A stretch of 64,000 nucleotides of DNA from positions 1 through 64,000 of the forward strand of contig NZ_WITC01000049.1 of NCBI RefSeq assembly GCF_009601505.1. The letters are read 5' to 3'. Positions 1 through 64,000 of the stretch are shown here, in pieces (position 1 is the first letter of the stretch; every line of letters starts with the position of its first letter). The position numbers and the translations under genes are program-made. This DNA is from Sinorhizobium terangae (GTDB lineage: Bacteria > Pseudomonadota > Alphaproteobacteria > Rhizobiales > Rhizobiaceae). The notes below the pieces were generated by a model that did no database searches, was not told where the DNA came from, and was given only the letters and a program-made list of their open reading frames with translations.

Positions 1-509
1 TGGCCAGACCGCGAACTGGCGTGACTGACGAAGTTTGCGCTGGTACCGTCACTGTAATAGCCTGCCGCATCAAAGGCGAAAGTGTCCTCGTTCGGGTCGA
101 AATCCAAGATGACCGTGTAGCCCGGGTCCGGCCAGCCCGCTGGGTCGCGGACCGGATTGTGGGATTGGAACACAAAGGTGTCTTGGCCGTCGCCGCCGGT
201 CAGCTGATCTCTGCCGTCACTGGCGAAGAGGACGTCGTCGCCGGGACCGCCGTAGAGCTTGTCATTGTCCTGACCGGCCACGGGCGGTCTTTCGCGGCCA
301 TTGTCTCCGTAAAGATAGTCGTTGCCCGCTTCGCCGAAGATATGGTCATTGCCTTCGCCGCCGAAGACTCGGTCATTGCCATTGCCGGACGAGATGGAGT
401 CATTACCGCGAGCACCGTCAATCCAGTCATTGCCGGTGGGATCGATGAGCAGATCGTCACCATCGCTGCCGAGGAGGCTGTTGTCACTTGGACCACCATG
501 GATTAGCAT
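1..509 (-). CDS. nodO: NodO-like RTX calcium-binding protein (C-terminus off the left edge)
   Basis: The frame opens at ATG 509 behind a GGAG ribosome site and stays open to the window edge, giving 169 codons without a stop. The protein is made of tandem glycine/aspartate nonapeptides such as GGEGNDHIF and GEAGNDYLYG, the beta-roll calcium-binding repeats of RTX proteins secreted by type I systems. After about 100 residues the repeats give way to a non-repetitive part (TFVFQSHNP, then VILDFDPNED), as in RTX C-termini. A nod box lies about 54 bases upstream in the same orientation. That pairing of RTX repeats with a nod box is the hallmark of NodO, a secreted protein of Rhizobium leguminosarum that forms cation channels in membranes and supports nodulation. 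The family is clear. The NodO assignment rests on the nod box and is an inference, because the C-terminal secretion signal is outside the window. Confidence 0.68.
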   Translation of the reverse strand, partial: MLIHGGPSDNSLLGSDGDDLLIDPTGNDWIDGARGNDSISSGNGNDRVFGGEGNDHIFGEAGNDYLYGDNGRERPPVAGQDNDKLYGGPGDDVLFASDGRDQLTGGDGQDTFVFQSHNPVRDPAGWPDPGYTVILDFDPNEDTFAFDAAGYYSDGTSANFVSHASSRSG

Positions 510-562
510 TGCAGATCTCCTTGGTCTAACACCCCAACACCATCTTTTTACCCCGCATCAGA

Positions 563-611
563 CTATTGGAGTAATCGATTGATTTGATGGGAGCGATCCA
601 CATGTCGGATG
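563..611 (-). promoter_or_regulatory. nod box facing the RTX (nodO-like) gene
   Basis: Read leftward, this segment matches the roughly 49-bp nod box, the binding site of NodD. On the plus strand ATTGG (565-569), AATCGATTG (573-581), TTGAT (584-588), GATC (594-597) and GGATG (607-611) fall at the spacing of the inverted consensus. It ends 54 bases before the RTX start, a usual distance for a nod-box promoter. Several positions differ from consensus, so strength cannot be judged. Confidence 0.75.
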
Positions 612-1072
612 CATTGGCGCCCTTCACTTCACTGCTTTGAATTTATGGACCGACGCGGGATCATGCATGCGGTGCCCGCGAGCCGGCGACCAGGGTAGCG
701 TCGCAATAAACACGTGGGCAGGCGAGATCCTGCTCCCTCGCCTGATGCGGCTCGCGTTCACCATCGCCTCACCGCCGCTAGAATAACGCAATCGCGGGGT
801 GGAGCATCCCGGTGTTGCTCGTGAGGGATCGGGTGACGTTCAACATCACTAGCCTACCATGACCGCCGTACGTCTCAGAGAATCGTCAGTATCTTCAAAA
901 TATTACAGGCTCTTGCTTCCAAAGTGCTTTCGCAATCGGAGCGACGGGGCACCAGCCTGCGGAGATTGGTGAGCGCCATTCATTCAATAGATCCGCTTCC
1001 TTGTCACGGCTCGCCATTGAGCGCTCCATCAGGCGCAGATCTCACTTAATCAGAGAACGCCAGGCTCCGGCG
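612..1072. other. Intergenic stretch without a recognisable gene
   Basis: About 460 bases between the nod box and the end of the phosphopantetheinyl transferase gene. I see no coding frame with family resemblance on either strand and no clear terminator. Confidence 0.5.
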
Positions 1073-1723
1073 CTAGCTGTGCCCTGCAATGAATACTGCA
1101 GTTAGTATCAGTCCATTTGCAATGCGGAAGTGGCCGCGGAGTTCCCAAGCACAATTGCGGGTCGGCATGAGCGTGTTGGGAAGCCGAGCAACAAACGTCC
1201 CGTCCGGAATGAAAGTGACCACCGCATCCTCGAATCCCAACCATTCACGTGTGAGCGGAAACCACGTCTTGAAGATGCTCTCCTTAGCACTGAAGAGCAA
1301 TCGGCCCCAATTGAGGTGCCTTGGTGCGTTGGCCAGCCACTTTCGCTCCTCGTTAACCGAAATGAGCTCCAACACGCCCGACGGCAGCTCCTCGTCGACT
1401 TCTGCATCGATACCGAGCGCAACGTAGTCCTCCTGCAGGGCCACAGCGGCGGCACAGAATCCAGCACAATGTGTTATGCTGCCGACTATGCCGGCTGGCC
1501 AAAGGGGTGCCCGGTCAGGTCCACTTGGAATGGCGCACGGAGGAAAGCCAAGCTTGGACAATGCCGATCTGGCACAGGCTCGTCCGACGGAGAATTCACG
1601 CCTTCTGCTTTCGACGGCCCCGGCCACTGCACTCTCTTCTTCGACCATCACGTCGGCCCTGCTGTCTGTACCTGCTCGCGAGGTTTGCACGGCTATATTC
1701 GATGGAAGCAGCGTCTCTATCAT
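1073..1723 (-). CDS. 4'-phosphopantetheinyl transferase (EntD/Sfp type)
   Basis: This 216-residue protein should transfer phosphopantetheine from CoA to the carrier-protein serine of the NRPS encoded in the same cluster. The family motifs are in order: VGSITHC near residue 80, LGIDAE near 103, which supplies the Mg-binding acidic pair, and FSAKESIFK near 145. Length and the conserved SITH motif fit the EntD branch rather than the short AcpS branch. ATG 1723 is preceded by AAGGAA at a normal distance. It is the last gene of the leftward NRPS-MATE unit, 126 bases after the MATE gene. A dedicated transferase travelling with a two-carrier NRPS suggests the cluster is self-sufficient after transfer. 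NodF, also a carrier protein, could be a second substrate, but that is speculation. Confidence 0.85.
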   Translation of the reverse strand: MIETLLPSNIAVQTSRAGTDSRADVMVEEESAVAGAVESRRREFSVGRACARSALSKLGFPPCAIPSGPDRAPLWPAGIVGSITHCAGFCAAAVALQEDYVALGIDAEVDEELPSGVLELISVNEERKWLANAPRHLNWGRLLFSAKESIFKTWFPLTREWLGFEDAVVTFIPDGTFVARLPNTLMPTRNCAWELRGHFRIANGLILTAVFIAGHS

Positions 1724-1849
1724 TTGAGATTTCCTTTCGCTTGAGCACTATTGCGTACTTCATGGAAAGTCGTGCTTGCGGCGATCACTGCACATGGCGT
1801 TTTTAAGCGGGTTAAGCGTTAGCAGCCAAGGGTAAGTAAGCATGACTTG

Positions 1850-3259
1850 CTAAATACACTCGGCTTTAGCCTGCCGGAGCATTCCTTTGAGATTGTTGAA
1901 CTGCTTGACCGCTACAAAGACAGCAAGCAGTCCTGCCAGCAGCTCAGCAGCTGCCTGGCTGACTAATAATCCTGTGAAGCCCCAAATGCGTGGAAACAGC
2001 AGTATGGCTGGCACGAAGAGATATCCCTGCCTTGCGAAGCAAACGACCGCGCTCAGGCGTGCTCTCCCGAACGACTGAAGCATAGTTATTACCACGTGTT
2101 GGACGCCAAACAGCCCGAAAAAGAGATGGAACATAATACAGGTGGAAACGGCGATTTCAGTAACACCCTCGCTGTCGCTGAAAAGGTGGACGATTGGCCG
2201 GGCGAAAATCACAACCAAAGCAGAAAAGATGACTGAATAGGCGCAGACTGTGGAAAACATGAAGCTCGCCGCCTTCTGCACCCGAGCGAAATCCTGTGCT
2301 CCCCAACTGAAACCAAGAACCGCTTGTGAGCCGATGCAAAAGCCAATGATCGGGAATGTTCCGATTGTTAGCAATCGTGCGGCTATACCCACAGCGGCAA
2401 TGGAATTGTCGCCGAATGTGGCAGCAGCCCTGTACAAGAGCATGAATGAAGCCGCAGTCAGAATACCGTTGATGGTCACTGGGGCCCCAACGGCTGCGAT
2501 CTGCTTTACTAGGTCGCCTCTCAAAGTGATGTAGGAAGCTCGAAAACGGACAATCCCGCGCTGCTTCGCGAAATACACGACATACATGCTGGTGGCGACA
2601 ATCTGAGACAACAGTGTTGCCAGCGCGGCGCCGCGAACTCCGAGATCCAGCGTGAAAATTAGAACCGGATCGAGCAGCGCATTCAACGTAAAAGCCGTAA
2701 TCATGGTCCACATGCTGAACCGGGTGTTACCCTCAGCCCTTACGATGTAGCCATTGACCATGTTCAACAGGATGAGGGTGTAGCCAACTACGAGTGTCGA
2801 TGCATAGTCGAGCGCGACGGGCATTATCGTCGGACTGGCGCCGAGCAAAGCGAGAGCGTCGCGCAAACTGAAAAGGAGGGCGACAGTAAGCGCCAGCCCA
2901 ATCAGAGGCACGAGAGCCAGCGCCAAGCTCGCACCACGACTCGCTTCCAATGAGTTGCCGGCGCCAAGATTGCGGGACACGAATGATGCCGTACCGGCTC
3001 CGATCCCCTGCCCCACTGAGGAGAGCAGCACTACGAGCGGAAAAGCAATGCTGACGGCGGCGATTGCCTGGGGGCCAAGCCTTCCGACAAAGATTGCATT
3101 CACGACCTGCTGGAGTCCATTGATCGACAAACCGATAATCGAGGGAATGGCGAGGCGCATGATGAGGCGGAAAACGTTGCCGTCCAACAAACTGATGTGC
3201 TCTGCCGGCGATGCCATGCGTTCGTCTTTGCCTTTCATATGTAGCTCCAACGGCCTCAT
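1850..3259 (-). CDS. MATE-family efflux transporter
   Basis: A 469-residue membrane protein with about twelve hydrophobic segments arranged in two similar halves. The first begins with LIMRLAIPSIIGLSINGLQQVVNAIFVG, typical of the MATE (NorM/DinF) family of cation-coupled antiporters, and near residue 280 a second copy contains AAVGIAARLLTIGTFPIIGF. Its ATG overlaps the NRPS stop codon in ATGA, so translation is probably coupled and the two proteins made together. A second in-frame Met lies eight codons in. From its position the likely role is export of the NRPS product or self-protection. Substrate cannot be read from sequence. Confidence 0.85.
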   Translation of the reverse strand: MRPLELHMKGKDERMASPAEHISLLDGNVFRLIMRLAIPSIIGLSINGLQQVVNAIFVGRLGPQAIAAVSIAFPLVVLLSSVGQGIGAGTASFVSRNLGAGNSLEASRGASLALALVPLIGLALTVALLFSLRDALALLGASPTIMPVALDYASTLVVGYTLILLNMVNGYIVRAEGNTRFSMWTMITAFTLNALLDPVLIFTLDLGVRGAALATLLSQIVATSMYVVYFAKQRGIVRFRASYITLRGDLVKQIAAVGAPVTINGILTAASFMLLYRAAATFGDNSIAAVGIAARLLTIGTFPIIGFCIGSQAVLGFSWGAQDFARVQKAASFMFSTVCAYSVIFSALVVIFARPIVHLFSDSEGVTEIAVSTCIMFHLFFGLFGVQHVVITMLQSFGRARLSAVVCFARQGYLFVPAILLFPRIWGFTGLLVSQAAAELLAGLLAVFVAVKQFNNLKGMLRQAKAECI

Positions 3260-6200
3260 CCGTTGACCTGTGCAAACGCATCGACAGTCCGTAGGAGCTC
3301 CTCGCGAAAGTTCGTGCAGAGGCTGCGGGTGGATTCGTAGCCTACTTGTCTTGGATCGTATCTCACCTCAATTTGCAGTTCGCCCGATTGGTATCCGACA
3401 CGGAACCAAAAGAGATAATTCATAACTGACTGGTTCATGTCTTCGCCGATCCATAGCGGGTGTGAATCTCTGGATAGCAGGCGGCGCGGATAGTGACGTT
3501 GGAGTCTCGTTCGGTAGTTCACTCCTATCCTGGGTAATGGCAGACGATCGATCCGCTCCCGCACTGCGGGCTGCCGATTCAAGTACTTCAAAGCTCTAAA
3601 ACCTATGCCCTTGCGGGGCAAGGAGCTGCGTTGCTGATATATAGAGCGAGCGCGGTCTAGACGAGACTCCGTTTCCGTAACGTATAATGGCAGCGGTACC
3701 AGCTCACCGATGTAGCCGATCGTTTGCGACGAATCGATGTCGTCGAAAAGACCTCCCCGAGTCGAGGTGAGACTGTCAATCCAGAGCGAGTAATTTCCAA
3801 AAGTGCGGCCAAATGCCCCCGAGATAGCCGCAAGCAGAATGTCGAAATCTTCACAATGCGCGGACGTTGGCGCAGCCTTGAGAAGGCACGCCGTCGTCTC
3901 CTCACTGATCCTAAGATGATATGTAGCATGATCTTTCCACAGCGGGCTGCAGAGCTTCTCGTCGATTATCTCCTCAAAGCCTGCATAGTGGAGCCACCTC
4001 GCAGTTTCAGCTGAAAATCCCGCCGCACGTGACCCGGCGTCGCTTACGCGCATATCGAACAAGTCATACCGTAGGCTCTCCCAATACTCGAGCTCGGCTT
4101 GCGCTTCACCATTCGCGTAGTCATTCAAACGGCCGAGCCATTGAGACAGCGGCGTGGCCCCTGGATCTACAGGGGTTTGGCCCGCAGCAAACGAACTATA
4201 AGCTGCGTCGAGCGCATTCAGGAACAGTCGGTATCCAACCCCGTCTGCTACAAAGTGATGGAGCAGAACAAGTAAATAGTAATCGCCGCTTTCTGATGTC
4301 CGGAAGGCCGAGACTTTGACAAGAGGCGTCCTGCCGTCAAATCGAAAACCGTGCTGACGCTCCGCGCAGGCGCGCTCGATGACTTTGAGTTGTTCTGATG
4401 TGGGCACACCGACAAGGTCCACTTCCTCTACCGGGGAATCTGCTGCTGATCCGATTACCTGAGATAGGCCCCTGTCCGTTTGGTCGATACGGAGCCTCAG
4501 TCCTTCCTCCCGGCCGATGACATGCAAAAGGGCACGTTCAAGAATGGATATATTCAAGACTCCGGCGGGCATGAAGAAAAGATCGCCAATGTTGTAGTGC
4601 TCGCCGATTCCGACAACGCTATTCCAATGTGTGACTGCAGGGGTTACCGGCAGTGGTCCCTTGGGAGTGGCACACGTCGCCGCCGGCGCTTCGTGCGTTG
4701 CCAGTTGCCGAATCGTCGGCGTCCTGTGCAGCTGACCGACCGTCAAGTTCAATCCCGCGTTACGCGCTAGTGTGACGCACCGCACGCTCAGAAGCGAATT
4801 TCCGCCGATGTCAAAGAAGCTGTCGTCAATGCCGACAGATTTGGTGCCCAACAGCTCTTGCCAGATCGCGGCGAGGAGTTGCTCCTTCTCCGTGCGCGGT
4901 TCAGGCGATCTGATTTTTTGGATCGGCCGGGACGAGATAGAAGGCAAACGAGCCCGATCTATTTTCCCGCTGGGTGTGAGCGGCATACATTCCACTATGC
5001 GAAAGTCTGATGGCATCATGTAAGATGGGAGTGCCTGGCGCAGATGAGTAATAATGTCTCCTGAGGTCAGATTTTCGCGAGCTGGGGCCACAATGGAAAC
5101 GAGCCGCCGATCGTCGTCCACGCCCTCTACCAGAGCGGCGGCTTGCGCAATGCCAGGATGAGATTCAAGCGCCGCTTCAATTTCCTCCAGCTCAATTCGG
5201 AAACCCTGAAGCTGAATTTGGTTGTCCGCACGACCGCAAATCTCCAGAAGGCCTTTGGCTGAGATGCGAGCGATGTCGCCACTGCGATAAAGGACACTGT
5301 ATTGGCCTTCATCGTATGGGTTTGGCACGAAAGAGTGCTTAGTTCGTGCTGGGTCCTTCCAATATCCCGCGCTCACACAGCGTCCTGCCATGCAAAGTTC
5401 ACCTAAGACTCCGACGGGAACCCGCTTCAACTCTGCATCAAGGACATAAGTTTTCACATTATCGATCGGGCGCCCAACCGGAACAACTGATGAGCCATCG
5501 TCGACGTCCGATGTTCGGTACACCGCCGCATTAGATGCGCACTCCGTAGTGCCATAAAAATTCCATAGCGGCACATCTGGAAAGCACTCTCGCCAACGAC
5601 TAGGAAGCGATGGCGGCATCGGTTCAGCACTGCTTGTAACTAGGCGTAAGCTGGTCGTTTTCGCCTGTCGCTTTTGAGAGGTGATTAACCCAGTCAAAAC
5701 GGGCGGAGAGGCAAACAACCGCGTAACCTGATACCTTGTCAATGCCCCTAACAAGAGATCGGGGTCGACCAATTGCTCATGCGTAAGGATCAGCGTCGGA
5801 ATGCCCTTCAGGAGCCCTCCAAAATACTCCCACAACGCAGCAACAAGCGCCGCTGACTTCTGAACAACCATCACGTCGGTGCGATCGAAAGGAAAGCATC
5901 GCCACATCCAGTTCAATCGGTTGAGAATTGCAGATTCGGGTATAAGAACGCCCTTCGCCTTACCCGTCGAGGACGAAGTATATATTAGGCTGGCTGCACC
6001 CTCCTCGAGTCGCTCGACAGTTCGGCTCGAGACCCGTCGAGGATCGTATCCACCCTGCAGCGTAGACAGATTAACGCACGGCACACCGAAAGGGGCCTCT
6101 TCATCCGCGATTGCGTGCACAAGGAGGCTTGCCCCACTGTCCGTTATGATGTGGCCAACCCGTTCCTTCGGGAAACTTGGCGATATAGGCACTACGGTCG

Positions 6201-9200
6201 CCTGCAAATTGCGGATCGCCAAAGTTGCGGCCGCTACATCTGGCGACCGGTCGACCAGCATGGCGACCCTGTCACCCGCACCCACCTCGCAAGTTCGCAG
6301 AACGGACTGGATCGTATCCATGCGTTTGCGCAACTGGCCATACGTGATTGCCCCGAACTCGCCGAAATAAGCCACCTGATCGCCTGTTGAAGCGCTTACC
6401 TGATTAAACGCTTCCACAAGCGAAGGCTCGTTCTCACATGACGGCTCATCGCCCTTTAGCGCGTTTAGAAAGGCGACTTCCGACGGGCTGAGGTCGCTTA
6501 AGGCGACAATCGGCTCGTCTGGCCTCTCGATACAGGCAGCAATGAGATGGCGAAGATTATCGGCCATGCGAGCGATCACATCGCTCGAAAAACTGTCTTC
6601 GGCATAAGCCAGTTGCAACGCAATTGCATCGCCTTCGTCTTGCGCGTACAGGGTAAGGTCGAATTTCACATAGCCTGTGTCATATTCGCGAAATGTCAGA
6701 TCCAGATCGTGTTTTGCCGGAGGTTCCGCAGGCTCGGAATACATGTTGAACATGACTTGGAAGATAGGCGATTGACCAGGCTCGCGGTGGAATCGAGTAT
6801 CCCGGACCATCCAGCTAAATGGATACGCCGAGTTCGCGATAGCATCGCTTACAATGTCCTGCACGTCAGTCGCGTGCTTCACAAAGGATTTATTGACATC
6901 GATCGTGGTTCGGATTGGCAGCATGTTGAGGAAGAATCCCACGATCTTCTCGGTGCCTGGTTGGCCACGCACCACATGCGGTATGCCAACGACAACATCG
7001 TCTTGCCCGCTATACATTCGCAACAGCAGCTTGAAACACGCTAAGAGGATCGTAGAAGTCGTGCATCTGTGCCGACGTGCAAAGTCTCGCGTTTGCTCAG
7101 ACAGTTCGCGGCCAAGGAAAAACGCATGCGAGCTCCCGCGGCAGGAGTTCTCTTTCGGCCGCAGTCGCCTGTTACCTAGCAGAAGTACCGGAGGATTGTC
7201 GCCTATCTGCCGACGCCAATAACGTCGCTGCTCATCGAGCGACTCCGGTGTAATGTGTACACTTTCCCAAAGAGCATATGTCGAGAGGGATGTGCGTTCG
7301 GCTGGAGAGAACGCAGCGGCATTGGAGTATCTCGTCTGCAAATCTCTAAGGAGGACAGAGATAGACCACGCATCGATGATGATTTCGTGCGCACTTATCA
7401 GTATGAGATGGTCATCTGCGCCGAGGCGGATCATCCGTGCACGAAACAAACGTCCTTGACTGAGATCAAAGGTGGTGTTGAGCTCCGTGCGCCGCAGCTC
7501 CGCAATTAGTTCGTCGGCCTCCCCTTGAGTCAGGTGAGTGGCGTCCATAAACTCTAGGTCGAAGCCCTGTGGATCATCAAAAATCTGAACCGGCCCGTCT
7601 TCGTCGCTGAAACGTGCTGAAAGCGCGTCATGCGCCTGAACAACATCGAACCAGGCTTCATTGAATGCGGTCAGATCGATGGCACCTCGTATGCGCAGAC
7701 CGCCCTGGATAATGTAGTTCTTCGCATTCGGATCGAGCTGCCATAAGAACCAGAGGTGTTCTTGCACTCGTGTCAGGGGTGATCGTTTGAGCTTCCCGCT
7801 CGCAGGAAGCAAGTTCTGTGTTGTCTTGGATTGCGTTGAGATCGCCGCTGCCAGCGATCTGATGGTCCCATTCAGAACAAGCCTGAAATCCACCTTCGCC
7901 CCGAGCTGCCTGTGCATTTGAGCCAATATAAGCGTCGCCCGGAGCGAGTCACCGCCGAGGTCCATGAACTGGTCGTTGACGCCGATAATTTTGATCCCAA
8001 GAACGTCGGACCAAATATCTCGCAGCGTGCTTTCCAACTCCGTCTTTGGCTCCTCGAACGGGCTCAGCAGCTCGGGGCGAACGGCCGACGGTTCGGGCAG
8101 TGACGCGAGATCCACTTTGCCGTTTGGGGTGATAGGAAGCCGGTCGACACGAATGATTCGTTCTGGAACCATGTAGCTGGGAAGCGCTTCGGCGACAAAG
8201 CGCCGGAGTTCACCCTCCGTTAGCTCGGCAGGAGCCGACACATAGGCCACTATTCGTCTTCGGCCAGGCTCGCGGTTGACACAGGTTATGTCCCTCGCCG
8301 TAAGCTTCACGTTCTCGTGGACGGGTGCGGTAGCCACTGCGGCCGTTACCAAAGGATGAGCGCAGAGGTGAGACTCGATCTCTCCAAGTTCGATCCGGTG
8401 CCCGCGGAGTTTGATCTGACGATCTCGTCTACCCAGACATTCCACAAGGCCGTCTGCCCTGATGCGCCCGAGATCGCCGGTCTTGTAGAGGTGTCGATAG
8501 GACGGGTGGTCGGAGAACGGGTTTGGCAGAAAGGCGTCTCTGGTACGGTCGTTATCGTTGATGTATCCATCAGCGACACCGACTCCACTGACATAGATCT
8601 CGCCGACTTCTCCCGTCTTGCACAGACGCATTCCATTGGCGACATAGACCTTAAGACTCGAAATCGGCTTGCCGATGGGCACATAGGTGTCAGCTGCGCT
8701 GGGTGGGACCGATATCAAATGGTGCGTCACCCCGTCCGCACATTCTGTCGGGCCGTAGTGATTGAGAATGGGGACTTGAGGATAGAGCGTCAGCCAACTG
8801 CGTGCCAAGGCAGGCGTCAGCGGTTCGCCTACGGTGGAGATCATGCGTAAGGCACTGAGGAGCCGCTCGTTGGCTGAGAGTGCCTGCAGGTGTTCAACGA
8901 ATACGGCGAGCACCGATGGAACGAATTGGGCGATTGCAACACGATGGGCCTGCAGAGCTCTAAGAAGGGCCATCGGAGATCGCAGTGCAGCATCATCTAT
9001 GATCGCGACGCAACTGCCGACACACAAGCCTGCCAAAAGCTGCCACAGGGAGATGTCAAAGCCATGAGAGGCAGTCTGTGCGACACAGTCCTGCTCGCTT
9101 AGTTCGAGGGCATCTATCTTGGCCATCAAATGGTTGTTTAGACCTGCGCGCTGAACCATCACGCCCTTGGGCCTTCCCGTCGAACCGGACGTAAACACAA

Positions 9201-9699
9201 TGTAAGCGAGATGGGGATCAGCCGAAGATGGTCTTGCAGGAGAGACGCGGCTACCGAGTAGCGCCGTTTCCACCGTCATGAATTGTCTGACGCCGTCGCA
9301 GTCCTTCTCAAAAAGACCAAGCGCTTCGGGTTTTTCCGGCCCGATAATCAGAGTGCATCCACTTTGCTTAATCATGAAGGAAATTCGGGAGGCCGGTAAG
9401 GATGGGTCGAGCGGCAAATATGTTGAACCGCTTTTCAGAATGGCGATTACTGTGGCTACCCAATTGAAGTTCCGTTCGCCGCAATAGGCCACGACTGCGC
9501 CATCCGCGCAGCGCTCCCGTATGGTGTTTGCGATGGTGTCTGACAGCACCCGCAGCTCACCATATGTGAGTTCCTCCGAGCCATGTTGGATCGCAATCCT
9601 GTCGGGGGATGATGCCGCAATCTTATCGATAGCCACGACGACATCGATGAACTGGTTTCCGACAAATTCGGGTTTATCAGATCGAACTTCGTGAAGCAT
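3256..9699 (-). CDS. Two-module nonribosomal peptide synthetase, A-T-C-A-T-C/E
   Basis: 2147 residues. Domains in order: adenylation A1 (residues about 20-545; FTSGSTGRPKG near 167, FDISLWQ, YGPTE, PNGKVD), carrier T1 (LGGDSL near 583), condensation C1 (about 645-1085), adenylation A2 (about 1110-1610; YTSSSTGKAKG near 1244, YGTTE, PSGKID), carrier T2 (IGGNSL near 1633) and a final condensation/epimerization-like domain (about 1700-2147; HHFVADG near 1816, then QTIGYIG). There is no thioesterase or reductase domain and no starter C domain. Two departures stand out. C1 has HEIIIDA where HHxxxDG is expected, so the second, catalytic histidine is Glu. A2 has LVAALWE where FDxSxWE is expected, so the Asp that binds the substrate alpha-amine is Val. 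A2 may therefore load a non-alpha-amino acid. ATG 9699 follows GAGGAG. It is probably transcribed from the sigma54-like site just upstream, together with the MATE and transferase genes. The product is unknown. Confidence 0.93.
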   Translation of the reverse strand: MLHEVRSDKPEFVGNQFIDVVVAIDKIAASSPDRIAIQHGSEELTYGELRVLSDTIANTIRERCADGAVVAYCGERNFNWVATVIAILKSGSTYLPLDPSLPASRISFMIKQSGCTLIIGPEKPEALGLFEKDCDGVRQFMTVETALLGSRVSPARPSSADPHLAYIVFTSGSTGRPKGVMVQRAGLNNHLMAKIDALELSEQDCVAQTASHGFDISLWQLLAGLCVGSCVAIIDDAALRSPMALLRALQAHRVAIAQFVPSVLAVFVEHLQALSANERLLSALRMISTVGEPLTPALARSWLTLYPQVPILNHYGPTECADGVTHHLISVPPSAADTYVPIGKPISSLKVYVANGMRLCKTGEVGEIYVSGVGVADGYINDNDRTRDAFLPNPFSDHPSYRHLYKTGDLGRIRADGLVECLGRRDRQIKLRGHRIELGEIESHLCAHPLVTAAVATAPVHENVKLTARDITCVNREPGRRRIVAYVSAPAELTEGELRRFVAEALPSYMVPERIIRVDRLPITPNGKVDLASLPEPSAVRPELLSPFEEPKTELESTLRDIWSDVLGIKIIGVNDQFMDLGGDSLRATLILAQMHRQLGAKVDFRLVLNGTIRSLAAAISTQSKTTQNLLPASGKLKRSPLTRVQEHLWFLWQLDPNAKNYIIQGGLRIRGAIDLTAFNEAWFDVVQAHDALSARFSDEDGPVQIFDDPQGFDLEFMDATHLTQGEADELIAELRRTELNTTFDLSQGRLFRARMIRLGADDHLILISAHEIIIDAWSISVLLRDLQTRYSNAAAFSPAERTSLSTYALWESVHITPESLDEQRRYWRRQIGDNPPVLLLGNRRLRPKENSCRGSSHAFFLGRELSEQTRDFARRHRCTTSTILLACFKLLLRMYSGQDDVVVGIPHVVRGQPGTEKIVGFFLNMLPIRTTIDVNKSFVKHATDVQDIVSDAIANSAYPFSWMVRDTRFHREPGQSPIFQVMFNMYSEPAEPPAKHDLDLTFREYDTGYVKFDLTLYAQDEGDAIALQLAYAEDSFSSDVIARMADNLRHLIAACIERPDEPIVALSDLSPSEVAFLNALKGDEPSCENEPSLVEAFNQVSASTGDQVAYFGEFGAITYGQLRKRMDTIQSVLRTCEVGAGDRVAMLVDRSPDVAAATLAIRNLQATVVPISPSFPKERVGHIITDSGASLLVHAIADEEAPFGVPCVNLSTLQGGYDPRRVSSRTVERLEEGAASLIYTSSSTGKAKGVLIPESAILNRLNWMWRCFPFDRTDVMVVQKSAALVAALWEYFGGLLKGIPTLILTHEQLVDPDLLLGALTRYQVTRLFASPPVLTGLITSQKRQAKTTSLRLVTSSAEPMPPSLPSRWRECFPDVPLWNFYGTTECASNAAVYRTSDVDDGSSVVPVGRPIDNVKTYVLDAELKRVPVGVLGELCMAGRCVSAGYWKDPARTKHSFVPNPYDEGQYSVLYRSGDIARISAKGLLEICGRADNQIQLQGFRIELEEIEAALESHPGIAQAAALVEGVDDDRRLVSIVAPARENLTSGDIITHLRQALPSYMMPSDFRIVECMPLTPSGKIDRARLPSISSRPIQKIRSPEPRTEKEQLLAAIWQELLGTKSVGIDDSFFDIGGNSLLSVRCVTLARNAGLNLTVGQLHRTPTIRQLATHEAPAATCATPKGPLPVTPAVTHWNSVVGIGEHYNIGDLFFMPAGVLNISILERALLHVIGREEGLRLRIDQTDRGLSQVIGSAADSPVEEVDLVGVPTSEQLKVIERACAERQHGFRFDGRTPLVKVSAFRTSESGDYYLLVLLHHFVADGVGYRLFLNALDAAYSSFAAGQTPVDPGATPLSQWLGRLNDYANGEAQAELEYWESLRYDLFDMRVSDAGSRAAGFSAETARWLHYAGFEEIIDEKLCSPLWKDHATYHLRISEETTACLLKAAPTSAHCEDFDILLAAISGAFGRTFGNYSLWIDSLTSTRGGLFDDIDSSQTIGYIGELVPLPLYVTETESRLDRARSIYQQRSSLPRKGIGFRALKYLNRQPAVRERIDRLPLPRIGVNYRTRLQRHYPRRLLSRDSHPLWIGEDMNQSVMNYLFWFRVGYQSGELQIEVRYDPRQVGYESTRSLCTNFREELLRTVDAFAQVNG

Positions 9700-9762
9700 A
9701 AGTCTCCTCTCGGGGCGCTGCGATCAGTAGGTCACGGTATTTCGTGACGCGTCGCGAGGAGG

Positions 9763-9784
9763 AGTTTCAAAATTCGTGCCAGCT
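9763..9784 (-). promoter_or_regulatory. Sigma54-like promoter of the NRPS operon (imperfect -12)
   Basis: Read leftward the segment contains TGGCACG-AATT-TTGAA. The -24 half (TGGCACG) is perfect and the spacing to TTG is exactly that of TGGCACG-N4-TTGCW, but the usually invariant C of the -12 GC is A. The predicted start would give a leader of about 55 bases before ATG 9699. The NifA-type site about 100 bases upstream supports it. The -12 mismatch keeps confidence moderate. Confidence 0.45.
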
Positions 9785-9866
9785 CACGCAGAGAGGCGCT
9801 CAGGCAAGAATGAAGTGCAATATCAACCGTTTAAATGAGGAGCAAGAAGCTAGGTCGAGCTACATT

Positions 9867-9882
9867 TGTCGCGGACTCTACA
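9867..9882. promoter_or_regulatory. NifA upstream activator-type site (TGT-N10-ACA)
   Basis: TGT at 9867-9869 and ACA at 9880-9882 are separated by exactly ten bases, the NifA enhancer consensus. It lies about 100 bases upstream of the sigma54-like promoter of the NRPS gene, within the normal 80-150 base range. A six-base motif occurs by chance often, so its position relative to the promoter is the main support. Confidence 0.5.
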
Positions 9883-10336
9883 AAACGGACAACGGTGGCG
9901 GGTTAGGCGCGTTTCCGACGCATAGCGGACAGGAGAGTGTGAACTTAACCAGTGCGAGTGCAGCCTTAGCACGGTTTCAAGTCCGCGTTGCGCCGACGAA
10001 TCCTGCACAGCGCGATTTCTTTGAGCCGGTGGAGACGCGTTTGATCGCCACCGTTGCGACACAAGAGTCGTCGGGCGCCATTGAAGTGGTGCAGCTTTAG
10101 CTGGACGACAGCTTCCTTGCGACGCCGGTGGGCGGAATTTGGTGCTGGCTACGTGGAACGGAAACGGAAGCTAAGCCGCAGTGGGTGATATTCACAGCCA
10201 CATCTACGCGCGCCTCTGTCCGGGCTCGCGCGAGTGCCGTCGAGCCGCTGCGCGCCCATCGCCAGCAAGCGCGTGCAGCGGCTCGAAACCGCCAAGATGT
10301 CGAACGAAGACCTGGGTCGGCGATGCACGTGGCGCT
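9883..10336. other. Intergenic, no recognisable intact gene
   Basis: Open frames on both strands here show no family resemblance. The region lies between the NifA-type site and a Tn3 transposase relic, so part of it may be decayed transposon sequence. Confidence 0.4.
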
Positions 10337-10423
10337 CGCTGAGCCTGTTGCGAGACCACGATCGATCGGGATCCCCAGTAGTTGTTCCCGCTCGGCTTCG
10401 CTCAGCAGTTCGTGCTTGCGCAT
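10337..10423 (-). pseudogene. Tn3-family transposase N-terminal relic
   Basis: The minus frame opens MRKHELLSEAEREQLLGIP followed by IDR, the characteristic first residues of Tn3-family TnpA (its N-terminal domain). Similarity ends after about 25 residues. The rest of a transposase of nearly 1000 residues is absent, so this is a fragment. It separates the NRPS unit from the diiron-methyltransferase-transporter unit. Confidence 0.6.
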
Positions 10424-10641
10424 TTGCGGTCCTCCCGGCCAAAAGCCCGACAGTCCTTACCGTCGTTTAGTGGGAAACCAACGCGATGCCCTCAACAAGA
10501 GTGCCTCTTTTACCGGCAGCGTGCCACGCCCGATCGAACCAAAGCCGAGCGCGAAAGTCTCCATTACCTCCACCATTCCCAAGTTTTTTCGACAAGCCGC
10601 GCAATCCTCGTGCGCACGTCGATAGATTCTCGGCGTACGCA

Positions 10642-11547
10642 TCAGCTCACTGCCATCACCCCAAGAAGAACAATTAGGCTCCCTATGGCCTTTCGGCTAA
10701 ACTTACCTCCCCCATTGTCCTCCCGCATTAGATTCGGGAACGCCTGTGACAGTGTGGCGCTCAAAATAAATACGTAGATTGGGTGGATACTCGAAACCGC
10801 CGAAACCATAGCAGGTTTATCTGAAATATTCAGGGCCTTATAGAAGGACACATAACCCAGAAGATCAAAAACTCCTGCAAGGAATACCAATCCGGCCTTC
10901 TTTAGAAGGCCAATCCGCCCAGCGTGAAAGGAACGCGCACGGTATTTTTTAATTGACAGCGCAATCAATCCAGACCCGCCATAGCCCAATGCACTTTGTC
11001 CGGCGATGTCCATAACCCTCATATCCGTCAAGGCTACGTCGGAAACGATTGTTGCAATTGCACCGATCAACGCCGAAGCAACCAAAAGACCGGTGCTCCG
11101 TAAAGAAATTAGTGGTTTTCTCGTCGATGCCGTATCTGTACGCCAAGAGGTGAACCAATGGATACCGACGATTATTAGGATGAATCCCAAGACTTCACGT
11201 CCCGTCGGCAATCGGCTATACAAGACAAGAGCCAGAAGCATCACGAAGAACGGCTCTATTTGGTGAACGGCAATGACCGATGTGATGTCTTCGTCGTTAA
11301 GCACGACCGCATAGAGATAGTAGAGAACGAACAAGAGGGCGCCTACCAGCACCGCAAGCAGTGACAGAGACCCGCCTATTCCGGTCACCATTAACCACCC
11401 CACGAAGACCACCGTGTAAAATTGACTCAAAAGGAACATGAACTGCTGCGGCGTCTCGATGGCATGGTCCATACCAATCTTGTCTACGATATTGGACAAC
11501 GCCCAAAACAACGGGCACACCAGCGCAACCACGATCCACTGTTCCAA
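10642..11547 (-). CDS. EamA/DMT-superfamily transporter
   Basis: A 301-residue protein with about ten hydrophobic helices in two repeats, the pattern of drug/metabolite transporters of the EamA type. Recognisable pieces are VCPLFWALSNIVDKIG at the start, VIAVHQIEPFFVMLLALVL near residue 95 and a second-repeat counterpart AMVSAVSSIHPIYVFILSA near residue 245. The start appears to be TTG 11547, with GGGG a normal distance upstream and only a few bases after the methyltransferase stop, so it is the third gene of a tight leftward operon. Export of a small metabolite, or import of a precursor, would fit the neighbouring NRPS cluster. Direction and substrate are not known. Confidence 0.8.
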   Translation of the reverse strand: MEQWIVVALVCPLFWALSNIVDKIGMDHAIETPQQFMFLLSQFYTVVFVGWLMVTGIGGSLSLLAVLVGALLFVLYYLYAVVLNDEDITSVIAVHQIEPFFVMLLALVLYSRLPTGREVLGFILIIVGIHWFTSWRTDTASTRKPLISLRSTGLLVASALIGAIATIVSDVALTDMRVMDIAGQSALGYGGSGLIALSIKKYRARSFHAGRIGLLKKAGLVFLAGVFDLLGYVSFYKALNISDKPAMVSAVSSIHPIYVFILSATLSQAFPNLMREDNGGGKFSRKAIGSLIVLLGVMAVS

Positions 11548-11550
11548 GTC

Positions 11551-12381
11551 CTATCCCCGTTTTGCGAAGGCCGTCATGCTTGGACCGCAGGGTTCGACCA
11601 TCAGATTCGGATGCAGCGCCAGCACACGGTCGATCTCGGACTGCGGTAGGTAGTCGTTGAAGATATGAACCTCGCTGCCGGGAAAGCGGCGGTGTGCTTG
11701 TTCGAGGATTTCTTCGTGCACCCGCGTCTCTCCACCAACCACATAGCAAGAAATCTGCGGAAGAGCACGGTGAAACAGCTCCCATTCGGTACCGGTGAAC
11801 CGGTCGCCCGGAGCAAAGCGATTACCCCAAGGGGGGTAGGCGAAAATCATGTCTGGAGCTGCGTCGGTCTCCAACTCAGCCAAGATATCGCTCTCGATCA
11901 GGCGCACACGCAGCTGTGCCATTTCACAATTAATCGCCGCCACATTCAGCGCAGCCCCGTCAATATCCAGTCCAAGCCAATCAAGGACGGGAAGCGCGGC
12001 TGCCGCGCATCGTCTTGATAACGCGCAAAGGAAAGCGCCACCACCGACACCGACCTCACATATCCGCAGCGCGCGCCTGCGCAACACGACCAGCCGCTGC
12101 GCCTCGGCCACCAGCCGGTCAAGAAAAGCCAAGCTGTCGTCCTGCGCGATGTAGGCGCGGCGATCTGCATGGTAGCGCACACCATCAAATAGTTGCCACC
12201 CGAGGATGTACTCTGGCTGGTCCCCGGCAAGATATCGTTTCAACCAGCGAACAAATTGATCTACATTGCCCCCGGCCTCGATCCAAAGCATTCGCGCCGC
12301 CGTTTCCGCCGCAGTTCCTGGACGAACGTGGTTCGCCAGATCAGGACCGCACGCCACCAGGATACGTTCAAACGTTTCCAT
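11551..12381 (-). CDS. SAM-dependent methyltransferase (HemK/PrmC-like fold)
   Basis: About 276 residues from ATG 12381 (METFERILVACGPD); an upstream in-frame TTG at 12417 would overlap the preceding gene. Motif I is VGVGGGAFLCAL, the acidic residue of motif II is in LGLDIDG, and motif IV reads AYPPWGNRF, a variant of the (N/D)PPY motif of enzymes that methylate planar amino or amide nitrogens. The overall plan, a helical N-terminus followed by a class I methyltransferase core, resembles PrmC/HemK, but YPPWG in place of NPPY argues for a different substrate. It lies between a diiron enzyme gene and a transporter gene, so a tailoring step in the NRPS pathway is plausible. Substrate not predicted. 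Confidence 0.8.
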   Translation of the reverse strand: METFERILVACGPDLANHVRPGTAAETAARMLWIEAGGNVDQFVRWLKRYLAGDQPEYILGWQLFDGVRYHADRRAYIAQDDSLAFLDRLVAEAQRLVVLRRRALRICEVGVGGGAFLCALSRRCAAAALPVLDWLGLDIDGAALNVAAINCEMAQLRVRLIESDILAELETDAAPDMIFAYPPWGNRFAPGDRFTGTEWELFHRALPQISCYVVGGETRVHEEILEQAHRRFPGSEVHIFNDYLPQSEIDRVLALHPNLMVEPCGPSMTAFAKRG

Positions 12382-12385
12382 AGGA

Positions 12386-13156
12386 TCAGAATTGTAGTTG
12401 CGCGCAGAAATCTGCAAACTCCCGCTCGTGGTTGAAAAAGCTGCACAGGGTACGACCGGATTCTACAAACAGTTCCTTCGAGAAGTCATCCGTGTCATGG
12501 TCGAATAGGAACGTGCCGTGATAGTGTAAGTCGCCGGCCAATTCATACTGGCATATCGCATCGACACGCTCAGCGAGTTCATTCAGGCGATGCCCGTGCG
12601 CGTACTTCAGCAATTCCAGCGCGTTACGCGCGTGGACACCCTCGTCGCGCCCCGCGTATTTTACCCACGTCAGGAAGGGCTCACCGCCAAGGGCGGTATA
12701 GGTATCCCGATCATACGCGTAGGCGCGTGCACTAGTGATCTCGTCAAAGGCGACCGCAACGAGCAGAGAGAACTCATCTTGGATCAGATGGGCAATCGGC
12801 CTGAAATCAGGAATCCGACCCTTAATTTTTCTGTCGATCTCCTCGCGAGGAGTATCGTAGAGACGATGGTATATCTCCCGCAAGCCAGCATAGTGGTTCT
12901 GCTCATCGCGCAGCCACGCTTCATGCAAGGTCTTAAACCCATCTGAAAGGAGCATACCCTGTGATTTCAGATAATTTAACAGATGGATAGAGTCGTATTC
13001 CGAACTCATATCATGCTCGAAATACGGTCGGCGCTCTTCTGCAAGTTCCGTCCATTTTCCGACAGGGGCCGAACCATCGGGTCCGAGGACATCGAGCGAC
13101 GACCAAAGATGATACTTCGCCTCGAAGCCCTTTGAGGTATAGATGGACGTATTCAT
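12386..13156 (-). CDS. Ferritin-like diiron oxygenase/oxidase
   Basis: 256 residues, mostly helical. Metal-ligand patterns are seen in order: DEQNHY near residue 87 (E and H), FDEITSARAYAYD near 139 (E), and DEGVHARNALELL near 171 (E and H). This E..ExxH..E..ExxH-like set is that of carboxylate-bridged diiron enzymes in the ferritin-like fold, which in biosynthetic clusters perform N-oxygenation, desaturation or C-H hydroxylation. I do not recognise the exact family. It begins at ATG 13156 and is the first gene of the leftward operon with the methyltransferase and DMT transporter, each separated by only a few bases. Co-directionality with the NRPS unit suggests a precursor-forming or tailoring role. 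This is inference, since a transposon relic separates the two units. Confidence 0.72.
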   Translation of the reverse strand: MNTSIYTSKGFEAKYHLWSSLDVLGPDGSAPVGKWTELAEERRPYFEHDMSSEYDSIHLLNYLKSQGMLLSDGFKTLHEAWLRDEQNHYAGLREIYHRLYDTPREEIDRKIKGRIPDFRPIAHLIQDEFSLLVAVAFDEITSARAYAYDRDTYTALGGEPFLTWVKYAGRDEGVHARNALELLKYAHGHRLNELAERVDAICQYELAGDLHYHGTFLFDHDTDDFSKELFVESGRTLCSFFNHEREFADFCAQLQF

Positions 13157-13616
13157 GCGCAGAACTCCAAATAATACGTTTACTTCAATTTCTCATGCTA
13201 GGTAATCTGGTACAAATTACCCGCTCAGTTTATATCGACGTGTCCCCTGAGGATAAACATGAGCCAATTACCTTGATTTTGGATAAGTTCATGTTGCCGG
13301 CCGTCGGCCGCCGCCAAGATTTTGGCACGCCGGACATCAGGCAGGGTTTTAACGCTACAAGACTTAGCCATTCCGATACCAAGCGGAGGCGGCTTCGCTG
13401 GACTGATCTCCGGGTGGTGACTGGCGAGGCTGCATGGAGGAACTCTGCTAAGTCGTCGGTAGGATTGTTGGCCTTTGCCCAAGCAACTGCCGTGCCAACC
13501 AGAAAACCATTTCCAGACAACGTGATCACTCTAACAGCGCAGTGTCTCATGTCGGACATATTGTCAAAACGCCGACGAATGTGTGCACCTGGTGTGATGT
13601 CCTTGGAACCTTATTA
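13157..13616. other. Upstream region of the diiron operon; no recognised gene
   Basis: About 460 bases that should contain the promoter of the leftward diiron-methyltransferase-transporter operon. I found neither a sigma54 -24/-12 pair nor a convincing nod box for the minus strand, and the open frames have no family resemblance. Confidence 0.4.
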
Positions 13617-13805
13617 GGTCGTCCCGAGCTCCACCGACTTTCTCCTGGCGGGTGCGTCGAGGATGAGATGAGGAAAAGGCTCGGGAAGCAGGCGCTTGGC
13701 GAGGCTCTCATCCAAGCGTTTGTTGATGGCTAAAATCGCAGAAGCGGAGAAGTCATGTCCGCAAAGTTCTTCCGTGATCGACTTAACCTTCCGTGTGGAG
13801 AACAC
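13617..13805 (-). pseudogene. IS256/mutator-family transposase fragment
   Basis: A 63-codon minus frame contains VKSITEELCGHDFSASAI and INKRLDESLAK, then HLILDA, which are consecutive conserved blocks of IS256-type transposases. A short internal deletion is apparent before HLILDA, and both ends of the roughly 400-residue enzyme are missing. Confidence 0.7.
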
Positions 13806-13913
13806 TTTGGACGTACATCTCCGCCAACATCGACACCAGCGCCTGTTCGGGCTACCAGGGATGCCATTAATTCGACCGACTGCTCAGCGACCCGCGGCAC
13901 ACAACCTCATAAA

Positions 13914-14360
13914 TCATGTGGCGCCGTCATCCCGGTCGGCGAAACACTTCTCGTAGAAGATCACTCCGTATCCGTGCAACATCCCTTCCCCGCGGCTGAT
14001 ATAGCCAGCCGTCTATTGGATCGTTGTCGTGTCAACCTTTATCCACTTGAATCCTAGGGCAACGGCTCGCGATTCCAATTCGCTAAGAATCCTCCCCCCA
14101 AGTCCTCGTCGTTGAAAGGGCGGATCGACGTTTCAATTCGGCGACGTCATCGTCAACGGGTTGCACGTCGCCCATAGCAGTGAGTTTGGAGCCGATGTGC
14201 GCAACTACGACGTCGCCGCCTGATGCGATATATACTTCGCCGATATTGTGTAAGTCATCCTCCCACACCGCTTCCGGACCACGCACACCAACAGCCTCAG
14301 ATGCCCTCCTATGCAGAAGCCACACATCATTGGCATCCCGTGGCTCGAACCGACGAGGGG
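13914..14360 (-). pseudogene. GNAT acetyltransferase pseudogene (frameshift and internal stop)
   Basis: From the 5' end the minus strand reads RFEPRDANDVWLLHRRASEAV and later GEVYIASGGDVVVAHIG and VDDDVAELKR. Near 14129 the frame must shift by one base to continue as DPPFQRRGLGGRILSELE, which is the acetyl-CoA-binding RRxGxG/A signature of GNAT acetyltransferases. It continues through FKWIKVDTTTIQ to an in-frame TAG and then TAGYISRGEGMLHGYGVI, ending in CFADRDDGAT and a natural stop at 13914. One frameshift plus one nonsense codon make it non-functional as read. Its 5' end abuts an IS5 relic, which may have removed the start. Confidence 0.75.
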
Positions 14361-14483
14361 CCGACCGGTCTTGGCATAGAGTGCCGCAAACGATCCATCC
14401 AGCGACGCAAGCGCGGCGTTCACCAAGTCGCGCAACGCCTGAAGGGGGTGCCTTGGCGCAATCCGTGCTTCAAGGTTTGACAT
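14357..14483 (-). pseudogene. IS5-family transposase N-terminal fragment
   Basis: The minus frame from ATG 14483 reads IAPRHPLQALRDLVNAALAS and FAALYAKTGRP, the N-terminal block of IS5-group transposases (DHPLRxIRxLVNxAL...LYxxxGRPSIPPE). Similarity stops at GRP, where the GNAT pseudogene begins, marking an old insertion or deletion junction. Confidence 0.7.
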
Positions 14484-14545
14484 AGGAGGCGTCGGTTCCG
14501 GCTGGGAGCGCAAACCAACCCCTCGGTAGAATACAGATTTTGCTT

Positions 14546-14561
14546 TGGCACGTTTTTTGCC
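14546..14561 (+). promoter_or_regulatory. Consensus sigma54 promoter of the metallopeptidase gene
   Basis: TGGCACG-TTTT-TTGCC has a perfect -24 element, the exact spacing (GG-N10-GC) and the -12 GC. Transcription would begin near 14573, leaving a leader of about 20 bases before ATG 14596. In rhizobial symbiotic regions such promoters are normally served by NifA. I did not find a TGT-N10-ACA enhancer site in the preceding 250 bases. Confidence 0.75.
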
Positions 14562-14595
14562 GCTGCTGATCGTGAGCCGGTAGGAGCGACCGCAT

Positions 14596-15552
14596 ATGAA
14601 CGAAACAACGACCATAATATGCATCTGGACAGTGATGATAGTGCTTTTCGGCTTTTTGGCTGCGCCCGCAGTCGACCTAGGCGGCGGGGATCAAGGGGCA
14701 TCCGCATCGCGGATGCAGGCGGCTGATATATCGAGTTTCGATAGGTTCATAGTGCGCAGCCCGCCGAAATCGCTTGGTTTGGATCAGTTCTACGCGAAAT
14801 ACGCTGACGCAGAAGGGGTACCTATTATTGCGTCGGAGAAGGTTCCAGACACGGCACTCTTGATTGCCCGTGACATCGTCATTTACATGCTGTCAGAACG
14901 GCGTGATGTCCGCGATGCCATGATCCGGGCCGGGGCGCGGGTGGGCGTCATGGCAGTTGATGAAACGACCACTGACATTCCCGAGCAGCGGGACTTGAAG
15001 AAGCCGCCCCCCGATGATCCGCGACTCACTCCTGGCGAACGGCGCAATTACGCCAACACGATCGGCAAGATGACGGACCGGGAATACTGGGCGTATCGGG
15101 CGCGTGGCCTTGGCGGACTATATACGACGGGGGCCGCCGAGAATTTAATGTCCGTGCCGGGAACGTGGCACTATGGAGGAAACATCCTTGTCCATGAGTT
15201 CTCACATAATATATTCAACACACTTCGCACGGTGGACCCTGAACTCGTTGCACGTGTCGAGCGGGCTTACACTCAAGCCAAAAAGAAGGGCTTATGGGCG
15301 TGTGCGTATATGGAGAACAATGTCGACGAGTATTGGGCTGAAGGCACCCGGTTTTGGTTTAATACGAATATGGCCTACCGCCGTGGCGAGACCACAATTG
15401 CCACATCAGAGGACTTCAAGGCTCACGATCCAGAACTCTACGATATCATGGCCGAAGTCTATCGCCATGACCACCATATTTTGGCGGATGCCTTTTATCA
15501 ACACCCCGCACAGCTACGGGTAACGACGGTCGATCCCGAACACGGCTGTTGA
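14596..15552 (+). CDS. Secreted or anchored zinc metallopeptidase (HEFSH)
   Basis: 318 residues. A hydrophobic N-terminal segment (IICIWTVMIVLFGFLAA) serves as signal peptide or membrane anchor. The zinc-binding motif HEFSH is at residues about 200-204 in NILVHEFSHNIF, and a second acidic cluster, DEYWAEG at about 244-250, offers the third ligand in the gluzincin manner (E-x-x-A-E). Two cysteines, one near residue 235 and one at the very end, could form a disulphide in an exported protein. The start is ATG 14596 with GTAGGAG upstream. I do not recognise the exact family. The E(Y/F)xAE arrangement recalls lethal-factor-like and other M34-type peptidases, but that is a weak guess. The sigma54 promoter immediately upstream suggests expression with nitrogen-fixation genes, so it may act in the symbiosome space or on plant proteins. 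Confidence 0.75.
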   Translation: MNETTTIICIWTVMIVLFGFLAAPAVDLGGGDQGASASRMQAADISSFDRFIVRSPPKSLGLDQFYAKYADAEGVPIIASEKVPDTALLIARDIVIYMLSERRDVRDAMIRAGARVGVMAVDETTTDIPEQRDLKKPPPDDPRLTPGERRNYANTIGKMTDREYWAYRARGLGGLYTTGAAENLMSVPGTWHYGGNILVHEFSHNIFNTLRTVDPELVARVERAYTQAKKKGLWACAYMENNVDEYWAEGTRFWFNTNMAYRRGETTIATSEDFKAHDPELYDIMAEVYRHDHHILADAFYQHPAQLRVTTVDPEHGC

Positions 15553-15686
15553 TGGCTAAAAGCGAAGAGTGCGTCTTGACCCAGTGCTGTGCTCGCCGCG
15601 CCTCGATCATTTGCATGCCGGGCTGAGGTCGGTCGCAGGTCGTTGGTCTCCTGCAGAGCTAAAGGTGGCGAAAATAGCATTCAGTC

Positions 15687-15735
15687 TATTCAGAACATCA
15701 ATGCGTGGCATCCAAACAATCAATTTTCCTAATCT
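15687..15735 (+). promoter_or_regulatory. nod box of nodFE
   Basis: TATTCA (15687), AATG (15700), ATCCAAACAATCAATTTT (15710-15727) and AATC (15731) fall at the positions of the nod-box consensus, and the 3' half is nearly perfect. It ends 173 bases before the nodF start. This is the NodD-flavonoid control site of the nodFE operon. Confidence 0.88.
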
Positions 15736-15908
15736 TAGTCGATAGTGCATGTAAAATGTACTTAACATCCAAGTGCTTTTTATGACTTTGTTGTCCATGT
15801 CAATTCCAACCATGTTCCATTCTACTTCAATAAGCAATCCAGTCCGCTGTGCGAACCTGTCTGAGACGCATACGCTCGAAATCGACGCGTATAATGGAAG
15901 GAATTGGC

Positions 15909-16187
15909 ATGTCCGATCAATTCAATGAGGAATTAATAACTGCAATCAGGAAGCGTGCCGAGTCGGAATCTGGGGCAGCTACATCGGCGGATTGCGAAGA
16001 AATAACAGTTGCAACGGAACTAACCTCGCTCGACCTTGATTCGCTCGACCTAGCGGATCTTCTCTGGGATCTTGAGCGAGCCAACAACGTTGAGATCGAC
16101 CTGGACTTATCGGACGCCTGGTCAAATCTTCATACCGTCGGCGATATAGTGGAAGCTGTCCGCCCCCTTTTGGCAAAGGAAGCCTGA
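15909..16187 (+). CDS. nodF: NodF acyl carrier protein
   Basis: 92 residues from ATG 15909, chosen because AAGGAA lies just ahead and the length equals that of known NodF. The phosphopantetheine attachment serine is in LTSLDLDSLDLADLLWDLE, and the C-terminal block DAWSNLHTVGDIVEAVRPLL is diagnostic for NodF rather than a housekeeping AcpP. NodF carries the growing acyl chain on which NodE builds polyunsaturated (trans-2-unsaturated) fatty acids that NodA transfers to the chitin oligomer. The stop codon is followed directly by nodE, so the two are co-transcribed from the nod box at 15687. Confidence 0.93.
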   Translation: MSDQFNEELITAIRKRAESESGAATSADCEEITVATELTSLDLDSLDLADLLWDLERANNVEIDLDLSDAWSNLHTVGDIVEAVRPLLAKEA

Positions 16188-17396
16188 ATGGATAGGCGCG
16201 TCGTCATAACGGGGGTTGGCGGACTATGCGCCCTTGGCAGCAATGCGGCCTCCATTTGGCGAGGCATGTGTGCTGGCATTTCCGCCATCGGACCGATCGC
16301 CAATACCGAGCTTTATGAGCTAGACGGCATTATCGGTGCCGAGATTAAGGTACTGCCGGAGCACGACATCTGTCAAAAGCAACTTTCGTCCATGGATCGT
16401 TTCAGCCTTCTTGCCGTGCTTGCCGCCCGTGAGGCGGTAGCGCAGGCAGGCCTTTCCTGCGACGACTGGAATGCCCATCGCTATGGTGCAACAGTTGGCG
16501 TCGGTATCTGTGGCTCCGAGGCAGTTGAGGAAAATTACCGCGCCCTCCTTTTGAGCGGTGCCAAGCGCACCGGGATCCTCACTGTTCCAAGAGTGATGCC
16601 GGGTGCTGCTGCGGGCCAAGTCAGCATGCATCTGGGTCTGCGCGGACCAGTTTTCGGCGTTACCGCCGCGTGTGCCTCGGCCAACAATGCAATCGCTTCG
16701 GCGGTGGACCAGATCAGGCTCGGCCGAGCCGACGTCATGCTTGCCGGTGGTAGCGACGCGCCGCTCGTATGGGGTGTCCTAAAATCATGGGAAGCATTGC
16801 GCGTCCTTGCACCGGATACTTGCCGACCCTTCTCTGCCGACAGAAGGGGCGTGGTACTCGGAGAGGGTGCTGGTATGGCTGTGCTGGAAAGCTATCAACA
16901 TGCAAAAGCGCGCGGGGCGATAATCCTTGCTGAGATCGCCGGCATTGGTCTTTCGGCGGACGCATTCCATATTGTTGCACCGGCTGCGGAGGGGCCGGAG
17001 GCTGCGATGCGTGCGTGTCTTCAAGACGCCGGGTTGAATCCCGAAGATGTCGACTATCTCAATGCACACGGGACCGGCACCAGAGTCAATGATGTGGTTG
17101 AGACGGCGGCGATCAAGCGAGTCTTTGGGGACCATACCCGCTCGATGCCAGTCTCGGCCACCAAATCTATGCATGGACATTGTCTCGGTGCAGCAAGTGC
17201 AATCGAAATGATTGCGTGTGTGATGGCCATCCGCCACGGGATTGTCCCGCCCACGGCAAACTACAATGAGCGTGATCCAAAATGCGACCTCGACGTCACG
17301 CCGAATGTGCCGCGCGAGAAAGAGATTCGAGTAGCATTAAGCAACGCGTTCGCAATGGGAGGCACAAACGCGGTTCTGGCATTCAGACAGGTGTAG
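16188..17396 (+). CDS. nodE: NodE beta-ketoacyl synthase
   Basis: 402 residues, the standard NodE length. Thiolase-fold condensing-enzyme motifs are in order: active-site cysteine in [16 protein letters not shown] (near residue 165), first catalytic histidine in [11 protein letters not shown] (near 292) and second in [12 protein letters not shown] (near 327), with the GxGG-type end [13 protein letters not shown]. NodE extends acyl groups on NodF and determines the length and unsaturation of the Nod-factor acyl chain, a host-range determinant. It starts one base after the NodF stop. Presence of nodFE suggests a host group responding to polyunsaturated acyl Nod factors (galegoid legumes, or some tree-legume symbionts). 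Confidence 0.93.
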
Positions 17397-17693
17397 TAGC
17401 GGACGTCATGCCGTGTCCGGTCAACGCTCCCCGTTCTGCCTCGATCATTTTATAGCGCGCTTCGGTCCTGTTATTCGACGTCGCGGCCCGTACCTGAATG
17501 TCCTTTACCGAACGTGTCATACCAATTTACAAACGCAAAGAGGCTAGGTTCCGACGGGTGCGGGACTTTCGGAAACAAACACTTGTTGCCCCGATGATGC
17601 GACAAGATCCGGGAAACCTGCATCCACATCAGATTGGCGTCCGCACCCGGGAACGGCCCTGATCTCAGTGGCGGTCAGTGTGTCGCCGGTCGT

Positions 17694-19454
17694 TCAGGCG
17701 CCTGACGGCCTTTCCCGAAGTATTCCTTCCGCAATTTCATAGTCAGATGCTGTTGCATCCTTGGGCATCCCCGATGGGCCTTGATCCTCTTCCGACATCG
17801 TCAAGCGTGCAGGCTCCGGAAGGTCTCCAGTCTGGCTTTCGAAGATGCGCTTCAAGACTCGATCAGAATAATATCGAACCTTTCGCAGTTTAAGTGGCGG
17901 CTGCCCCTTGATAAGGACGATCTGGCATTCGTCATCCAGCAGGCGCACCTGTTCGGATCGCAATAGCCGTGCACCTTGATCCGAAATCTGAATATTGCGA
18001 TCGAGGCCTCGGCCATGGGAAATCGAGCGCGCTTGAAATGTATAGTCCCCGATAGCTTCCGATATGTATGTCGGTGTCTCGTCATCGGCCGTCGCCATGA
18101 AGACCTGCAGGCCAGTATTGCTGAGGAAGTTTTGCTTGCCGGCTTCGTCGTATGTCCCCGTCAACGCGGAAAGGCTCTGGATAATGAACATAAAGCGGCC
18201 CTTGTAGCCTGCAATGGTCGTAATTGCTGTCTCAATCGTCTCCAACTTGCCCAAGTGCTTGAATTCATCGAGGAGGAATAGCACCTCGTGCTTCTCATCC
18301 GTGCCAGGCAGCGAGCGCTGTAAAACTGACACGATCTGCTGAAAGAGTAGGCGCATCAATGGCGCGAGCACCTCAAGATCGTTTGGACTGACGCAAAGAT
18401 AAATGCAAGTTCTTCGACGGCGCAGATCGTAGATGGAAAAGTCTGATCGGCTTGTCGCCGCTTTAACCAACGGATCTGCCCACAGGTTGAGCCCTCCGTC
18501 GCCCAGCACTGAAGTGTAGGAGGTCAGGATTTTCGTGTCGTTGCCTGCCATATTGTCGAAAATCCGCTGAGCCTCCTTGTTCTGGGTCTCCTCGGCGAGC
18601 CGCGCGAACAGCTTATATTTCTCTCCTGGCTGAGCAAAAAGATCGTAAACGGCTCCAATTGTCGGCGTGCCACGCTCAATGCAGGCCAGTATACCGGCGA
18701 CAAAAAGATCTCGTGCGCCGTTAATGAAACCTTCCGCTCCCTCCCCTTTGGCCGTGATGAGGTTCGCCGCCAGGCGACGCGCCTCGATGAACTGCCGTTC
18801 GGGGGGCAGCGCTATGATATCCAAGAGAGGATTATAGCAGTTCGTGCGTCGCTCCGGATCCAGTGGTGTAAATTTGAACACATGATCACCAGCAGCTCTG
18901 CGTGCTCTGGAGGTGAGTTCAAATAGCTCCCCCTTAACATCCAAAGCTATCACTGATCCTTTGAACGTAAGTAGCGTTGGAATGACGATGCCCACACCTT
19001 TGCCGGCGCGGGTAGGTGCAACAACGAGGCTGTGAGGCTGCTCGCCATTGGTCAGGTAATATCCACACCAAAATGGGCCGCTCGTCTTCCCAAATACCGG
19101 GCCAGTCAAGCGACTGTATCTCTGGAGATAACCCGCGTGCCGCATTTCGTCCAGTCGCGCCCAGCGCGCTGTGCCGTGATGTTCGCGGTTGGGGGGGCAC
19201 ACGCTTCGTTGGACCAGCAGAACGAGGCCAGACGTTAAGACGACAACTGCCAAGCCGCGATAGAAGGCGGGGGTTGTGTAACCCAAATAGAAAGGCGTCT
19301 CGTACCAAAAAGCGAGGATGTCGAATGTCATCATCGCTTCACCGCTAAATCCGTAGCGAAATGTTGCGTACAGACTGGCCGCACAAAAACCTGCAGCCAG
19401 TGAGCACATGATGCTTAGAATTATGCTTGCGGGCGCATTCTTGTCTGGAATCAT
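17694..19454 (-). CDS. virD4: VirD4 type IV coupling protein
   Basis: 586 residues from ATG 19452-19454 (MIPDKNAPASII), preferred over the longer frame because GGTGGA precedes it and the N-terminus then matches Agrobacterium VirD4 (IMCSLAAGFCAASLYATFRYGF). Two N-terminal membrane segments anchor it. Walker A is APTRAGKGVG near residue 150 and Walker B is in VLFLLDEF. The protein is a hexameric inner-membrane ATPase that recruits effector proteins or T-DNA to the VirB channel. It stands alone on the minus strand, away from virB, with a vir-box-like site 140-155 bases upstream of the start, so VirG probably controls it separately. No relaxase gene (virD2) is present, which favours a protein-translocation role. 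Confidence 0.95.
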   Translation of the reverse strand: MIPDKNAPASIILSIMCSLAAGFCAASLYATFRYGFSGEAMMTFDILAFWYETPFYLGYTTPAFYRGLAVVVLTSGLVLLVQRSVCPPNREHHGTARWARLDEMRHAGYLQRYSRLTGPVFGKTSGPFWCGYYLTNGEQPHSLVVAPTRAGKGVGIVIPTLLTFKGSVIALDVKGELFELTSRARRAAGDHVFKFTPLDPERRTNCYNPLLDIIALPPERQFIEARRLAANLITAKGEGAEGFINGARDLFVAGILACIERGTPTIGAVYDLFAQPGEKYKLFARLAEETQNKEAQRIFDNMAGNDTKILTSYTSVLGDGGLNLWADPLVKAATSRSDFSIYDLRRRRTCIYLCVSPNDLEVLAPLMRLLFQQIVSVLQRSLPGTDEKHEVLFLLDEFKHLGKLETIETAITTIAGYKGRFMFIIQSLSALTGTYDEAGKQNFLSNTGLQVFMATADDETPTYISEAIGDYTFQARSISHGRGLDRNIQISDQGARLLRSEQVRLLDDECQIVLIKGQPPLKLRKVRYYSDRVLKRIFESQTGDLPEPARLTMSEEDQGPSGMPKDATASDYEIAEGILRERPSGA

Positions 19455-19596
19455 TGATCCACCGTATAGATCGAGCGGTTTCGTGAGTCGCGCCCTGTTC
19501 CAAGTTACGACGCCTCCGTCAAAGAGCAGAAGATGCCGTCCGATGCAAGGTAATGTATGCACTGAGTTATGTTCAAGCATGTGTAACTCGTGTTAT

Positions 19597-19610
19597 GTTA
19601 CAAATATAAC
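19597..19610 (-). promoter_or_regulatory. vir-box-like site upstream of virD4
   Basis: GTTACAAATATAAC resembles the VirG-binding vir box (TNCAATTGAAAY) in its extended palindromic form RTTNCAATTGNAAC, matching about 12 of 14 positions. The same core, TACAAATRTAACG, recurs before the F-box effector gene. It lies about 145 bases upstream of virD4. Confidence 0.5.
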
Positions 19611-20246
19611 GTAATAGAACGGGTATGTAATTTATAACAGCACTTTCTCTCGTCGGGTCTTAGACATGCCGCAAACAGGAATACGCATCTGTCCGTCTCC
19701 ATTGTTGCTGGCGGGAGGGTAATAAACCGTTGGACCTGTTGTTCTTTCCAGGTAGGTCCACACGACGACATGTCGCCGCTAACGCGCTGGAAAAGTGCGC
19801 TCTACGCATCGCTCCAGAGAGTCCCAGATGAGAGAGTTTCGCCACAGACGAACTTTCTCTTTAGGGCGCCTACGAGAACGAGCCGCTAAGGCTGTGGGCC
19901 AGCGGATGCCGTTTTCTAGCGAACTCAACAACACTATCAGCGTCAACTCGAAGCGCATATTGATGCCCGCGGCCGCGTTACAAGAACATGCGCCGAACGG
20001 ACGTCTCGCCGCCTCACAGCGACGCAGATATTTGATATGCACGAGTCGCGGCATACCGCTCCGTCTCAGCACTGCTACGGGAGAGATGGTCAACCTTCCA
20101 GGCTGGTTGGACAATCGGTGGAGGGCTGACCGTGTAGGCTCACCATTTCTCAGTGCCCAGTGCGCTGCAGAGTCCGGTGGCATCTCATTTGGCAACGCAA
20201 TTCCTTGAGCAGTCGATGCTTCGGCAAGCTTGTATGTTTGTGTGGA
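19611..20246. other. Intergenic between virD4 and the F-box gene; no recognised gene
   Basis: About 640 bases between divergently oriented virD4 and the F-box gene. Open frames on both strands (for example 19795-20208 forward) overlap one another and show no family resemblance. Only the vir-box-like sites at either end appear meaningful. Confidence 0.45.
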
Positions 20247-20260
20247 ACTACAAATGTAAC
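20247..20260 (+). promoter_or_regulatory. vir-box-like site upstream of the F-box effector gene
   Basis: ACTACAAATGTAAC, followed by G, shares 12 of 14 positions with RTTNCAATTGNAAC and almost all with the site before virD4. It ends 72 bases ahead of ATG 20333, a good position for VirG activation. Confidence 0.55.
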
Positions 20261-20332
20261 GCGATATCGGTTTAGCGGCTCGCTCTTCGATGTTAGCCTT
20301 GGCGCTGTAGAAACAACATCAGGGTCTAACCA

Positions 20333-21226
20333 ATGGAACGCGAAAGACAGCGGAGACGTGTCGATGGCAATTCAGTACGAGATGGCGGCGGCGCCGAACG
20401 AACCACTCACTTTCCAAACGACCTGGTGGCCGAGGTGGCGAGCCGTCTACCGACCCACGACACAGCTGAAACGGCACATAACCTAGCGAACTTTGAACTA
20501 GCAAGCCGCTCAACGCGAGAGGCAGTGCAGGCAAGTCCCGTTGGGCCGTTTCACGAGCGGATCAACCGGCTGGGCACCGCGGCCAGGGCGTTGCACGACA
20601 GGGCCCTAGCCGGCGTCGCCGTGGACGAAGGCCTGCCAGCCCGCACGTTCGCACAGGCTGTAGCTCCCGTAATTGCACCAACATTCAAATTTCAAACTCC
20701 TGAGAGAAAAACAGCCGCTGTCGATCGCATTCTGGACATCGACCCGCCGAGACATCAAGCAATGGCGCTCTCTAAGGTGGGGGACTACCTAGGTGACCTG
20801 GACAGTGGAAACAGAAATCGTCTCGTTAACCGGGCAGTTGAGCTCGTCACAGATCCGCCAGACCACATCACCAGGCACAATGCTGCCCGTGCCCTTTTAA
20901 AAGGATATCACCACCTGAACGCAGAGCAACGGGCGCAACTACCAGTCGACCATTTGCAGAACGTCAGTGCGCTTCCCGGTCAAGAGCCGCTTGCGCCGTC
21001 TGCAGCTCGACATGCGGCAGAGCCGTCGCTTTCAAATTTGGACAGTAGGATCGCACAGGTTCAGGCTCAAGCACTTGGGCACGCAGCAGGACAGGGACCC
21101 GTTTCTCGAGCGGAACTGAGCGAGATGCGTCCGACCGCGGAACGCCTCAATAGCACTGACAATGATGCGCGAGCGGAACTGGCATCTTCCTTGAGAAGCA
21201 GAGAACGCTCAAACTGGGGGCGATGA
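20333..21226 (+). CDS. virF: VirF-like F-box protein, probable T4SS effector
   Basis: 297 residues. An F-box lies near residues 25-65: HFPNDLVAEVASRLP, then a spacer and FELASRSTREAV. This is the Skp1-binding motif by which Agrobacterium VirF, and the VirF-like Msi061 of Mesorhizobium loti R7A, join plant SCF ubiquitin ligases. The rest is hydrophilic and repeat-poor. The C-terminus is rich in arginine and serine (SSLRSRERSNWGR), resembling the C-terminal translocation signal of VirB/D4 substrates. There is no signal peptide. A vir-box-like site lies just upstream, so it should be co-regulated with virD4 and virB. Bacteria have no SCF complex, so the protein is expected to act in the host cell. 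The plant target is unknown. Confidence 0.8.
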   Translation: MERERQRRRVDGNSVRDGGGAERTTHFPNDLVAEVASRLPTHDTAETAHNLANFELASRSTREAVQASPVGPFHERINRLGTAARALHDRALAGVAVDEGLPARTFAQAVAPVIAPTFKFQTPERKTAAVDRILDIDPPRHQAMALSKVGDYLGDLDSGNRNRLVNRAVELVTDPPDHITRHNAARALLKGYHHLNAEQRAQLPVDHLQNVSALPGQEPLAPSAARHAAEPSLSNLDSRIAQVQAQALGHAAGQGPVSRAELSEMRPTAERLNSTDNDARAELASSLRSRERSNWGR

Positions 21227-21291
21227 GCTTCATAGCGTGTCACGTTCACAGTGTAAGCGCTATTTCGCGTAAAGGCTCGTCATAGCGTGTC

Positions 21292-21326
21292 AGGCACCTC
21301 TAGCTGAAACAGAGCGAGAGGTGCCT
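21292..21326 (+). terminator. Hairpin downstream of the F-box gene
   Basis: AGGCACCTCT (21292-21301) and AGAGGTGCCT (21317-21326) form a perfect ten-pair stem with a 15-base loop, 65-100 bases after the stop codon. There is no clear T run, so it may be a weak terminator or an mRNA-stabilising hairpin. Just before it TCATAGCGTGTCA occurs twice (21230 and 21279). Confidence 0.4.
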
Positions 21327-21528
21327 AGGTGTTTAGCACACGGGGTTCCGCGGCACTGGTCCTGAACATCCGTTCGCATGCACAAGGAAGTAAAGTGTCA
21401 TACGTGGCTAGGTTTCACTCCTCCGAGGTCCGGATAAGCCGAATAACCCTTCGTAACCCCATCCGAACGTGTGGCGCTCGATCCAGTAAGGCTATGGCGG
21501 ATCGTCGCTGGGATGCGATTTCTTCTAA

Positions 21529-23874
21529 ATGGAGCCCAAAGTGGCTTTCCTAACGCAGCAGCGGCCATTCACCCGCCAGATCGAAGCTGAGCTGATGTTC
21601 GAGCCTCGGCGCTCGCAGAGGGAGGCAAACCGACATGGTTGTTCGCCGTCCCCAACGGAGAAAAGGCTCAATGCCAACCTTATCTTAATGTTGGTGATCC
21701 TGACTTTGTTGTTTGCGGGGCTGGGGATGACGCGCGGGCAGGACGACGAGGCCAACCAGGCGATCCTACGTGAACTGGGCGCAATTCGGATTGATAGCGC
21801 ATTGCTGCAACGTGATGTCGTTCGCGCACGTGCCGGCACGCTGTTGAATCGCCAAGCTCTTCTCACCACGACAGGGGCTTTGCTTAAGAGCGTGGCAAAC
21901 TTGGAGCTGCTGTTCGAAAAGGCGGCTCTTGAGAACGCCAGTGATGTCTCTCACCTGCTCAGCCAGGTAAAATCTTCGGTCGAAAGGACTGATGCGGCCG
22001 CGGCAGCTATGGGCGCGCAAGACGTGATCTTGCAAGCTTCTCTCAGTCGCTTCGTCCAGTCGCTGAGCTTGCTTGCGAGATTGCCGTCGAAAAGCGACGT
22101 TTCTGGTACTGTACGGCCTTTGGAACTGGGCGACCTGGTTCTGCGGTTCTCGCTTAGGCCGACTGCGAGCCTCGCGTCACGGATCGGTCAAGATCTCGAC
22201 CGGCTTCAGGCGTCTATGGGCGAAGATGAAGCCATTAAACATTCCCTTGCGCGCGATGGCCGGGTTATCCTGTCCTTGCTGCCGCAGGTGTACGACGCTG
22301 TAAACAGGATCGCGTCATCCGACACTATCGACAAAGCTGTGGAATTGGAGCGCGAATATCTGAAGGGCTACAGCTTGGTCGATGCGAGCGAGCGGCGGGC
22401 AAATGTTTTCCTAGGCTCAATTTCTATATGCCTTTGCTTCTGCATAATTGCGTTATTTTCCAGGCTGCGACTGCAGACGGATCGATTGGCAAGGCGCTTG
22501 GAATTTCAAGCGGCAACGAGAGAGATTGGGGCTTGCTTCGAGGATGGTGGGGCAACAAGGGCTTCGCTAGCCGCCTCCACCCAAGCGGCACTGCGAGTTG
22601 TCCAGCGCTTTTTCAATGCTGATCAGTGCGCGCTGGCACTGGTCGACGTGAGTGTGGAGGGTATTGTCGACTGCTTTGCCGCCGACACTCCTGCGCCGAT
22701 CTGGAACGATGCTTGGCTTCTTGAAACCGCTGCTCTTGCTCAGGCGGAGGGGCGCAGGGCAGTGTTTCGCCTTTTTCCCGCGCAAAAGGCTGGCTGCGTT
22801 GCGGAAGGGACACCCGGGTTTTGTCAATTGCTTGTCTTCAAGGTCTCGGATCAACTCATCGCGGTATGTTGCCTTCTTTATGAAGGAGACGGTCTACAGC
22901 CCTCTTCTAGGGAGATCCAACTTCTTGAGTGCGCGGCTGGCCGTGTCTGCAGTTACCTAGACCTTCAACGTAGACAGAAGGAGTGCAGTCTGCTGGAGAA
23001 GCGGTTGGAACATGCGGAACGGCTGAAGGCCGTCGGGACACTTGCAGGTGGTATCGCGCATGAGTTCAACAACATCCTAGGGGCAATTCTTGGGTACGCT
23101 GAGATAGCCCACGGTCTTCTGCGTCGCCCCTCAAGAACTCGAGATTACATCGACCAAATCATCTCGGCAGGCGACAGAGCGAGGCTGATTATCGATCAGA
23201 TTTTGACACTGAGCCGAAATCGGGAGCGCATGACGAAGCCCTTCAACGTCTCCGAGGTAGTAATGGACCTGGCTCCGTTGCTGCGCGTAGCGCTTCGTGC
23301 GGATGTAAAGCTGAACTTCAAAATTGACGAGAACCAGACAGTGATCGAGGGGTGTCCACTTGAGGTACAGCAGATTCTGATGAATCTCTGCAAGAACGCC
23401 TCGGAGGCTTTCACGGATGAAGGCCGCATTGAGGTCAGCGTTTCTCGCGTTGTTGTAACTCGATCGAAGATCCTTGCGCATGGCGATCTACCAGCCGGCG
23501 ACTATGTCCTCCTTTCCGTTGCAGACACTGGCAAAGGCATTGCTGAAGCCGTACTACCACATATCTTTGAGCCCTTTTTCACCACGCGCGCTCGCACTGG
23601 CGGAACGGGGCTCGGCCTCGCCGCAGTGCACGGTCATGTGCGCGCGCTTGCCGGGTACATTGACGTTCGCTCAGCTATTGGACGCGGTACGCGCTTCGAC
23701 ATCTATCTGCCGCCGTCTCCTAAGGAGCCGGTCAGTCCTGCTAGCTTTGTGGGTCCTTGTAATACACCAGTTGGCAACGGAGAGATCATCGCCGTAGCAG
23801 AGCCCGATCCAGCTGCGCTGGAGATGTATGAGGACTGGATTGCCGCCTCGAGGATGTTCGCGCTTAGCGAGTAA
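21529..23874 (+). CDS. virA: VirA hybrid sensor kinase, receiver domain truncated
   Basis: 781 residues from ATG 21529; a later Met at 21595 is an alternative. Layout: transmembrane segment [17 protein letters not shown] near residue 55, periplasmic domain, second transmembrane segment near 295-315, a GAF-like linker, then the kinase. H-box [20 protein letters not shown] carries the phosphorylated His near 511, N-box [12 protein letters not shown] near 625, G1 ADTGKGI, F-box FEPFFTTR and G2 [14 protein letters not shown]. In Agrobacterium VirA a receiver domain of about 120 residues follows. Here only its first 20 residues ([21 protein letters not shown]) remain before the frame ends in MFALSE. 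Loss of the inhibitory receiver can change signal dependence. It would sense plant signals and phosphorylate VirG. It stands upstream of virB in the same orientation. Confidence 0.9.
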
Positions 23875-24480
23875 TCCGTTCATCTCATAGTCAGCGTTCA
23901 ACCAGATAATCAGACTCGCGCCCATCGTAACCGTTTGTTCTACTAGGCTATCTGGTGACACTTGGCTGGCGGATGGACGGATTGTCGGCGTTTGGTACTG
24001 GTGGCGGCGCGGCAAGGTCCTGTGCGGCGAGGCAAGGGAAGTCCGTGCAAGGTGCTCTGCCGGCGAGCATGTGCGACGTTTAGGGCAGCGGCCGGCGTCA
24101 GGCTGATCTACGGACGGCGCTGATCCACCTGCCTCCCCCTGCAACACCAGTTTGTTGCTGGCGCCGTGCTGTCGGCGCGGATCGTCCGTCCTAGCTTCGT
24201 TTTCTTCGGGCACGGCAGCCGCGTAAAGGCGCGAAACGCGGCAGAGTCCTCGAAATGGAAGGCCAGCCCTCGAAGGGTGGCAATGACGAGGGCGTGTTTG
24301 ACTGCATTAGACGGTCCACGTGATTTGACTCAGTCAACTAACTTTGAAGCAAGCTGCATCAGTTTGGCTTGTCGCAGGTCCGGCGCGGCGGCGACAGGTT
24401 GCGTTGGTGACGCCCTGGATCCGGCATCTTGTACTCGCCTGACGCCCTCAAACGGCATTTGCTTCAGATGAAACAGAAAA
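23875..24480. other. Intergenic between virA and virB1; no recognised gene
   Basis: About 600 bases. The missing VirA receiver domain is not found in either of the other forward frames, so this is not a simple frameshift. Other frames show no family resemblance. Confidence 0.45.
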
Positions 24481-24494
24481 GAGCAATTCGAAAA
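24481..24494 (+). promoter_or_regulatory. vir-box-like site upstream of virB1
   Basis: GAGCAATTCGAAAA contains CAATTCGAA, close to the vir-box core CAATTGNAA. It lies about 95 bases upstream of ATG 24588, the expected place for VirG activation of the virB operon. The match is weaker at the flanks than at the two other sites. Confidence 0.42.
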
Positions 24495-24587
24495 TTCTAG
24501 AGTAACCGACCCTCCCCATAATGGCCAATAACAGATGATGCCAACTCGTTCCGGCCGACGGGTTGCGACAGTGAGGGGATAGTGGAA

Positions 24588-25289
24588 ATGTTGAATGCGG
24601 CTTGGCCCGTGTCGATGGTCTTTTTGGCCTCCATGTATATCTCAAGCGAGGCAGCGCCACTCTCCCTGCGTGAGTTCGGCCAGCTTGCTCGCGAATGCGC
24701 GCCATGGGTTTCTCCGTCTACGCTTGCAGCAATTGCCAAAGTTGAAAGTGATTTTCATCCGCTTTCGGCACATGACAATACCACCGGTGAAACTCTTCAC
24801 TGGAAAGATCCAGCGGAAGCAACGCAGAGCGTGAAGGAGCGCATCAAAGCCCGACATTCGATCGACGTTGGGCTTATGCAGATCAATTCCAAGAACTTTC
24901 CCGCGCTGGGTATCACGCCTGAGAATGCGTTTCAGCCCTGCATCTCACTCTCGGCTGCAGCGACCTTGCTTGAAAGCCGCTACGCGGGCGGCAACACTGC
25001 CGCGGCAGAGCAGCGGGCGCTTCGTCAGGCAATCTCCGCCTACAATACTGGGAATCTGACGCGCGGGTTTGCGAACGGATATGTGCGGAAGGTTGAGTTA
25101 GCCGCGCGAAAGATCTTGCCGGCCCTGGTCGACCTGCCGGACAAAGGCGATGAAAAAGCGAAGCCGGAAGAAACGTGGGATGTTTGGGCTCCGCGTGAGC
25201 GGCACCGTTCTGGCAGCGATTCATCAAGTACTCCCGAGATGCCGAAAGACGGCAACTCCCCAGAAGACAATCAACTCATATTCGATTGA
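24588..25289 (+). CDS. virB1: VirB1 lytic transglycosylase
   Basis: 233 residues from ATG 24588, preferred over GTG 24582 because GAGGGG at 24573 is then well spaced. A signal peptide (SMVFLASMYISSEAA) precedes a SLT-type lysozyme fold: the catalytic glutamate is in AIAKVESDFHPL near residue 50, followed by DVGLMQINSKNF and ISAYNTGN. VirB1 opens the peptidoglycan so the secretion channel can assemble. The C-terminal tail after about residue 180 is charged and low in complexity, as in Agrobacterium, where it is cleaved off. It is the first gene of the virB operon, and its stop lies 17 bases before virB2. Confidence 0.93.
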   Translation: MLNAAWPVSMVFLASMYISSEAAPLSLREFGQLARECAPWVSPSTLAAIAKVESDFHPLSAHDNTTGETLHWKDPAEATQSVKERIKARHSIDVGLMQINSKNFPALGITPENAFQPCISLSAAATLLESRYAGGNTAAAEQRALRQAISAYNTGNLTRGFANGYVRKVELAARKILPALVDLPDKGDEKAKPEETWDVWAPRERHRSGSDSSSTPEMPKDGNSPEDNQLIFD

Positions 25290-25306
25290 ACAACAGAGGT
25301 GTATCA

Positions 25307-25672
25307 ATGACATTCCTTAAAAGGTGCCGCGGACGTTTGGAGCGCTTTTGTCCTGTGGACATCGTGTTGCGCGTGGCCTTCAACTATGCGCCTGCCGCTG
25401 GTGGGGCGGCCGGATGGAGCCTTGTCTCCTCCGGGCCAGTTGCGGCCCAGGTGGGCGGAAGTGACCCTGCGGCGATGGTGAACAACATATGCGGGTTCAT
25501 CCTTGGTCCGTTCGGACAGTCACTGGCTGTTCTCGGCATCGTCGCCATTGGCGTATCTTGGATGTTCGGTCGTGCTTCACTTGGCCTTGTGGCAGGCGTT
25601 GTTGGGGGGATCGTCATCATGTTCGGAGCCAGCTTCCTTGGTAAAACGCTCATAGGAGGAGCCGGCGGATGA
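25307..25672 (+). CDS. virB2: VirB2 T-pilus major pilin
   Basis: 121 residues from ATG 25307, the same length as Agrobacterium VirB2, with AGAGGT before it. A long signal region ends near GPVAAQ, after which the mature pilin begins VGGSDPAAMVNNICGFILGP. Two hydrophobic helices follow (SLAVLGIVAIGVSWMF and LGLVAGVVGGIVIMFGASF) and the glycine-rich end GKTLIGGAGG. The pilin forms the extracellular filament and is cyclised in Agrobacterium. The last codons overlap the virB3 start. Confidence 0.95.
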   Translation: MTFLKRCRGRLERFCPVDIVLRVAFNYAPAAGGAAGWSLVSSGPVAAQVGGSDPAAMVNNICGFILGPFGQSLAVLGIVAIGVSWMFGRASLGLVAGVVGGIVIMFGASFLGKTLIGGAGG

Positions 25673-25995
25673 GTGCCCGTCTGGAAGAAAGCACCCTTTA
25701 TGTGGCGGCGACCCGACCAGCGTTGTTTTTCGGGGTGCCGCTAACCGTGGCTGGGTTGTTCATGATGTCGGCCGGGTTTTTGATCGTCATCTTCAAGAAC
25801 CCCCTTTACGAACTTATTCTTGTGCCACTCTGGTTCGCAGCGCGCGTCATCGTAGAGCGTGACTATAACGCTATGAGCGTAGTGTTGCTTTTTCTGCAGA
25901 GTGCCGGCAGAAGCGTTGATGGCCAAGTTTGGGGCGGAGCAAGTGTTAGCCCCAATCCAATAAAGGTGCCGCAGCGCGGAAGAGGAATGATCTAA
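25669..25995 (+). CDS. virB3: VirB3 inner-membrane T4SS protein
   Basis: 108 residues. Begins inside the virB2 stop (ATGA overlap) and ends in TAATG shared with virB4, so the three are translationally coupled. A hydrophobic hairpin near residues 20-55 (FFGVPLTVAGLFMMSAGFLIVIF) is the family's membrane anchor. VirB3 associates with the VirB4 ATPase and is needed for pilus assembly. Confidence 0.93.
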   Translation: MSARLEESTLYVAATRPALFFGVPLTVAGLFMMSAGFLIVIFKNPLYELILVPLWFAARVIVERDYNAMSVVLLFLQSAGRSVDGQVWGGASVSPNPIKVPQRGRGMI

Positions 25996-28364
25996 TGCTC
26001 GGCACAAGCGGCGCGACCGAGCGGTCCGGTGAGATCTATCTTCCTTATATCGGGCACCTCAACGATCACGTTGTCGTTCTGGAAGACGGTTCGATCATGA
26101 CCATGGCACATGTCCAAGGTTTGCCCTTTGAACTGGAAGACGTTGAAATCCGCAATGCACGCTGCCGCGGGTTTAATACGCTCTTGCGCAACATCGCCGA
26201 TGATAACGTGTCAATAAACGCTCATCTTGTGCGGCATAACGATGTTCCGCCGCTGCCAAAACGGCAGTTCCGCAGCGCTTTTGCGAGTCGCCTGAGCGAA
26301 GCTTTTGAGCAGCGTGTGCTCTCCGGTAAACTCTTCCGCAACGATCACTTCCTAACCTTGATTGTGTTTCCCCGCGCCCCGCTTGGGAAAATAAGCAGCC
26401 GGTTCACGAGGTTCTACAAAAGAAAAGAAGCCGATCTTGCAAGCCAGATGCGAAATCTGGAAGATCTCTGGCACGTGCTTGCTGGCGCCCTCGACGCGTA
26501 TGGTCCCCGCCGGCTCGGTATTCGTGAGAAAGATGACGTGCTTTTCTCGGAGATTGGCGAAGCCCTCCGCCTGATCATGACTTGCCGTTTTACACCGGTT
26601 CCAGTCGTCAGCGGCTCACTTGGCGCTTCGATCTATACTGACAGAGTCATCTGCGGCAAGCGGGCGCTAGAGATCCGAACGCCGCAAGATAGTTACGTGG
26701 GCTCAATCTTTTCGTTACGTGAATACCCGGCAAAAACGCGGCCGGGAATGCTCAATACGCTGTTGTGCACAGACTTCCCGCTTGTTTTGAGCCAAAGTTT
26801 CTCGTTCCTCACCCGTGCACAGGCCCATGCCAAGCTCAGTCTTAAGTCCAGTCAGATGATCAGTTCCGGTGACAAGGCCATCACCCAGATTGGTGAACTT
26901 GCCAAGGCAGAGGACGCACTTGCAAGCAACGAATTCGTTATGGGCTCGCATCATTTAAGCCTTTGCGTCTATGCGGATAATCTCAATAGTCTTGCCGATC
27001 GCGCTGCGCGAGCCCGCACACGGTTGACGGATGCAGGGGCCGTCACCGTCCAAGAGAGTATCGGTATGGAGGCCGCTTACTGGTCGCAGCTTCCGGGCAA
27101 CTTCAAGTGGCGTACGCGCCCCGGGGCGATCACCTCGCGAAATTTAGCCGGTCTTGTCTCGTTTGAGAATTTCCCTGGCGGCAACGTTGAGGGCCACTGG
27201 GGCAACGCAGTTGCGCGCTTTCGCACCAATGGTGGGACCCCTTTCGATTATGTCCCCCACGAGAACGACGTTGGCATGACCGCGATATTCGGTCCTATCG
27301 GGACAGGCAAGACGACGCTCATGACCTTTATCCTGGGCATGCTCGAGCAGAGCATGGCTCACCGCAATGGCGCGATCGTCTTTTTCGACAAGGACCGTGG
27401 TGGTGAACTGTTGGTACGTGCAACGGGAGGAACATATCTGGCTCTACGCAGAGGAGCGCCGAGCGGCTTGGCGCCTCTGCGCGGCCTGCCCAATACATCG
27501 GCGTCGCGGGATTTTCTGCGCGAATGGATCGTGGCGCTGATCGAGGCCGATGGACGTGGCGGCATCACCCCGGAGGAGAACCGCCGATTGGAGCGAGGCA
27601 TTGCTCGGCAGCTTTCGTTTGAGCCGGGTATGCGCTCACTCGCAGGCCTGCGCGAATTCTTGTTGCACGGCCCATCCGAGGGTGCCGGTGCGCGACTGCA
27701 GCGGTGGTGCAGAGGAAACGCGCTCGGTTGGGCCTTTGACGGAGAGATCGATGAAGTAAGGCTGGATGCCTCAGTCACGGGCTTCGATATGACGCAACTC
27801 CTGGAGTACGAGGAGGTTTGTGCGCCGGCCGCTGCATATCTCTTGCATCGGGTGGGCGCTGTCGTGGATGGCCGTCGATTTGTCATGAGCTGCGACGAGT
27901 TTCGTTTCTACCTGCTGAACCCGCAATTCTCCGCAGTTGTGGACAAATTCCTGCTCACTGTGCGCAAGAATAACGGCATGCTTATACTCGCAACACAGCA
28001 ACCTGAGCACGTGTTGGAGTCGCCTCTCGGGGCCAGCCTTGTCGCGCAATGCATGACAAAAATCTTTTACCCATCGCCTACAGCAGACCGATCTGCCTAT
28101 ATCGACGGGCTGAAATGTACCGAACGAGAATTTCAGGCGATCCGTGAGGATATGACGATCGGCAGCCGCAAATTTTTGCTTAAGCGCGAGAGCGGAAGTG
28201 TTGTGTGCGAATTCGACCTTCGGGAGATGCGCGAATATGTCGCCGTACTCTCGGGACGGGCAAACACCGTGCGCTTTGCAGATCAGCTACGTCAGACATA
28301 TGGCGAGAACTCGCCTGCATGGCTCGACGAATTCATGGCGCGTTACGATGAAGTACAAGACTGA
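25995..28364 (+). CDS. virB4: VirB4 T4SS ATPase
   Basis: 789 residues, standard length. Walker A is GPIGTGKTTLM near residue 432. Walker B follows near 635 in FVMSCDEFRFYLL, and the downstream ILATQQPEHVLESPLG is the conserved RecA-like block of VirB4. It hydrolyses ATP to energise pilus assembly and substrate transfer and sits at the cytoplasmic base of the channel. The start overlaps the virB3 stop by one base. Confidence 0.96.
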   Translation: MLGTSGATERSGEIYLPYIGHLNDHVVVLEDGSIMTMAHVQGLPFELEDVEIRNARCRGFNTLLRNIADDNVSINAHLVRHNDVPPLPKRQFRSAFASRLSEAFEQRVLSGKLFRNDHFLTLIVFPRAPLGKISSRFTRFYKRKEADLASQMRNLEDLWHVLAGALDAYGPRRLGIREKDDVLFSEIGEALRLIMTCRFTPVPVVSGSLGASIYTDRVICGKRALEIRTPQDSYVGSIFSLREYPAKTRPGMLNTLLCTDFPLVLSQSFSFLTRAQAHAKLSLKSSQMISSGDKAITQIGELAKAEDALASNEFVMGSHHLSLCVYADNLNSLADRAARARTRLTDAGAVTVQESIGMEAAYWSQLPGNFKWRTRPGAITSRNLAGLVSFENFPGGNVEGHWGNAVARFRTNGGTPFDYVPHENDVGMTAIFGPIGTGKTTLMTFILGMLEQSMAHRNGAIVFFDKDRGGELLVRATGGTYLALRRGAPSGLAPLRGLPNTSASRDFLREWIVALIEADGRGGITPEENRRLERGIARQLSFEPGMRSLAGLREFLLHGPSEGAGARLQRWCRGNALGWAFDGEIDEVRLDASVTGFDMTQLLEYEEVCAPAAAYLLHRVGAVVDGRRFVMSCDEFRFYLLNPQFSAVVDKFLLTVRKNNGMLILATQQPEHVLESPLGASLVAQCMTKIFYPSPTADRSAYIDGLKCTEREFQAIREDMTIGSRKFLLKRESGSVVCEFDLREMREYVAVLSGRANTVRFADQLRQTYGENSPAWLDEFMARYDEVQD

Positions 28365-28378
28365 CGGAGGCAATATTC

Positions 28379-29065
28379 ATGAAAATAGCACAACTCACGG
28401 CAACGGCGATTGCGGCCTGCCTCCTTCTGCGGGCCCCCGCCCGAGCGCAGTTGCTCGTCAGCGATCCGGTAACGGAAGCCCAGTCGCTTCTAACTGCAGG
28501 AAACACTGCGCAGAACGTTGTGCACACATTGGCATTGCTCGAGCAAACAGTGCAAATGGTGCAGATGTTCACGACGTCCTTCGGGGTCACGGGGCTTTTA
28601 ACCTCACTCAACCAGCCGAGCCGCTATCCGTCTACGGATCACCTTGAAAAGCAGATGTTTGCTGCTCGGGCGCCAGCATCGCCGACAGCGCGCGCGATCG
28701 CATCGGATGCCGAAAACGATGTCGTATGGGGTAACGACGCGCAAGGGACTGTCTTACGCGAGCAGATTATAGGCTCTTCCAATGCAGCGGGGGCCGCAGC
28801 CGGCAATTTGGACGCTATGGATCATCGCCTGAGGGAAAATGCCAGCACGCTAAATCAGCTTTCCGGCTCAAGGAACATTATGCAGGCGACCGTCACCAAC
28901 GGTCTAATTCTCAAGCAGATCCACGACGCGATTATTCAGAACACTCAGGCTACTAGCCTATTGACGATGACCGCTGCACAGGCACGCCTTCAAGAAGCAG
29001 AGGAGGCAACGACACAGCGGCATGAACGCCAGGAAACTGCGAAGATGTTTGCCACGGCACCGTAA
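28379..29065 (+). CDS. virB5: VirB5 minor pilin
   Basis: 228 residues with a signal peptide (LTATAIAACLLLRAPARAQ) and a largely helical secreted part. The N-terminal VSDPVTEAQSLLTAGNTAQNVVHT and C-terminal TMTAAQARLQEAEEATTQRH match the VirB5 plan. It is a minor T-pilus component placed at the tip and involved in host contact. It starts 14 bases after virB4. Confidence 0.9.
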   Translation: MKIAQLTATAIAACLLLRAPARAQLLVSDPVTEAQSLLTAGNTAQNVVHTLALLEQTVQMVQMFTTSFGVTGLLTSLNQPSRYPSTDHLEKQMFAARAPASPTARAIASDAENDVVWGNDAQGTVLREQIIGSSNAAGAAAGNLDAMDHRLRENASTLNQLSGSRNIMQATVTNGLILKQIHDAIIQNTQATSLLTMTAAQARLQEAEEATTQRHERQETAKMFATAP

Positions 29066-29147
29066 TTTTTTGGTCAGATTTATCGCTCGGGTGGACGCGC
29101 AGCCGGTCCCCACCGGAGGGCGGAGAGAAGCAAATCAGGTTGGAGCG

Positions 29148-30035
29148 ATGACTTTCAGGATTGCCGCGCCGTTTACAGCTATTCACCTGACCTTTGATAC
29201 GGCCTTTAACATCAAGCTGAACACGATACTGGAGAAGATCCAGAGCGCGGTCAGCGCGCCGCTGGTGGCGTGCGTCACGCTTTGGATAATAGTTCAGGGC
29301 ATTTTGGTCATGCGCGGTGAAATCGACACGCGTCGTGGCATTACAAAGGTCATCATGGTGTCCCTTGTTGTCTCCCTCGTGGTGGGGCAGGCGAACTACC
29401 ATGATTACGTCGTGTCAATCTTTGAGGACACGATCCCAAACTTCGTGGACCGGGTCAGTGGCAGTCACATTCCATTCGTTGAGGTTCCGGTAAAGCTCGA
29501 CATCATATTCGCTCAAAGCCAATACCATTTTCAAAGGATAGCATCCGAAATCGGACCAATGAACGGCCAAGATATTCTCGCCTTTGAAGGCGCGCAGTGG
29601 GTTTTTTACGGCGCGCTTTGGACTGCGTTCGCAATCTACGATTCCGCTGGAATTCTCACGAAGGTGCTGGTGGCAATTGGACCGCTGATCCTTGTAGGCT
29701 ACCTCTTTGAACGCACTCGAGACATGGCTGCTAAATGGGTAGGTCAACTCCTCTCCTACGGGATACTTTTGCTCCTGCTGAACATCGTGGCAACGATGGT
29801 TATCGCGACTGAAGCGGCCGCCCTTGCGGTAATGCTGCGCGTGATCTCTTTATCGGGCACGACCGCAGCCAAGATTATCGGCCTTTATGAACTCGACATG
29901 TTCTTTCTCGCCGGAGACGCTCTGATCGTCGCGCTCCCGGTGATCGCCGGCAACATTGGAGGCGGCTTTTTGGGAGGAACACACCAAATTGGCAGCAGCC
30001 TGAATCGCCACCTCGCTCAATTAACGCGTGGCTAG
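29148..30035 (+). CDS. virB6: VirB6 polytopic channel protein
   Basis: 295 residues from ATG 29148 (MTFRIAAPFTAIH), exactly the Agrobacterium VirB6 length; a longer frame from 29022 overlaps virB5 and is unlikely. Several hydrophobic segments include VACVTLWIIVQGILVM, VIMVSLVVSLVVGQ and LLSYGILLLLLNIVATMV. VirB6 is part of the inner-membrane channel. Confidence 0.93.
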   Translation: MTFRIAAPFTAIHLTFDTAFNIKLNTILEKIQSAVSAPLVACVTLWIIVQGILVMRGEIDTRRGITKVIMVSLVVSLVVGQANYHDYVVSIFEDTIPNFVDRVSGSHIPFVEVPVKLDIIFAQSQYHFQRIASEIGPMNGQDILAFEGAQWVFYGALWTAFAIYDSAGILTKVLVAIGPLILVGYLFERTRDMAAKWVGQLLSYGILLLLLNIVATMVIATEAAALAVMLRVISLSGTTAAKIIGLYELDMFFLAGDALIVALPVIAGNIGGGFLGGTHQIGSSLNRHLAQLTRG

Positions 30036-30066
30036 ATCCAACCATTCACTCAACTTGGAAGATGGA

Positions 30067-30228
30067 ATGAAGTATTGCCTCTTGCTTCTAATTCTTACTC
30101 TAGCCGCGTGCCAGACAACCGGCAAGCCGGCGGCCTGCAAGGGTCCAATTTTCCCGCTGAATGTTGGACGCTGGCAACCGGCTCCATCAGATCTTCAGGT
30201 CACGGGAGAACTTAATGAAGGGCCCTGA
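30067..30228 (+). CDS. virB7: VirB7 lipoprotein
   Basis: 53 residues from ATG 30067 with GGAAG upstream. The signal peptide MKYCLLLLILTLAAC ends in a lipobox (LAAC), and a second cysteine (ACKGP) near residue 24 would bond to VirB9, as in Agrobacterium. It anchors the outer-membrane core complex. Its end overlaps the virB8 start by 14 bases. Confidence 0.92.
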   Translation: MKYCLLLLILTLAACQTTGKPAACKGPIFPLNVGRWQPAPSDLQVTGELNEGP

Positions 30229-30922
30229 ATATGCTCTGCTGGTGGAGAGAGAAGCATTGGCTGCCCATTACAAGGAGGTGGAAGCCTTTCAAACTGCACG
30301 TGCGAAGTCATCACGGCGTCTCTCCAAGGTGCTGATCGCCACTGCAGCGGTCGCTGTTCTTGGAAATGTTGTACAGGCGTTTACGATCGCCACCATGGTT
30401 CCGTTAAACAAGCTTGTGCCTGTTTATCTTTGGGTACGGCCCGATGGTACAGTTGACAGTGAAGTGGCCGTTTCACGGCTACCGGCGACGCAAGAGGAAG
30501 CAGTTGTGAATGCCTCCCTTTGGCAGTATGTGCGCCAGCGCGAGAGCTATACAGCGGACACGGCTCAGTATGCCTATGATCTCGTGTCAGGTTTCAGTGC
30601 TCCGGCCGTGCGACAAGAATATCAAGAGTTCTTCAACTACCCCAATCCAGAATCCCCCCAAGTGGTAATCGGTAAGCGTGGCAGGCTGGACGTCGAGCAC
30701 ATCGCCTCGAGTGACATCTCGCCGGGTGTGCAACAGATTCGCTACAAGCGCACGCTCCTCCTGGAGGGGCAGATGCCGGTGGTGAGCACTTGGACTGCAA
30801 CCGTTCACTATGAAAAGGTGACAAGCCTGCCCGGCCGATCGAGGCTAACCAACCCGGGGGGCTTACTTGTTACCTCCTATGAAACCTCGGAGGATTCCGT
30901 CTCGAACCTGGGGGGCAACTAA
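30215..30922 (+). CDS. virB8: VirB8 bitopic assembly factor
   Basis: 235 residues from ATG 30215 (MKGPEYALLVEREALAAHYKE) with GGGAG ahead. One transmembrane helix (VLIATAAVAVLGNVVQAFTI) is followed by the periplasmic NTF2-like domain, with WQYVRQRESYTADTAQYAYD and later the conserved YKRTLLLEGQMP. VirB8 nucleates assembly of the inner-membrane and core complexes. Confidence 0.94.
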   Translation: MKGPEYALLVEREALAAHYKEVEAFQTARAKSSRRLSKVLIATAAVAVLGNVVQAFTIATMVPLNKLVPVYLWVRPDGTVDSEVAVSRLPATQEEAVVNASLWQYVRQRESYTADTAQYAYDLVSGFSAPAVRQEYQEFFNYPNPESPQVVIGKRGRLDVEHIASSDISPGVQQIRYKRTLLLEGQMPVVSTWTATVHYEKVTSLPGRSRLTNPGGLLVTSYETSEDSVSNLGGN

Positions 30923-30924
30923 CC

Positions 30925-31803
30925 ATGACGAAAGAAACGCTGCTCACACTGGCTTGTTTGCTTTTCATCACGCTGGGGGCGCGTGCGGAAGACATTCCTA
31001 CGGCCGGGAAGCTGGATCCTCGCATGCGCTATCTAGCCTACAACCCAGACCAGGTGGTGCGCCTGTCAACCGCTGTCGGGGCAACTATGGTTGTGACATT
31101 TGGAGCGAACGAGACGGTCACAGCCGTCGCCGTTTCCAACAGCAACGACCTCGCAGCCCTTCCGCGCGGTAACTATCTCTTCTTCAAGGCAAGTCGCGTG
31201 CTCTCCCCGCAGCCGGTTATTGTGCTCACAGCGAGCGATGCGGGTATGCGGCGATATGTTTTCAGCATCTCCGCCAAGACCATGTCTGGGCTCGACAAAG
31301 AGCAGCCTGAGCTCTACTACAGCGTACAATTCGCCTATCCTGGCGATGAGGTTGCGGCTCGGCGCAAGCAAGCGGAACAGAGGTCCGTCGCCTATCGGCT
31401 CCGCGCGGAAGCACTGTATCAACGCAGGGCTAAGGATTTATTAGATCAGCCGGCCGCAACCGGCAGTCCCAGCGCCAACAATTGGCATTACGTCGCCCAG
31501 GGGGATCGTTCGCTGATGCCCTTGGAAGTTTTTGACAACGGCATCACCACTGTATTCCGCTTCCCAGGCAACGCGCGCATACCATCTATCTATACGATCA
31601 ATCCAGATGGCAAGGAAGCCACCGCCAATTATTCAGTCAAAGGAGACTATGTCGAGATTTCCTCGGTTGCTCGTGGTTGGCGACTGAGAGATGGAGACAC
31701 GGTGTTATGCATCTGGAATAGCGCGCACGATCCACTTGGCCGAGATCCCGGCACCGGCACGGTCAGACCAGATGTTTGGCGTGTCTTAAAGGAACCGCGG
31801 TGA
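30925..31803 (+). CDS. virB9: VirB9 outer-membrane core protein
   Basis: 292 residues with signal peptide ([16 protein letters not shown]). The N-terminal part contains [19 protein letters not shown], and the C-terminal beta-sandwich has [18 protein letters not shown], both conserved in VirB9/CagX. It pairs with VirB7 and VirB10 to form the outer core. The start is two bases after the virB8 stop, and its own stop overlaps virB10 in TGATG. Confidence 0.95.
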
Positions 31804-32939
31804 TGAGCGACAACAATCCACAATCCATGCACGATGTGGATGCGACCGGATCCATTGTTTCTGACACACCTCGTCGGCGCCTTTCGGGAACGCAGAAGTT
31901 GATGGTCGCAGGCCTAATTCTGGCGTTATCCCTAGGTCTCATCTGGCTGGGTGGTCACTCAAAGGAAGTGGACGGCGCTTCCCTGCCTCAAACAACGATT
32001 CTCAGCGCCAACACCGAACCCTTTCGTCCGTCGCCGATTGAAATTGCACCTGATCCCCCGGCAACCCAGAAGCCTGCGCAGCCGACAGGACCTGCGTCAG
32101 AGGCGAGCCAGCCGGAAGGCGATGACGGACGGCCTGAGAAAACGCCGATTTTTGCTTATAGCAGCGGTGATCAAGGCATCAGCAGGCCGGCACGACGGCC
32201 GGGCATTGGCCACGAACACGAAGACAAGGAACTGGACAGCTCCTTGCCTAACGGCGAAGCTTCAGTGGAGAATGATCTTTCAACGCGGATGAAGCCGACT
32301 GTGCTGCAGGCAAGCCGGGCCACACTCTTACCCCACCCTGACCTCATGATCACGCAAGGAACGATTATTCCGTGCATTTTGCAAACAGCGATCGATACCA
32401 ATTTGGCGGGGTATGTGAAATGCGTATTGCCCCAGGACGTTCGTGGGGAAACCGGCAGCGTTGTGCTCCTAGATCGCGGCACGACCGTGGTTGGCGAAGT
32501 CCAGCGTGGCTTGCAACAAGGAGATGCGCGCGTGTTTGTGATCTGGAATCGCGCCGTTACACCAGATCATGCCGTTGTGTCGCTCGCGTCACCAGGAGCT
32601 GACGAAGTTGGCCGCTCGGGACTGCCTGGCACGGTCGACAATCACTTCTGGGCGCGCGTTGGAGGGGCAATGCTCTTGAGCGCCGTCCAGGGTGCTTTCC
32701 AGGCGGCTAGTGGTTACGCGGGCAGCTCAGGTGCCGGCACTAGCATTAACAGCTTTCAAGGGAACGGAGAACAAAGCGCCAATACGTTGCTAAGGGCGTC
32801 GATCAACATTCCACCCACGTTGAAGAAAAACCAGGGGGACGCGGTATCGATATTTGTCGCGCGCGACATCGACTTTTCAGACGTATACGAGCTTCGGACA
32901 CCCACTGGGGCAACGAAAGCGGGAAATCGGAAAACCTAG
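31803..32939 (+). CDS. virB10: VirB10 core-complex energy sensor
   Basis: 378 residues from ATG 31803. A cytoplasmic N-terminus, one membrane helix ([18 protein letters not shown]), a proline-rich periplasmic stretch (about residues 60-120) and the C-terminal beta-barrel domain with [20 protein letters not shown] and [20 protein letters not shown]. VirB10 spans both membranes and responds to ATP use by VirD4 and VirB11 to open the channel. Confidence 0.95.
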
Positions 32940-32978
32940 CCCCAGGTAGTTCAACGATAACGAAAATCGGAGACCTGA

Positions 32979-34019
32979 ATGCAGACGAAGGCAGATCCTC
33001 AATTGCGGTTTCTCCTCAAACCAGTTTTGAGATGGCTTGAGGAGCCAAGGACCGAAGAAGTCGCGATTAATGGACCCGGAGAGGCTTTCGTTCGCCAGGC
33101 CGGCGGATATACAAAATATCCGTTATCTCTCACCTACGACGACCTCGAAGACATCGCGATCTTGGCGGGCGCGTTAAGAAAGCAAGATGTTGGGCCACGA
33201 AGCCCTCTCTGCGCCACCGAATTGCCAAATGGAGAACGGCTACAAATCTGTTTGCCGCCGGCTGTGCCGTCGGGCACCGTCAGCCTGACAATTCGGCGTC
33301 CCAATTCACGTGTTCCGGAGCTCAAGGAAGTCGCGTCGCGGTATGACGCTTCGCGATGGAATCAGTGGCGCTCGCGCGAGCGGCGCCAAGCTGAACAGGA
33401 CGAACAGATCCTTCAGCATTACGACGGCGGTGATCTGGTGGGATTCCTGCATGCATGCGTGACAGCCCGGCTGACGATGCTGCTGTGCGGGCACACCGGC
33501 AGCGGCAAGACGACAATGAGCAAGACTCTGATCAGCGCCATACCGCCGCATGAAAGACTGATCACTATCGAAGACACGCTCGAACTCGTAATTCCGCATG
33601 AGAATCACGTCAGGCTACTCTACTCAAAGGATGGGGTGGGCGTAGGTTCGGTCACGGCAGAACAACTGCTACAGGCCAGCCTCCGCATGCGACCGGATCG
33701 CATCCTGCTCGGCGAGATGCGCGACGATGCCGCTTGGGCTTATCTCAGCGAGGTAGTTTCCGGCCATCCGGGATCAATCTCCACTATACATGGGGCCGAT
33801 CCCGCTCAGGCTTGCAAAAAGCTGTTTTCGCTAGTCAAGAGCAGCTCGCAAGGAGCTGCTCTTGAAGACCGCACGCTGATTGATATGCTGTCGGCCGCCA
33901 TCGATGTCATTGTGCCGTTCCGTACCTATGGCGAGGTCTATGAGGTCGGCGAGATTTGGCTTGCGGCCGACGCCCGCCGACGCGGAGAGACAGTGACCGA
34001 TCTTCTCAAACAGCATTAG
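32979..34019 (+). CDS. virB11: VirB11 traffic ATPase
   Basis: 346 residues. Walker A GHTGSGKTTMSKTL near residue 170, Asp box TIEDTLELVI, Walker B-like ILLGEMRDDAAW near 245 and His box GHPGSISTIHG. This set defines the VirB11/PulE secretion ATPases, hexamers that switch the machine between pilus assembly and substrate transfer. It is the last virB gene, 39 bases after virB10. Confidence 0.96.
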   Translation: MQTKADPQLRFLLKPVLRWLEEPRTEEVAINGPGEAFVRQAGGYTKYPLSLTYDDLEDIAILAGALRKQDVGPRSPLCATELPNGERLQICLPPAVPSGTVSLTIRRPNSRVPELKEVASRYDASRWNQWRSRERRQAEQDEQILQHYDGGDLVGFLHACVTARLTMLLCGHTGSGKTTMSKTLISAIPPHERLITIEDTLELVIPHENHVRLLYSKDGVGVGSVTAEQLLQASLRMRPDRILLGEMRDDAAWAYLSEVVSGHPGSISTIHGADPAQACKKLFSLVKSSSQGAALEDRTLIDMLSAAIDVIVPFRTYGEVYEVGEIWLAADARRRGETVTDLLKQH

Positions 34020-34280
34020 GCATTGTTCCTGGAGCTATCGTTCAGTCGCTACGGGATGCCTATCAAGCCTTTTGCATCGGTATTTGTACGAGCCATGATC
34101 TCGGTCATAAGACGACCCGATTTGCCGACACTGTCGTGACGCAACATCGCCGCCATCTCGGGTACGCATACCGACATTCGCCAAGTGGATTGGCGTTGGG
34201 GCAGCTGTTGCGTGTAAGGGTAGCCTTTCGGTGCTTGACGAGGGGTCCAGCTGTCGGGCTCGAGTTTGAAAGGTGAGACG

Positions 34281-35105
34281 TTGAAACATGTTCTTGTCAT
34301 TGATGACGATGTCGCCATGCGGCACCTCATTGCCGAGTATCTTACAATGCGCGCCTTTAAGGTAACCGCAGTAACGGATAGCTGGCAGTTCAATCGCGTG
34401 CTCATGAGTGAGGCGGTCGATCTCGTTGTTGTTGATCTCAATCTAGGTCGTGAGGATGGGCTCGAAATCGTCCGCAATTTGGCAACAAAATCCAATGTTC
34501 CCATAATTACCATCAGCGGCGATCGTCTCGAGGAGGCTGAGAAAGTTGTTGCACTGGAGCTTGGAGCAACTGATTTCATAGCTAAGCCTTTTGGAATGCG
34601 AGAATTCTTAGCGCGCATCCGAGTAGCCTTGCGCGAGCGCCCGATCAGCCCAAGGGCAAAGGATCGACGATTGTTTCATTTCGCCGGGTGGACGCTCAAT
34701 GTTAAGCAGCGCCAGCTGATCTCTGAACAGGCTGGCGAGGTCAAGCTGACATCCGGTGAGTTCAACCTTCTAATCGCCTTTCTGGAGAAACCACGCGATG
34801 TTTTATCCAGAGAACAGCTTCTGTTTGCGAGCCGAGTGCGTGGAGAGGAGGTATGTGACCGCAGTGTTGACGTTTTCATCCTGCGTTTGCGCCGAAAGCT
34901 GGAGGCCGATCCGACTAACCCTCGTCTGATTAAAACATTCCGGGGTGCGGGTTATTTCTTCGATGCCGACGTGGAAATAAGCTACGGCGTCACTTGGCCG
35001 GCCTGCTCCCTGACCTCCGTTGACGTTGCCCCCTCCGCACCCGTGTCCCGGCAATCGGGGGGGCGAACCGACCGGAGCGCCCATTCGTTTCCAAACAGGC
35101 CGTAA
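34281..35105 (+). CDS. virG: VirG response regulator
   Basis: 274 residues if begun at TTG 34281 (reads LKHVLVIDDD). AGGTGAG at 34271-34277 is ideally placed, and Agrobacterium virG also starts at a TTG at this point; an upstream TTG at 34266 is in frame. The receiver has the acidic pocket VIDDD, the phosphoacceptor Asp in VVVDLNLGREDG near residue 51 and the conserved Lys in FIAKPFG. The OmpR-type winged helix has RSVDVFILRLRRKLE and the end IKTFRGAGYFFDADVEIS. About 35 residues after that are extra compared with Agrobacterium and low in similarity. It activates promoters with vir boxes. It is separated from virB11 by 261 bases in which I saw no clear vir box. Confidence 0.94.
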   Translation: MKHVLVIDDDVAMRHLIAEYLTMRAFKVTAVTDSWQFNRVLMSEAVDLVVVDLNLGREDGLEIVRNLATKSNVPIITISGDRLEEAEKVVALELGATDFIAKPFGMREFLARIRVALRERPISPRAKDRRLFHFAGWTLNVKQRQLISEQAGEVKLTSGEFNLLIAFLEKPRDVLSREQLLFASRVRGEEVCDRSVDVFILRLRRKLEADPTNPRLIKTFRGAGYFFDADVEISYGVTWPACSLTSVDVAPSAPVSRQSGGRTDRSAHSFPNRP

Positions 35106-35604
35106 AATACCCGTCCTTCGCAATGTACGCTTCACTACTGCAGTGATCGCCAGCGAGCTGAAGTCGCTTCTGGCCTCCGCGCCGGAGAACCGCATCTAAT
35201 TCCTTCGTGTCGCTGTGGACATCGGCATTATGAACATTGTTCATAGTTCCATGAAAAATTGCCATTTTCTATTCACGGGCCCGCATGCTAATGGGGCGCC
35301 GCAGTTCAAGCAAGATTGGGCCGGTCGGCCGCCCCGGCGGTGAACTGGGCGAGCCATTTTGCCGCTCGAATTAAGTCGAGGCGCGTGTTCTGCTTCTGAA
35401 CGACAGGATAGTTATGGACACAGAGCTTGATTTATCAGCACGGCTTAGCGACCACGCCTGTTGCACTGCGCGGGGATCGATCTCCTGCCTGTCGAGGCGA
35501 GAACAACCCCCGGCGGCCCGGCCGTGAACGAGATGGGCCTCCCCCAAGGCGGATGGTTTCGGCCTCGGCCCATCACGCCCATTGCTCCATGTATGGACTA
35601 GCAC
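35106..35604. other. Region before nodD; possible degenerate nod-box-like sequence
   Basis: About 500 bases without a recognisable gene. Near 35229-35278 there is an inverted repeat TGAACATTGTTCA followed by an AT-rich tract containing CCATTTTCTATTC that weakly recalls the 3' half of a nod box, but the GATG and ATC anchors are off-register. It may hold LysR-type nodD autoregulatory sites. Confidence 0.3.
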
Positions 35605-36531
35605 ATGCGTTTTAAGGGCCTGGATCTCAATCTCCTCGTTGCGCTCGACGCTCTGATGACCGAACGCAAGCTCACGGCTGCGGCACGCAGCATCAATCTC
35701 AGTCAGCCAGCTATGAGCGCGGCCATCGCCCGGCTACGCACCTATTTCGGCGACGAGTTATTTACAATGCAGGGCCGCGAACTCATCCCAACACCACGTG
35801 CTGAAGCCCTTGCTCCCGCAGTCCGCGACGTCCTGCGGCACATCCAGTTTTCCATCATTTCCTGGGACATGTTCAACCCGGCTGCATCGCAGCGCCGTTT
35901 CAGGATCATCCTGTCCGATTTCATGACGCTTGTGTTCTTCGAGAAGGTTGTGGAGCGTGTGGCGCGGGAAGCGCCCGGCGTCGGTTTCGAGCTGTTGTCT
36001 CTCGATGATGATCCCAATGAGCCGCTGCGACGCGGCGAACTCGATTTTCTGATCATGCCGGAACTGTATATGTCGAACGAGCATCCAAAAGCGGATCTGT
36101 TCGAGGAGAGATTCGTGTGCGTCGGCTGCCCCAAGAACCAGCAGCTAATGCGACCGCTTTCCTTCGAAACATATATGTCGATGGGGCATGTTGCAGGCAC
36201 GTTCGGGTGGACGTTGAAGCCCTCCCTCGAGGAATGGCTATTGCTCGAGCATCGTCTCAAGAGGCGCGTCGAGGTCGCCGCGCCCGGTTTTAGCTTACTA
36301 CCGTCGTTGCTGTCAGGCACCGAGCGTATCGCGACGATACCCCTTCGGCTCGCCCTTCATCTTGCAAAGACAATGCCGCTACGCATTGTCGAGCTTCCGC
36401 TACCGCTTCCAGCATTCACCGAGGCTGTCCAATGGCCCGCCCTCCACAACAGGGATCAGGCAAGCATCTGGATGCGGGAGGTCCTGCTACAGGAGGCTGC
36501 CCGATTCGAATCTCCATCCGAGACTTGCTAG
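35605..36531 (+). CDS. nodD: NodD transcriptional activator
   Basis: 308 residues, the standard NodD size. The N-terminus [20 protein letters not shown] and the LysR helix-turn-helix [20 protein letters not shown] are characteristic. The inducer-binding half contains [20 protein letters not shown] and PEHPKAD-like segments such as [19 protein letters not shown]. NodD binds nod boxes and, with host flavonoids, activates nod operons. In this window four recognisable nod boxes would be its targets. The gene is transcribed towards the nod-box unit at 36704 rather than divergently from nodA. Confidence 0.96.
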
Positions 36532-36703
36532 CGCAAAAGCAGATCATCCGCCACTTCTAGCGAACGCATGGATCTGCGGGCCCGATCGCCCCGTCAGCAC
36601 CAGGGGTATAGATAGCGCTCTGGCAAAGCTGGACAGTTCCGACCCAAAAAGCTGGTGTAGCAGGAGCGAGGTGCTCAGGCCGATGCCGAGCAGCGTAGCA
36701 GGT

Positions 36704-36751
36704 CATGCTGCTCACGGATAGAACTTATTCAATCAATCAATTTTACTCAGC
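36704..36751 (+). promoter_or_regulatory. nod box before the glycosyltransferase unit
   Basis: CAT (36704), GATA (36717) and ATTCAATCAATCAATTTTAC (36727-36746) occupy the nod-box positions. The 3' half matches 20 of 25 consensus bases, including CAATCAATTTTAC. The 5' half is degenerate but in register. The next recognisable gene on the strand is the glycosyltransferase at 37186. Confidence 0.7.
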
Positions 36752-37185
36752 GTCTTGAACGCCTTAAAACCGCAGAAGAAGCTAAAGCGGTTAGGTTAGG
36801 ATCGACACCGTGAGCTGAAGGACGATCGGGGCCATCGGCGAGGCAATGGAGAAGAATGTGTCTGACCCAAATTCGCATGACGTTTTTTTACCCTATCGAG
36901 GCCGGCCAGGCAGTTGGATCCCACTATGCTGACTCTGTCAGCTCAGGATGCAGTCGAACTGTATGCTAGGGGTTTACGGCAGCGGCTTAAAACGTGCGCG
37001 ATGGCGCCTGCGTCGCGCCGTTTTTCTACCGAGAAGGTCCCGCTGAGGAAAGTGTTCTGGTGCCGCATACGATTGTGGCGGTCGTCGACCTCGCCATGAG
37101 GTCACCGTCATCGATCATGTATTCTTTGGCGCCCCCTGATTACGAACGAGTTCGGTTTCGATTCAACGTTAAGGTGAGGTGTGTT
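36752..37185. other. Leader region between nod box and glycosyltransferase; no recognised gene
   Basis: About 430 bases. A frame running into the glycosyltransferase from 36994 (MRDGACVAPFFYREG) is open and could be an N-terminal extension or a relic of another gene, but it has no recognisable similarity and no ribosome site. A long 5' leader is the simplest reading. Confidence 0.4.
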
Positions 37186-38427
37186 GTGTATAGCTTCCTG
37201 CTTGCGTCCTGGGGGACGTCGGGTAATCTGAGTCCGTTGCTGACTGCGGCTCGACGACTGAAACGACGCGGCCATAACGTCCGCGTCATGGCTGATCCAG
37301 CGATGCAGAGTGAAGTGGCTGCGGCGGGTTTCGAGTTCGTGTGCTGGCGGCGTGCGCCGATAGGCATCGACGCTGACCCGACTAATTTTTCGGACATCGG
37401 TGACTGGTTCCAAAAGGCGGTGTTCGGCCCCGCGTCGGCCTATGCGGCCGATATCCGGGATGAGATCGGCCGCATCCCGACGGATGCTGTCGTTGCCATC
37501 GATCTATTGTTCGGTGCCGTATTGGGCGCCGAAGCTGCGGGCGTGCCCATCGCAATGTTGGCACCCCATGTCAGCCTTCGCCCTCTCCCAGGGACTCCGC
37601 CTGTCACCAGCGGGTACGTGCAGCCGCAAACGCCAGAAGAGCGGATCGAGGCGGCGGCAGCGAGGGAAGACTGGGCCTGCTTCCTGAACCAGTTCCTTCC
37701 ACTTTTAAACGAGGCGCGCGCCGGCCTCGGCCTCTCCGGCTTAGACAAGACGGTGGATTTGTTCGAGTGTGCCGATCGGTACTTGCTCGCGATCAGCGAG
37801 ACCTTCGACTTTGCAGCCGACGCCCTGCCCGATAATGTTCGCTATGTCGGGCCGCTGCTCGATCAACCGAATTGGTCAAAGGGCTGGAAGGCTCCTTGGC
37901 CCGTGGACTCCGATCGACCTCGTGTGCTTGTCGCCTGCAGCACCGGGGCTCAGGGTCAAGACGAGTTGGTTCAGCGGATCATCAGCGCACTGGGTACGCT
38001 GGACGTGCAAGCAGTAGCGACCATCGGTCCCCATGTTGACGCGACAAAACTGGTGGCCCCCAGAAACGTGCATCTGCTGCACGGTGCACCGCATGACGTT
38101 GTGATGAGGGAAGTCTGCCTCGTCGTGACGCAGGGCGGCTACGGCACCGTCAGCCGGGGATTGATAAACGGTCTGCCGCAATTGGTGCTCCCCAACGGGC
38201 GCGACCAAGGCGATAATGCGGCACGAGTTGTGTCGAAGGGAGCTGGCTTACGCCTACCGCCGAGCGCTTGTGAGGCCGAAATCGCCGATGCTGTCAGTCG
38301 GCTACTTCAGGAACCGCGTTACCGTGATGCGGCCCGCCTGTTGGGCGATGGTATTAAAGCTGAAATCGCCGCCTCCGGTCTCATTGACGAATTGGAGGCC
38401 ATGGTGGCAAACAGGCGCGTTGCCTGA
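37186..38427 (+). CDS. UGT/MGT-type glycosyltransferase (GT1)
   Basis: 413 residues from GTG 37186 (reads VYSFLLASWGTSGNLSPLL), chosen because AAGGTGAGG lies six bases ahead and the GT1 N-terminal motif begins at once; the frame is open further upstream to 36994. The N-terminal half has the acceptor-domain start (GTSGNLSPLLTAARRLKRRGH), and the C-terminal half the UDP-sugar-binding signature, with LHGAPHDVVMREVCLVVTQGG, GTVSRGLINGLPQLVLPNGRDQ and DNAARV. It would transfer a sugar from a nucleotide donor to a small lipophilic acceptor. A nod box lies 435 bases upstream, so it is probably flavonoid-induced. The acceptor could be a flavonoid, a Nod-factor part or another metabolite. None is indicated by sequence, and it does not match NodZ or NoeC-type enzymes. 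Confidence 0.82.
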   Translation: MYSFLLASWGTSGNLSPLLTAARRLKRRGHNVRVMADPAMQSEVAAAGFEFVCWRRAPIGIDADPTNFSDIGDWFQKAVFGPASAYAADIRDEIGRIPTDAVVAIDLLFGAVLGAEAAGVPIAMLAPHVSLRPLPGTPPVTSGYVQPQTPEERIEAAAAREDWACFLNQFLPLLNEARAGLGLSGLDKTVDLFECADRYLLAISETFDFAADALPDNVRYVGPLLDQPNWSKGWKAPWPVDSDRPRVLVACSTGAQGQDELVQRIISALGTLDVQAVATIGPHVDATKLVAPRNVHLLHGAPHDVVMREVCLVVTQGGYGTVSRGLINGLPQLVLPNGRDQGDNAARVVSKGAGLRLPPSACEAEIADAVSRLLQEPRYRDAARLLGDGIKAEIAASGLIDELEAMVANRRVA

Positions 38428-38827
38428 TCGCCGACTGATGCTAACGGTTCGATCGTGCTCATGCATTCAGATTCTTCAAGTTCACCTTCGGCCCGCGCAG
38501 GCATCTTGCCGACTGGCTTTAGGCATCCGCGTCATTTCGCCGATGCTTCTGCACTGGGCCAAGTCGACGTTCATCCCCGGCTTGCTACCTCTCACAGATC
38601 GTCGTGTTCCAGCATTATCCAGTTCCTATTTTGCCGAGGCTCAAGACCGACTGATAACGGACTTGCGCTTTCGATCGCACCAGTGTCGTTCAGGAGCAGT
38701 CGATCCGGCTAAACCGGCTGGGGAGGATCGGCGAACGCATCGCCTCCGCGATCTGACTGCCGTTCTTTGCCATTCTGCGCGCTGGACCAAATCAACTACC
38801 CTTTAGTACAGAGAAAAGGAGCTGACC
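38428..38827. other. Intergenic between glycosyltransferase and hydrolase
   Basis: 400 bases with overlapping unrecognisable frames. No terminator or nod box is evident, so the hydrolase could still be read from the upstream nod-box promoter. Confidence 0.4.
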
Positions 38828-39691
38828 TTGAGTAACGCAGCCGGATCGAGCCCTATCCTAATGAACCGCGCCGGCGTGTGCCTCGCGCATTTCGAAGCAA
38901 AACCGGCTTCACCCCTGGGTCCGCCGCTGGTTTTGATTCACGGTTGGACGGGCGATCACAGGATATTCACGCCGCAGATCGGATATTTCGCCCACAGTCG
39001 GCACGTCGTTGCAGTCAATCTTCGCGGTCACGGGGAGAGCGACGCACCGAAGCAGGAGTACACGATAGAGGGTTTTGCGGATGACGTAGCATGGCAATGC
39101 GCCGAGCTGAAGCTGGAGAAACCGTTGGTCATCGGTCACAGCTTGGGTGGCTCGGTCGCACTTGAGCTGTGCGGGCGCCATCCGGACCGGGTCTCAGGTC
39201 TGGTGATGATCGATTCCATTGTGACGCCAGGATCGACGCTGCGCGAAAGCGCCGACGTCGGTCGGTTGCTGGATGAAATTTCCGGTCCAAACTATCGGGC
39301 GGTTTTGCGGAGAAATGCGTTGTCCATGGCCGTCGACTATGACGATGCTGCCAGGCGCGAGAGCATCCACAACATCTACATCCAGCCTTCGTGCGAGAAG
39401 ACGCCGCAGCATGTGGCCTATTCAGCAATCCGTAACTTCATTGTCAACTATGACGCGTCCCTTGCGGCATCGCGTTGCAAAGTCCCGATGGCCTACATAT
39501 CGGCGGACGTGCCGCTGGTAAACGCTGCACGGGATCTCGACTGGCTACAGGCTCGCTGCTCACAGCTCATCGTGGCCAAGACGCTGTTAGCTGGTCATTT
39601 CAACACCATCGAAGTGGCTGATCAGGTGAATGCAATGCTCGACCGCTTCCTAACAGTCGGCCTCAGACGCCTCGCCACTGCTGGTATATAA
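38828..39691 (+). CDS. Alpha/beta-hydrolase
   Basis: 287 residues from TTG 38828 with AAGGAG seven bases upstream. Oxyanion-hole segment LIHGWTGDHRIF near residue 38, nucleophile elbow GHSLGGS near residue 105 (Ser) and C-terminal LAGHFNTIE supplying the catalytic His near 259; a plausible acid is in the preceding AYISADVPLV region. The fold is the standard esterase/lactonase/C-C hydrolase type and the substrate cannot be assigned. It follows the nod-box-linked glycosyltransferase in the same direction, which suggests opposite actions on a conjugate (adding a sugar, cleaving an ester) or steps on one plant metabolite. This is inference. Confidence 0.82.
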   Translation: MSNAAGSSPILMNRAGVCLAHFEAKPASPLGPPLVLIHGWTGDHRIFTPQIGYFAHSRHVVAVNLRGHGESDAPKQEYTIEGFADDVAWQCAELKLEKPLVIGHSLGGSVALELCGRHPDRVSGLVMIDSIVTPGSTLRESADVGRLLDEISGPNYRAVLRRNALSMAVDYDDAARRESIHNIYIQPSCEKTPQHVAYSAIRNFIVNYDASLAASRCKVPMAYISADVPLVNAARDLDWLQARCSQLIVAKTLLAGHFNTIEVADQVNAMLDRFLTVGLRRLATAGI

Positions 39692-40639
39692 CGAATGTGC
39701 GCATGGACTGCATTCAAGTTAGTGTTTGGGTTCGCTGGGTTTTGATCGCGTTTCGGCCAGTTAAGGCTCGTTCGCAGGGGCGGCCTGGTTTCGTCCTGCG
39801 GTCTTTGAGACATTCTCCAATTGTGGCCTTGATGCCGTCTTCGTGCCTTCGACCACATGGCGGCTTTGTTCGGCTCCAGGCTTCCCATACCCCTTAAAAG
39901 CGCAGCCTAGGCTTGTCAGGTTCGCTAATCCACTATCAGGACAGCCGGGATTTCGTCGACGACCCGACTTTCTCGCATTGATGCCGCGCCCCCCAGATGC
40001 GCGGTTACGTGGATCCGGAAGGCGACCGTCAAACGCTTGCGCGCAAATTGCGACACGCGCCCTTTCGTTCCTTTGACCTTCAGGAGTTGATATTGGGTTC
40101 GAAGCTGCGGATCGGGATGCGGCGCGCGATCGCCGCCACGAAAACCAGCGCAGGCACTTATTGCCCCGCTGGATGGCCCCTGGCCTGATCGTTCTTGCCC
40201 CTGCTCAAATTAGGGGCAAGACCCGCGTAGACGGCAGGTTGTTCGGCGTGCAGAAGCGATCGATGTCTGAGAACGCTTATACCCGATCCTCAAAGCTGCT
40301 TCCCAGTGCGGGAGTTGAGGAGCACGGACGGGTTGCACGAAGCTGACTCGCCGCGCTTATCGCCATTTTCGTAGGGACGAGCATACGTCCCGGCATTAGT
40401 GGCGGATTGGGAGCGCAGTGGTATTCCGCGCCCGCGATCTGTTTGGTGCGATAACGCACTTGGGCGATCAATATCTTGCCCACGGCCATCTTGCGGAATG
40501 CTGACTGGCCGTTGCCCACGGCCCCGCTCACACTGCCAAGTTCAATCAATGGCGCAGTTCCTACGAACGATCTGCCGGAGGCGTTCCGCTGGCCCGCTAT
40601 GCTGATTGGTGCGCTGGGTCGCTGGACCAAGTAGCGCTC
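39692..40639. other. Decayed region, no intact gene
   Basis: About 950 bases with short overlapping frames on both strands, no family resemblance and no clear signals, leading into an IS110 relic. Probably old mobile-element debris. Confidence 0.45.
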
Positions 40640-41035
40640 GACGGGGAGATTACGCGGCGTGCCCGGACCGATGCGCGGCAATTGGCAACGATTCCCGTAT
40701 GGGTCCGGTAACAACAGCGGCATTGGTCGCGCCGGCGCATGCCGCTGCAAGGCTCCACCGGCGGAAAGCAGAAGCTCGGTGTCACATCGAAGTTGGGCGA
40801 ACGCTGCGGAGCGCTTGCTTGTCGTACGGGTGAGCGCCATGACGCGCCACGAGGATTGACGCGGCGTTCCTCAAGGATCGTGGCTTGGGAGCTTGCTCAT
40901 CCGCAAGCCTCGTATGGTTGTGATCGTCCCCTTGCCAAGAAGCTGGCCCGCATCGTTTGGGACCTCATGGCGAAGGACGGCATCGACAGAGCTCCGGCCG
41001 CGGCCGGACAGCCGCCTTGCCTGAAGTCGTCGAGC
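40640..41035 (+). pseudogene. IS110/IS1111-family transposase relic (several frameshifts)
   Basis: Pieces in successive frames line up with the C-terminal half of IS1111-type transposases: RARTDARQLATIP, then GPVTTAALVA, STGGKQKLGVTSKLGER, KPRMVVIVPLAKK and LARIVWDLMAKDGIDRAP. At least three frame changes are needed. The N-terminal DEDD domain is not recognisable upstream. Confidence 0.72.
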
Positions 41036-41414
41036 GTGTAGGATGGTCGAAGATTGGTATGGCGCGACAGTCGGTAAGAAACGAGCTCGCAAAGCCAGCT
41101 ATTTGTGCTCCGATCTAGGAACTCATACAGGCCCGCGGCAAATGAATGGGCGCATCGCAGGCCGGACAGATTTCAGCACCCAATTACGCGTAGCGTTGCC
41201 GCTCTTCAAATATTCCTCTTGCACTGACCGGGGTCCACAGCGGTCCCTTTATGGGCTTTTGTGCATCCGGAAGTACGCACTGTGCGGTGCGTTAGGGCGC
41301 TTGATGAGCATGTGGTAACAAAAATCAACCATGAGTGAAGTCTGAGTTTAACGCTCAAGTTGACTCTCGAGCTCTTTCAGTCCAAACCATAGATGGCTAA
41401 GGGAGGAATTCACA

Positions 41415-41852
41415 GTGGCTGACGAGAGTAACACGGGACCAGTTGAAGCGGCTGCCGAGATGAAAGCACCGACTGCTAAAAAGCGGAGGTCGCCACGGCG
41501 TCAAAAAGCTACCGAACAGGTTAAGGATACAAAGACAACGGCTGCCAAGGCTAAGAAGTATAGCGAACAAGAAAGGGCCGATAAGCTCAAGCTCATTGAG
41601 ACGGAAGTGGCCCAACACAATAGTACGCTGAAGGACGCCATCAAGCGCGCCGGGATATCGGAGCAAACTTACTATCAGTGGAAACGAGCTGCCAAGCTTG
41701 TCGAGCAAAAGGTCGCCATGCCGGAGTCCGCCGGTGATGAGTTGGCAGACCTAGTTCAACTCGAGAAGGAAAATCAGCGGCTTCGCAACCTCTTGGCGGA
41801 AAAATTGCGTACGGAAAACGCCGAACTGCGCAAGAGACTTGGGATGGATTGA
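41415..41852 (+). CDS. syrB: SyrB-like regulator
   Basis: 145 residues from GTG 41415 (VADESNTGP), with GGAGGAATT just upstream. The N-terminal ADESNTGP block followed by a Lys/Ala/Pro-rich tail-like segment, and a C-terminal helix-turn-helix-like part (LKDAIKRAGISEQTYYQWKRA) leading into a leucine-rich coiled coil (LVQLEKENQRLRNLLAEKL), match SyrB of Sinorhizobium meliloti. SyrB represses syrM, a NodD-family activator of nod and exopolysaccharide genes. The middle helix also resembles the IS3 OrfA-type DNA-binding domain, from which the family may derive. It stands before a second related gene. Confidence 0.72.
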   Translation: MADESNTGPVEAAAEMKAPTAKKRRSPRRQKATEQVKDTKTTAAKAKKYSEQERADKLKLIETEVAQHNSTLKDAIKRAGISEQTYYQWKRAAKLVEQKVAMPESAGDELADLVQLEKENQRLRNLLAEKLRTENAELRKRLGMD

Positions 41853-42005
41853 TTAAGGGTCGGAGCTCCGCAGAGCGTCCATAGGCGCTCTGCCCTTTGT
41901 GAAAAGCCCACTTGTGGCGATCACTTGAAAAGAGCGGGAAGGGGCTGTATTGGTCCACCCGGCAAGAATGCAGTGGCGCCTATCGGCGTTATGCGGTTGA
42001 GACAT

Positions 42006-42596
42006 ATGAAAACACCACCACGTAAGTTCATTGTAGAGTTCAAGTCGGCACGGCGGCAGCAGAAGGGGCGGACGAACTCAATGTGGGGGGAGACCGACTT
42101 TAAGGCTTTGAACCGCGAAGTGGAAGAGATGGCGCCGCATCTGTTTAGTTCAACAGAAGCTACCGCAATGCCTAAGGCAGATCCCTCCCCGCCGATCGAG
42201 CCGATTGACGGTATTGCCGACAAAGATCCAGGAAACGTGGAGATTGGGCAAGCAGCGATAAACTCGGCCGAACCCGTGGAGGTCGAAGTGTCGAAGCTGC
42301 AAGAGGGTCGTCGTTCGGCAGCCGACGCTGTCGTGCAATTGGAAGATGCCCCCCCAGTATCGCAGCCTCGGAAAAGCTCCAAAAGCGATGTTTCACACAA
42401 GCGCCCTGAACCTATTTCAGTGGACGTGCATGAGGATAAGACGGGCCACGCTAAAGCTGTAGAACGCTCAATTTCCTTCGATGAACTGGCCGCCCTTGAA
42501 GCAGAGAATCAGCGGCTCAAGGCTCTCCTCGCTGCACGGATTCACGCAGAGAACCTCCAGCTCAAGAGGATGCTTGAGCGGTTTAAAGTCACGTGA
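42006..42596 (+). CDS. SyrB-associated hypothetical protein
   Basis: 196 residues from ATG 42006 (MKTPPRKFIVEFKSARRQQK); a longer frame from 41925 lacks a ribosome site. Conserved basic N-terminus with SMWGETDFKALNREVEE, a long acidic low-complexity middle (residues 60-150) and a C-terminal coiled coil LAALEAENQRLKALLAARIHAENLQLKRMLERF that parallels the coiled coil at the SyrB-like end. I know similar pairs from rhizobial symbiotic plasmids but not a proven function. The matching coiled coils suggest that the two proteins may dimerise with each other. Confidence 0.6.
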   Translation: MKTPPRKFIVEFKSARRQQKGRTNSMWGETDFKALNREVEEMAPHLFSSTEATAMPKADPSPPIEPIDGIADKDPGNVEIGQAAINSAEPVEVEVSKLQEGRRSAADAVVQLEDAPPVSQPRKSSKSDVSHKRPEPISVDVHEDKTGHAKAVERSISFDELAALEAENQRLKALLAARIHAENLQLKRMLERFKVT

Positions 42597-42799
42597 GGCT
42601 GGGGCTGGACGAACGACGGCCGCGTCGGAAATCCTGCCAGCAGCGTATGGGTGCTCACATGCGCGCGCTGAGCGGACTGGTAGCGCTTCCCGAATTCATC
42701 AACGAGATCGGCACCTTGTTGCCGATGCCACCATGTGGCCGTTCCTCGTTATACAACGGGGCGACAGAACACCCACGGGACGGAGGTTTGCGAGCTCTT

Positions 42800-43185
42800 A
42801 TATCCGTGGCTGATCGAAACCAGTCTCGCAAATCACGCGCGCCACGGCCCGCGAACCTCTGTAGCGGTAAATCTCGCGTAAGACCTCCATACGCTGCTGG
42901 CGGGTCTGGCGGCGAGTGGCATAGGTGAGAAGTGCGTTAGCCGGGATGCCGAGTTGAGCTCCGATCAAAGATAGGACTTCTTTCGGGATCAATTCGCCGA
43001 GCGTGAGCGCACGACCAGGATAGCTGTAAAGCGAACCCGAGCCGGTTCTCCGGTCTACGCCGTTCCCGGATATGTTCAAGGTCTTCGTCGGCCAGCGTAT
43101 AGTGCTTGAGCAGCGAGAGTTCGTCGATTGGCAGATGGAAGAGTGCCGAGCGTTGTCGCTCGGTGAGAATATGTCGCCTTGGCAT
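42800..43185 (-). pseudogene. Tn3-family transposase relic
   Basis: From ATG 43185 the minus strand reads MPRRHILTERQRSALFHLP and LLKHYTLADEDLEHIRERR, then NRLGFALQL, the N-terminal domain of Tn3 TnpA. After a frame change near 43025 it continues YPGRALTLGELIPKEVLSLI and TRRQTRQQRMEVLREIYRYR. The remainder is missing. It is divergent from the resolvase relic at 43290, the arrangement expected in a Tn3-type element. Confidence 0.75.
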
Positions 43186-43289
43186 GCGGCAACTGTTCCT
43201 ATTGAAGTATTGTCTGTTTTGGACAACAATCGGCCCATACCAAACCAAGGCCTACCGGCACCAAAATCCACGAGGGTTCAATTAGGATA

Positions 43290-43885
43290 GCGCGCCGCCA
43301 TCTACTGCCGCGGTTCGACTGCTGACCAGTCATGCGAGCGCCAAGAACGCGACCTGGCTGCGTTCGCCATTCGCGCAGGTTACGAGGTTGCCGCAATATT
43401 CAAGGAGACAGGCTCCGGCGCGAAACTCGACCGTGCCGAGCGACGCAAGGTGATGGCACTGGCCCAAGCTCGTAAGATTGACGCGGTGCTGGTCACCAAG
43501 CTTTCTCGCTGGGGCTGCTCCACAGTTGATTTGCTCCACACCCTTCGCGAACTGGAGGTTGGAAAGTCTCCGTCATCGCCCTGAACGGAATGGCGTTCGA
43601 TCTGTCGTCACCCCATGGGCGCATGCTCGCGACATTCCTCTCTGGCATCGTCGAGTTCGAGCGTGACCTCATCAGTGAGCGTGTCAAGTCCGGGCTCGCC
43701 GCTGCAAAGGCGCGGGGCAAAACGCCCGGTCGCCAGACCGCAGAGCGCCCCCAAGTCAGATCGACTCGCGCCGAAGGTCAGGGCCCTGGTTGCTGAAGGT
43801 CGCAGCTATCGCTGGATCGCACGCGATCTCGGCATCAGCAAAAACACTGTCGCCGATATTGTGGCGCGCAACCGCCTGGCAGAGG
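43290..43885 (+). pseudogene. Serine resolvase (Tn3 type) pseudogene
   Basis: Begins without a start in CERQERDLAAFAIRAGYEV, continues IDAVLVTKLSRWGCSTVDLL, where the conserved Arg after G is Cys, then needs a frame change near 43560 to read KVSVIALNGMAFDLSSPHGR and FERDLISERVKSGLAAAKAR. A second change gives KVRALVAEGRSYRWIARDLG and KNTVADIVARN, the C-terminal helix-turn-helix. The N-terminal catalytic serine region is absent or unreadable. Confidence 0.75.
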
Positions 43886-43892
43886 GGGATTT

Positions 43893-43952
43893 ATGTCGAT
43901 CACCATTAGGAAGATGCGAAAGGCAGATAAAGCGGTCTGGCCGACATGCGTT
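43893..43952 (+). pseudogene. Short GNAT-like N-terminal fragment
   Basis: ATG 43893 opens MSITIRKMRKADKAVW, typical of the first strand of GNAT acetyltransferases, but similarity is lost after about 20 codons and the frame runs towards the cyp112 start. Probably a cut gene left at the transposon/operon junction. Confidence 0.35.
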
Positions 43953-43981
43953 CAAGCTTGGTTCTTTAAGGAGTTGTTGGC

Positions 43982-45214
43982 ATGCGCGTAAAAAACAATC
44001 ATCGCGATGTGATCGATGTGTCGGTCGCTCCCACGCAACTTGATAATCTGTCTTCTGCGATTCTGCAGCAGGGGGGGATGGCGCGAGTGTCGCTGCCAGG
44101 CGATGTGGTGACCTGGGCGGCAGGCGATCACCAGACGCTCAGGCGGATTCTTTCCGACCAGCGTTTCAACAGGGACTGGCGACAGTGGCGGGCGCTGCAG
44201 GACGGCGAGATTCCCGAGGATCATCCGCTGATCGGGATGTGCAAAGTGGACAACATGGTCACGGCGCATGGCGCCGATCACCGGCGCTTGCGCGGCCTGC
44301 TGTCCAGGAGCTTCGCGCCCAGTCGTATCGCCTTGCTGGCGCCACGGATCGAACAATGCGTCGATCGACTCCTGGCCGAGATGGCGCAGCGCGGCGGCAG
44401 TGCCGATCTGATGTGCGAGTTCGCCGTTCCGCTGCCCACCAACGTTATCGCCGAACTGTTCGGTTTGCCGGACGAACAGCGCGAGGAGATCGTCGCGCTC
44501 ACCTACAGCCTAGCCAATACCTCCGCCACAGCCGCAGAGGCGCGACAGACGCGGCAGCGCATCCCGGAGTTCTTCCGTCGCCTGATCGCGCTCAAGCGGG
44601 GCCAGCTCGACGACGATCTGGCTTCGGCCCTGATCGTCGCGCGCGACAACGGCGAGATCGTTTCTGACACCGAGCTCATCGACATGCTGTTCATGGTGCT
44701 CTCTGCGGGCTTCGTGACCACCACCGGCGTCATCGGCAATGGCGTGCTGGCATTGCTGACGCATCCGCAGCAACTGCACCTGGTGCGCAGCGGCCAAGTT
44801 CCGTGGTCACATGCGATCGAGGAGATCCTGCGCTGGGGCAGCGCAGTGGCCAATCTGCCGTTCCGCTATGCCACCCAAGACGTGGAGATCGACGGATGCA
44901 TGGTCCGCCGCGGCGACGCCGTCCTGATGGCGTTCCATGCGGCGAACCGGGACGAAAAGGCCTTCGGTCCCGGCGCCGACAGGTTCGATGTCACCCGGCG
45001 GCACAACCCGCACCTGTCGTTCGGCGAGGGGCCGCATTTGTGCTTGGGCGCTGCGCTGGCGCGCCTGGAATTGCGCAGCGCCTTCCCCGCGCTGTTCGGG
45101 CAGCTGGAGGATCTGGCGCTGACCATCGCCGCGGAGGACGTCGTCTACATGCCGTCCTACGTCATTCGCTGCCCGCAGCGCCTGCCGGTCACCTTCCGCC
45201 CTTCCATCGCTTAG
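43982..45214 (+). CDS. cyp112: Cytochrome P450 CYP112, gibberellin 20-oxidase
   Basis: 410 residues from ATG 43982 with AAGGAG upstream. I-helix oxygen-binding motif LSAGFVTTTGV near residue 240, ExxR in EEILR near 280, haem-cysteine loop FGEGPHLCLGAALARLE near 345. As the first gene of the gibberellin operon, followed by cyp114-fd-sdr-cyp117-ggps-cps-ks, it is CYP112, which converts GA12 to GA9 by removing C-20. Codon use is clearly more GC-rich than the preceding symbiotic genes, as in the rest of the operon, consistent with acquisition as a block. It looks intact. Confidence 0.92.
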   Translation: MRVKNNHRDVIDVSVAPTQLDNLSSAILQQGGMARVSLPGDVVTWAAGDHQTLRRILSDQRFNRDWRQWRALQDGEIPEDHPLIGMCKVDNMVTAHGADHRRLRGLLSRSFAPSRIALLAPRIEQCVDRLLAEMAQRGGSADLMCEFAVPLPTNVIAELFGLPDEQREEIVALTYSLANTSATAAEARQTRQRIPEFFRRLIALKRGQLDDDLASALIVARDNGEIVSDTELIDMLFMVLSAGFVTTTGVIGNGVLALLTHPQQLHLVRSGQVPWSHAIEEILRWGSAVANLPFRYATQDVEIDGCMVRRGDAVLMAFHAANRDEKAFGPGADRFDVTRRHNPHLSFGEGPHLCLGAALARLELRSAFPALFGQLEDLALTIAAEDVVYMPSYVIRCPQRLPVTFRPSIA

Positions 45215-45297
45215 GGAGTGCGGCATTCACCCCGGATTCGGTGATTCTCGGCTCGCCGGGGTGGCTGGTCTCGCACGAGGGGGGCGAGCATGCCCGG

Positions 45298-45567
45298 TTA
45301 CGCACGATCGTGGCGCCGGCCTTCAGCGACCGCAGGGTGAAGCTGCAGCTCCAAGGACGGAGTGACCATGGCGTCCTGATCAGGGCGCGGCGGCGTTCCC
45401 GAAATCGGAAGAATGATCAGATGGGTTAAACCCTGCTCGTCGTCCCTGATGACCATCGCAAGGCAGACCGGCCTGTCTTTCTCGGCGTTCGTGCGGCCCT
45501 TCTCAGCCTGCCACTCCCACAGGTATTCGTACTCGACGATTTCGCCATCATCGAAGACGTTAGTCAT
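45298..45567 (-). CDS. PemK-like toxin candidate, C-terminus altered
   Basis: 89 residues, overlapping the antitoxin end by eight bases. The N-terminal part DDGEIVEYEYLWEWQAEKGR and KDRPVCLAMV, then LIILPISGTPP, resembles growth inhibitors of the PemK/MazF-like class. The last 20 codons read antisense to the CYP115 5' relic, so the natural C-terminus has probably been replaced at the insertion junction. The protein may therefore be inactive. Identification of the family is tentative. Confidence 0.5.
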   Translation of the reverse strand: MTNVFDDGEIVEYEYLWEWQAEKGRTNAEKDRPVCLAMVIRDDEQGLTHLIILPISGTPPRPDQDAMVTPSLELQLHPAVAEGRRHDRA

Positions 45568-45832
45568 TCTGCGGCTCGTCGGACACGTGAGCCAATCGCT
45601 TGTCCAATGCGGTCAAGATCATGTCGGCCAATTGGGGCGGGGTCTCACTGGTCCTGTAGACCTTGCGCGGGTCTTCTGAACCCTTTGTCATGCGCTCGAA
45701 CAGATCGACGGGCACCACGACAACGGAAGCGCGGCCATGTTTGGTAAGCGTGATGGGCTCTCGCATGGCCTCGTCAAGGTAGCGCCCGAAATGCCGAATA
45801 AATTCGACGGTGGAAATGGTCTTGGTGGTCAT
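45560..45832 (-). CDS. Phd/YefM-type antitoxin
   Basis: 90 residues: TISTVEFIRHFGRYLDEAMR followed by PITLTKHGRASVVVVPVDLFERM is the DNA-binding half of Phd/YefM/StbD antitoxins, with a disordered, charged C-terminus for toxin binding. It is the first gene of a two-gene unit with the overlapping toxin-like gene. A perfect inverted repeat 18 bases upstream is a likely operator. The pair sits inside the cyp115 relic on the opposite strand. Confidence 0.78.
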   Translation of the reverse strand: MTTKTISTVEFIRHFGRYLDEAMREPITLTKHGRASVVVVPVDLFERMTKGSEDPRKVYRTSETPPQLADMILTALDKRLAHVSDEPQND

Positions 45833-45849
45833 TGAGCTTGCCTCGTTTG

Positions 45850-45864
45850 ATTATTCTGAATAAT
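45850..45864. promoter_or_regulatory. Operator palindrome of the toxin-antitoxin unit
   Basis: ATTATTC-T-GAATAAT is a perfect seven-base inverted repeat around one base, 18 bases upstream of the antitoxin start. Phd/YefM antitoxins bind such palindromes to repress their own promoter. Confidence 0.6.
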
Positions 45865-46321
45865 ACAGAAATGCGAGCTTTTTCCGGCTTTAAGTCCTTA
45901 GAAGATCAGCTCAATCTGGTCTTCTCTCTCGAGACAATCCGAGTTTCTGGGCCGATGACGCGAGCGCCGACCGCTGCCGAATTATGAATACCGTACTCCG
46001 CCGTTTCAGCCTCCGATATCGGACGCGACGACAAGCCGCACCTGGCGTTCTCCTACGGGCCGCACTACTGCATCGGCATGGCGCTGGCCAGGCTGGAACT
46101 CAAGGTGGTGTTCGGTTCGATCTTCCAGCGCTTTCCCGCGCTGCGCCTGGCCGTGGCGCCCGAAGAACTGAAGTTGCGCAAGGAGATCATCACTGGCGGG
46201 TTCGAGGAGTTTCCGGTGCTCTGGTGATGCGCCGAGGCCGCCTGGGATCGCAATCTTCTCCGCAGTTTATCGGCGCGCGTGGCGCACCCCGGTCAGATCA
46301 GCCAGCCAACAGGTAACCAAG

Positions 46322-47611
46322 ATGGACGTGCAAGAAACCACGGCAGCATGCCGAGACGCCTTCGCCGAACTGGCGTCGCCAGCATGCATCCACGACCCGT
46401 ATCCGTTCATGCGGTGGTTGCGCGAGCACGATCCGGTGCATCGCGCGGCGTCGGGCCTCTTTCTGTTGAGCCGCCACGCCGACATCTACTGGGCGCTCCA
46501 GGCCACGGGCGATGCGTTTCGGGGTCCGGCGCCGGGCGAACTGGCGCGCTATTTCCCGCGTGCGGCGACCAGCCTGTCGCTCAATCTGCTGGCGTCCACG
46601 CTAGCGATGAAGGAACCACCGACGCATACGCGTCTGCGCCGGCTGATCTCGCGCGACTTCACCATGCGCCGGATCGACAACCTGCGGCCGAGCATCGCGC
46701 GCATGGTCGCAACGCTCCTGGACGGCATGGCGCCCGCGCTGGAGCGCGGGGAGGCGGTGGACCTGCATCGGCAATTCGCGCTGGCCTTGCCCATGCTGGT
46801 CTTCGCCGAACTGTTCGGCATGCCACAGGACGACATGTTCGGGCTCGCTGCTGTCATCGGCGCCATTCTGGAAGGCTTGAGCCCGCACGCCAGCAATCCC
46901 CAGCTCGCCGCGGCGGACGCGGCCAGCGCCAGGGTGCAGGCCTACTTCGGCGACCTCATACAGCGCAAGCGCACCGATCCCCGCCACGACATCGTGTCGA
47001 TGCTGGTCGGCGCGCACGACGACGATGCCGACACGCTGTCGGATGCGGAGTTGATCAGCATGCTATGGGGCATGATGCTGGGCGGCTTCGCCACCACTGC
47101 TGCGACAATCGACCATGCGGTACTGGCGATGCTGGCGTATCCCGACCAGCGGCACTGGCTGCAGGAAGACGCCGTGGGGGTGGAGGCATTCGTCGAAGAA
47201 GTCCTGCGCTGCGACGCGCCAGCCATGTTCAGCTCCATTCCGCGTATCGCCCAGCGCGACATCGAACTGGGCGGCGTGGTGATCCCGAAGAACGCGGACG
47301 TGCGCGTGCTGATCGCGGCCGGCAATCGCGACCCGCACGCCTTCGCCGATCCCGACCGCTTCGATCCCGCGCGGTTCTACGGCACCAGTCCTGGCATGTC
47401 GACCGACGGGAAGATCATGCTGAGCTTCGGCCACGGCATCCACTTCTGCCTCGGTGCGCAACTGGCCCGGGTGCAGTTGGCCGAGAGCCTGCCGCGGATC
47501 CAGGCGCGCTTCCCCACGCTGACATTGGCCGAGCAGCCGACCCGGGAGCCCTCCGCGTTCCTTAGGACGTTCCGCGCGCTGCCAGTGCGGCTGCATGCGC
47601 AGGGGGGCTGA
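46322..47611 (+). CDS. cyp114: Cytochrome P450 CYP114, ent-kaurenoic acid oxidase (ring contraction)
   Basis: 429 residues. I-helix segment [17 protein letters not shown] near residue 255, ExxR in EEVLR near 300, haem loop [17 protein letters not shown] near 360. In the operon order it is CYP114, which with its ferredoxin hydroxylates and ring-contracts ent-kaurenoic acid to GA12-aldehyde. It ends one base before the ferredoxin start. Intact as read. Confidence 0.92.
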
Positions 47612-47612
47612 G

Positions 47613-47921
47613 ATGCGCGTCGTGATCGACCAGGATCTGTGCGGAACCACCGGGCAGTGCGTGCTGACGCTGCCGGGCACCTTTCGCCAGCGCGGACCGG
47701 ACGGTGTGGCCGAAGTGAGCGTGGTGACGGTCCCGCAGGCGCTGCACGCCGCCGTGCGGCTCGCGGCCCGCCAGTGCCCGGTCGCCGCCATTCGGGTCAT
47801 CGAAAGCGACGCTGGCGATGACGAGCGCGCCATCGCCGACCCTGCGCCTTGTCCGGCGGACGCCGAGCGGCATGCCGCGAAAGACCAACGCAATCCAGGA
47901 GGACACGATGGGACGGTTTGA
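47613..47921 (+). CDS. Ferredoxin of the gibberellin operon
   Basis: 102 residues from ATG 47613. The cysteine pattern DLCGTTGQCVLTLPG with a later RQCPVAAI is that of single-cluster [3Fe-4S]/[4Fe-4S] ferredoxins that feed electrons to P450s; the second cysteine position is Thr (CGTTGQC), pointing to a 3Fe-4S cluster. It supports the CYP114 ring contraction. The C-terminal 30 residues extend past the cluster domain and overlap the SDR start by 14 bases. Confidence 0.88.
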   Translation: MRVVIDQDLCGTTGQCVLTLPGTFRQRGPDGVAEVSVVTVPQALHAAVRLAARQCPVAAIRVIESDAGDDERAIADPAPCPADAERHAAKDQRNPGGHDGTV

Positions 47922-48744
47922 AGGCAAGGTAGCCGTGGTGACCGGCGCCGGCGCCGGCATCGGGAAGGCATGCGCCCTCGCCATCGCGCGCGAGGGCGGC
48001 AAAGTGGTGGTGGCCGACATTGATGGCTCGGCGGCCATCGCCTGCACCGCGCAGATCGCGGCCGAAGCGGGCCACGCGCTGGCCCTGGCCATGGACATCG
48101 CCGATGCGCAGGCGGTGGCAGCGTTGTTCGAGAAGGCGGAGCGGCACTTCGGTGGGGTCGACCTGCTGGTGAACAACGCGAGCGCCATGCATCTGACCCC
48201 GCGCGACCGCACGATCCTCGACCTGGACTTGGCGGTCTGGGATCAGACCATGGCGACCAATCTGCGCGGCACGCTGCTCTGCTGCCGGCAGGCCATCCCA
48301 CGGATGATCGCCCGCGGCGGTGGCGCGATCGTCAACATGTCGTCGTGCCAGGGACTCAGCGGTGACACCGCGCAGACGTCCTACGCCGCGTCGAAGGCGG
48401 CGATGAACATGCTGTCGGCCTCGCTCGCCACCCAATACGGTCATGCGCAGATCCGCTGCAACGCGGTTGCGCCGGGTCTCATCATGACCGAGCGTCTCCT
48501 TACCAAGCTGGACGAGTGGATGCAACGGCATCTACGCCGGCACCAGCTCCTGCCGCGCGTTGGCCGCCCCGAGGACGTGGCCGCGCTGGTGGCGTTCCTC
48601 CTCTCCGACGATGCTGCGTTCATCACCGGACAGGTCGTGTGCATCGACGGCGGCATGCTGGCGCATGTGCCGACGTACGCCGACGGCGGCAACAGCCCCG
48701 CCGCGCGGCCTGCCGGCGATACCGCCGAAGCGGAGCGCTGCTGA
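47908..48744 (+). CDS. Short-chain dehydrogenase of the gibberellin operon
   Basis: 278 residues from ATG 47908. NAD-binding TGAGAGIGKACALAIA, NNAS motif near residue 90, catalytic Ser in MSSCQGLSGD, YxxxK in YAASKAAMNM near 160, and the C-terminal FITGQVVCIDGGM. In this operon the SDR oxidises GA12-aldehyde to GA12. The stop overlaps the cyp117 start in TGATG. Confidence 0.92.
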   Translation: MGRFEGKVAVVTGAGAGIGKACALAIAREGGKVVVADIDGSAAIACTAQIAAEAGHALALAMDIADAQAVAALFEKAERHFGGVDLLVNNASAMHLTPRDRTILDLDLAVWDQTMATNLRGTLLCCRQAIPRMIARGGGAIVNMSSCQGLSGDTAQTSYAASKAAMNMLSASLATQYGHAQIRCNAVAPGLIMTERLLTKLDEWMQRHLRRHQLLPRVGRPEDVAALVAFLLSDDAAFITGQVVCIDGGMLAHVPTYADGGNSPAARPAGDTAEAERC

Positions 48745-50086
48745 TGGACATGCTGCTCAACCTGCTGAACCGTCGGCACCGGCTGCGGTACGACGTCCCG
48801 GTCGTGCCCGGCGCTTTCCCCCTTGTCGGGCATCTTCCTGCCATTGTCTGCGACCTGCCGCGCCTGCTGCAGCGCGCGGAACGGATGCTGGGCAGCCATT
48901 TCTGGCTGGATTTCGGCCCTGCCGGACACCAGATGACCTGCATGGATCCGGATGCGTTCGCACTGCTCCGGCACAAGGACGCGTCCTCGGCGCTGATCGC
49001 AGAGATTGCGCCCGAATTGCTTGGCGGAACGTTGGTCGCCCAGGACGCCGGCCCGCACCGGCAGGCGCGCGATGCAATCAAGGCGGCGTTTCTGCCCAAG
49101 GGGCTGACCCAGGGCGGCATCGGCGACCTGTTCGCGCCCGTCATCCGGGCGCGGGTGCAGGCGTGGCGCGACCGCGGCGACATAACCATCCTGCGCGAAA
49201 CCAGCGACCTGATGCTCAAGCTCATCTTCAGCCTCATGGGAATCCCCGCGCAGACCTGCCGGGATGGCATCGCAAGTACCGGCAACTGCTGCAGTTGATC
49301 GTTGCACCCCGGGTCGACCTGCCCGGACTGCCCTTGCGGCGCGGCCGCGCCGCCCGCGACTGGATCGACGCGCAGTTGCGCCAGTTCGTCCGCGACGCAC
49401 GCGCGCAGGCCGCGCGCACCGGGTTGATCAACGAGATGGTGAGCGCCTTCGATCGCAGCGACGATGCGCTCTCCGATGACGTCCTGGTCGCCAATATCCG
49501 CGTGCTGCTGCTTGCCGGTCACGACACCACCGCCTCGACGATGGTCTGGATGGTGATCGAGCTGGCGCGGCAGCCTGTGCTGTGGGACGCCCTGGTCGAG
49601 GAGGCGCAACGTGTGGGCGCGGTGCCGACCGAGCACGCGGACCTGGCGCAGTGTCCGGTTGCCGAGGCGCTGTTCCGCGAGACGGTGCGCATGCATCCGG
49701 CGGTCACGCTCCTGCCGCGTCGCGCGCTGCAGGAATTGCAACTCGGCCAACGGCGCATTCCCGCGGGCACCGATCTGTGCATCCCGCTGCTGCATTTCTC
49801 GACCTCGGCGCTGCTGCACGAGGCGCCTGATCAGTTCCGCCTGGCGCGGTGGCTGCAACGCACGGAGCCGATCCGGCCGGTGGACATGCTGCAGTTCGGT
49901 ACCGGCCCACACGTCTGTATCGGCTACCACCTGGTATGGCTGGAACTGGTGCAGTTCTGCATCGCCTTGGCGCTGACCATGCACAAGGCCGGGGTGCGGC
50001 CGCGGTTGCTGAGCGGCGTCGACAAAGGCCAGCGCTATTACCCGACCGCACATCCGTCCATGACAATCCGCATCGGATTCTCATGA
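48744..50086 (+). pseudogene. cyp117: Cytochrome P450 CYP117 (ent-kaurene oxidase), frameshifted
   Basis: From ATG 48744 the first 169 or so codons read normally through LRETSDLMLKLIFSLMGIPA. At about 49248-49252 one base appears to be missing: the original frame soon stops (near 49298), while the next frame continues at once with DLPGWHRKYRQLLQLI and runs to 50086. The second part has the I-helix LLLAGHDTTASTMVWMVIELA, ExxR in LFRETVR and the haem loop FGTGPHVCIGYHLVWLEL. Joined, the protein would be the normal size of CYP117, which oxidises ent-kaurene to ent-kaurenoic acid. As read it would give a truncated product without haem binding, blocking the pathway. A sequencing error cannot be excluded. 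Confidence 0.85.
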
Positions 50087-50236
50087 GCTGGCATCTCATG
50101 CCCCGTGTGGCGAGGCAGCGGCGCCGGCGAGGCGCGGCATTGCTGCACTCGGCGCGCGCGGTGCGACGCCGGCAACACCGCGGCGGCTCGCCGCTCGCCG
50201 TGGCCGTCTCCTGTCAGGTACAAGGACATGGACAAC

Positions 50237-51235
50237 ATGCAGACCGATTCCACGCTACACGAAGGCCGAACTAGCGTTTCCGCGCTCGGCGGATTGGGCG
50301 CGCAGGCGCGCGGCGCATCCGGCAGACTGCCGCCGGAGATCTGGATGCAGGACGGCGCAAAGCGGGTCGAACAGGCGCTGGCGCGTCTTCTCTGCGCCGA
50401 AGACGACGGTGAGTCCGAGCTGATGGCGGCGATGCGCTACGCCACCTTGCATGGCGGGAAGCGCACCCGCGCCTTGCTCTGTCTGGCTGCCGGAGCACTG
50501 GCCGATACGCCGGCGCACATGCTCGACGACGTGGGCGCCGCCATCGAGATGATGCACGCCTGTAGCCTGGTCCACGACGACCTGCCCGCGATGGACGACG
50601 ACGTGCTTCGCCGCGGCCTTCCGACCGTGCACGTCAAGTTCGGCGAAGCCACTGCGATCCTGGTCGGCGATGCGTTGCAGGCGCACGCCTTCCTGACCCT
50701 GGCGAGTCTGGATGCGCCGGGCGACAATCGTATCGCGCTCGTGCGCGAACTGGCGCAGGCGGTGTCCGCCGAGGGTGCAGCAGGCGGGCAGGCCATGGAT
50801 CTGTCGGTGGTCGGAAAGCACGTCGAGCTGGACCGGATCGTGGCGATGCACCGGATGAAGAGCGGAGCGCTCGTGCGCGCGTCCGTTCGCATGGGCGCGC
50901 TATGCGCCGTCAAGGAGGATGCCGCGCACGCTGCGCTGTACTGTGCGCTCGATCGCTACAGCGCCTGTTTCGGCCTGGCGTTGCAGGTGGTCGACGACAT
51001 TCTCGACGTGACAGCGGATATCGCGACGCTGGGCAAGACCCCCGGCAAGGACGCGGCGGCGCAGAAGCCGACCTGCGCGTCGATCATGGGGCTGCAGGCA
51101 GCGCGCCAGTTCGCGCTGGATCTGTTGCGCGACGCCGGGGAGGCTATCGCCCCGCTGGGGCCGCGTGCGGAACGGTTGGCGCAGATGGTGCAGCGGGCCA
51201 ACGCGTATCTGTTCAAGCACGCGCCATGCGCATGA
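50237..51235 (+). CDS. ggps: Geranylgeranyl diphosphate synthase
   Basis: 332 residues from ATG 50237 with AAGGA ten bases upstream; ATG 50228 is also possible. First Asp-rich motif DDLPAMDDD near residue 115, preceded by LHGGKRTRALL; second motif QVVDDILDVT near 250. It condenses IPP with allylic diphosphates to GGPP, the precursor for the copalyl synthase downstream. Part of the gibberellin operon. Confidence 0.92.
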   Translation: MQTDSTLHEGRTSVSALGGLGAQARGASGRLPPEIWMQDGAKRVEQALARLLCAEDDGESELMAAMRYATLHGGKRTRALLCLAAGALADTPAHMLDDVGAAIEMMHACSLVHDDLPAMDDDVLRRGLPTVHVKFGEATAILVGDALQAHAFLTLASLDAPGDNRIALVRELAQAVSAEGAAGGQAMDLSVVGKHVELDRIVAMHRMKSGALVRASVRMGALCAVKEDAAHAALYCALDRYSACFGLALQVVDDILDVTADIATLGKTPGKDAAAQKPTCASIMGLQAARQFALDLLRDAGEAIAPLGPRAERLAQMVQRANAYLFKHAPCA

Positions 51236-51373
51236 GCGCGCCCGTCCGCATGGAGCCGCCCCTGTGCCGCTGCGATCGGCCGGCGGCCGCGGTGCATGCT
51301 GCACTGCGTCCGAGTCCACGGCGTCTGCCCCGATCCTGGTTCTCGTCAACCGTCTGCAGAAGGAACACCCCGC

Positions 51374-53823
<2,450 letters not shown>

Positions 53824-53905
53824 ACGCGCGGGAAGCGGCGGCGTGCGCGCTGCCGTCGGTCCGATCCGACGCAACGCCGACGCCGATGCGACGGATGGAG
53901 CGAGC

Positions 53906-54461
53906 ATGAGCGACATCGCCCTGAGCCGGCGCAAGGACGACCATCTGGACATCGTGCTGAATCGGCGAACGGCGCCGGTCACGGTCGCCCCCGGCTGGGA
54001 GTGCATCCGTTTCGAACACTGCGCATTGCCCGAGTTGGACCTGACGCAGATCGACCTAGCGCGCCTCGCTGCGGGGCAAGACCTTGCGCTGGTCAGCTCC
54101 ATGACCGGCGGCATGCCACGCGCCGAGGCCATCAACCGGCATCTGAGCGAGACAGCGCAAGCCTTGGGGATCGCCATGTGCGTCGGTTCGCAGCGCGTGA
54201 GCCTGCAATCCCGCAACTCCCAGGGCCTGACGCGCGCGCTGCGCCGCCTGGCCACAGACATTCCCTCGCTGGCCAATATCGGCGCCGCGCAACTGCGCGA
54301 GGCCGACGGCCTGGACCTGGCGCGCGGGGCGGTGGATGCGCTGGAGGCCAATGGACTCATCGTCCATCTCAATCCGGTGCAGGAAGCGGTACAGCCGGAG
54401 GGGGACCGGGACTGACGCGGTGTCCTGGCGCAGATCGCTCGCGCCGCGCGCAGCGTGGGCC
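53906..54461 (+). pseudogene. idi: Type II isopentenyl-diphosphate isomerase, truncated
   Basis: From ATG 53906 the frame begins [19 protein letters not shown], continues with [17 protein letters not shown] and [10 protein letters not shown], and reaches [16 protein letters not shown], all typical of FMN-dependent type II IDI. Where the family has D-W-R-G, the codon is TGA (54413-54415), and the same frame continues RGVLAQIARAARSVGLP before all similarity ends at about 54461, where a decayed AbiE gene on the other strand begins. Only about half of the roughly 340-residue enzyme remains. IDI balances IPP and DMAPP for the diterpene pathway and is dispensable if a host enzyme exists. Confidence 0.85.
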
Positions 54462-54462
54462 T

Positions 54463-54861
54463 GCCAGCGTCGATATTGGCGAGGGACGTCGCACGATCCT
54501 CGACCGGCAGATAAGTCAGGTCGATATCGACCGGCGGGCGTAGAAGGGCTCTTACGAAGAGGTTGATGGCCGTGCCAAGCAAAGATATCCTCCTCAGCAA
54601 CGAGTGGCAGAACCCGAACGAGGAGGCTGACTTGCGCGCGGTAAGTTTGAGGGGCATCGAGTGCCTCCGGCACAGTGATCTGATATTTGCTGTCCAGCCG
54701 ACCTCCGACCACGATCTGGCGCTTGCCACGACCAAGACGATACATTCAAGATTGAGCCGGCCGAACCAGGGATGAGCGCCCCGTTCGGCGAACCAGAGAA
54801 ATAGTCTCTTCACCTTCACGCTACGGCACGCTTTCAGCACTGTCTGAACCCGCGGCGGCAT
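54463..54861 (-). pseudogene. Decayed AbiEi/AbiEii pair
   Basis: On the minus strand from 54861: CRSVKVKRLFLWFAERGAHP, then in the next frame GGRLDSKYQITVPEAL, match the AbiEi C-terminus of the intact pair at 55105. These are followed by QVSLLVRVLPLVAEEDIFA and, after another frame change, GTAINLFVRALLRPPVDID, matching the AbiEii N-terminus. At least two frameshifts are needed and both genes are cut. It lies in inverted orientation to the intact pair 240 bases away. Confidence 0.8.
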
Positions 54862-55104
54862 TCCAGGCTTAGGCTAAATCATGAGCCTGATCGCCGTGCC
54901 ACACTCCCCGAATACATGAAATGAACTTGAGCGATCACCAACAGTGCCGTGGTGACAAGCATCAAGTCATTGATAAAAATGCTCTAGCTCTCCATTAGGG
55001 CGTCCCCTCGCAACTTCAGAGTCAGCGCCTTAGGTCAATCCATGATTGACAAAATTGCATTTAAGTAAAGTTTCAGTCGCGTCTGCTTCAAAAATTCTGC
55101 CATA

Positions 55105-55959
55105 GTGGCAAATATGAATGGACAACCAACGACAAAGCTAAAGCAGCTTCTTCAACAAGTTCCCCCCGGTTTTCTCGTGGATTCGGGGTGGATGACCCGT
55201 CACGCCATCTCCCGGCAATCCGTCTCAGGGTACATCAAACAGGGCTGGCTCGAGCCGGTCATGCCCGGTGTCTACCGCCGACCGTTCTCGCTGGACGCCA
55301 CTTCAGAGGCTACCGTCGGCTGGAAGATCCCCCTGCTTTCGGCTGTGTGGCTCATGCAGCACAAATTTCATGTCGGGGGGGCAAGCTCTCTATCCTTGCG
55401 AGGGCATGTCCACTACCTTTCCTTAGGCGGCGACTTCACCCTCTATCTCTATGGCTCCGACATCCCGTCATGGCTGCCCAAGTTGCGGACGGACGCCCGA
55501 GTGAAGGTCAAAAGCAACGCCCTATTCGGCGACGGAACGACGGGGGTTGAAAACGCCGATTTCGATCTCTCGACCGACGATGATCCAGAGCTGGTGCAGA
55601 GCCCGTGGCGCTGGCCAATGCCGATGTCGTCACCTGAACGTGCGATCCTTGAAATGCTTGACGAAATTCCGAAGGGCGAAAGCTTCCACAAGGTCGACGT
55701 GACGTTCGAGAGCCTTGGCAATCTCCGTCCGCGGTTGCTGACGACGCTGCTAACCATATGCCGAAGCGTGAAAACCAAACGTCTCTTCTTTGTCTTTGCT
55801 GACAAGCACAATCATGCATGGCGCCGACACATCGACATGTCAGCAATCGATCTCGGAAAGGGCGACCGGGCGCTAACACAAGGCGGACGTCTGCACCCCA
55901 TCTATCGCATCACAATCCCCGCAGAATTGATGCCCACGGAAACCCCGTATGGCACGTGA
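55105..55959 (+). CDS. abiEi: AbiEi-type antitoxin
   Basis: 284 residues from GTG 55105; ATG 55114 is an alternative, and no strong ribosome site is visible. N-terminal winged helix (GWMTRHAISRQSVSGYIKQG and LEPVMPGVYRR) as in AbiEi/DUF4095-type antitoxins that bind inverted repeats and repress the operon; C-terminal domain with TTLLTICRSVKTKRLFFVFAD needed for antitoxin action. Partner of the overlapping AbiEii gene. AbiE systems are type IV toxin-antitoxins acting in phage abortive infection or element maintenance. Confidence 0.82.
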   Translation: MANMNGQPTTKLKQLLQQVPPGFLVDSGWMTRHAISRQSVSGYIKQGWLEPVMPGVYRRPFSLDATSEATVGWKIPLLSAVWLMQHKFHVGGASSLSLRGHVHYLSLGGDFTLYLYGSDIPSWLPKLRTDARVKVKSNALFGDGTTGVENADFDLSTDDDPELVQSPWRWPMPMSSPERAILEMLDEIPKGESFHKVDVTFESLGNLRPRLLTTLLTICRSVKTKRLFFVFADKHNHAWRRHIDMSAIDLGKGDRALTQGGRLHPIYRITIPAELMPTETPYGT

Positions 55960-56872
55960 ACAATATATGCGACAGGTCGATCTTCTGGTGCGGACCTTGC
56001 CTTTCATCGCCCGCCACGAGGCGTTCGCGCTGAAAGGTGGCACGGCGATCAACCTCTTTTATCGCAATATGCCAAGGCTCTCGATCGACATCGACCTGAC
56101 CTACCTCCCGATCGAGGATCGCGAAACGACGCTGAAAAACATTGACACGATCCTCGAGAATATTCGCGAGGATCTGCTACGCAATCTCCGCGGCGTCAGC
56201 GTCAAGAGGATGGCCGGCGGCGGTAACAACGACACCCGCGTTCTCGTCCGCCAGGGAACCGCCGAGATCAAAATCGAGACATCGCCTGTCGCAAGAGGCA
56301 CCGTACATGCACCCGAGCGCCGACGTGTCAGCGAGGTCGTGGAGAATACATTCGGCTTTGCCGAAATGCAGATCGTCTCGTTCGAGGATCTGTTCGGTGG
56401 AAAACTGCATGCGGCGGTTGATCGCCAGCATCCTCGCGACCTGTTCGATGTGAAGCTGCTATATGAAAACGAAGGACTAACCGATGCCCTGTTCCGGACA
56501 TTCCTGATCTACGTCGCAAGCTCCGGGCGCCCGCCGCACGAATTGGTCAGGCCCTCGCTCACAGAACTCGATGAGCCCTTCGTGAAGGAATTCGAGGGGA
56601 TGACGACCGAGCCCGTCAGCCTCGACGATCTGAAAGTAGCGAAGAGCCGGATGACGGCAGATCTTCTTACACGGCTCGACGACAAGGCAATGCGCTTTCT
56701 GCTGTCACTCCACGATGGCGAACCGGATTTCGAAGCAATCGGGCTGCCACAAGCGGCCGATCTGCCGGCCGTTCGTTGGAAGATTCTCAACCTCGAGAAG
56801 CTGAAGGCGCAGAATCCCAAAAAACAGGCCGAGCAACGGCGAGAGATCGAGGGGCTTCGGTCATATAGCTAG
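55949..56872 (+). CDS. abiEii: AbiEii-type nucleotidyltransferase toxin
   Basis: 307 residues, overlapping the antitoxin end by 11 bases. Nucleotidyltransferase motif I LKGGTAINLF near residue 27 with the metal-binding acids in RLSIDIDLTYLP near 43 (the GS-x-D-x-D pattern modified to S-I-D-I-D), and a later acidic/basic block FEDLFGGKLHAAVDRQHPRD near 150. DNA polymerase beta-like nucleotidyltransferase toxins of this class modify tRNA or another nucleic acid. It appears intact. Confidence 0.85.
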   Translation: MAREQYMRQVDLLVRTLPFIARHEAFALKGGTAINLFYRNMPRLSIDIDLTYLPIEDRETTLKNIDTILENIREDLLRNLRGVSVKRMAGGGNNDTRVLVRQGTAEIKIETSPVARGTVHAPERRRVSEVVENTFGFAEMQIVSFEDLFGGKLHAAVDRQHPRDLFDVKLLYENEGLTDALFRTFLIYVASSGRPPHELVRPSLTELDEPFVKEFEGMTTEPVSLDDLKVAKSRMTADLLTRLDDKAMRFLLSLHDGEPDFEAIGLPQAADLPAVRWKILNLEKLKAQNPKKQAEQRREIEGLRSYS

Positions 56873-58087
56873 CTCCATCCCCGAAACACGTTAAGCAGCG
56901 GAGTATTCAGTGCCATCATGCAGCCGCAACGACATTAGAGGGGACTCTATGGCGGCAGCATTGATCTTGGAGGAGATGACCAAGCTTAATGCGGATACGA
57001 GCGGCCGAGAAGCTCGGCCTAGAAACCGGCGGCCATCCAAAAACGGCCATCGGCCGTTTGTTGACTCGCTGTTCGAGCCTGAGCAAGCGGCCACCCGGTC
57101 TGCTTAGTGCCCTCAGAGGACCATCGACCTCGCGCGGGATCTCTGCGCATAGCCGACGCGAGCCTCGGGATTGGCTCGATTCAAGGGAGCGCCGTCAGCG
57201 GAAGCCCAATAGCGAGCTCAAGTAGAGCAATAAAATCTGAGTCGGGTATTCGCTCTGGCACAGGCAGTCCGCATGGCGTCCCAGTACATAAGGAACTGCC
57301 GCAGACGGTTCTCCCATGGTGCTTCGTCCAGACCGTCCACGAGCGCTTCCCTGCGCGCCATCTTTGCGCCGACGATCCAGATTTCACGATCGAAGGACGG
57401 ATTGCGTCACGACGCGTGGGAACCCTGCTTCAGATGAATGCCTTTTGCGCGTCCGACAACTGCGATGGCGTTATCGTCTTCATTCATTTTCCCAACCAGG
57501 GAAACCACCGGAAAACTCTAACCAAAGGGTTCAGATCAATCTGAAACCGCACTGATATGGCCGGGTTGAACACGTCCAAGGAAATGATTGAAACAAGTTT
57601 GTAACACGGCTCGCGCATTTCGGAGGCACGCGGTGTTGAGATAGTTCGCGACCCTCCGTTGTAAGCAACTCGTCCTCGAAACAGACCTTTCATCGTGCGG
57701 CGGGGCGCAATCATGGCCGCCTCCGCTCATGCTAAGGTTGTGGTTAGTAGTCAGAGCGGAGCCGGCGACGAGATGTCGGTCACGGCGGTTGAAACGCCGC
57801 GTCATTATCTTAAGGAAGACGATGGGCGGCGCTGCAACCTGCCGGTCTCTTTTCACTTTACTGAATGAAATCATCTCTATTCTGAGACTCGCGGTCGCCC
57901 GTCCGTGCAGGCAGCGCGCTGGTGCCTAAGAAGCCGACGCGAGGAAAGGCAATCGCAACGTCCGGATGAGCGGTCGTATTAACTTTCCGTCACGAACCGA
58001 AATCCATGGGCTCCAATGTCCGCAGCCCGGCACCTTGCAGCCGTCCTCGCCGTTGACCGCAGACGAGTCATCAACTGCCGCTTGCGC
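56873..58087. other. Region between AbiE and nodA; no recognised gene
   Basis: About 1.2 kb with only short overlapping frames on both strands and no recognisable domain. Probably debris of earlier insertions. The nodA promoter lies at its right end. Confidence 0.45.
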
Positions 58088-58137
58088 ATTTCCATGGCGT
58101 GGATGTTTCGCATTCACAAAATCGATTTTACGTATTT
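58088..58137 (+). promoter_or_regulatory. nod box of nodABCSUI
   Basis: TCCAT (58091), GGATG (58100), ATTCACAAAATCGATTTTAC (58112-58131) and ATT follow the nod-box consensus closely, in particular AATCGATTTTAC. It lies about 200 bases upstream of the nodA GTG. Confidence 0.93.
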
Positions 58138-58338
58138 GCGGGTGTACTGCATTAGGAAAATATTACTTTTGACGAACATCAAGCGGGCTGACGGTGAGCG
58201 CATTGAGAGACCCATCAGAGTTGGAACGCCTGGCTAGTCGTTGGCTGCATCACGATCGCTGACGGCAGCGTCAGCCAAAACGCCTTCGATCGCGTGGTAC
58301 GTGTCCCAGGAAAACAGAAAGAAATGAGGAGGTCTTCC

Positions 58339-58929
58339 GTGTGCTCTCGGGTGCGATGGACGCTGCGGTGGGAAAGTGAATTGCAACTCGACGACCATGT
58401 CGAGCTCGCAAGTTTCTTTCGAAAGACTTATGGACCGACTGGCGCCTTTAACGCCAAACCATTCGAAGGCAGTCGCAGTTGGGCCGGAGCCAGGCCTGAG
58501 CTGCGAGCAATTGCCTACGACTCGAACGGTGTAGCGGCTCACATGGGCTTGCTGCGTCGGTTCATCAAGGTTGGCGAGGTCGATCTGCTAGTGGCCGAGC
58601 TAGGGCTATATGGCGTGCGACCGGACCTTGAGGGACTTGGTATCAGTCACTCACTCCGCGTCATGTACCCAGTCTTGCAGCAACTTCGTGTCCCGTTTGG
58701 TTTCGGTGCAGTTCGGCACGCGTTGCAGAAGCACGTCGAAAGATTCGGTCGGCACGTGCCGGCGACCGTTCTGTCGGGGATTCGCGTGCGGTCCACGCTC
58801 CCAGATGCGCGTCTCGATCTGCCTCCCACGCGCATTGAGGACGTACTCGTCGTCGTCTTCCCGGTTGAATCGGCCATGTCTGATTGGCCGACCGCCACGT
58901 TTATTGATCGCAATGGGCCAGAGCTGTGA
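58339..58929 (+). CDS. nodA: NodA N-acyltransferase
   Basis: 196 residues from GTG 58339 (reads [17 protein letters not shown]). This start is chosen because AGGAGG (58327-58332) lies six bases before it and the length is then the canonical 196; an in-frame ATG at 58324 overlaps that ribosome site and would add five residues. Conserved [54 protein letters not shown] and RVRSTLPD. NodA transfers the fatty acid to the free amine made by NodB. The end overlaps nodB in GTGA. Confidence 0.97.
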
Positions 58930-59585
58930 CACACTTTGACTGCTTATCAAGAGTGTGCAGTACGTGCAGCGACTGCGCTGGTGGCCGCAAGGTCTATCTG
59001 ACCTTTGACGATGGTCCCAATCCACTTTGCACGCCGGAAATTCTGGACGTGCTGAAACAACACCGTGTGCCGGCGACTTTTTTCGTTATCGGCGCCTACG
59101 CGGCAGAACAGCCGGACCTGATCCGGCGAATGATTGCAGAAGGGCACGAAGTCGCTAACCACACCATGACGCATCCAGATCTGTCCAGATGCGAACCTAG
59201 CGATGTGCGTCATGAAATACTTGAGGCGAATAGGATCATCAGTATGGCCTGCCCCGAGGCATCGGTCCGGCATGTGCGCGCGCCCTTTGGCATCTGGAGC
59301 GAAGAGGTGCTTACGACATCAGCGGTCGCTGGACTGGCGCCCCTCCACTGGTCGGTAGATCCACGGGACTGGTCTCGCCCCGGCGTCGATGCGATTGTCG
59401 ATGCAGTGCTTGCCTCTGTCCAGCCCGGCGCAATTGTGCTTTTGCACGACGGATGTCCTCCCGACGAGGTCAGGCCGGGCACCAAGGACAGTCTGCGCGA
59501 CCAAACCGTCGTTGCGCTCACCCGGTTGATTCCAGCGTTACACGAGCGCGGATTTGCAATCTCCTCGCTTCCTCAACATCCCTGA
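58926..59585 (+). CDS. nodB: NodB chitooligosaccharide deacetylase
   Basis: 219 residues from GTG 58926 within the nodA stop. Polysaccharide-deacetylase motifs: TFDDGPN (catalytic base and metal Asp), HTMTHPDL (two metal His), [10 protein letters not shown] and DPRDWSRPG, and the C-terminal IVLLHDG. It removes the acetyl group from the non-reducing glucosamine of the chitin oligomer. Confidence 0.97.
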
Positions 59586-59600
59586 ACAAAGTGACATCCC

Positions 59601-60953
59601 ATGGACCTGCTTAACACAATCGGCATTGGCGCTGTCTCCTGTTATGCGCTGCTCTCGACCGCTTATAAAAGCATGCAGACAGTGTACGCTAGGCCGAAAG
59701 ACCACTCATTGGCTTCAGACGACTTGGTGTTCCACACCCCTCCGCCGAGCGTGGATGTCATTGTCCCCTGCTACAACGAGGATCCGAGCACGCTCTCCGA
59801 GTGCCTGGCTTCCATTGCAAATCAGGACTACGCCGGAAAACTGCGCGTCTACGTGGTTGACGACGGTTCTGCCAATCGCGAGAAATTGGCACCTGTACAC
59901 CACACCTATGTGGGGGACCCGAGATTCAACTTCGTCTTGCTACGCGAGAATGTCGGAAAGCGCAAGGCGCAAATCGCTGCCATACGCCGGTCATCTGGAG
60001 ACTTGGTGCTCAACGTCGACTCGGACACGACACTAGCGTCCGACGTCGTCACGAAGCTCGCGCTGAAGATGCAAAATCCAGACATCGGTGCGGCCATGGG
60101 CCAATTGACCGCCAGCAACCGAAACGACACTTGGTTGGCCAGACTAATCGACATGGAGTACTGGCTCGCCTGCAATGAGGAGCGTGCGGCACAGGCTCGT
60201 TTCGGTGCCGTTCTGTGCTGCTGCGGTCCATGTGCTATGTACCGCCGGTCTGCTCTTCTTTTGCTACTTGACCAATACGAGTCGCAATATTTTCGGGGCA
60301 AACCAAGCGACTTCGGTGAAGATCGCCACCTCACCATTTTGATGCTGAAGGCAGGTTTTCGCACCGAGTACGTTCCAGACGCGATAGCAGCAACCGTCGT
60401 CCCGGATAGGATGGGCCCGTATCTGCGCCAACAACTCCGCTGGGCGCGGAGCACTTTCCGCGACACGTTGCTTGCGTTGCGACTACTACCGGGTCTCAAC
60501 CACTATATCACGTTGGATGTGGTCGGACAAAATCTAGGGCCGTTACTTCTCGCGCTGACGGTCCTGGCGGGACTCGCGCAAGTCGTGCTGACAGCTACAG
60601 TGCCTTGGTGGACAGTCATGATGATTGCCTTCATGACCATGATCCGCTGCAGCGTGGCCTCCTTCCGTGCTCGCCAACTCCGTTTTCTGGCGTTTTCTTT
60701 GCATACGCCCATCAACTTGTTTGTCTTGCTCCCTTTGAAGGCCTACGCCCTTTGTACATTGAGCAATAGCGATTGGCTGTCGCGCAACTCTCCTGTGAAG
60801 GGGACAGACGCGGGTGGAGAAGTCTTCGTTCCACACCCGAAGAGCGAAACGAGTGCTGGAGCAACGCCGGGATATGCAGCGCCGCTTCGAAGGCTGAACC
60901 TTGCACGGGACTCTTCAACCGTGACACCCGCAGGTGTCTGCAGCGACGACTGA
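59601..60953 (+). CDS. nodC: NodC chitooligosaccharide synthase
   Basis: 450 residues. A membrane-anchored GT2 processive enzyme: N-terminal hydrophobic segment, VDVIVPCYNEDP, VVDDGSANR, NVDSDTTLASD (DxD), the acceptor region LIDMEYWLACNEERAAQ, GEDRH and QQLRWARS (QxxRW), then three C-terminal membrane segments. It polymerises GlcNAc into the Nod-factor backbone. It starts 15 bases after nodB. Confidence 0.97.
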   Translation: MDLLNTIGIGAVSCYALLSTAYKSMQTVYARPKDHSLASDDLVFHTPPPSVDVIVPCYNEDPSTLSECLASIANQDYAGKLRVYVVDDGSANREKLAPVHHTYVGDPRFNFVLLRENVGKRKAQIAAIRRSSGDLVLNVDSDTTLASDVVTKLALKMQNPDIGAAMGQLTASNRNDTWLARLIDMEYWLACNEERAAQARFGAVLCCCGPCAMYRRSALLLLLDQYESQYFRGKPSDFGEDRHLTILMLKAGFRTEYVPDAIAATVVPDRMGPYLRQQLRWARSTFRDTLLALRLLPGLNHYITLDVVGQNLGPLLLALTVLAGLAQVVLTATVPWWTVMMIAFMTMIRCSVASFRARQLRFLAFSLHTPINLFVLLPLKAYALCTLSNSDWLSRNSPVKGTDAGGEVFVPHPKSETSAGATPGYAAPLRRLNLARDSSTVTPAGVCSDD

Positions 60954-60981
60954 TCGCGCACGTTGTTTCGGAGGGTGAATT

Positions 60982-61584
60982 TTGACCAAGGCCAACAACT
61001 ACCAACTATTGCAAAGTGAGCTGGCGGCGGAGGATCCATGGCGGCTCGACGGCAATGAGTTCGAGCGCGAGCGGCACACGCAGATGCTTCGGATGTCGCT
61101 TTGCCAAGGTCCCATCACAAACGCACTTGAAGTCGGGTGCGCGGCCGGCGCATTTACGGAAAAGCTGGCGCCTCATTGCGAACGGCTCACTGTGATTGAT
61201 GTTGTGCCTCAAGCGATTGCTCGAACGAAGCAACGGATGAAAGAGGCGACACACATCAACTGGATCGTCGCTGACGTTCAACAGTTCTCGACTGAGCAGC
61301 TCTTCGATCTGATCGTAGTGGCCGAAGTTCTTTATTACCTTGAGGATGTAGCCGCGATGCGGGTGGCCATTCATAACCTGGTGAGCATGCTTGCGCCGGG
61401 TGGGCACCTGGTTTTTGGATCGGCGCGCGATGCAAATTGCCGGCGTTGGGGCCACGTCGCCGGTGCTGAGACCGTCTTGGCGCTGCTGAACGAAACGCTG
61501 ATCGAGGCGGAGCGGCTTGATTGCCGGGGCGGATCGACCAACGAAGACTGCTTGCTCGCCCGTTTTCGGAATGCCGACGTCTGA
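60982..61584 (+). CDS. nodS: NodS N-methyltransferase
   Basis: 200 residues from TTG 60982 with GGAGGG just upstream. SAM motif I LEVGCAAGAFTEKLAP near residue 49, VIDVVPQAI (motif II acid) and LIVVAEVLYYLED. NodS methylates the non-reducing-end nitrogen of deacetylated chitin oligomers before acylation. The adjacent nodU suggests N-methylated, carbamoylated Nod factors. Confidence 0.95.
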   Translation: MTKANNYQLLQSELAAEDPWRLDGNEFERERHTQMLRMSLCQGPITNALEVGCAAGAFTEKLAPHCERLTVIDVVPQAIARTKQRMKEATHINWIVADVQQFSTEQLFDLIVVAEVLYYLEDVAAMRVAIHNLVSMLAPGGHLVFGSARDANCRRWGHVAGAETVLALLNETLIEAERLDCRGGSTNEDCLLARFRNADV

Positions 61585-61621
61585 TTAATCGAATTTGTCC
61601 GTCATTATACATGGAGATACT

Positions 61622-63328
61622 ATGCGCATCTGTGGCATCAAGCTGACCCATGATGGGGCTATCGCCCTTGTCGAGGATGGACGGCTCGTCTTCTGCATTG
61701 AGCAGGAGAAGCGTGATAACAATCCGCGATATCAAACAATCGAGAATCTCGACGCCGTTGTCACCGCTTTGGCGCAACACGGCCTGAGCGTGCGGGATGT
61801 TGATCAGTTTGTTATCGATGGCTGGGACGGCGAGGTCGAGTCGCAGTTCCAGGTCCTCAGTGGGGCGACCGCTCTTACCCTCAAAGGGGCGCCTTACGTC
61901 GAACGCTATGCCGAGGGGCTTCTCGACGGGCTCGCCGGCTCAGATCTGACGCTTGACGGGCAGGCTTTTAGCTATAAAAGCTATCCGCATGTGACGAGCC
62001 ATGTGGCCTCCGCATACTGCACCAGCCCCTTTGCCAAGTCCGGACAAGCTGCATTTTGCTTGGTGTGGGACGGCTGCATATTCCCGCGCCTATATTATGT
62101 AGAGGGCAAGGGTGCCCGCTTCGTCAAATCTCTGTTCCCGGTGATCGGCCAAGCCTACGCCGCTGCGGGCCATTTTTTCGGTCCCTATAAGCAGGCGAGT
62201 CGCGGCGGTTGGGATCTGGGGGTAGCCGGCAAGCTGATGGCCTATATCGCGCTGGGCTCGATGGATGAACGCATCGTTGCGGTTTTCCAGAAGCTCTACG
62301 ACGAACGCTTTGCCGGCGATACGGACCTCGCCCTCACCTACCGCGCAAACATCGACAACGCAGAGTCATCGCTTGCGGCTGTACACGATTTTTTCGCTGC
62401 CAGCGCGCTCGAATTGGCGGCCGACCTGCCTGAAGATGTGCTTGCATCTTTTCATGTTTTCCTCGAGCGTCTTGTTGTGGATGAAATGGCGATTGCCATG
62501 CAGCAGCATTCGTTTCCGGGGCCGCGCAATCTGTGCATAGCCGGTGGCTGCGGGCTCAACATCAAATGGAACAGTGCACTGCGTGAGGCTGGGCTGTTCG
62601 ATGCAGTCTGGGTGCCGCCCTTCCCGAATGACAGCGGCTCTGCAATTGGTGCAGCTTGCTGTGGGCTCGTGGCAGAGCAAGGTTTCGTGCCGCTGGAGTG
62701 GTCAGTCTACAGTGGCCTGACCCTGCAAGTAGGCGATGTGCCGACCGGTTGGGACGCTACGCCGTGCAGCATCCGGGAACTTGCGGCCATCCTCGCCAGC
62801 GACAAGCCCGTGGTTTTCCTGTCCGGGCGCGCTGAGCTCGGACCACGGGCGTTGGGAGGAAGAAGCATTCTGGCAGCCGCCACCTCGCCAGAAATGAAGG
62901 ATTATCTCAACGACATCAAATTTCGTGAACACTTCCGGCCGGTGGCGCCGATATGCCTGGAGGACCGTGCGCCGGAAATATTCAGCCCCGGAACGCCCGA
63001 TCCATACATGTTATTCGATCACCAGACGAAGAAGGAGTGGCAGGACAAAGTTCCTGCAGTTGTACACCTTGACGGATCTGCGCGGCTACAAACGATTTCC
63101 AGGAGCTCTCAGCACAAAGTCGCCGAGGTCCTCATCGAATATGAAAAACTCACGGGCATTCCGCTGCTTTGCAACACGAGTGCCAATTATCATGGGCGTG
63201 GCTTCTTCCCAAGCACAGCTGCAGCCTGCGAGTGGGGACGCGTTGAAAACGTATGGTGCGACGGCATGCTGTTCAGGAAAACGCATGTAACTGATCAATC
63301 GCCGGGCGTAACCTTCACGGGAAGATGA
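61622..63328 (+). CDS. nodU: NodU carbamoyltransferase
   Basis: 568 residues from ATG 61622 ([20 protein letters not shown]); the frame is open a little further upstream without a better ribosome site. The N-terminal YrdC/Kae1-like ASKHA part has [22 protein letters not shown] and [26 protein letters not shown] and [15 protein letters not shown] belong to the NodU/HypF-type carbamoyltransferase core. It adds a carbamoyl group to the terminal glucosamine of Nod factors. Confidence 0.95.
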
Positions 63329-63332
63329 ACGC

Positions 63333-64000
63333 ATGTCGATGTCAGCAATCGACCTTACCGGTGTAAGGAAGAAATATCATGACAAGGTCGTTGTCGACGA
63401 GGTGTCGTTCACCGTGGCGGCGGGAGAGTGCTTCGGCCTGCTGGGACCGAACGGTGCCGGCAAAAGCACAATCACGCGCATGGTTCTCGGCATGGCACCA
63501 CCTGACGCCGGCAAGATCACCGTACTCGGGATGCCCGTACCAGCACGCGCTCGGTTAGCGCGTGGGCGTATCGGCGTGGTCCCGCAGTTCGACAATCTTG
63601 ATCATGCATTCACGGTGCGCGAGAACCTGTTGGTGTTCGGTCGCTACTTCGGCATGAGCACACGCGAGGTCGAAGCGGCCATCCCGCCGCTGCTTGAGTT
63701 CGCCCGCCTTGAGAGCAAGGCGGATTCGCGCGTCGCTGCACTATCCGGCGGGATGAAACGGCGCCTGACGCTCGCGCGTGCGCTGATCAACGACCCGCAA
63801 CTGCTTGTAATGGATGAGCCGACCACCGGCCTCGATCCACATGCGCGCCACCTGATCTGGGAACGCTTGCGCTTGCTGCTGGCGCGCGGCAAGACAATCA
63901 TCTTGACGACCCACTTTATGGAAGAGGCTGAACGACTGTGCGACCGCCTGTGCGTGCTCGATGGAGGGCGCATCATCGCTGAGGGCCGCCCACACGCGCT
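63333..64000 (+). CDS. nodI: NodI ABC-transporter ATPase (C-terminus off the right edge)
   Basis: 222 codons to the window edge from ATG 63333, four bases after the nodU stop. Walker [20 protein letters not shown] near residue 40, Q-loop VVPQFDNLD, signature [16 protein letters not shown], Walker [14 protein letters not shown] and H-loop TTHFMEEAE. With NodJ, expected just outside the window, it exports Nod factors. Known NodI is about 305-340 residues, so roughly the last third is missing. Confidence 0.95.

Follow-up and report, generated by a model that had tools for sequence, protein, structure and literature searches.

Gene content of the locus

Next to nodFE, the window (i.e. the whole 64-kb stretch of DNA analysed) contains genes for a phosphopantetheinyl transferase, a MATE exporter and a two-module non-ribosomal peptide synthetase (NRPS), followed by an operon encoding a DMT transporter, a methyltransferase and a diiron protein. 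A sequence-only reading of this DNA had given the same domains and gene order, and both were confirmed in the sequence. All features with coordinates below lie on the minus strand unless stated otherwise.

The Sfp-type 4'-phosphopantetheinyl transferase (PPTase; 1073..1723) contains the Pfam domains 4PPT_N and ACPS. It is followed by the MATE family exporter (1850..3259; Pfam MatE, TIGR00797 over cut-off), the start of whose gene overlaps the stop of the NRPS gene (3256..9699). The NRPS comprises 2,147 aa with AMP-binding, PP-binding (with the Ser) and Condensation domains in modular order, giving the Pfam-based architecture A1-T1-C1-A2-T2-E/C. The adenylation domains A1 and A2 are located at 8080..9642 and 4930..6417, the condensation domain C1 with its motif AHEIIIDAW at 6430..7794, and a terminal epimerization-type domain at 3256..4692.

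The second operon encodes a DMT/EamA transporter (10642..11547; Pfam EamA), a class I methyltransferase (11551..12417) with a distant likeness to PrmC and without equivalogue assignment, and a ferritin-like diiron oxygenase/desaturase-type protein of 256 aa (12386..13156). Annotation of the methyltransferase as PrmC/HemK glutamine methyltransferase was rejected (TIGR03534, 55.6 bits versus a cut-off of 199.1). A role of this enzyme in defence was also rejected, the only PADLOC match being a partial one to mads_2 (40.2 bits), which was taken as generic; neither the diiron nor the DMT protein was matched in the same search.

Distribution and conservation of the peptide synthetase genes

Full-length NRPS sequences with 75-80% identity to that of the window were found on 14 plasmids, which constitute a first clade. 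A second clade comprises eight records, namely T136, five sequences with 87.5-87.7% and two with 74.3% identity to T136; T136 itself is 36-37% identical to the first clade. Outside both clades, identity did not exceed 33.5% among the best 60 of 2,995 matching records, and no NRPS was found in viral contigs. Both nodC and nifH were present on 16 of the 17 NRPS-bearing records checked. Among the 394 genomes of the family, six carried the NRPS, and all six belong to the 20 genomes with nodC over the cut-off. By these plasmid and family-genome counts the NRPS is a gene of symbiotic replicons, which bears out the tie to symbiosis genes claimed in the sequence-only reading. Since five of the six positive genomes are from one genus, the association is one of few genera.

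The MATE gene adjoins the NRPS gene in all 14 close plasmids and at the three second-clade loci examined (3/3), and the PPTase gene does so in 13 of the 14. dN/dS values were 0.19-0.24 for the NRPS and 0.26-0.31 for the PPTase. On sequence grounds, NRPS, MATE exporter and PPTase form a discrete, conserved, selected and mobile module of symbiotic replicons. In some strains this module is dispensable, because the PPTase is missing (M. huakuii 583 p_2, which has none at the expected place and carries neither nodC nor nifH) or split (G014), or because the NRPS is frameshifted (M. loti 582) or annotated in pieces (T1470 and T1473). The NRPS alignment omits the frameshifted NRPS of L042, a locus that the promoter counts include; promoter and pocket counts both omit the partial NRPS of L018.

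The product had been called undescribed, and no description was present among the top literature matches listed. Terms for peptide synthetase or NRPS gave no match in the main text of PMC3557214, PMC3898782, PMC4125696 and PMC5011921, and a term search of passages of PMC3538637 did not find a peptide synthetase named there.

Promoter motifs of the two operons

The strict promoter pattern used here combines an upstream activator site (UAS), TGT-N10-ACA, with a sigma-54 site, TGGCACG-N4-TTG[CA], at nif-like spacing. Exactly two such pairs occur in the 64 kb, one in front of the NRPS operon and one in front of the diiron operon, as compared to none in 20 first-order Markov simulations. The sequence-only reading had overlooked these motifs. 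Upstream of the NRPS, the matches are a -24/-12 site at 9767..9781 (TGGCACGAATTTTGA) and, 85 bp further upstream, a NifA-type UAS at 9867..9882 (TGTAGAGTCCGCGACA). The corresponding matches of the diiron operon are located at 13483..13497 (TGGCACGGCAGTTGC) and 13543..13558 (TGTCCGACATGAGACA) and are 45 bp apart. Both pairs resemble in layout the nifH promoter of the same genome, which consists of a UAS, a longer spacing of 89 bp and TGGCACGGGTTTTGT (counted by eye). PMC3538637 reports an A at position -12 for the nifH genes of M. loti and R. etli, and the NRPS site of the window likewise has one; nifH of the genome studied here has a T and thereby escapes the strict pattern. Genome-wide, this pattern matched ten times, never at nifH and several times before genes without a known nif role, so that the motif pair alone is no proof of NifA control.

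The strict pair precedes the NRPS at 13 of 17 first-clade loci, and the remaining four have one mismatch in the UAS at the same spacing. Degenerate promoter sites were seen at four Rhizobium loci. The DNA of M. huakuii 583 can be aligned to the window within the NRPS gene only, yet this locus has a promoter pair of its own. The 17 loci represent few independent cases, because they are related and three of them, from Mesorhizobium, are nearly identical (98%). No strict pair was found at the three second-clade loci examined; in T136 an IS element lies between the nif genes and the NRPS. A search for nod boxes, extended by two looser patterns, gave no match anywhere in the window, even before nodFE and nodC, so that these patterns are too strict to be informative.

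A UAS together with TGGCACG-N4-TTGC/A on a symbiotic replicon is also described for the NifA-RpoN regulon of M. loti R7A in PMC3538637, where target genes beyond nif are reported; the window differs in that its putative target is an NRPS operon. The sequence-only reading had both operons act in symbiosis, and the NifA/sigma-54-type motifs on both provide sequence evidence for an action in the nodule. Judged from its promoter, the NRPS probably forms its product within nodules.

Putative product of the peptide synthetase

What the NRPS makes is probably a small dipeptide-like compound for export. The PPTase would prime both carrier domains. The A1 pocket reads DIWQSVHDGK (by eye), and A1 may load an alpha-amino acid whose side chain is small and polar. 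Among solved structures, the Dab-specific third module of the pyoverdine synthetase PvdL (PDB 9lco/9up2) comes nearest both to the pocket region of A1 and to the terminal epimerization-type domain, but its pocket differs (DIWELTADDK), and unlike PvdL the terminal domain of the window lacks the catalytic Glu.

The pocket of A2, VAWFTSFSNK (read by eye), has no Asp at position 235. The adenylation code for beta-alanine is VDWVISLADK, also with a residue other than Asp at 235; V, W, S and K are common to both, whereas Asp236 and Asp331 are not (compared by eye). A literature search for the beta-alanine adenylation code found no papers. A2 might load an acid without the usual alpha-amino contact, e.g. 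a beta- or omega-amino acid, and C1 would join the units loaded by A1 and A2.

The terminal domain of the window has HHxxxDG, as have 18 of the 19 full-length sequences (HHFLTDA in L045). In all 19, the catalytic Glu of EGHGRE is replaced by Leu or Ile (read by eye), and the domain scored 40.6 bits with TIGR01720 (cut-off 74.2). For lack of the catalytic Glu, this is probably not a functional epimerization domain, although HHxxxDG is retained. Without the epimerase base, this epimerase-derived domain may serve product release or cyclisation. The MATE exporter would then carry the product out of the cell, possibly toward the plant.

Such a product may also be an antibiotic or a selfish, rhizopine-like nodule currency that serves the plasmid or strain over the plant. 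We regard this as rather unlikely. The patchy, mobile distribution with occasional decay would suit it, as would the exporter and the nif-type promoter motifs, but the annotated flanks, whose annotation is incomplete, showed no recognisable gene for catabolism or immunity travelling with it. Rhizobitoxine and rhizopine are small symbiotic rhizobial metabolites under NifA regulation; rhizopine is made via the mos genes, and neither pathway is known to involve an NRPS. The putative compound of the window would resemble them as a small, NifA-linked symbiotic metabolite but differ in its assembly by an NRPS.

The diiron operon and its relation to the peptide synthetase

The diiron protein shows the pattern E...ExxH...E...ExxH, providing four Glu and two His as ligands, and a predicted ferritin-like fold. 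By ligand pattern and predicted fold it fits the ferritin-like diiron enzymes. No match was found at sequence level in PDB or Pfam and none in NCBIfam, and a search of the model by Foldseek alone yielded no hit at E < 0.001. The protein has the helical ferritin-like fold and the ligand pattern in common with acyl-ACP desaturases and R2-like diiron proteins, but differs from them in sequence (about 10% identity) and gene neighbours.

At 12 of 13 genome-contig loci, a homospermidine synthase gene is located directly upstream of the diiron relative; in PA7, the synthase at the diiron locus is one residue off the solved 6y87. In Pseudomonas and Paraburkholderia nodosa (L021-L028), the operon with homospermidine synthase contains homologues of the diiron and DMT genes in the same order as in the window, and the DMT encoded after the diiron gene in these genera shares 29-32% identity with that of the window. 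The window differs in having a methyltransferase gene between the two and no adjacent homospermidine synthase; genome G000 contains a single homologue of the latter (48%) on another contig (C78). Among the best 15 of 715 literature matches, nothing relevant to a link between homospermidine synthase and diiron proteins was found. Judged by its relatives, the diiron enzyme is a member of an unnamed family that is elsewhere mostly linked to homospermidine synthase, and this neighbourhood suggests polyamine chemistry. The operon might oxidise homospermidine or a derivative, methylate the product and export it.

The sequence-only reading had joined both operons in one pathway, but distribution, the junction in G025 and the separate diiron-DMT neighbourhood speak against this. 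A diiron relative is present in 17 records, none of which belongs to the 22 plasmid records bearing the NRPS, and the diiron gene occurs in one of the 394 family genomes, as compared to six for the NRPS. G025 has the same junction between NRPS and nodFE, which there spans about 330 bp as against about 5.7 kb in the window; the segment missing there (9945..15679, no strand assigned) bears scars of mobile elements. We infer that the diiron-methyltransferase-DMT operon is a separate, later insertion. A conserved neighbourhood on symbiotic replicons, which the earlier reading had looked to, was found for NRPS, MATE and PPTase but not for the diiron genes. Of the observations it had named as speaking against itself, diiron and methyltransferase partners were indeed consistently absent, whereas the NRPS replicons were consistently symbiotic.

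Distribution and the G025 junction led us to drop a single pathway as main reading. Tailoring of the NRPS product by diiron enzyme and methyltransferase, as an accessory graft onto a conserved NRPS in this strain, is improbable. The operons are adjacent, on the same strand and each preceded by a NifA/sigma-54-type motif, and M. huakuii 583 bears a different cassette in the corresponding position next to the NRPS (DMT, an argininosuccinate-synthase-related protein and a 2OG-Fe oxygenase, with a promoter stretch 79% similar). That cassette, however, lies outside the stretches of the other two Mesorhizobium loci, their match to L005 beginning after it. Moreover, the relatives examined have the NRPS but not the genes of the diiron operon. 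The diiron-DMT pair comes with a neighbourhood of its own that is linked to homospermidine synthase, and a tblastn search of these 12.5-kb loci for the window NRPS gave no match. Each operon also has a separate exporter.

Possible role in the nodule

An NRPS product that serves as siderophore or metallophore in supplying the nodule with metal, to which the small NRPS with its dedicated PPTase, EntF and MxcG among the NCBIfam matches and an FAD-dependent monooxygenase annotated near the NRPS in three plasmids might point, is more doubtful still, as both matches are far under their cut-offs (616.4 versus 2400 bits for EntF, 657.6 versus 2300 bits for MxcG), the exporter is a MATE protein, the promoter motifs are nif-type, and no DHB-synthesis or siderophore-receptor gene is annotated in the flanks examined (L041 carries no annotation, and that of PLSDB has gaps).

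We consider it likely that the window contains two independent, separately promoted pathways, probably both driven by NifA/RpoN (sigma-54) in nitrogen-fixing bacteroids. This explanation draws on gene content, distribution, the gap in G025 and the promoter motifs, together with the ligand pattern and predicted fold of the diiron protein; NifA control and the substrates, products and roles named here are putative. More tentatively, and with somewhat less than even confidence, the two-pathway reading may be widened: NifA/sigma-54-driven NRPS clusters of Sinorhizobium, Rhizobium and Mesorhizobium would make a new bacteroid-specific, exported, dipeptide-like compound, to which some strains add NifA-driven cassettes. 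If so, this compound would act in the nodules of mimosoid, Phaseolus, Oxytropis and temperate legume hosts, and the cassette of the window would be a homospermidine-oxidising diiron pathway with a new enzyme family. Few secondary metabolites are known from bacteroids. An NRPS present on symbiotic plasmids of three genera and preceded by nif-type motifs offers a defined candidate for a nodule compound that is ready for knock-out, and the link to homospermidine offers a testable substrate for a diiron family without Pfam or NCBIfam match. Some loci of this family (L007 and L029-L032) carry two diiron paralogues each.

Conserved NRPS module on symbiotic replicons

ORF and domain searches confirmed the gene and domain content described for the cluster in the sequence-only reading. 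The NRPS gene (3256-9699, minus strand, 2147 aa) shows the domain order A-T-C-A-T followed by an epimerization-type terminal domain, and on the same strand lie the genes for the MATE exporter (1850-3259) and the phosphopantetheinyl transferase (PPTase, 1073-1723). The contig, 77,165 bases long and part of a draft genome of 7.08 Mb, has the window at bases 1-64000 and also carries nodC (59607-60788). Among solved structures the terminal domain is closest to synthetases that possess epimerization domains (PvdL, bacitracin, tyrocidine, gramicidin); its score against TIGR01720 was 40.6 bits, below the cut-off of 74.2.

Among the best 20 of 2,833 records obtained by tblastn against 72,556 plasmids, 14 plasmid records matched the NRPS over its full length with 75.1-80.2% identity, and the six ranked below showed 36-38%. 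Plasmids of this first clade originate from Sinorhizobium, Rhizobium and Mesorhizobium associated with Acaciella, Desmanthus, Calliandra, Vachellia, Phaseolus, Leucaena and Oxytropis. With the copy of Rhizobium sp. T136 as query (best 60 of 2,995 records, ranked by coverage x identity) a second clade of eight records including T136 was detected: five share 87.5-87.7% identity with T136 (Rhizobium sp. 007, two replicons; S. numidicum, two records; S. garamanticum), and T1470 and T1473 74.3%, with the match split in two pieces. The first clade is 36-37% identical to the T136 copy, and the remaining records among these 60 reach at most 33.5%.

A MATE gene is located 3' of the NRPS in all 14 first-clade plasmids. 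In 13 of them a PPTase gene comes next, the exception being M. huakuii 583, where an IS6 transposase occupies its expected place. In the second clade MATE was present in the three loci fetched and an annotated PPTase in two of them; in T136 an IS630 transposase separates the cluster from nifN, nifX and fdxB upstream of it. Sixteen of the 17 NRPS records checked (16 plasmids and, through its locus, genome G032, whose NRPS contig has both genes) carry nodC together with nifH, the sole exception being M. huakuii 583 p_2. This distribution and the recurrent NRPS-MATE-PPTase arrangement mark a gene family carried on symbiotic replicons. The terminal domain (E <=1e-60) was found in 6 of 394 genomes of the window's family, all within the 20 with nodC over the cut-off; as five of the six belong to one genus, this overlap is no independent test. 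The dN/dS values of NRPS, MATE and PPTase (0.17-0.31 in the pairs tested) are those expected for genes under purifying selection. Broken copies occur as well: the NRPS of M. loti 582 carries a frameshift, and the PPTase of genome G014 is split. The NRPS module is real and conserved and, as far as the literature searched shows, apparently undescribed.

Putative NifA/RpoN promoters

In the whole window, on both strands, the pattern used matched just two pairs of a NifA upstream activator site (UAS) and a -24/-12 site, one at the NRPS and one at the diiron operon; 20 first-order Markov simulations of the window yielded none. The UAS of the NRPS lies 85 bp 5' of TGGCACGAATTTTGA, and TGTCCGACATGAGACA and TTGGCACGGCAGTTGCT are found on the upstream side of the diiron operon. 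Three genome-wide pattern searches gave 2, 7 and 1 matches, and the reversed patterns none in each. The seven include the NRPS site, and the diiron site is the single match of its class. None of the ten lies at nifH of the same genome, where a UAS is followed after 89 bp by TGGCACGGGTTTTGT, which the strict pattern missed because of a T at -12. Read by eye, several of the ten stand 5' of genes without known nif role.

The strict pair was present in 13 of 17 first-clade loci (the window, genomes G025 and G102, and 14 plasmids, one of them represented by G032). R. jaguaris, NXC24, CB3171 and CB3060 exhibit one UAS mismatch and TGGCATG-N4-TTGA or TTGG at -24/-12. M. huakuii 583, 98% identical to two other Mesorhizobium NRPS loci, aligns with the window inside the NRPS gene alone, yet has its own promoter pair. 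None of three second-clade loci tested contains the strict pair. Sequence evidence points to control of the NRPS module by NifA/RpoN, and the neighbouring operon carries the same kind of promoter. It is the promoter rather than proximity to nodFE that argues for a role in symbiosis.

A second copy of the NRPS promoter stretch (78% identical) was detected on contig C136 of the same genome (L059, 798-994), 5' of an ORF located where this contig matches the IS6-transposase part of the M. huakuii 583 locus. Further along, C136 encodes formyltransferase and condensation domains in a reading frame that is incomplete (5014-6786). In G025 an NRPS of the formyltransferase type is found to the left of the RTX match (L015, 3-3344), so that C136 may adjoin the contig studied here.

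The diiron operon as a probable insertion

The suggestion that both operons form one pathway was not borne out. The diiron operon comprises genes for a DMT transporter (10642-11547), a methyltransferase (11551-12417) and a 256-aa diiron protein (12386-13156), all on the minus strand, the last without sequence matches in Pfam, NCBIfam, PADLOC and PDB. In G025 the blocks matching 786-9944 and 15680-17471, which align piecewise at 88.1, 90.6 and 85.9% identity, are separated by only about 330 bp compared to 5.7 kb in the window, and in G102 homology stops at 9952, too. Fragments within 10289-10439 and within 13637-13850 have matches that some plasmid records label as Tn3 or IS256 transposase or integrase. 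The 22 plasmid records with the NRPS and the 17 with a diiron relative do not overlap, and the diiron protein occurs in one of 394 family genomes (one of the 33 making up the genus set). These data indicate that the diiron operon is a separate insertion beside the NRPS; module and inserted operon most likely constitute two pathways.

A 100-bp stretch 79% identical to the diiron promoter is present near the NRPS of M. huakuii 583, with its own UAS and -24/-12 as read by eye. This NifA/sigma-54-like promoter stands 5' of DMT, argininosuccinate-synthase-related and 2OG-Fe oxygenase genes that adjoin the NRPS (L005, 5021-7915); this cassette is absent from the fetched stretches of two other Mesorhizobium plasmids. 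In five further loci (L007, L029-L032) two diiron paralogues in tandem and a 118-aa protein lie downstream of homospermidine synthase; the P. tremae locus (L007) additionally contains a rubredoxin gene, whose product might donate electrons.

Predicted NRPS mechanism

Pocket and motif residues were read by eye across 19 full-length NRPS sequences and interpreted by general NRPS knowledge. The pocket of the first adenylation domain, D-I-W-Q-S-V-H-D-G, is constant in all 19 save one sequence with Val instead of Ile at 236. Compared to the Dab pocket of PvdL (D-I-W-E-L-T-A-D-D) it lacks Glu 278 and Asp 331; Dab was therefore set aside, and our guess is that this domain would select a small polar side chain. 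In the second adenylation domain Val (Ile in one) replaces Asp235 in all sequences, so that the usual alpha-amino contact is missing. The terminal domain retains the HHxxxDG motif (HHFLTDA in one sequence) and in all 19 sequences has Leu or Ile instead of the catalytic Glu, which makes epimerisation unlikely; it may release or cyclise the product.

Neighbouring genes

GC content is 0.68-0.69 at 46-54 kb compared to 0.54-0.62 elsewhere in the window. Two P450 genes were scored at 43982-54861; the P450s alone were identified by search, and the genes beside them we take to resemble the rhizobial gibberellin operon. A VirD4-like gene (17694-19580) lies directly 3' of nodE, and a VirB4 gene belonging to a type IV secretion system is located further on at 25995-28364. 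Relatives of the reading frame at 14596-15552 occur on many symbiotic plasmids of Rhizobium, where they are annotated as hypothetical or as glycoside hydrolase.
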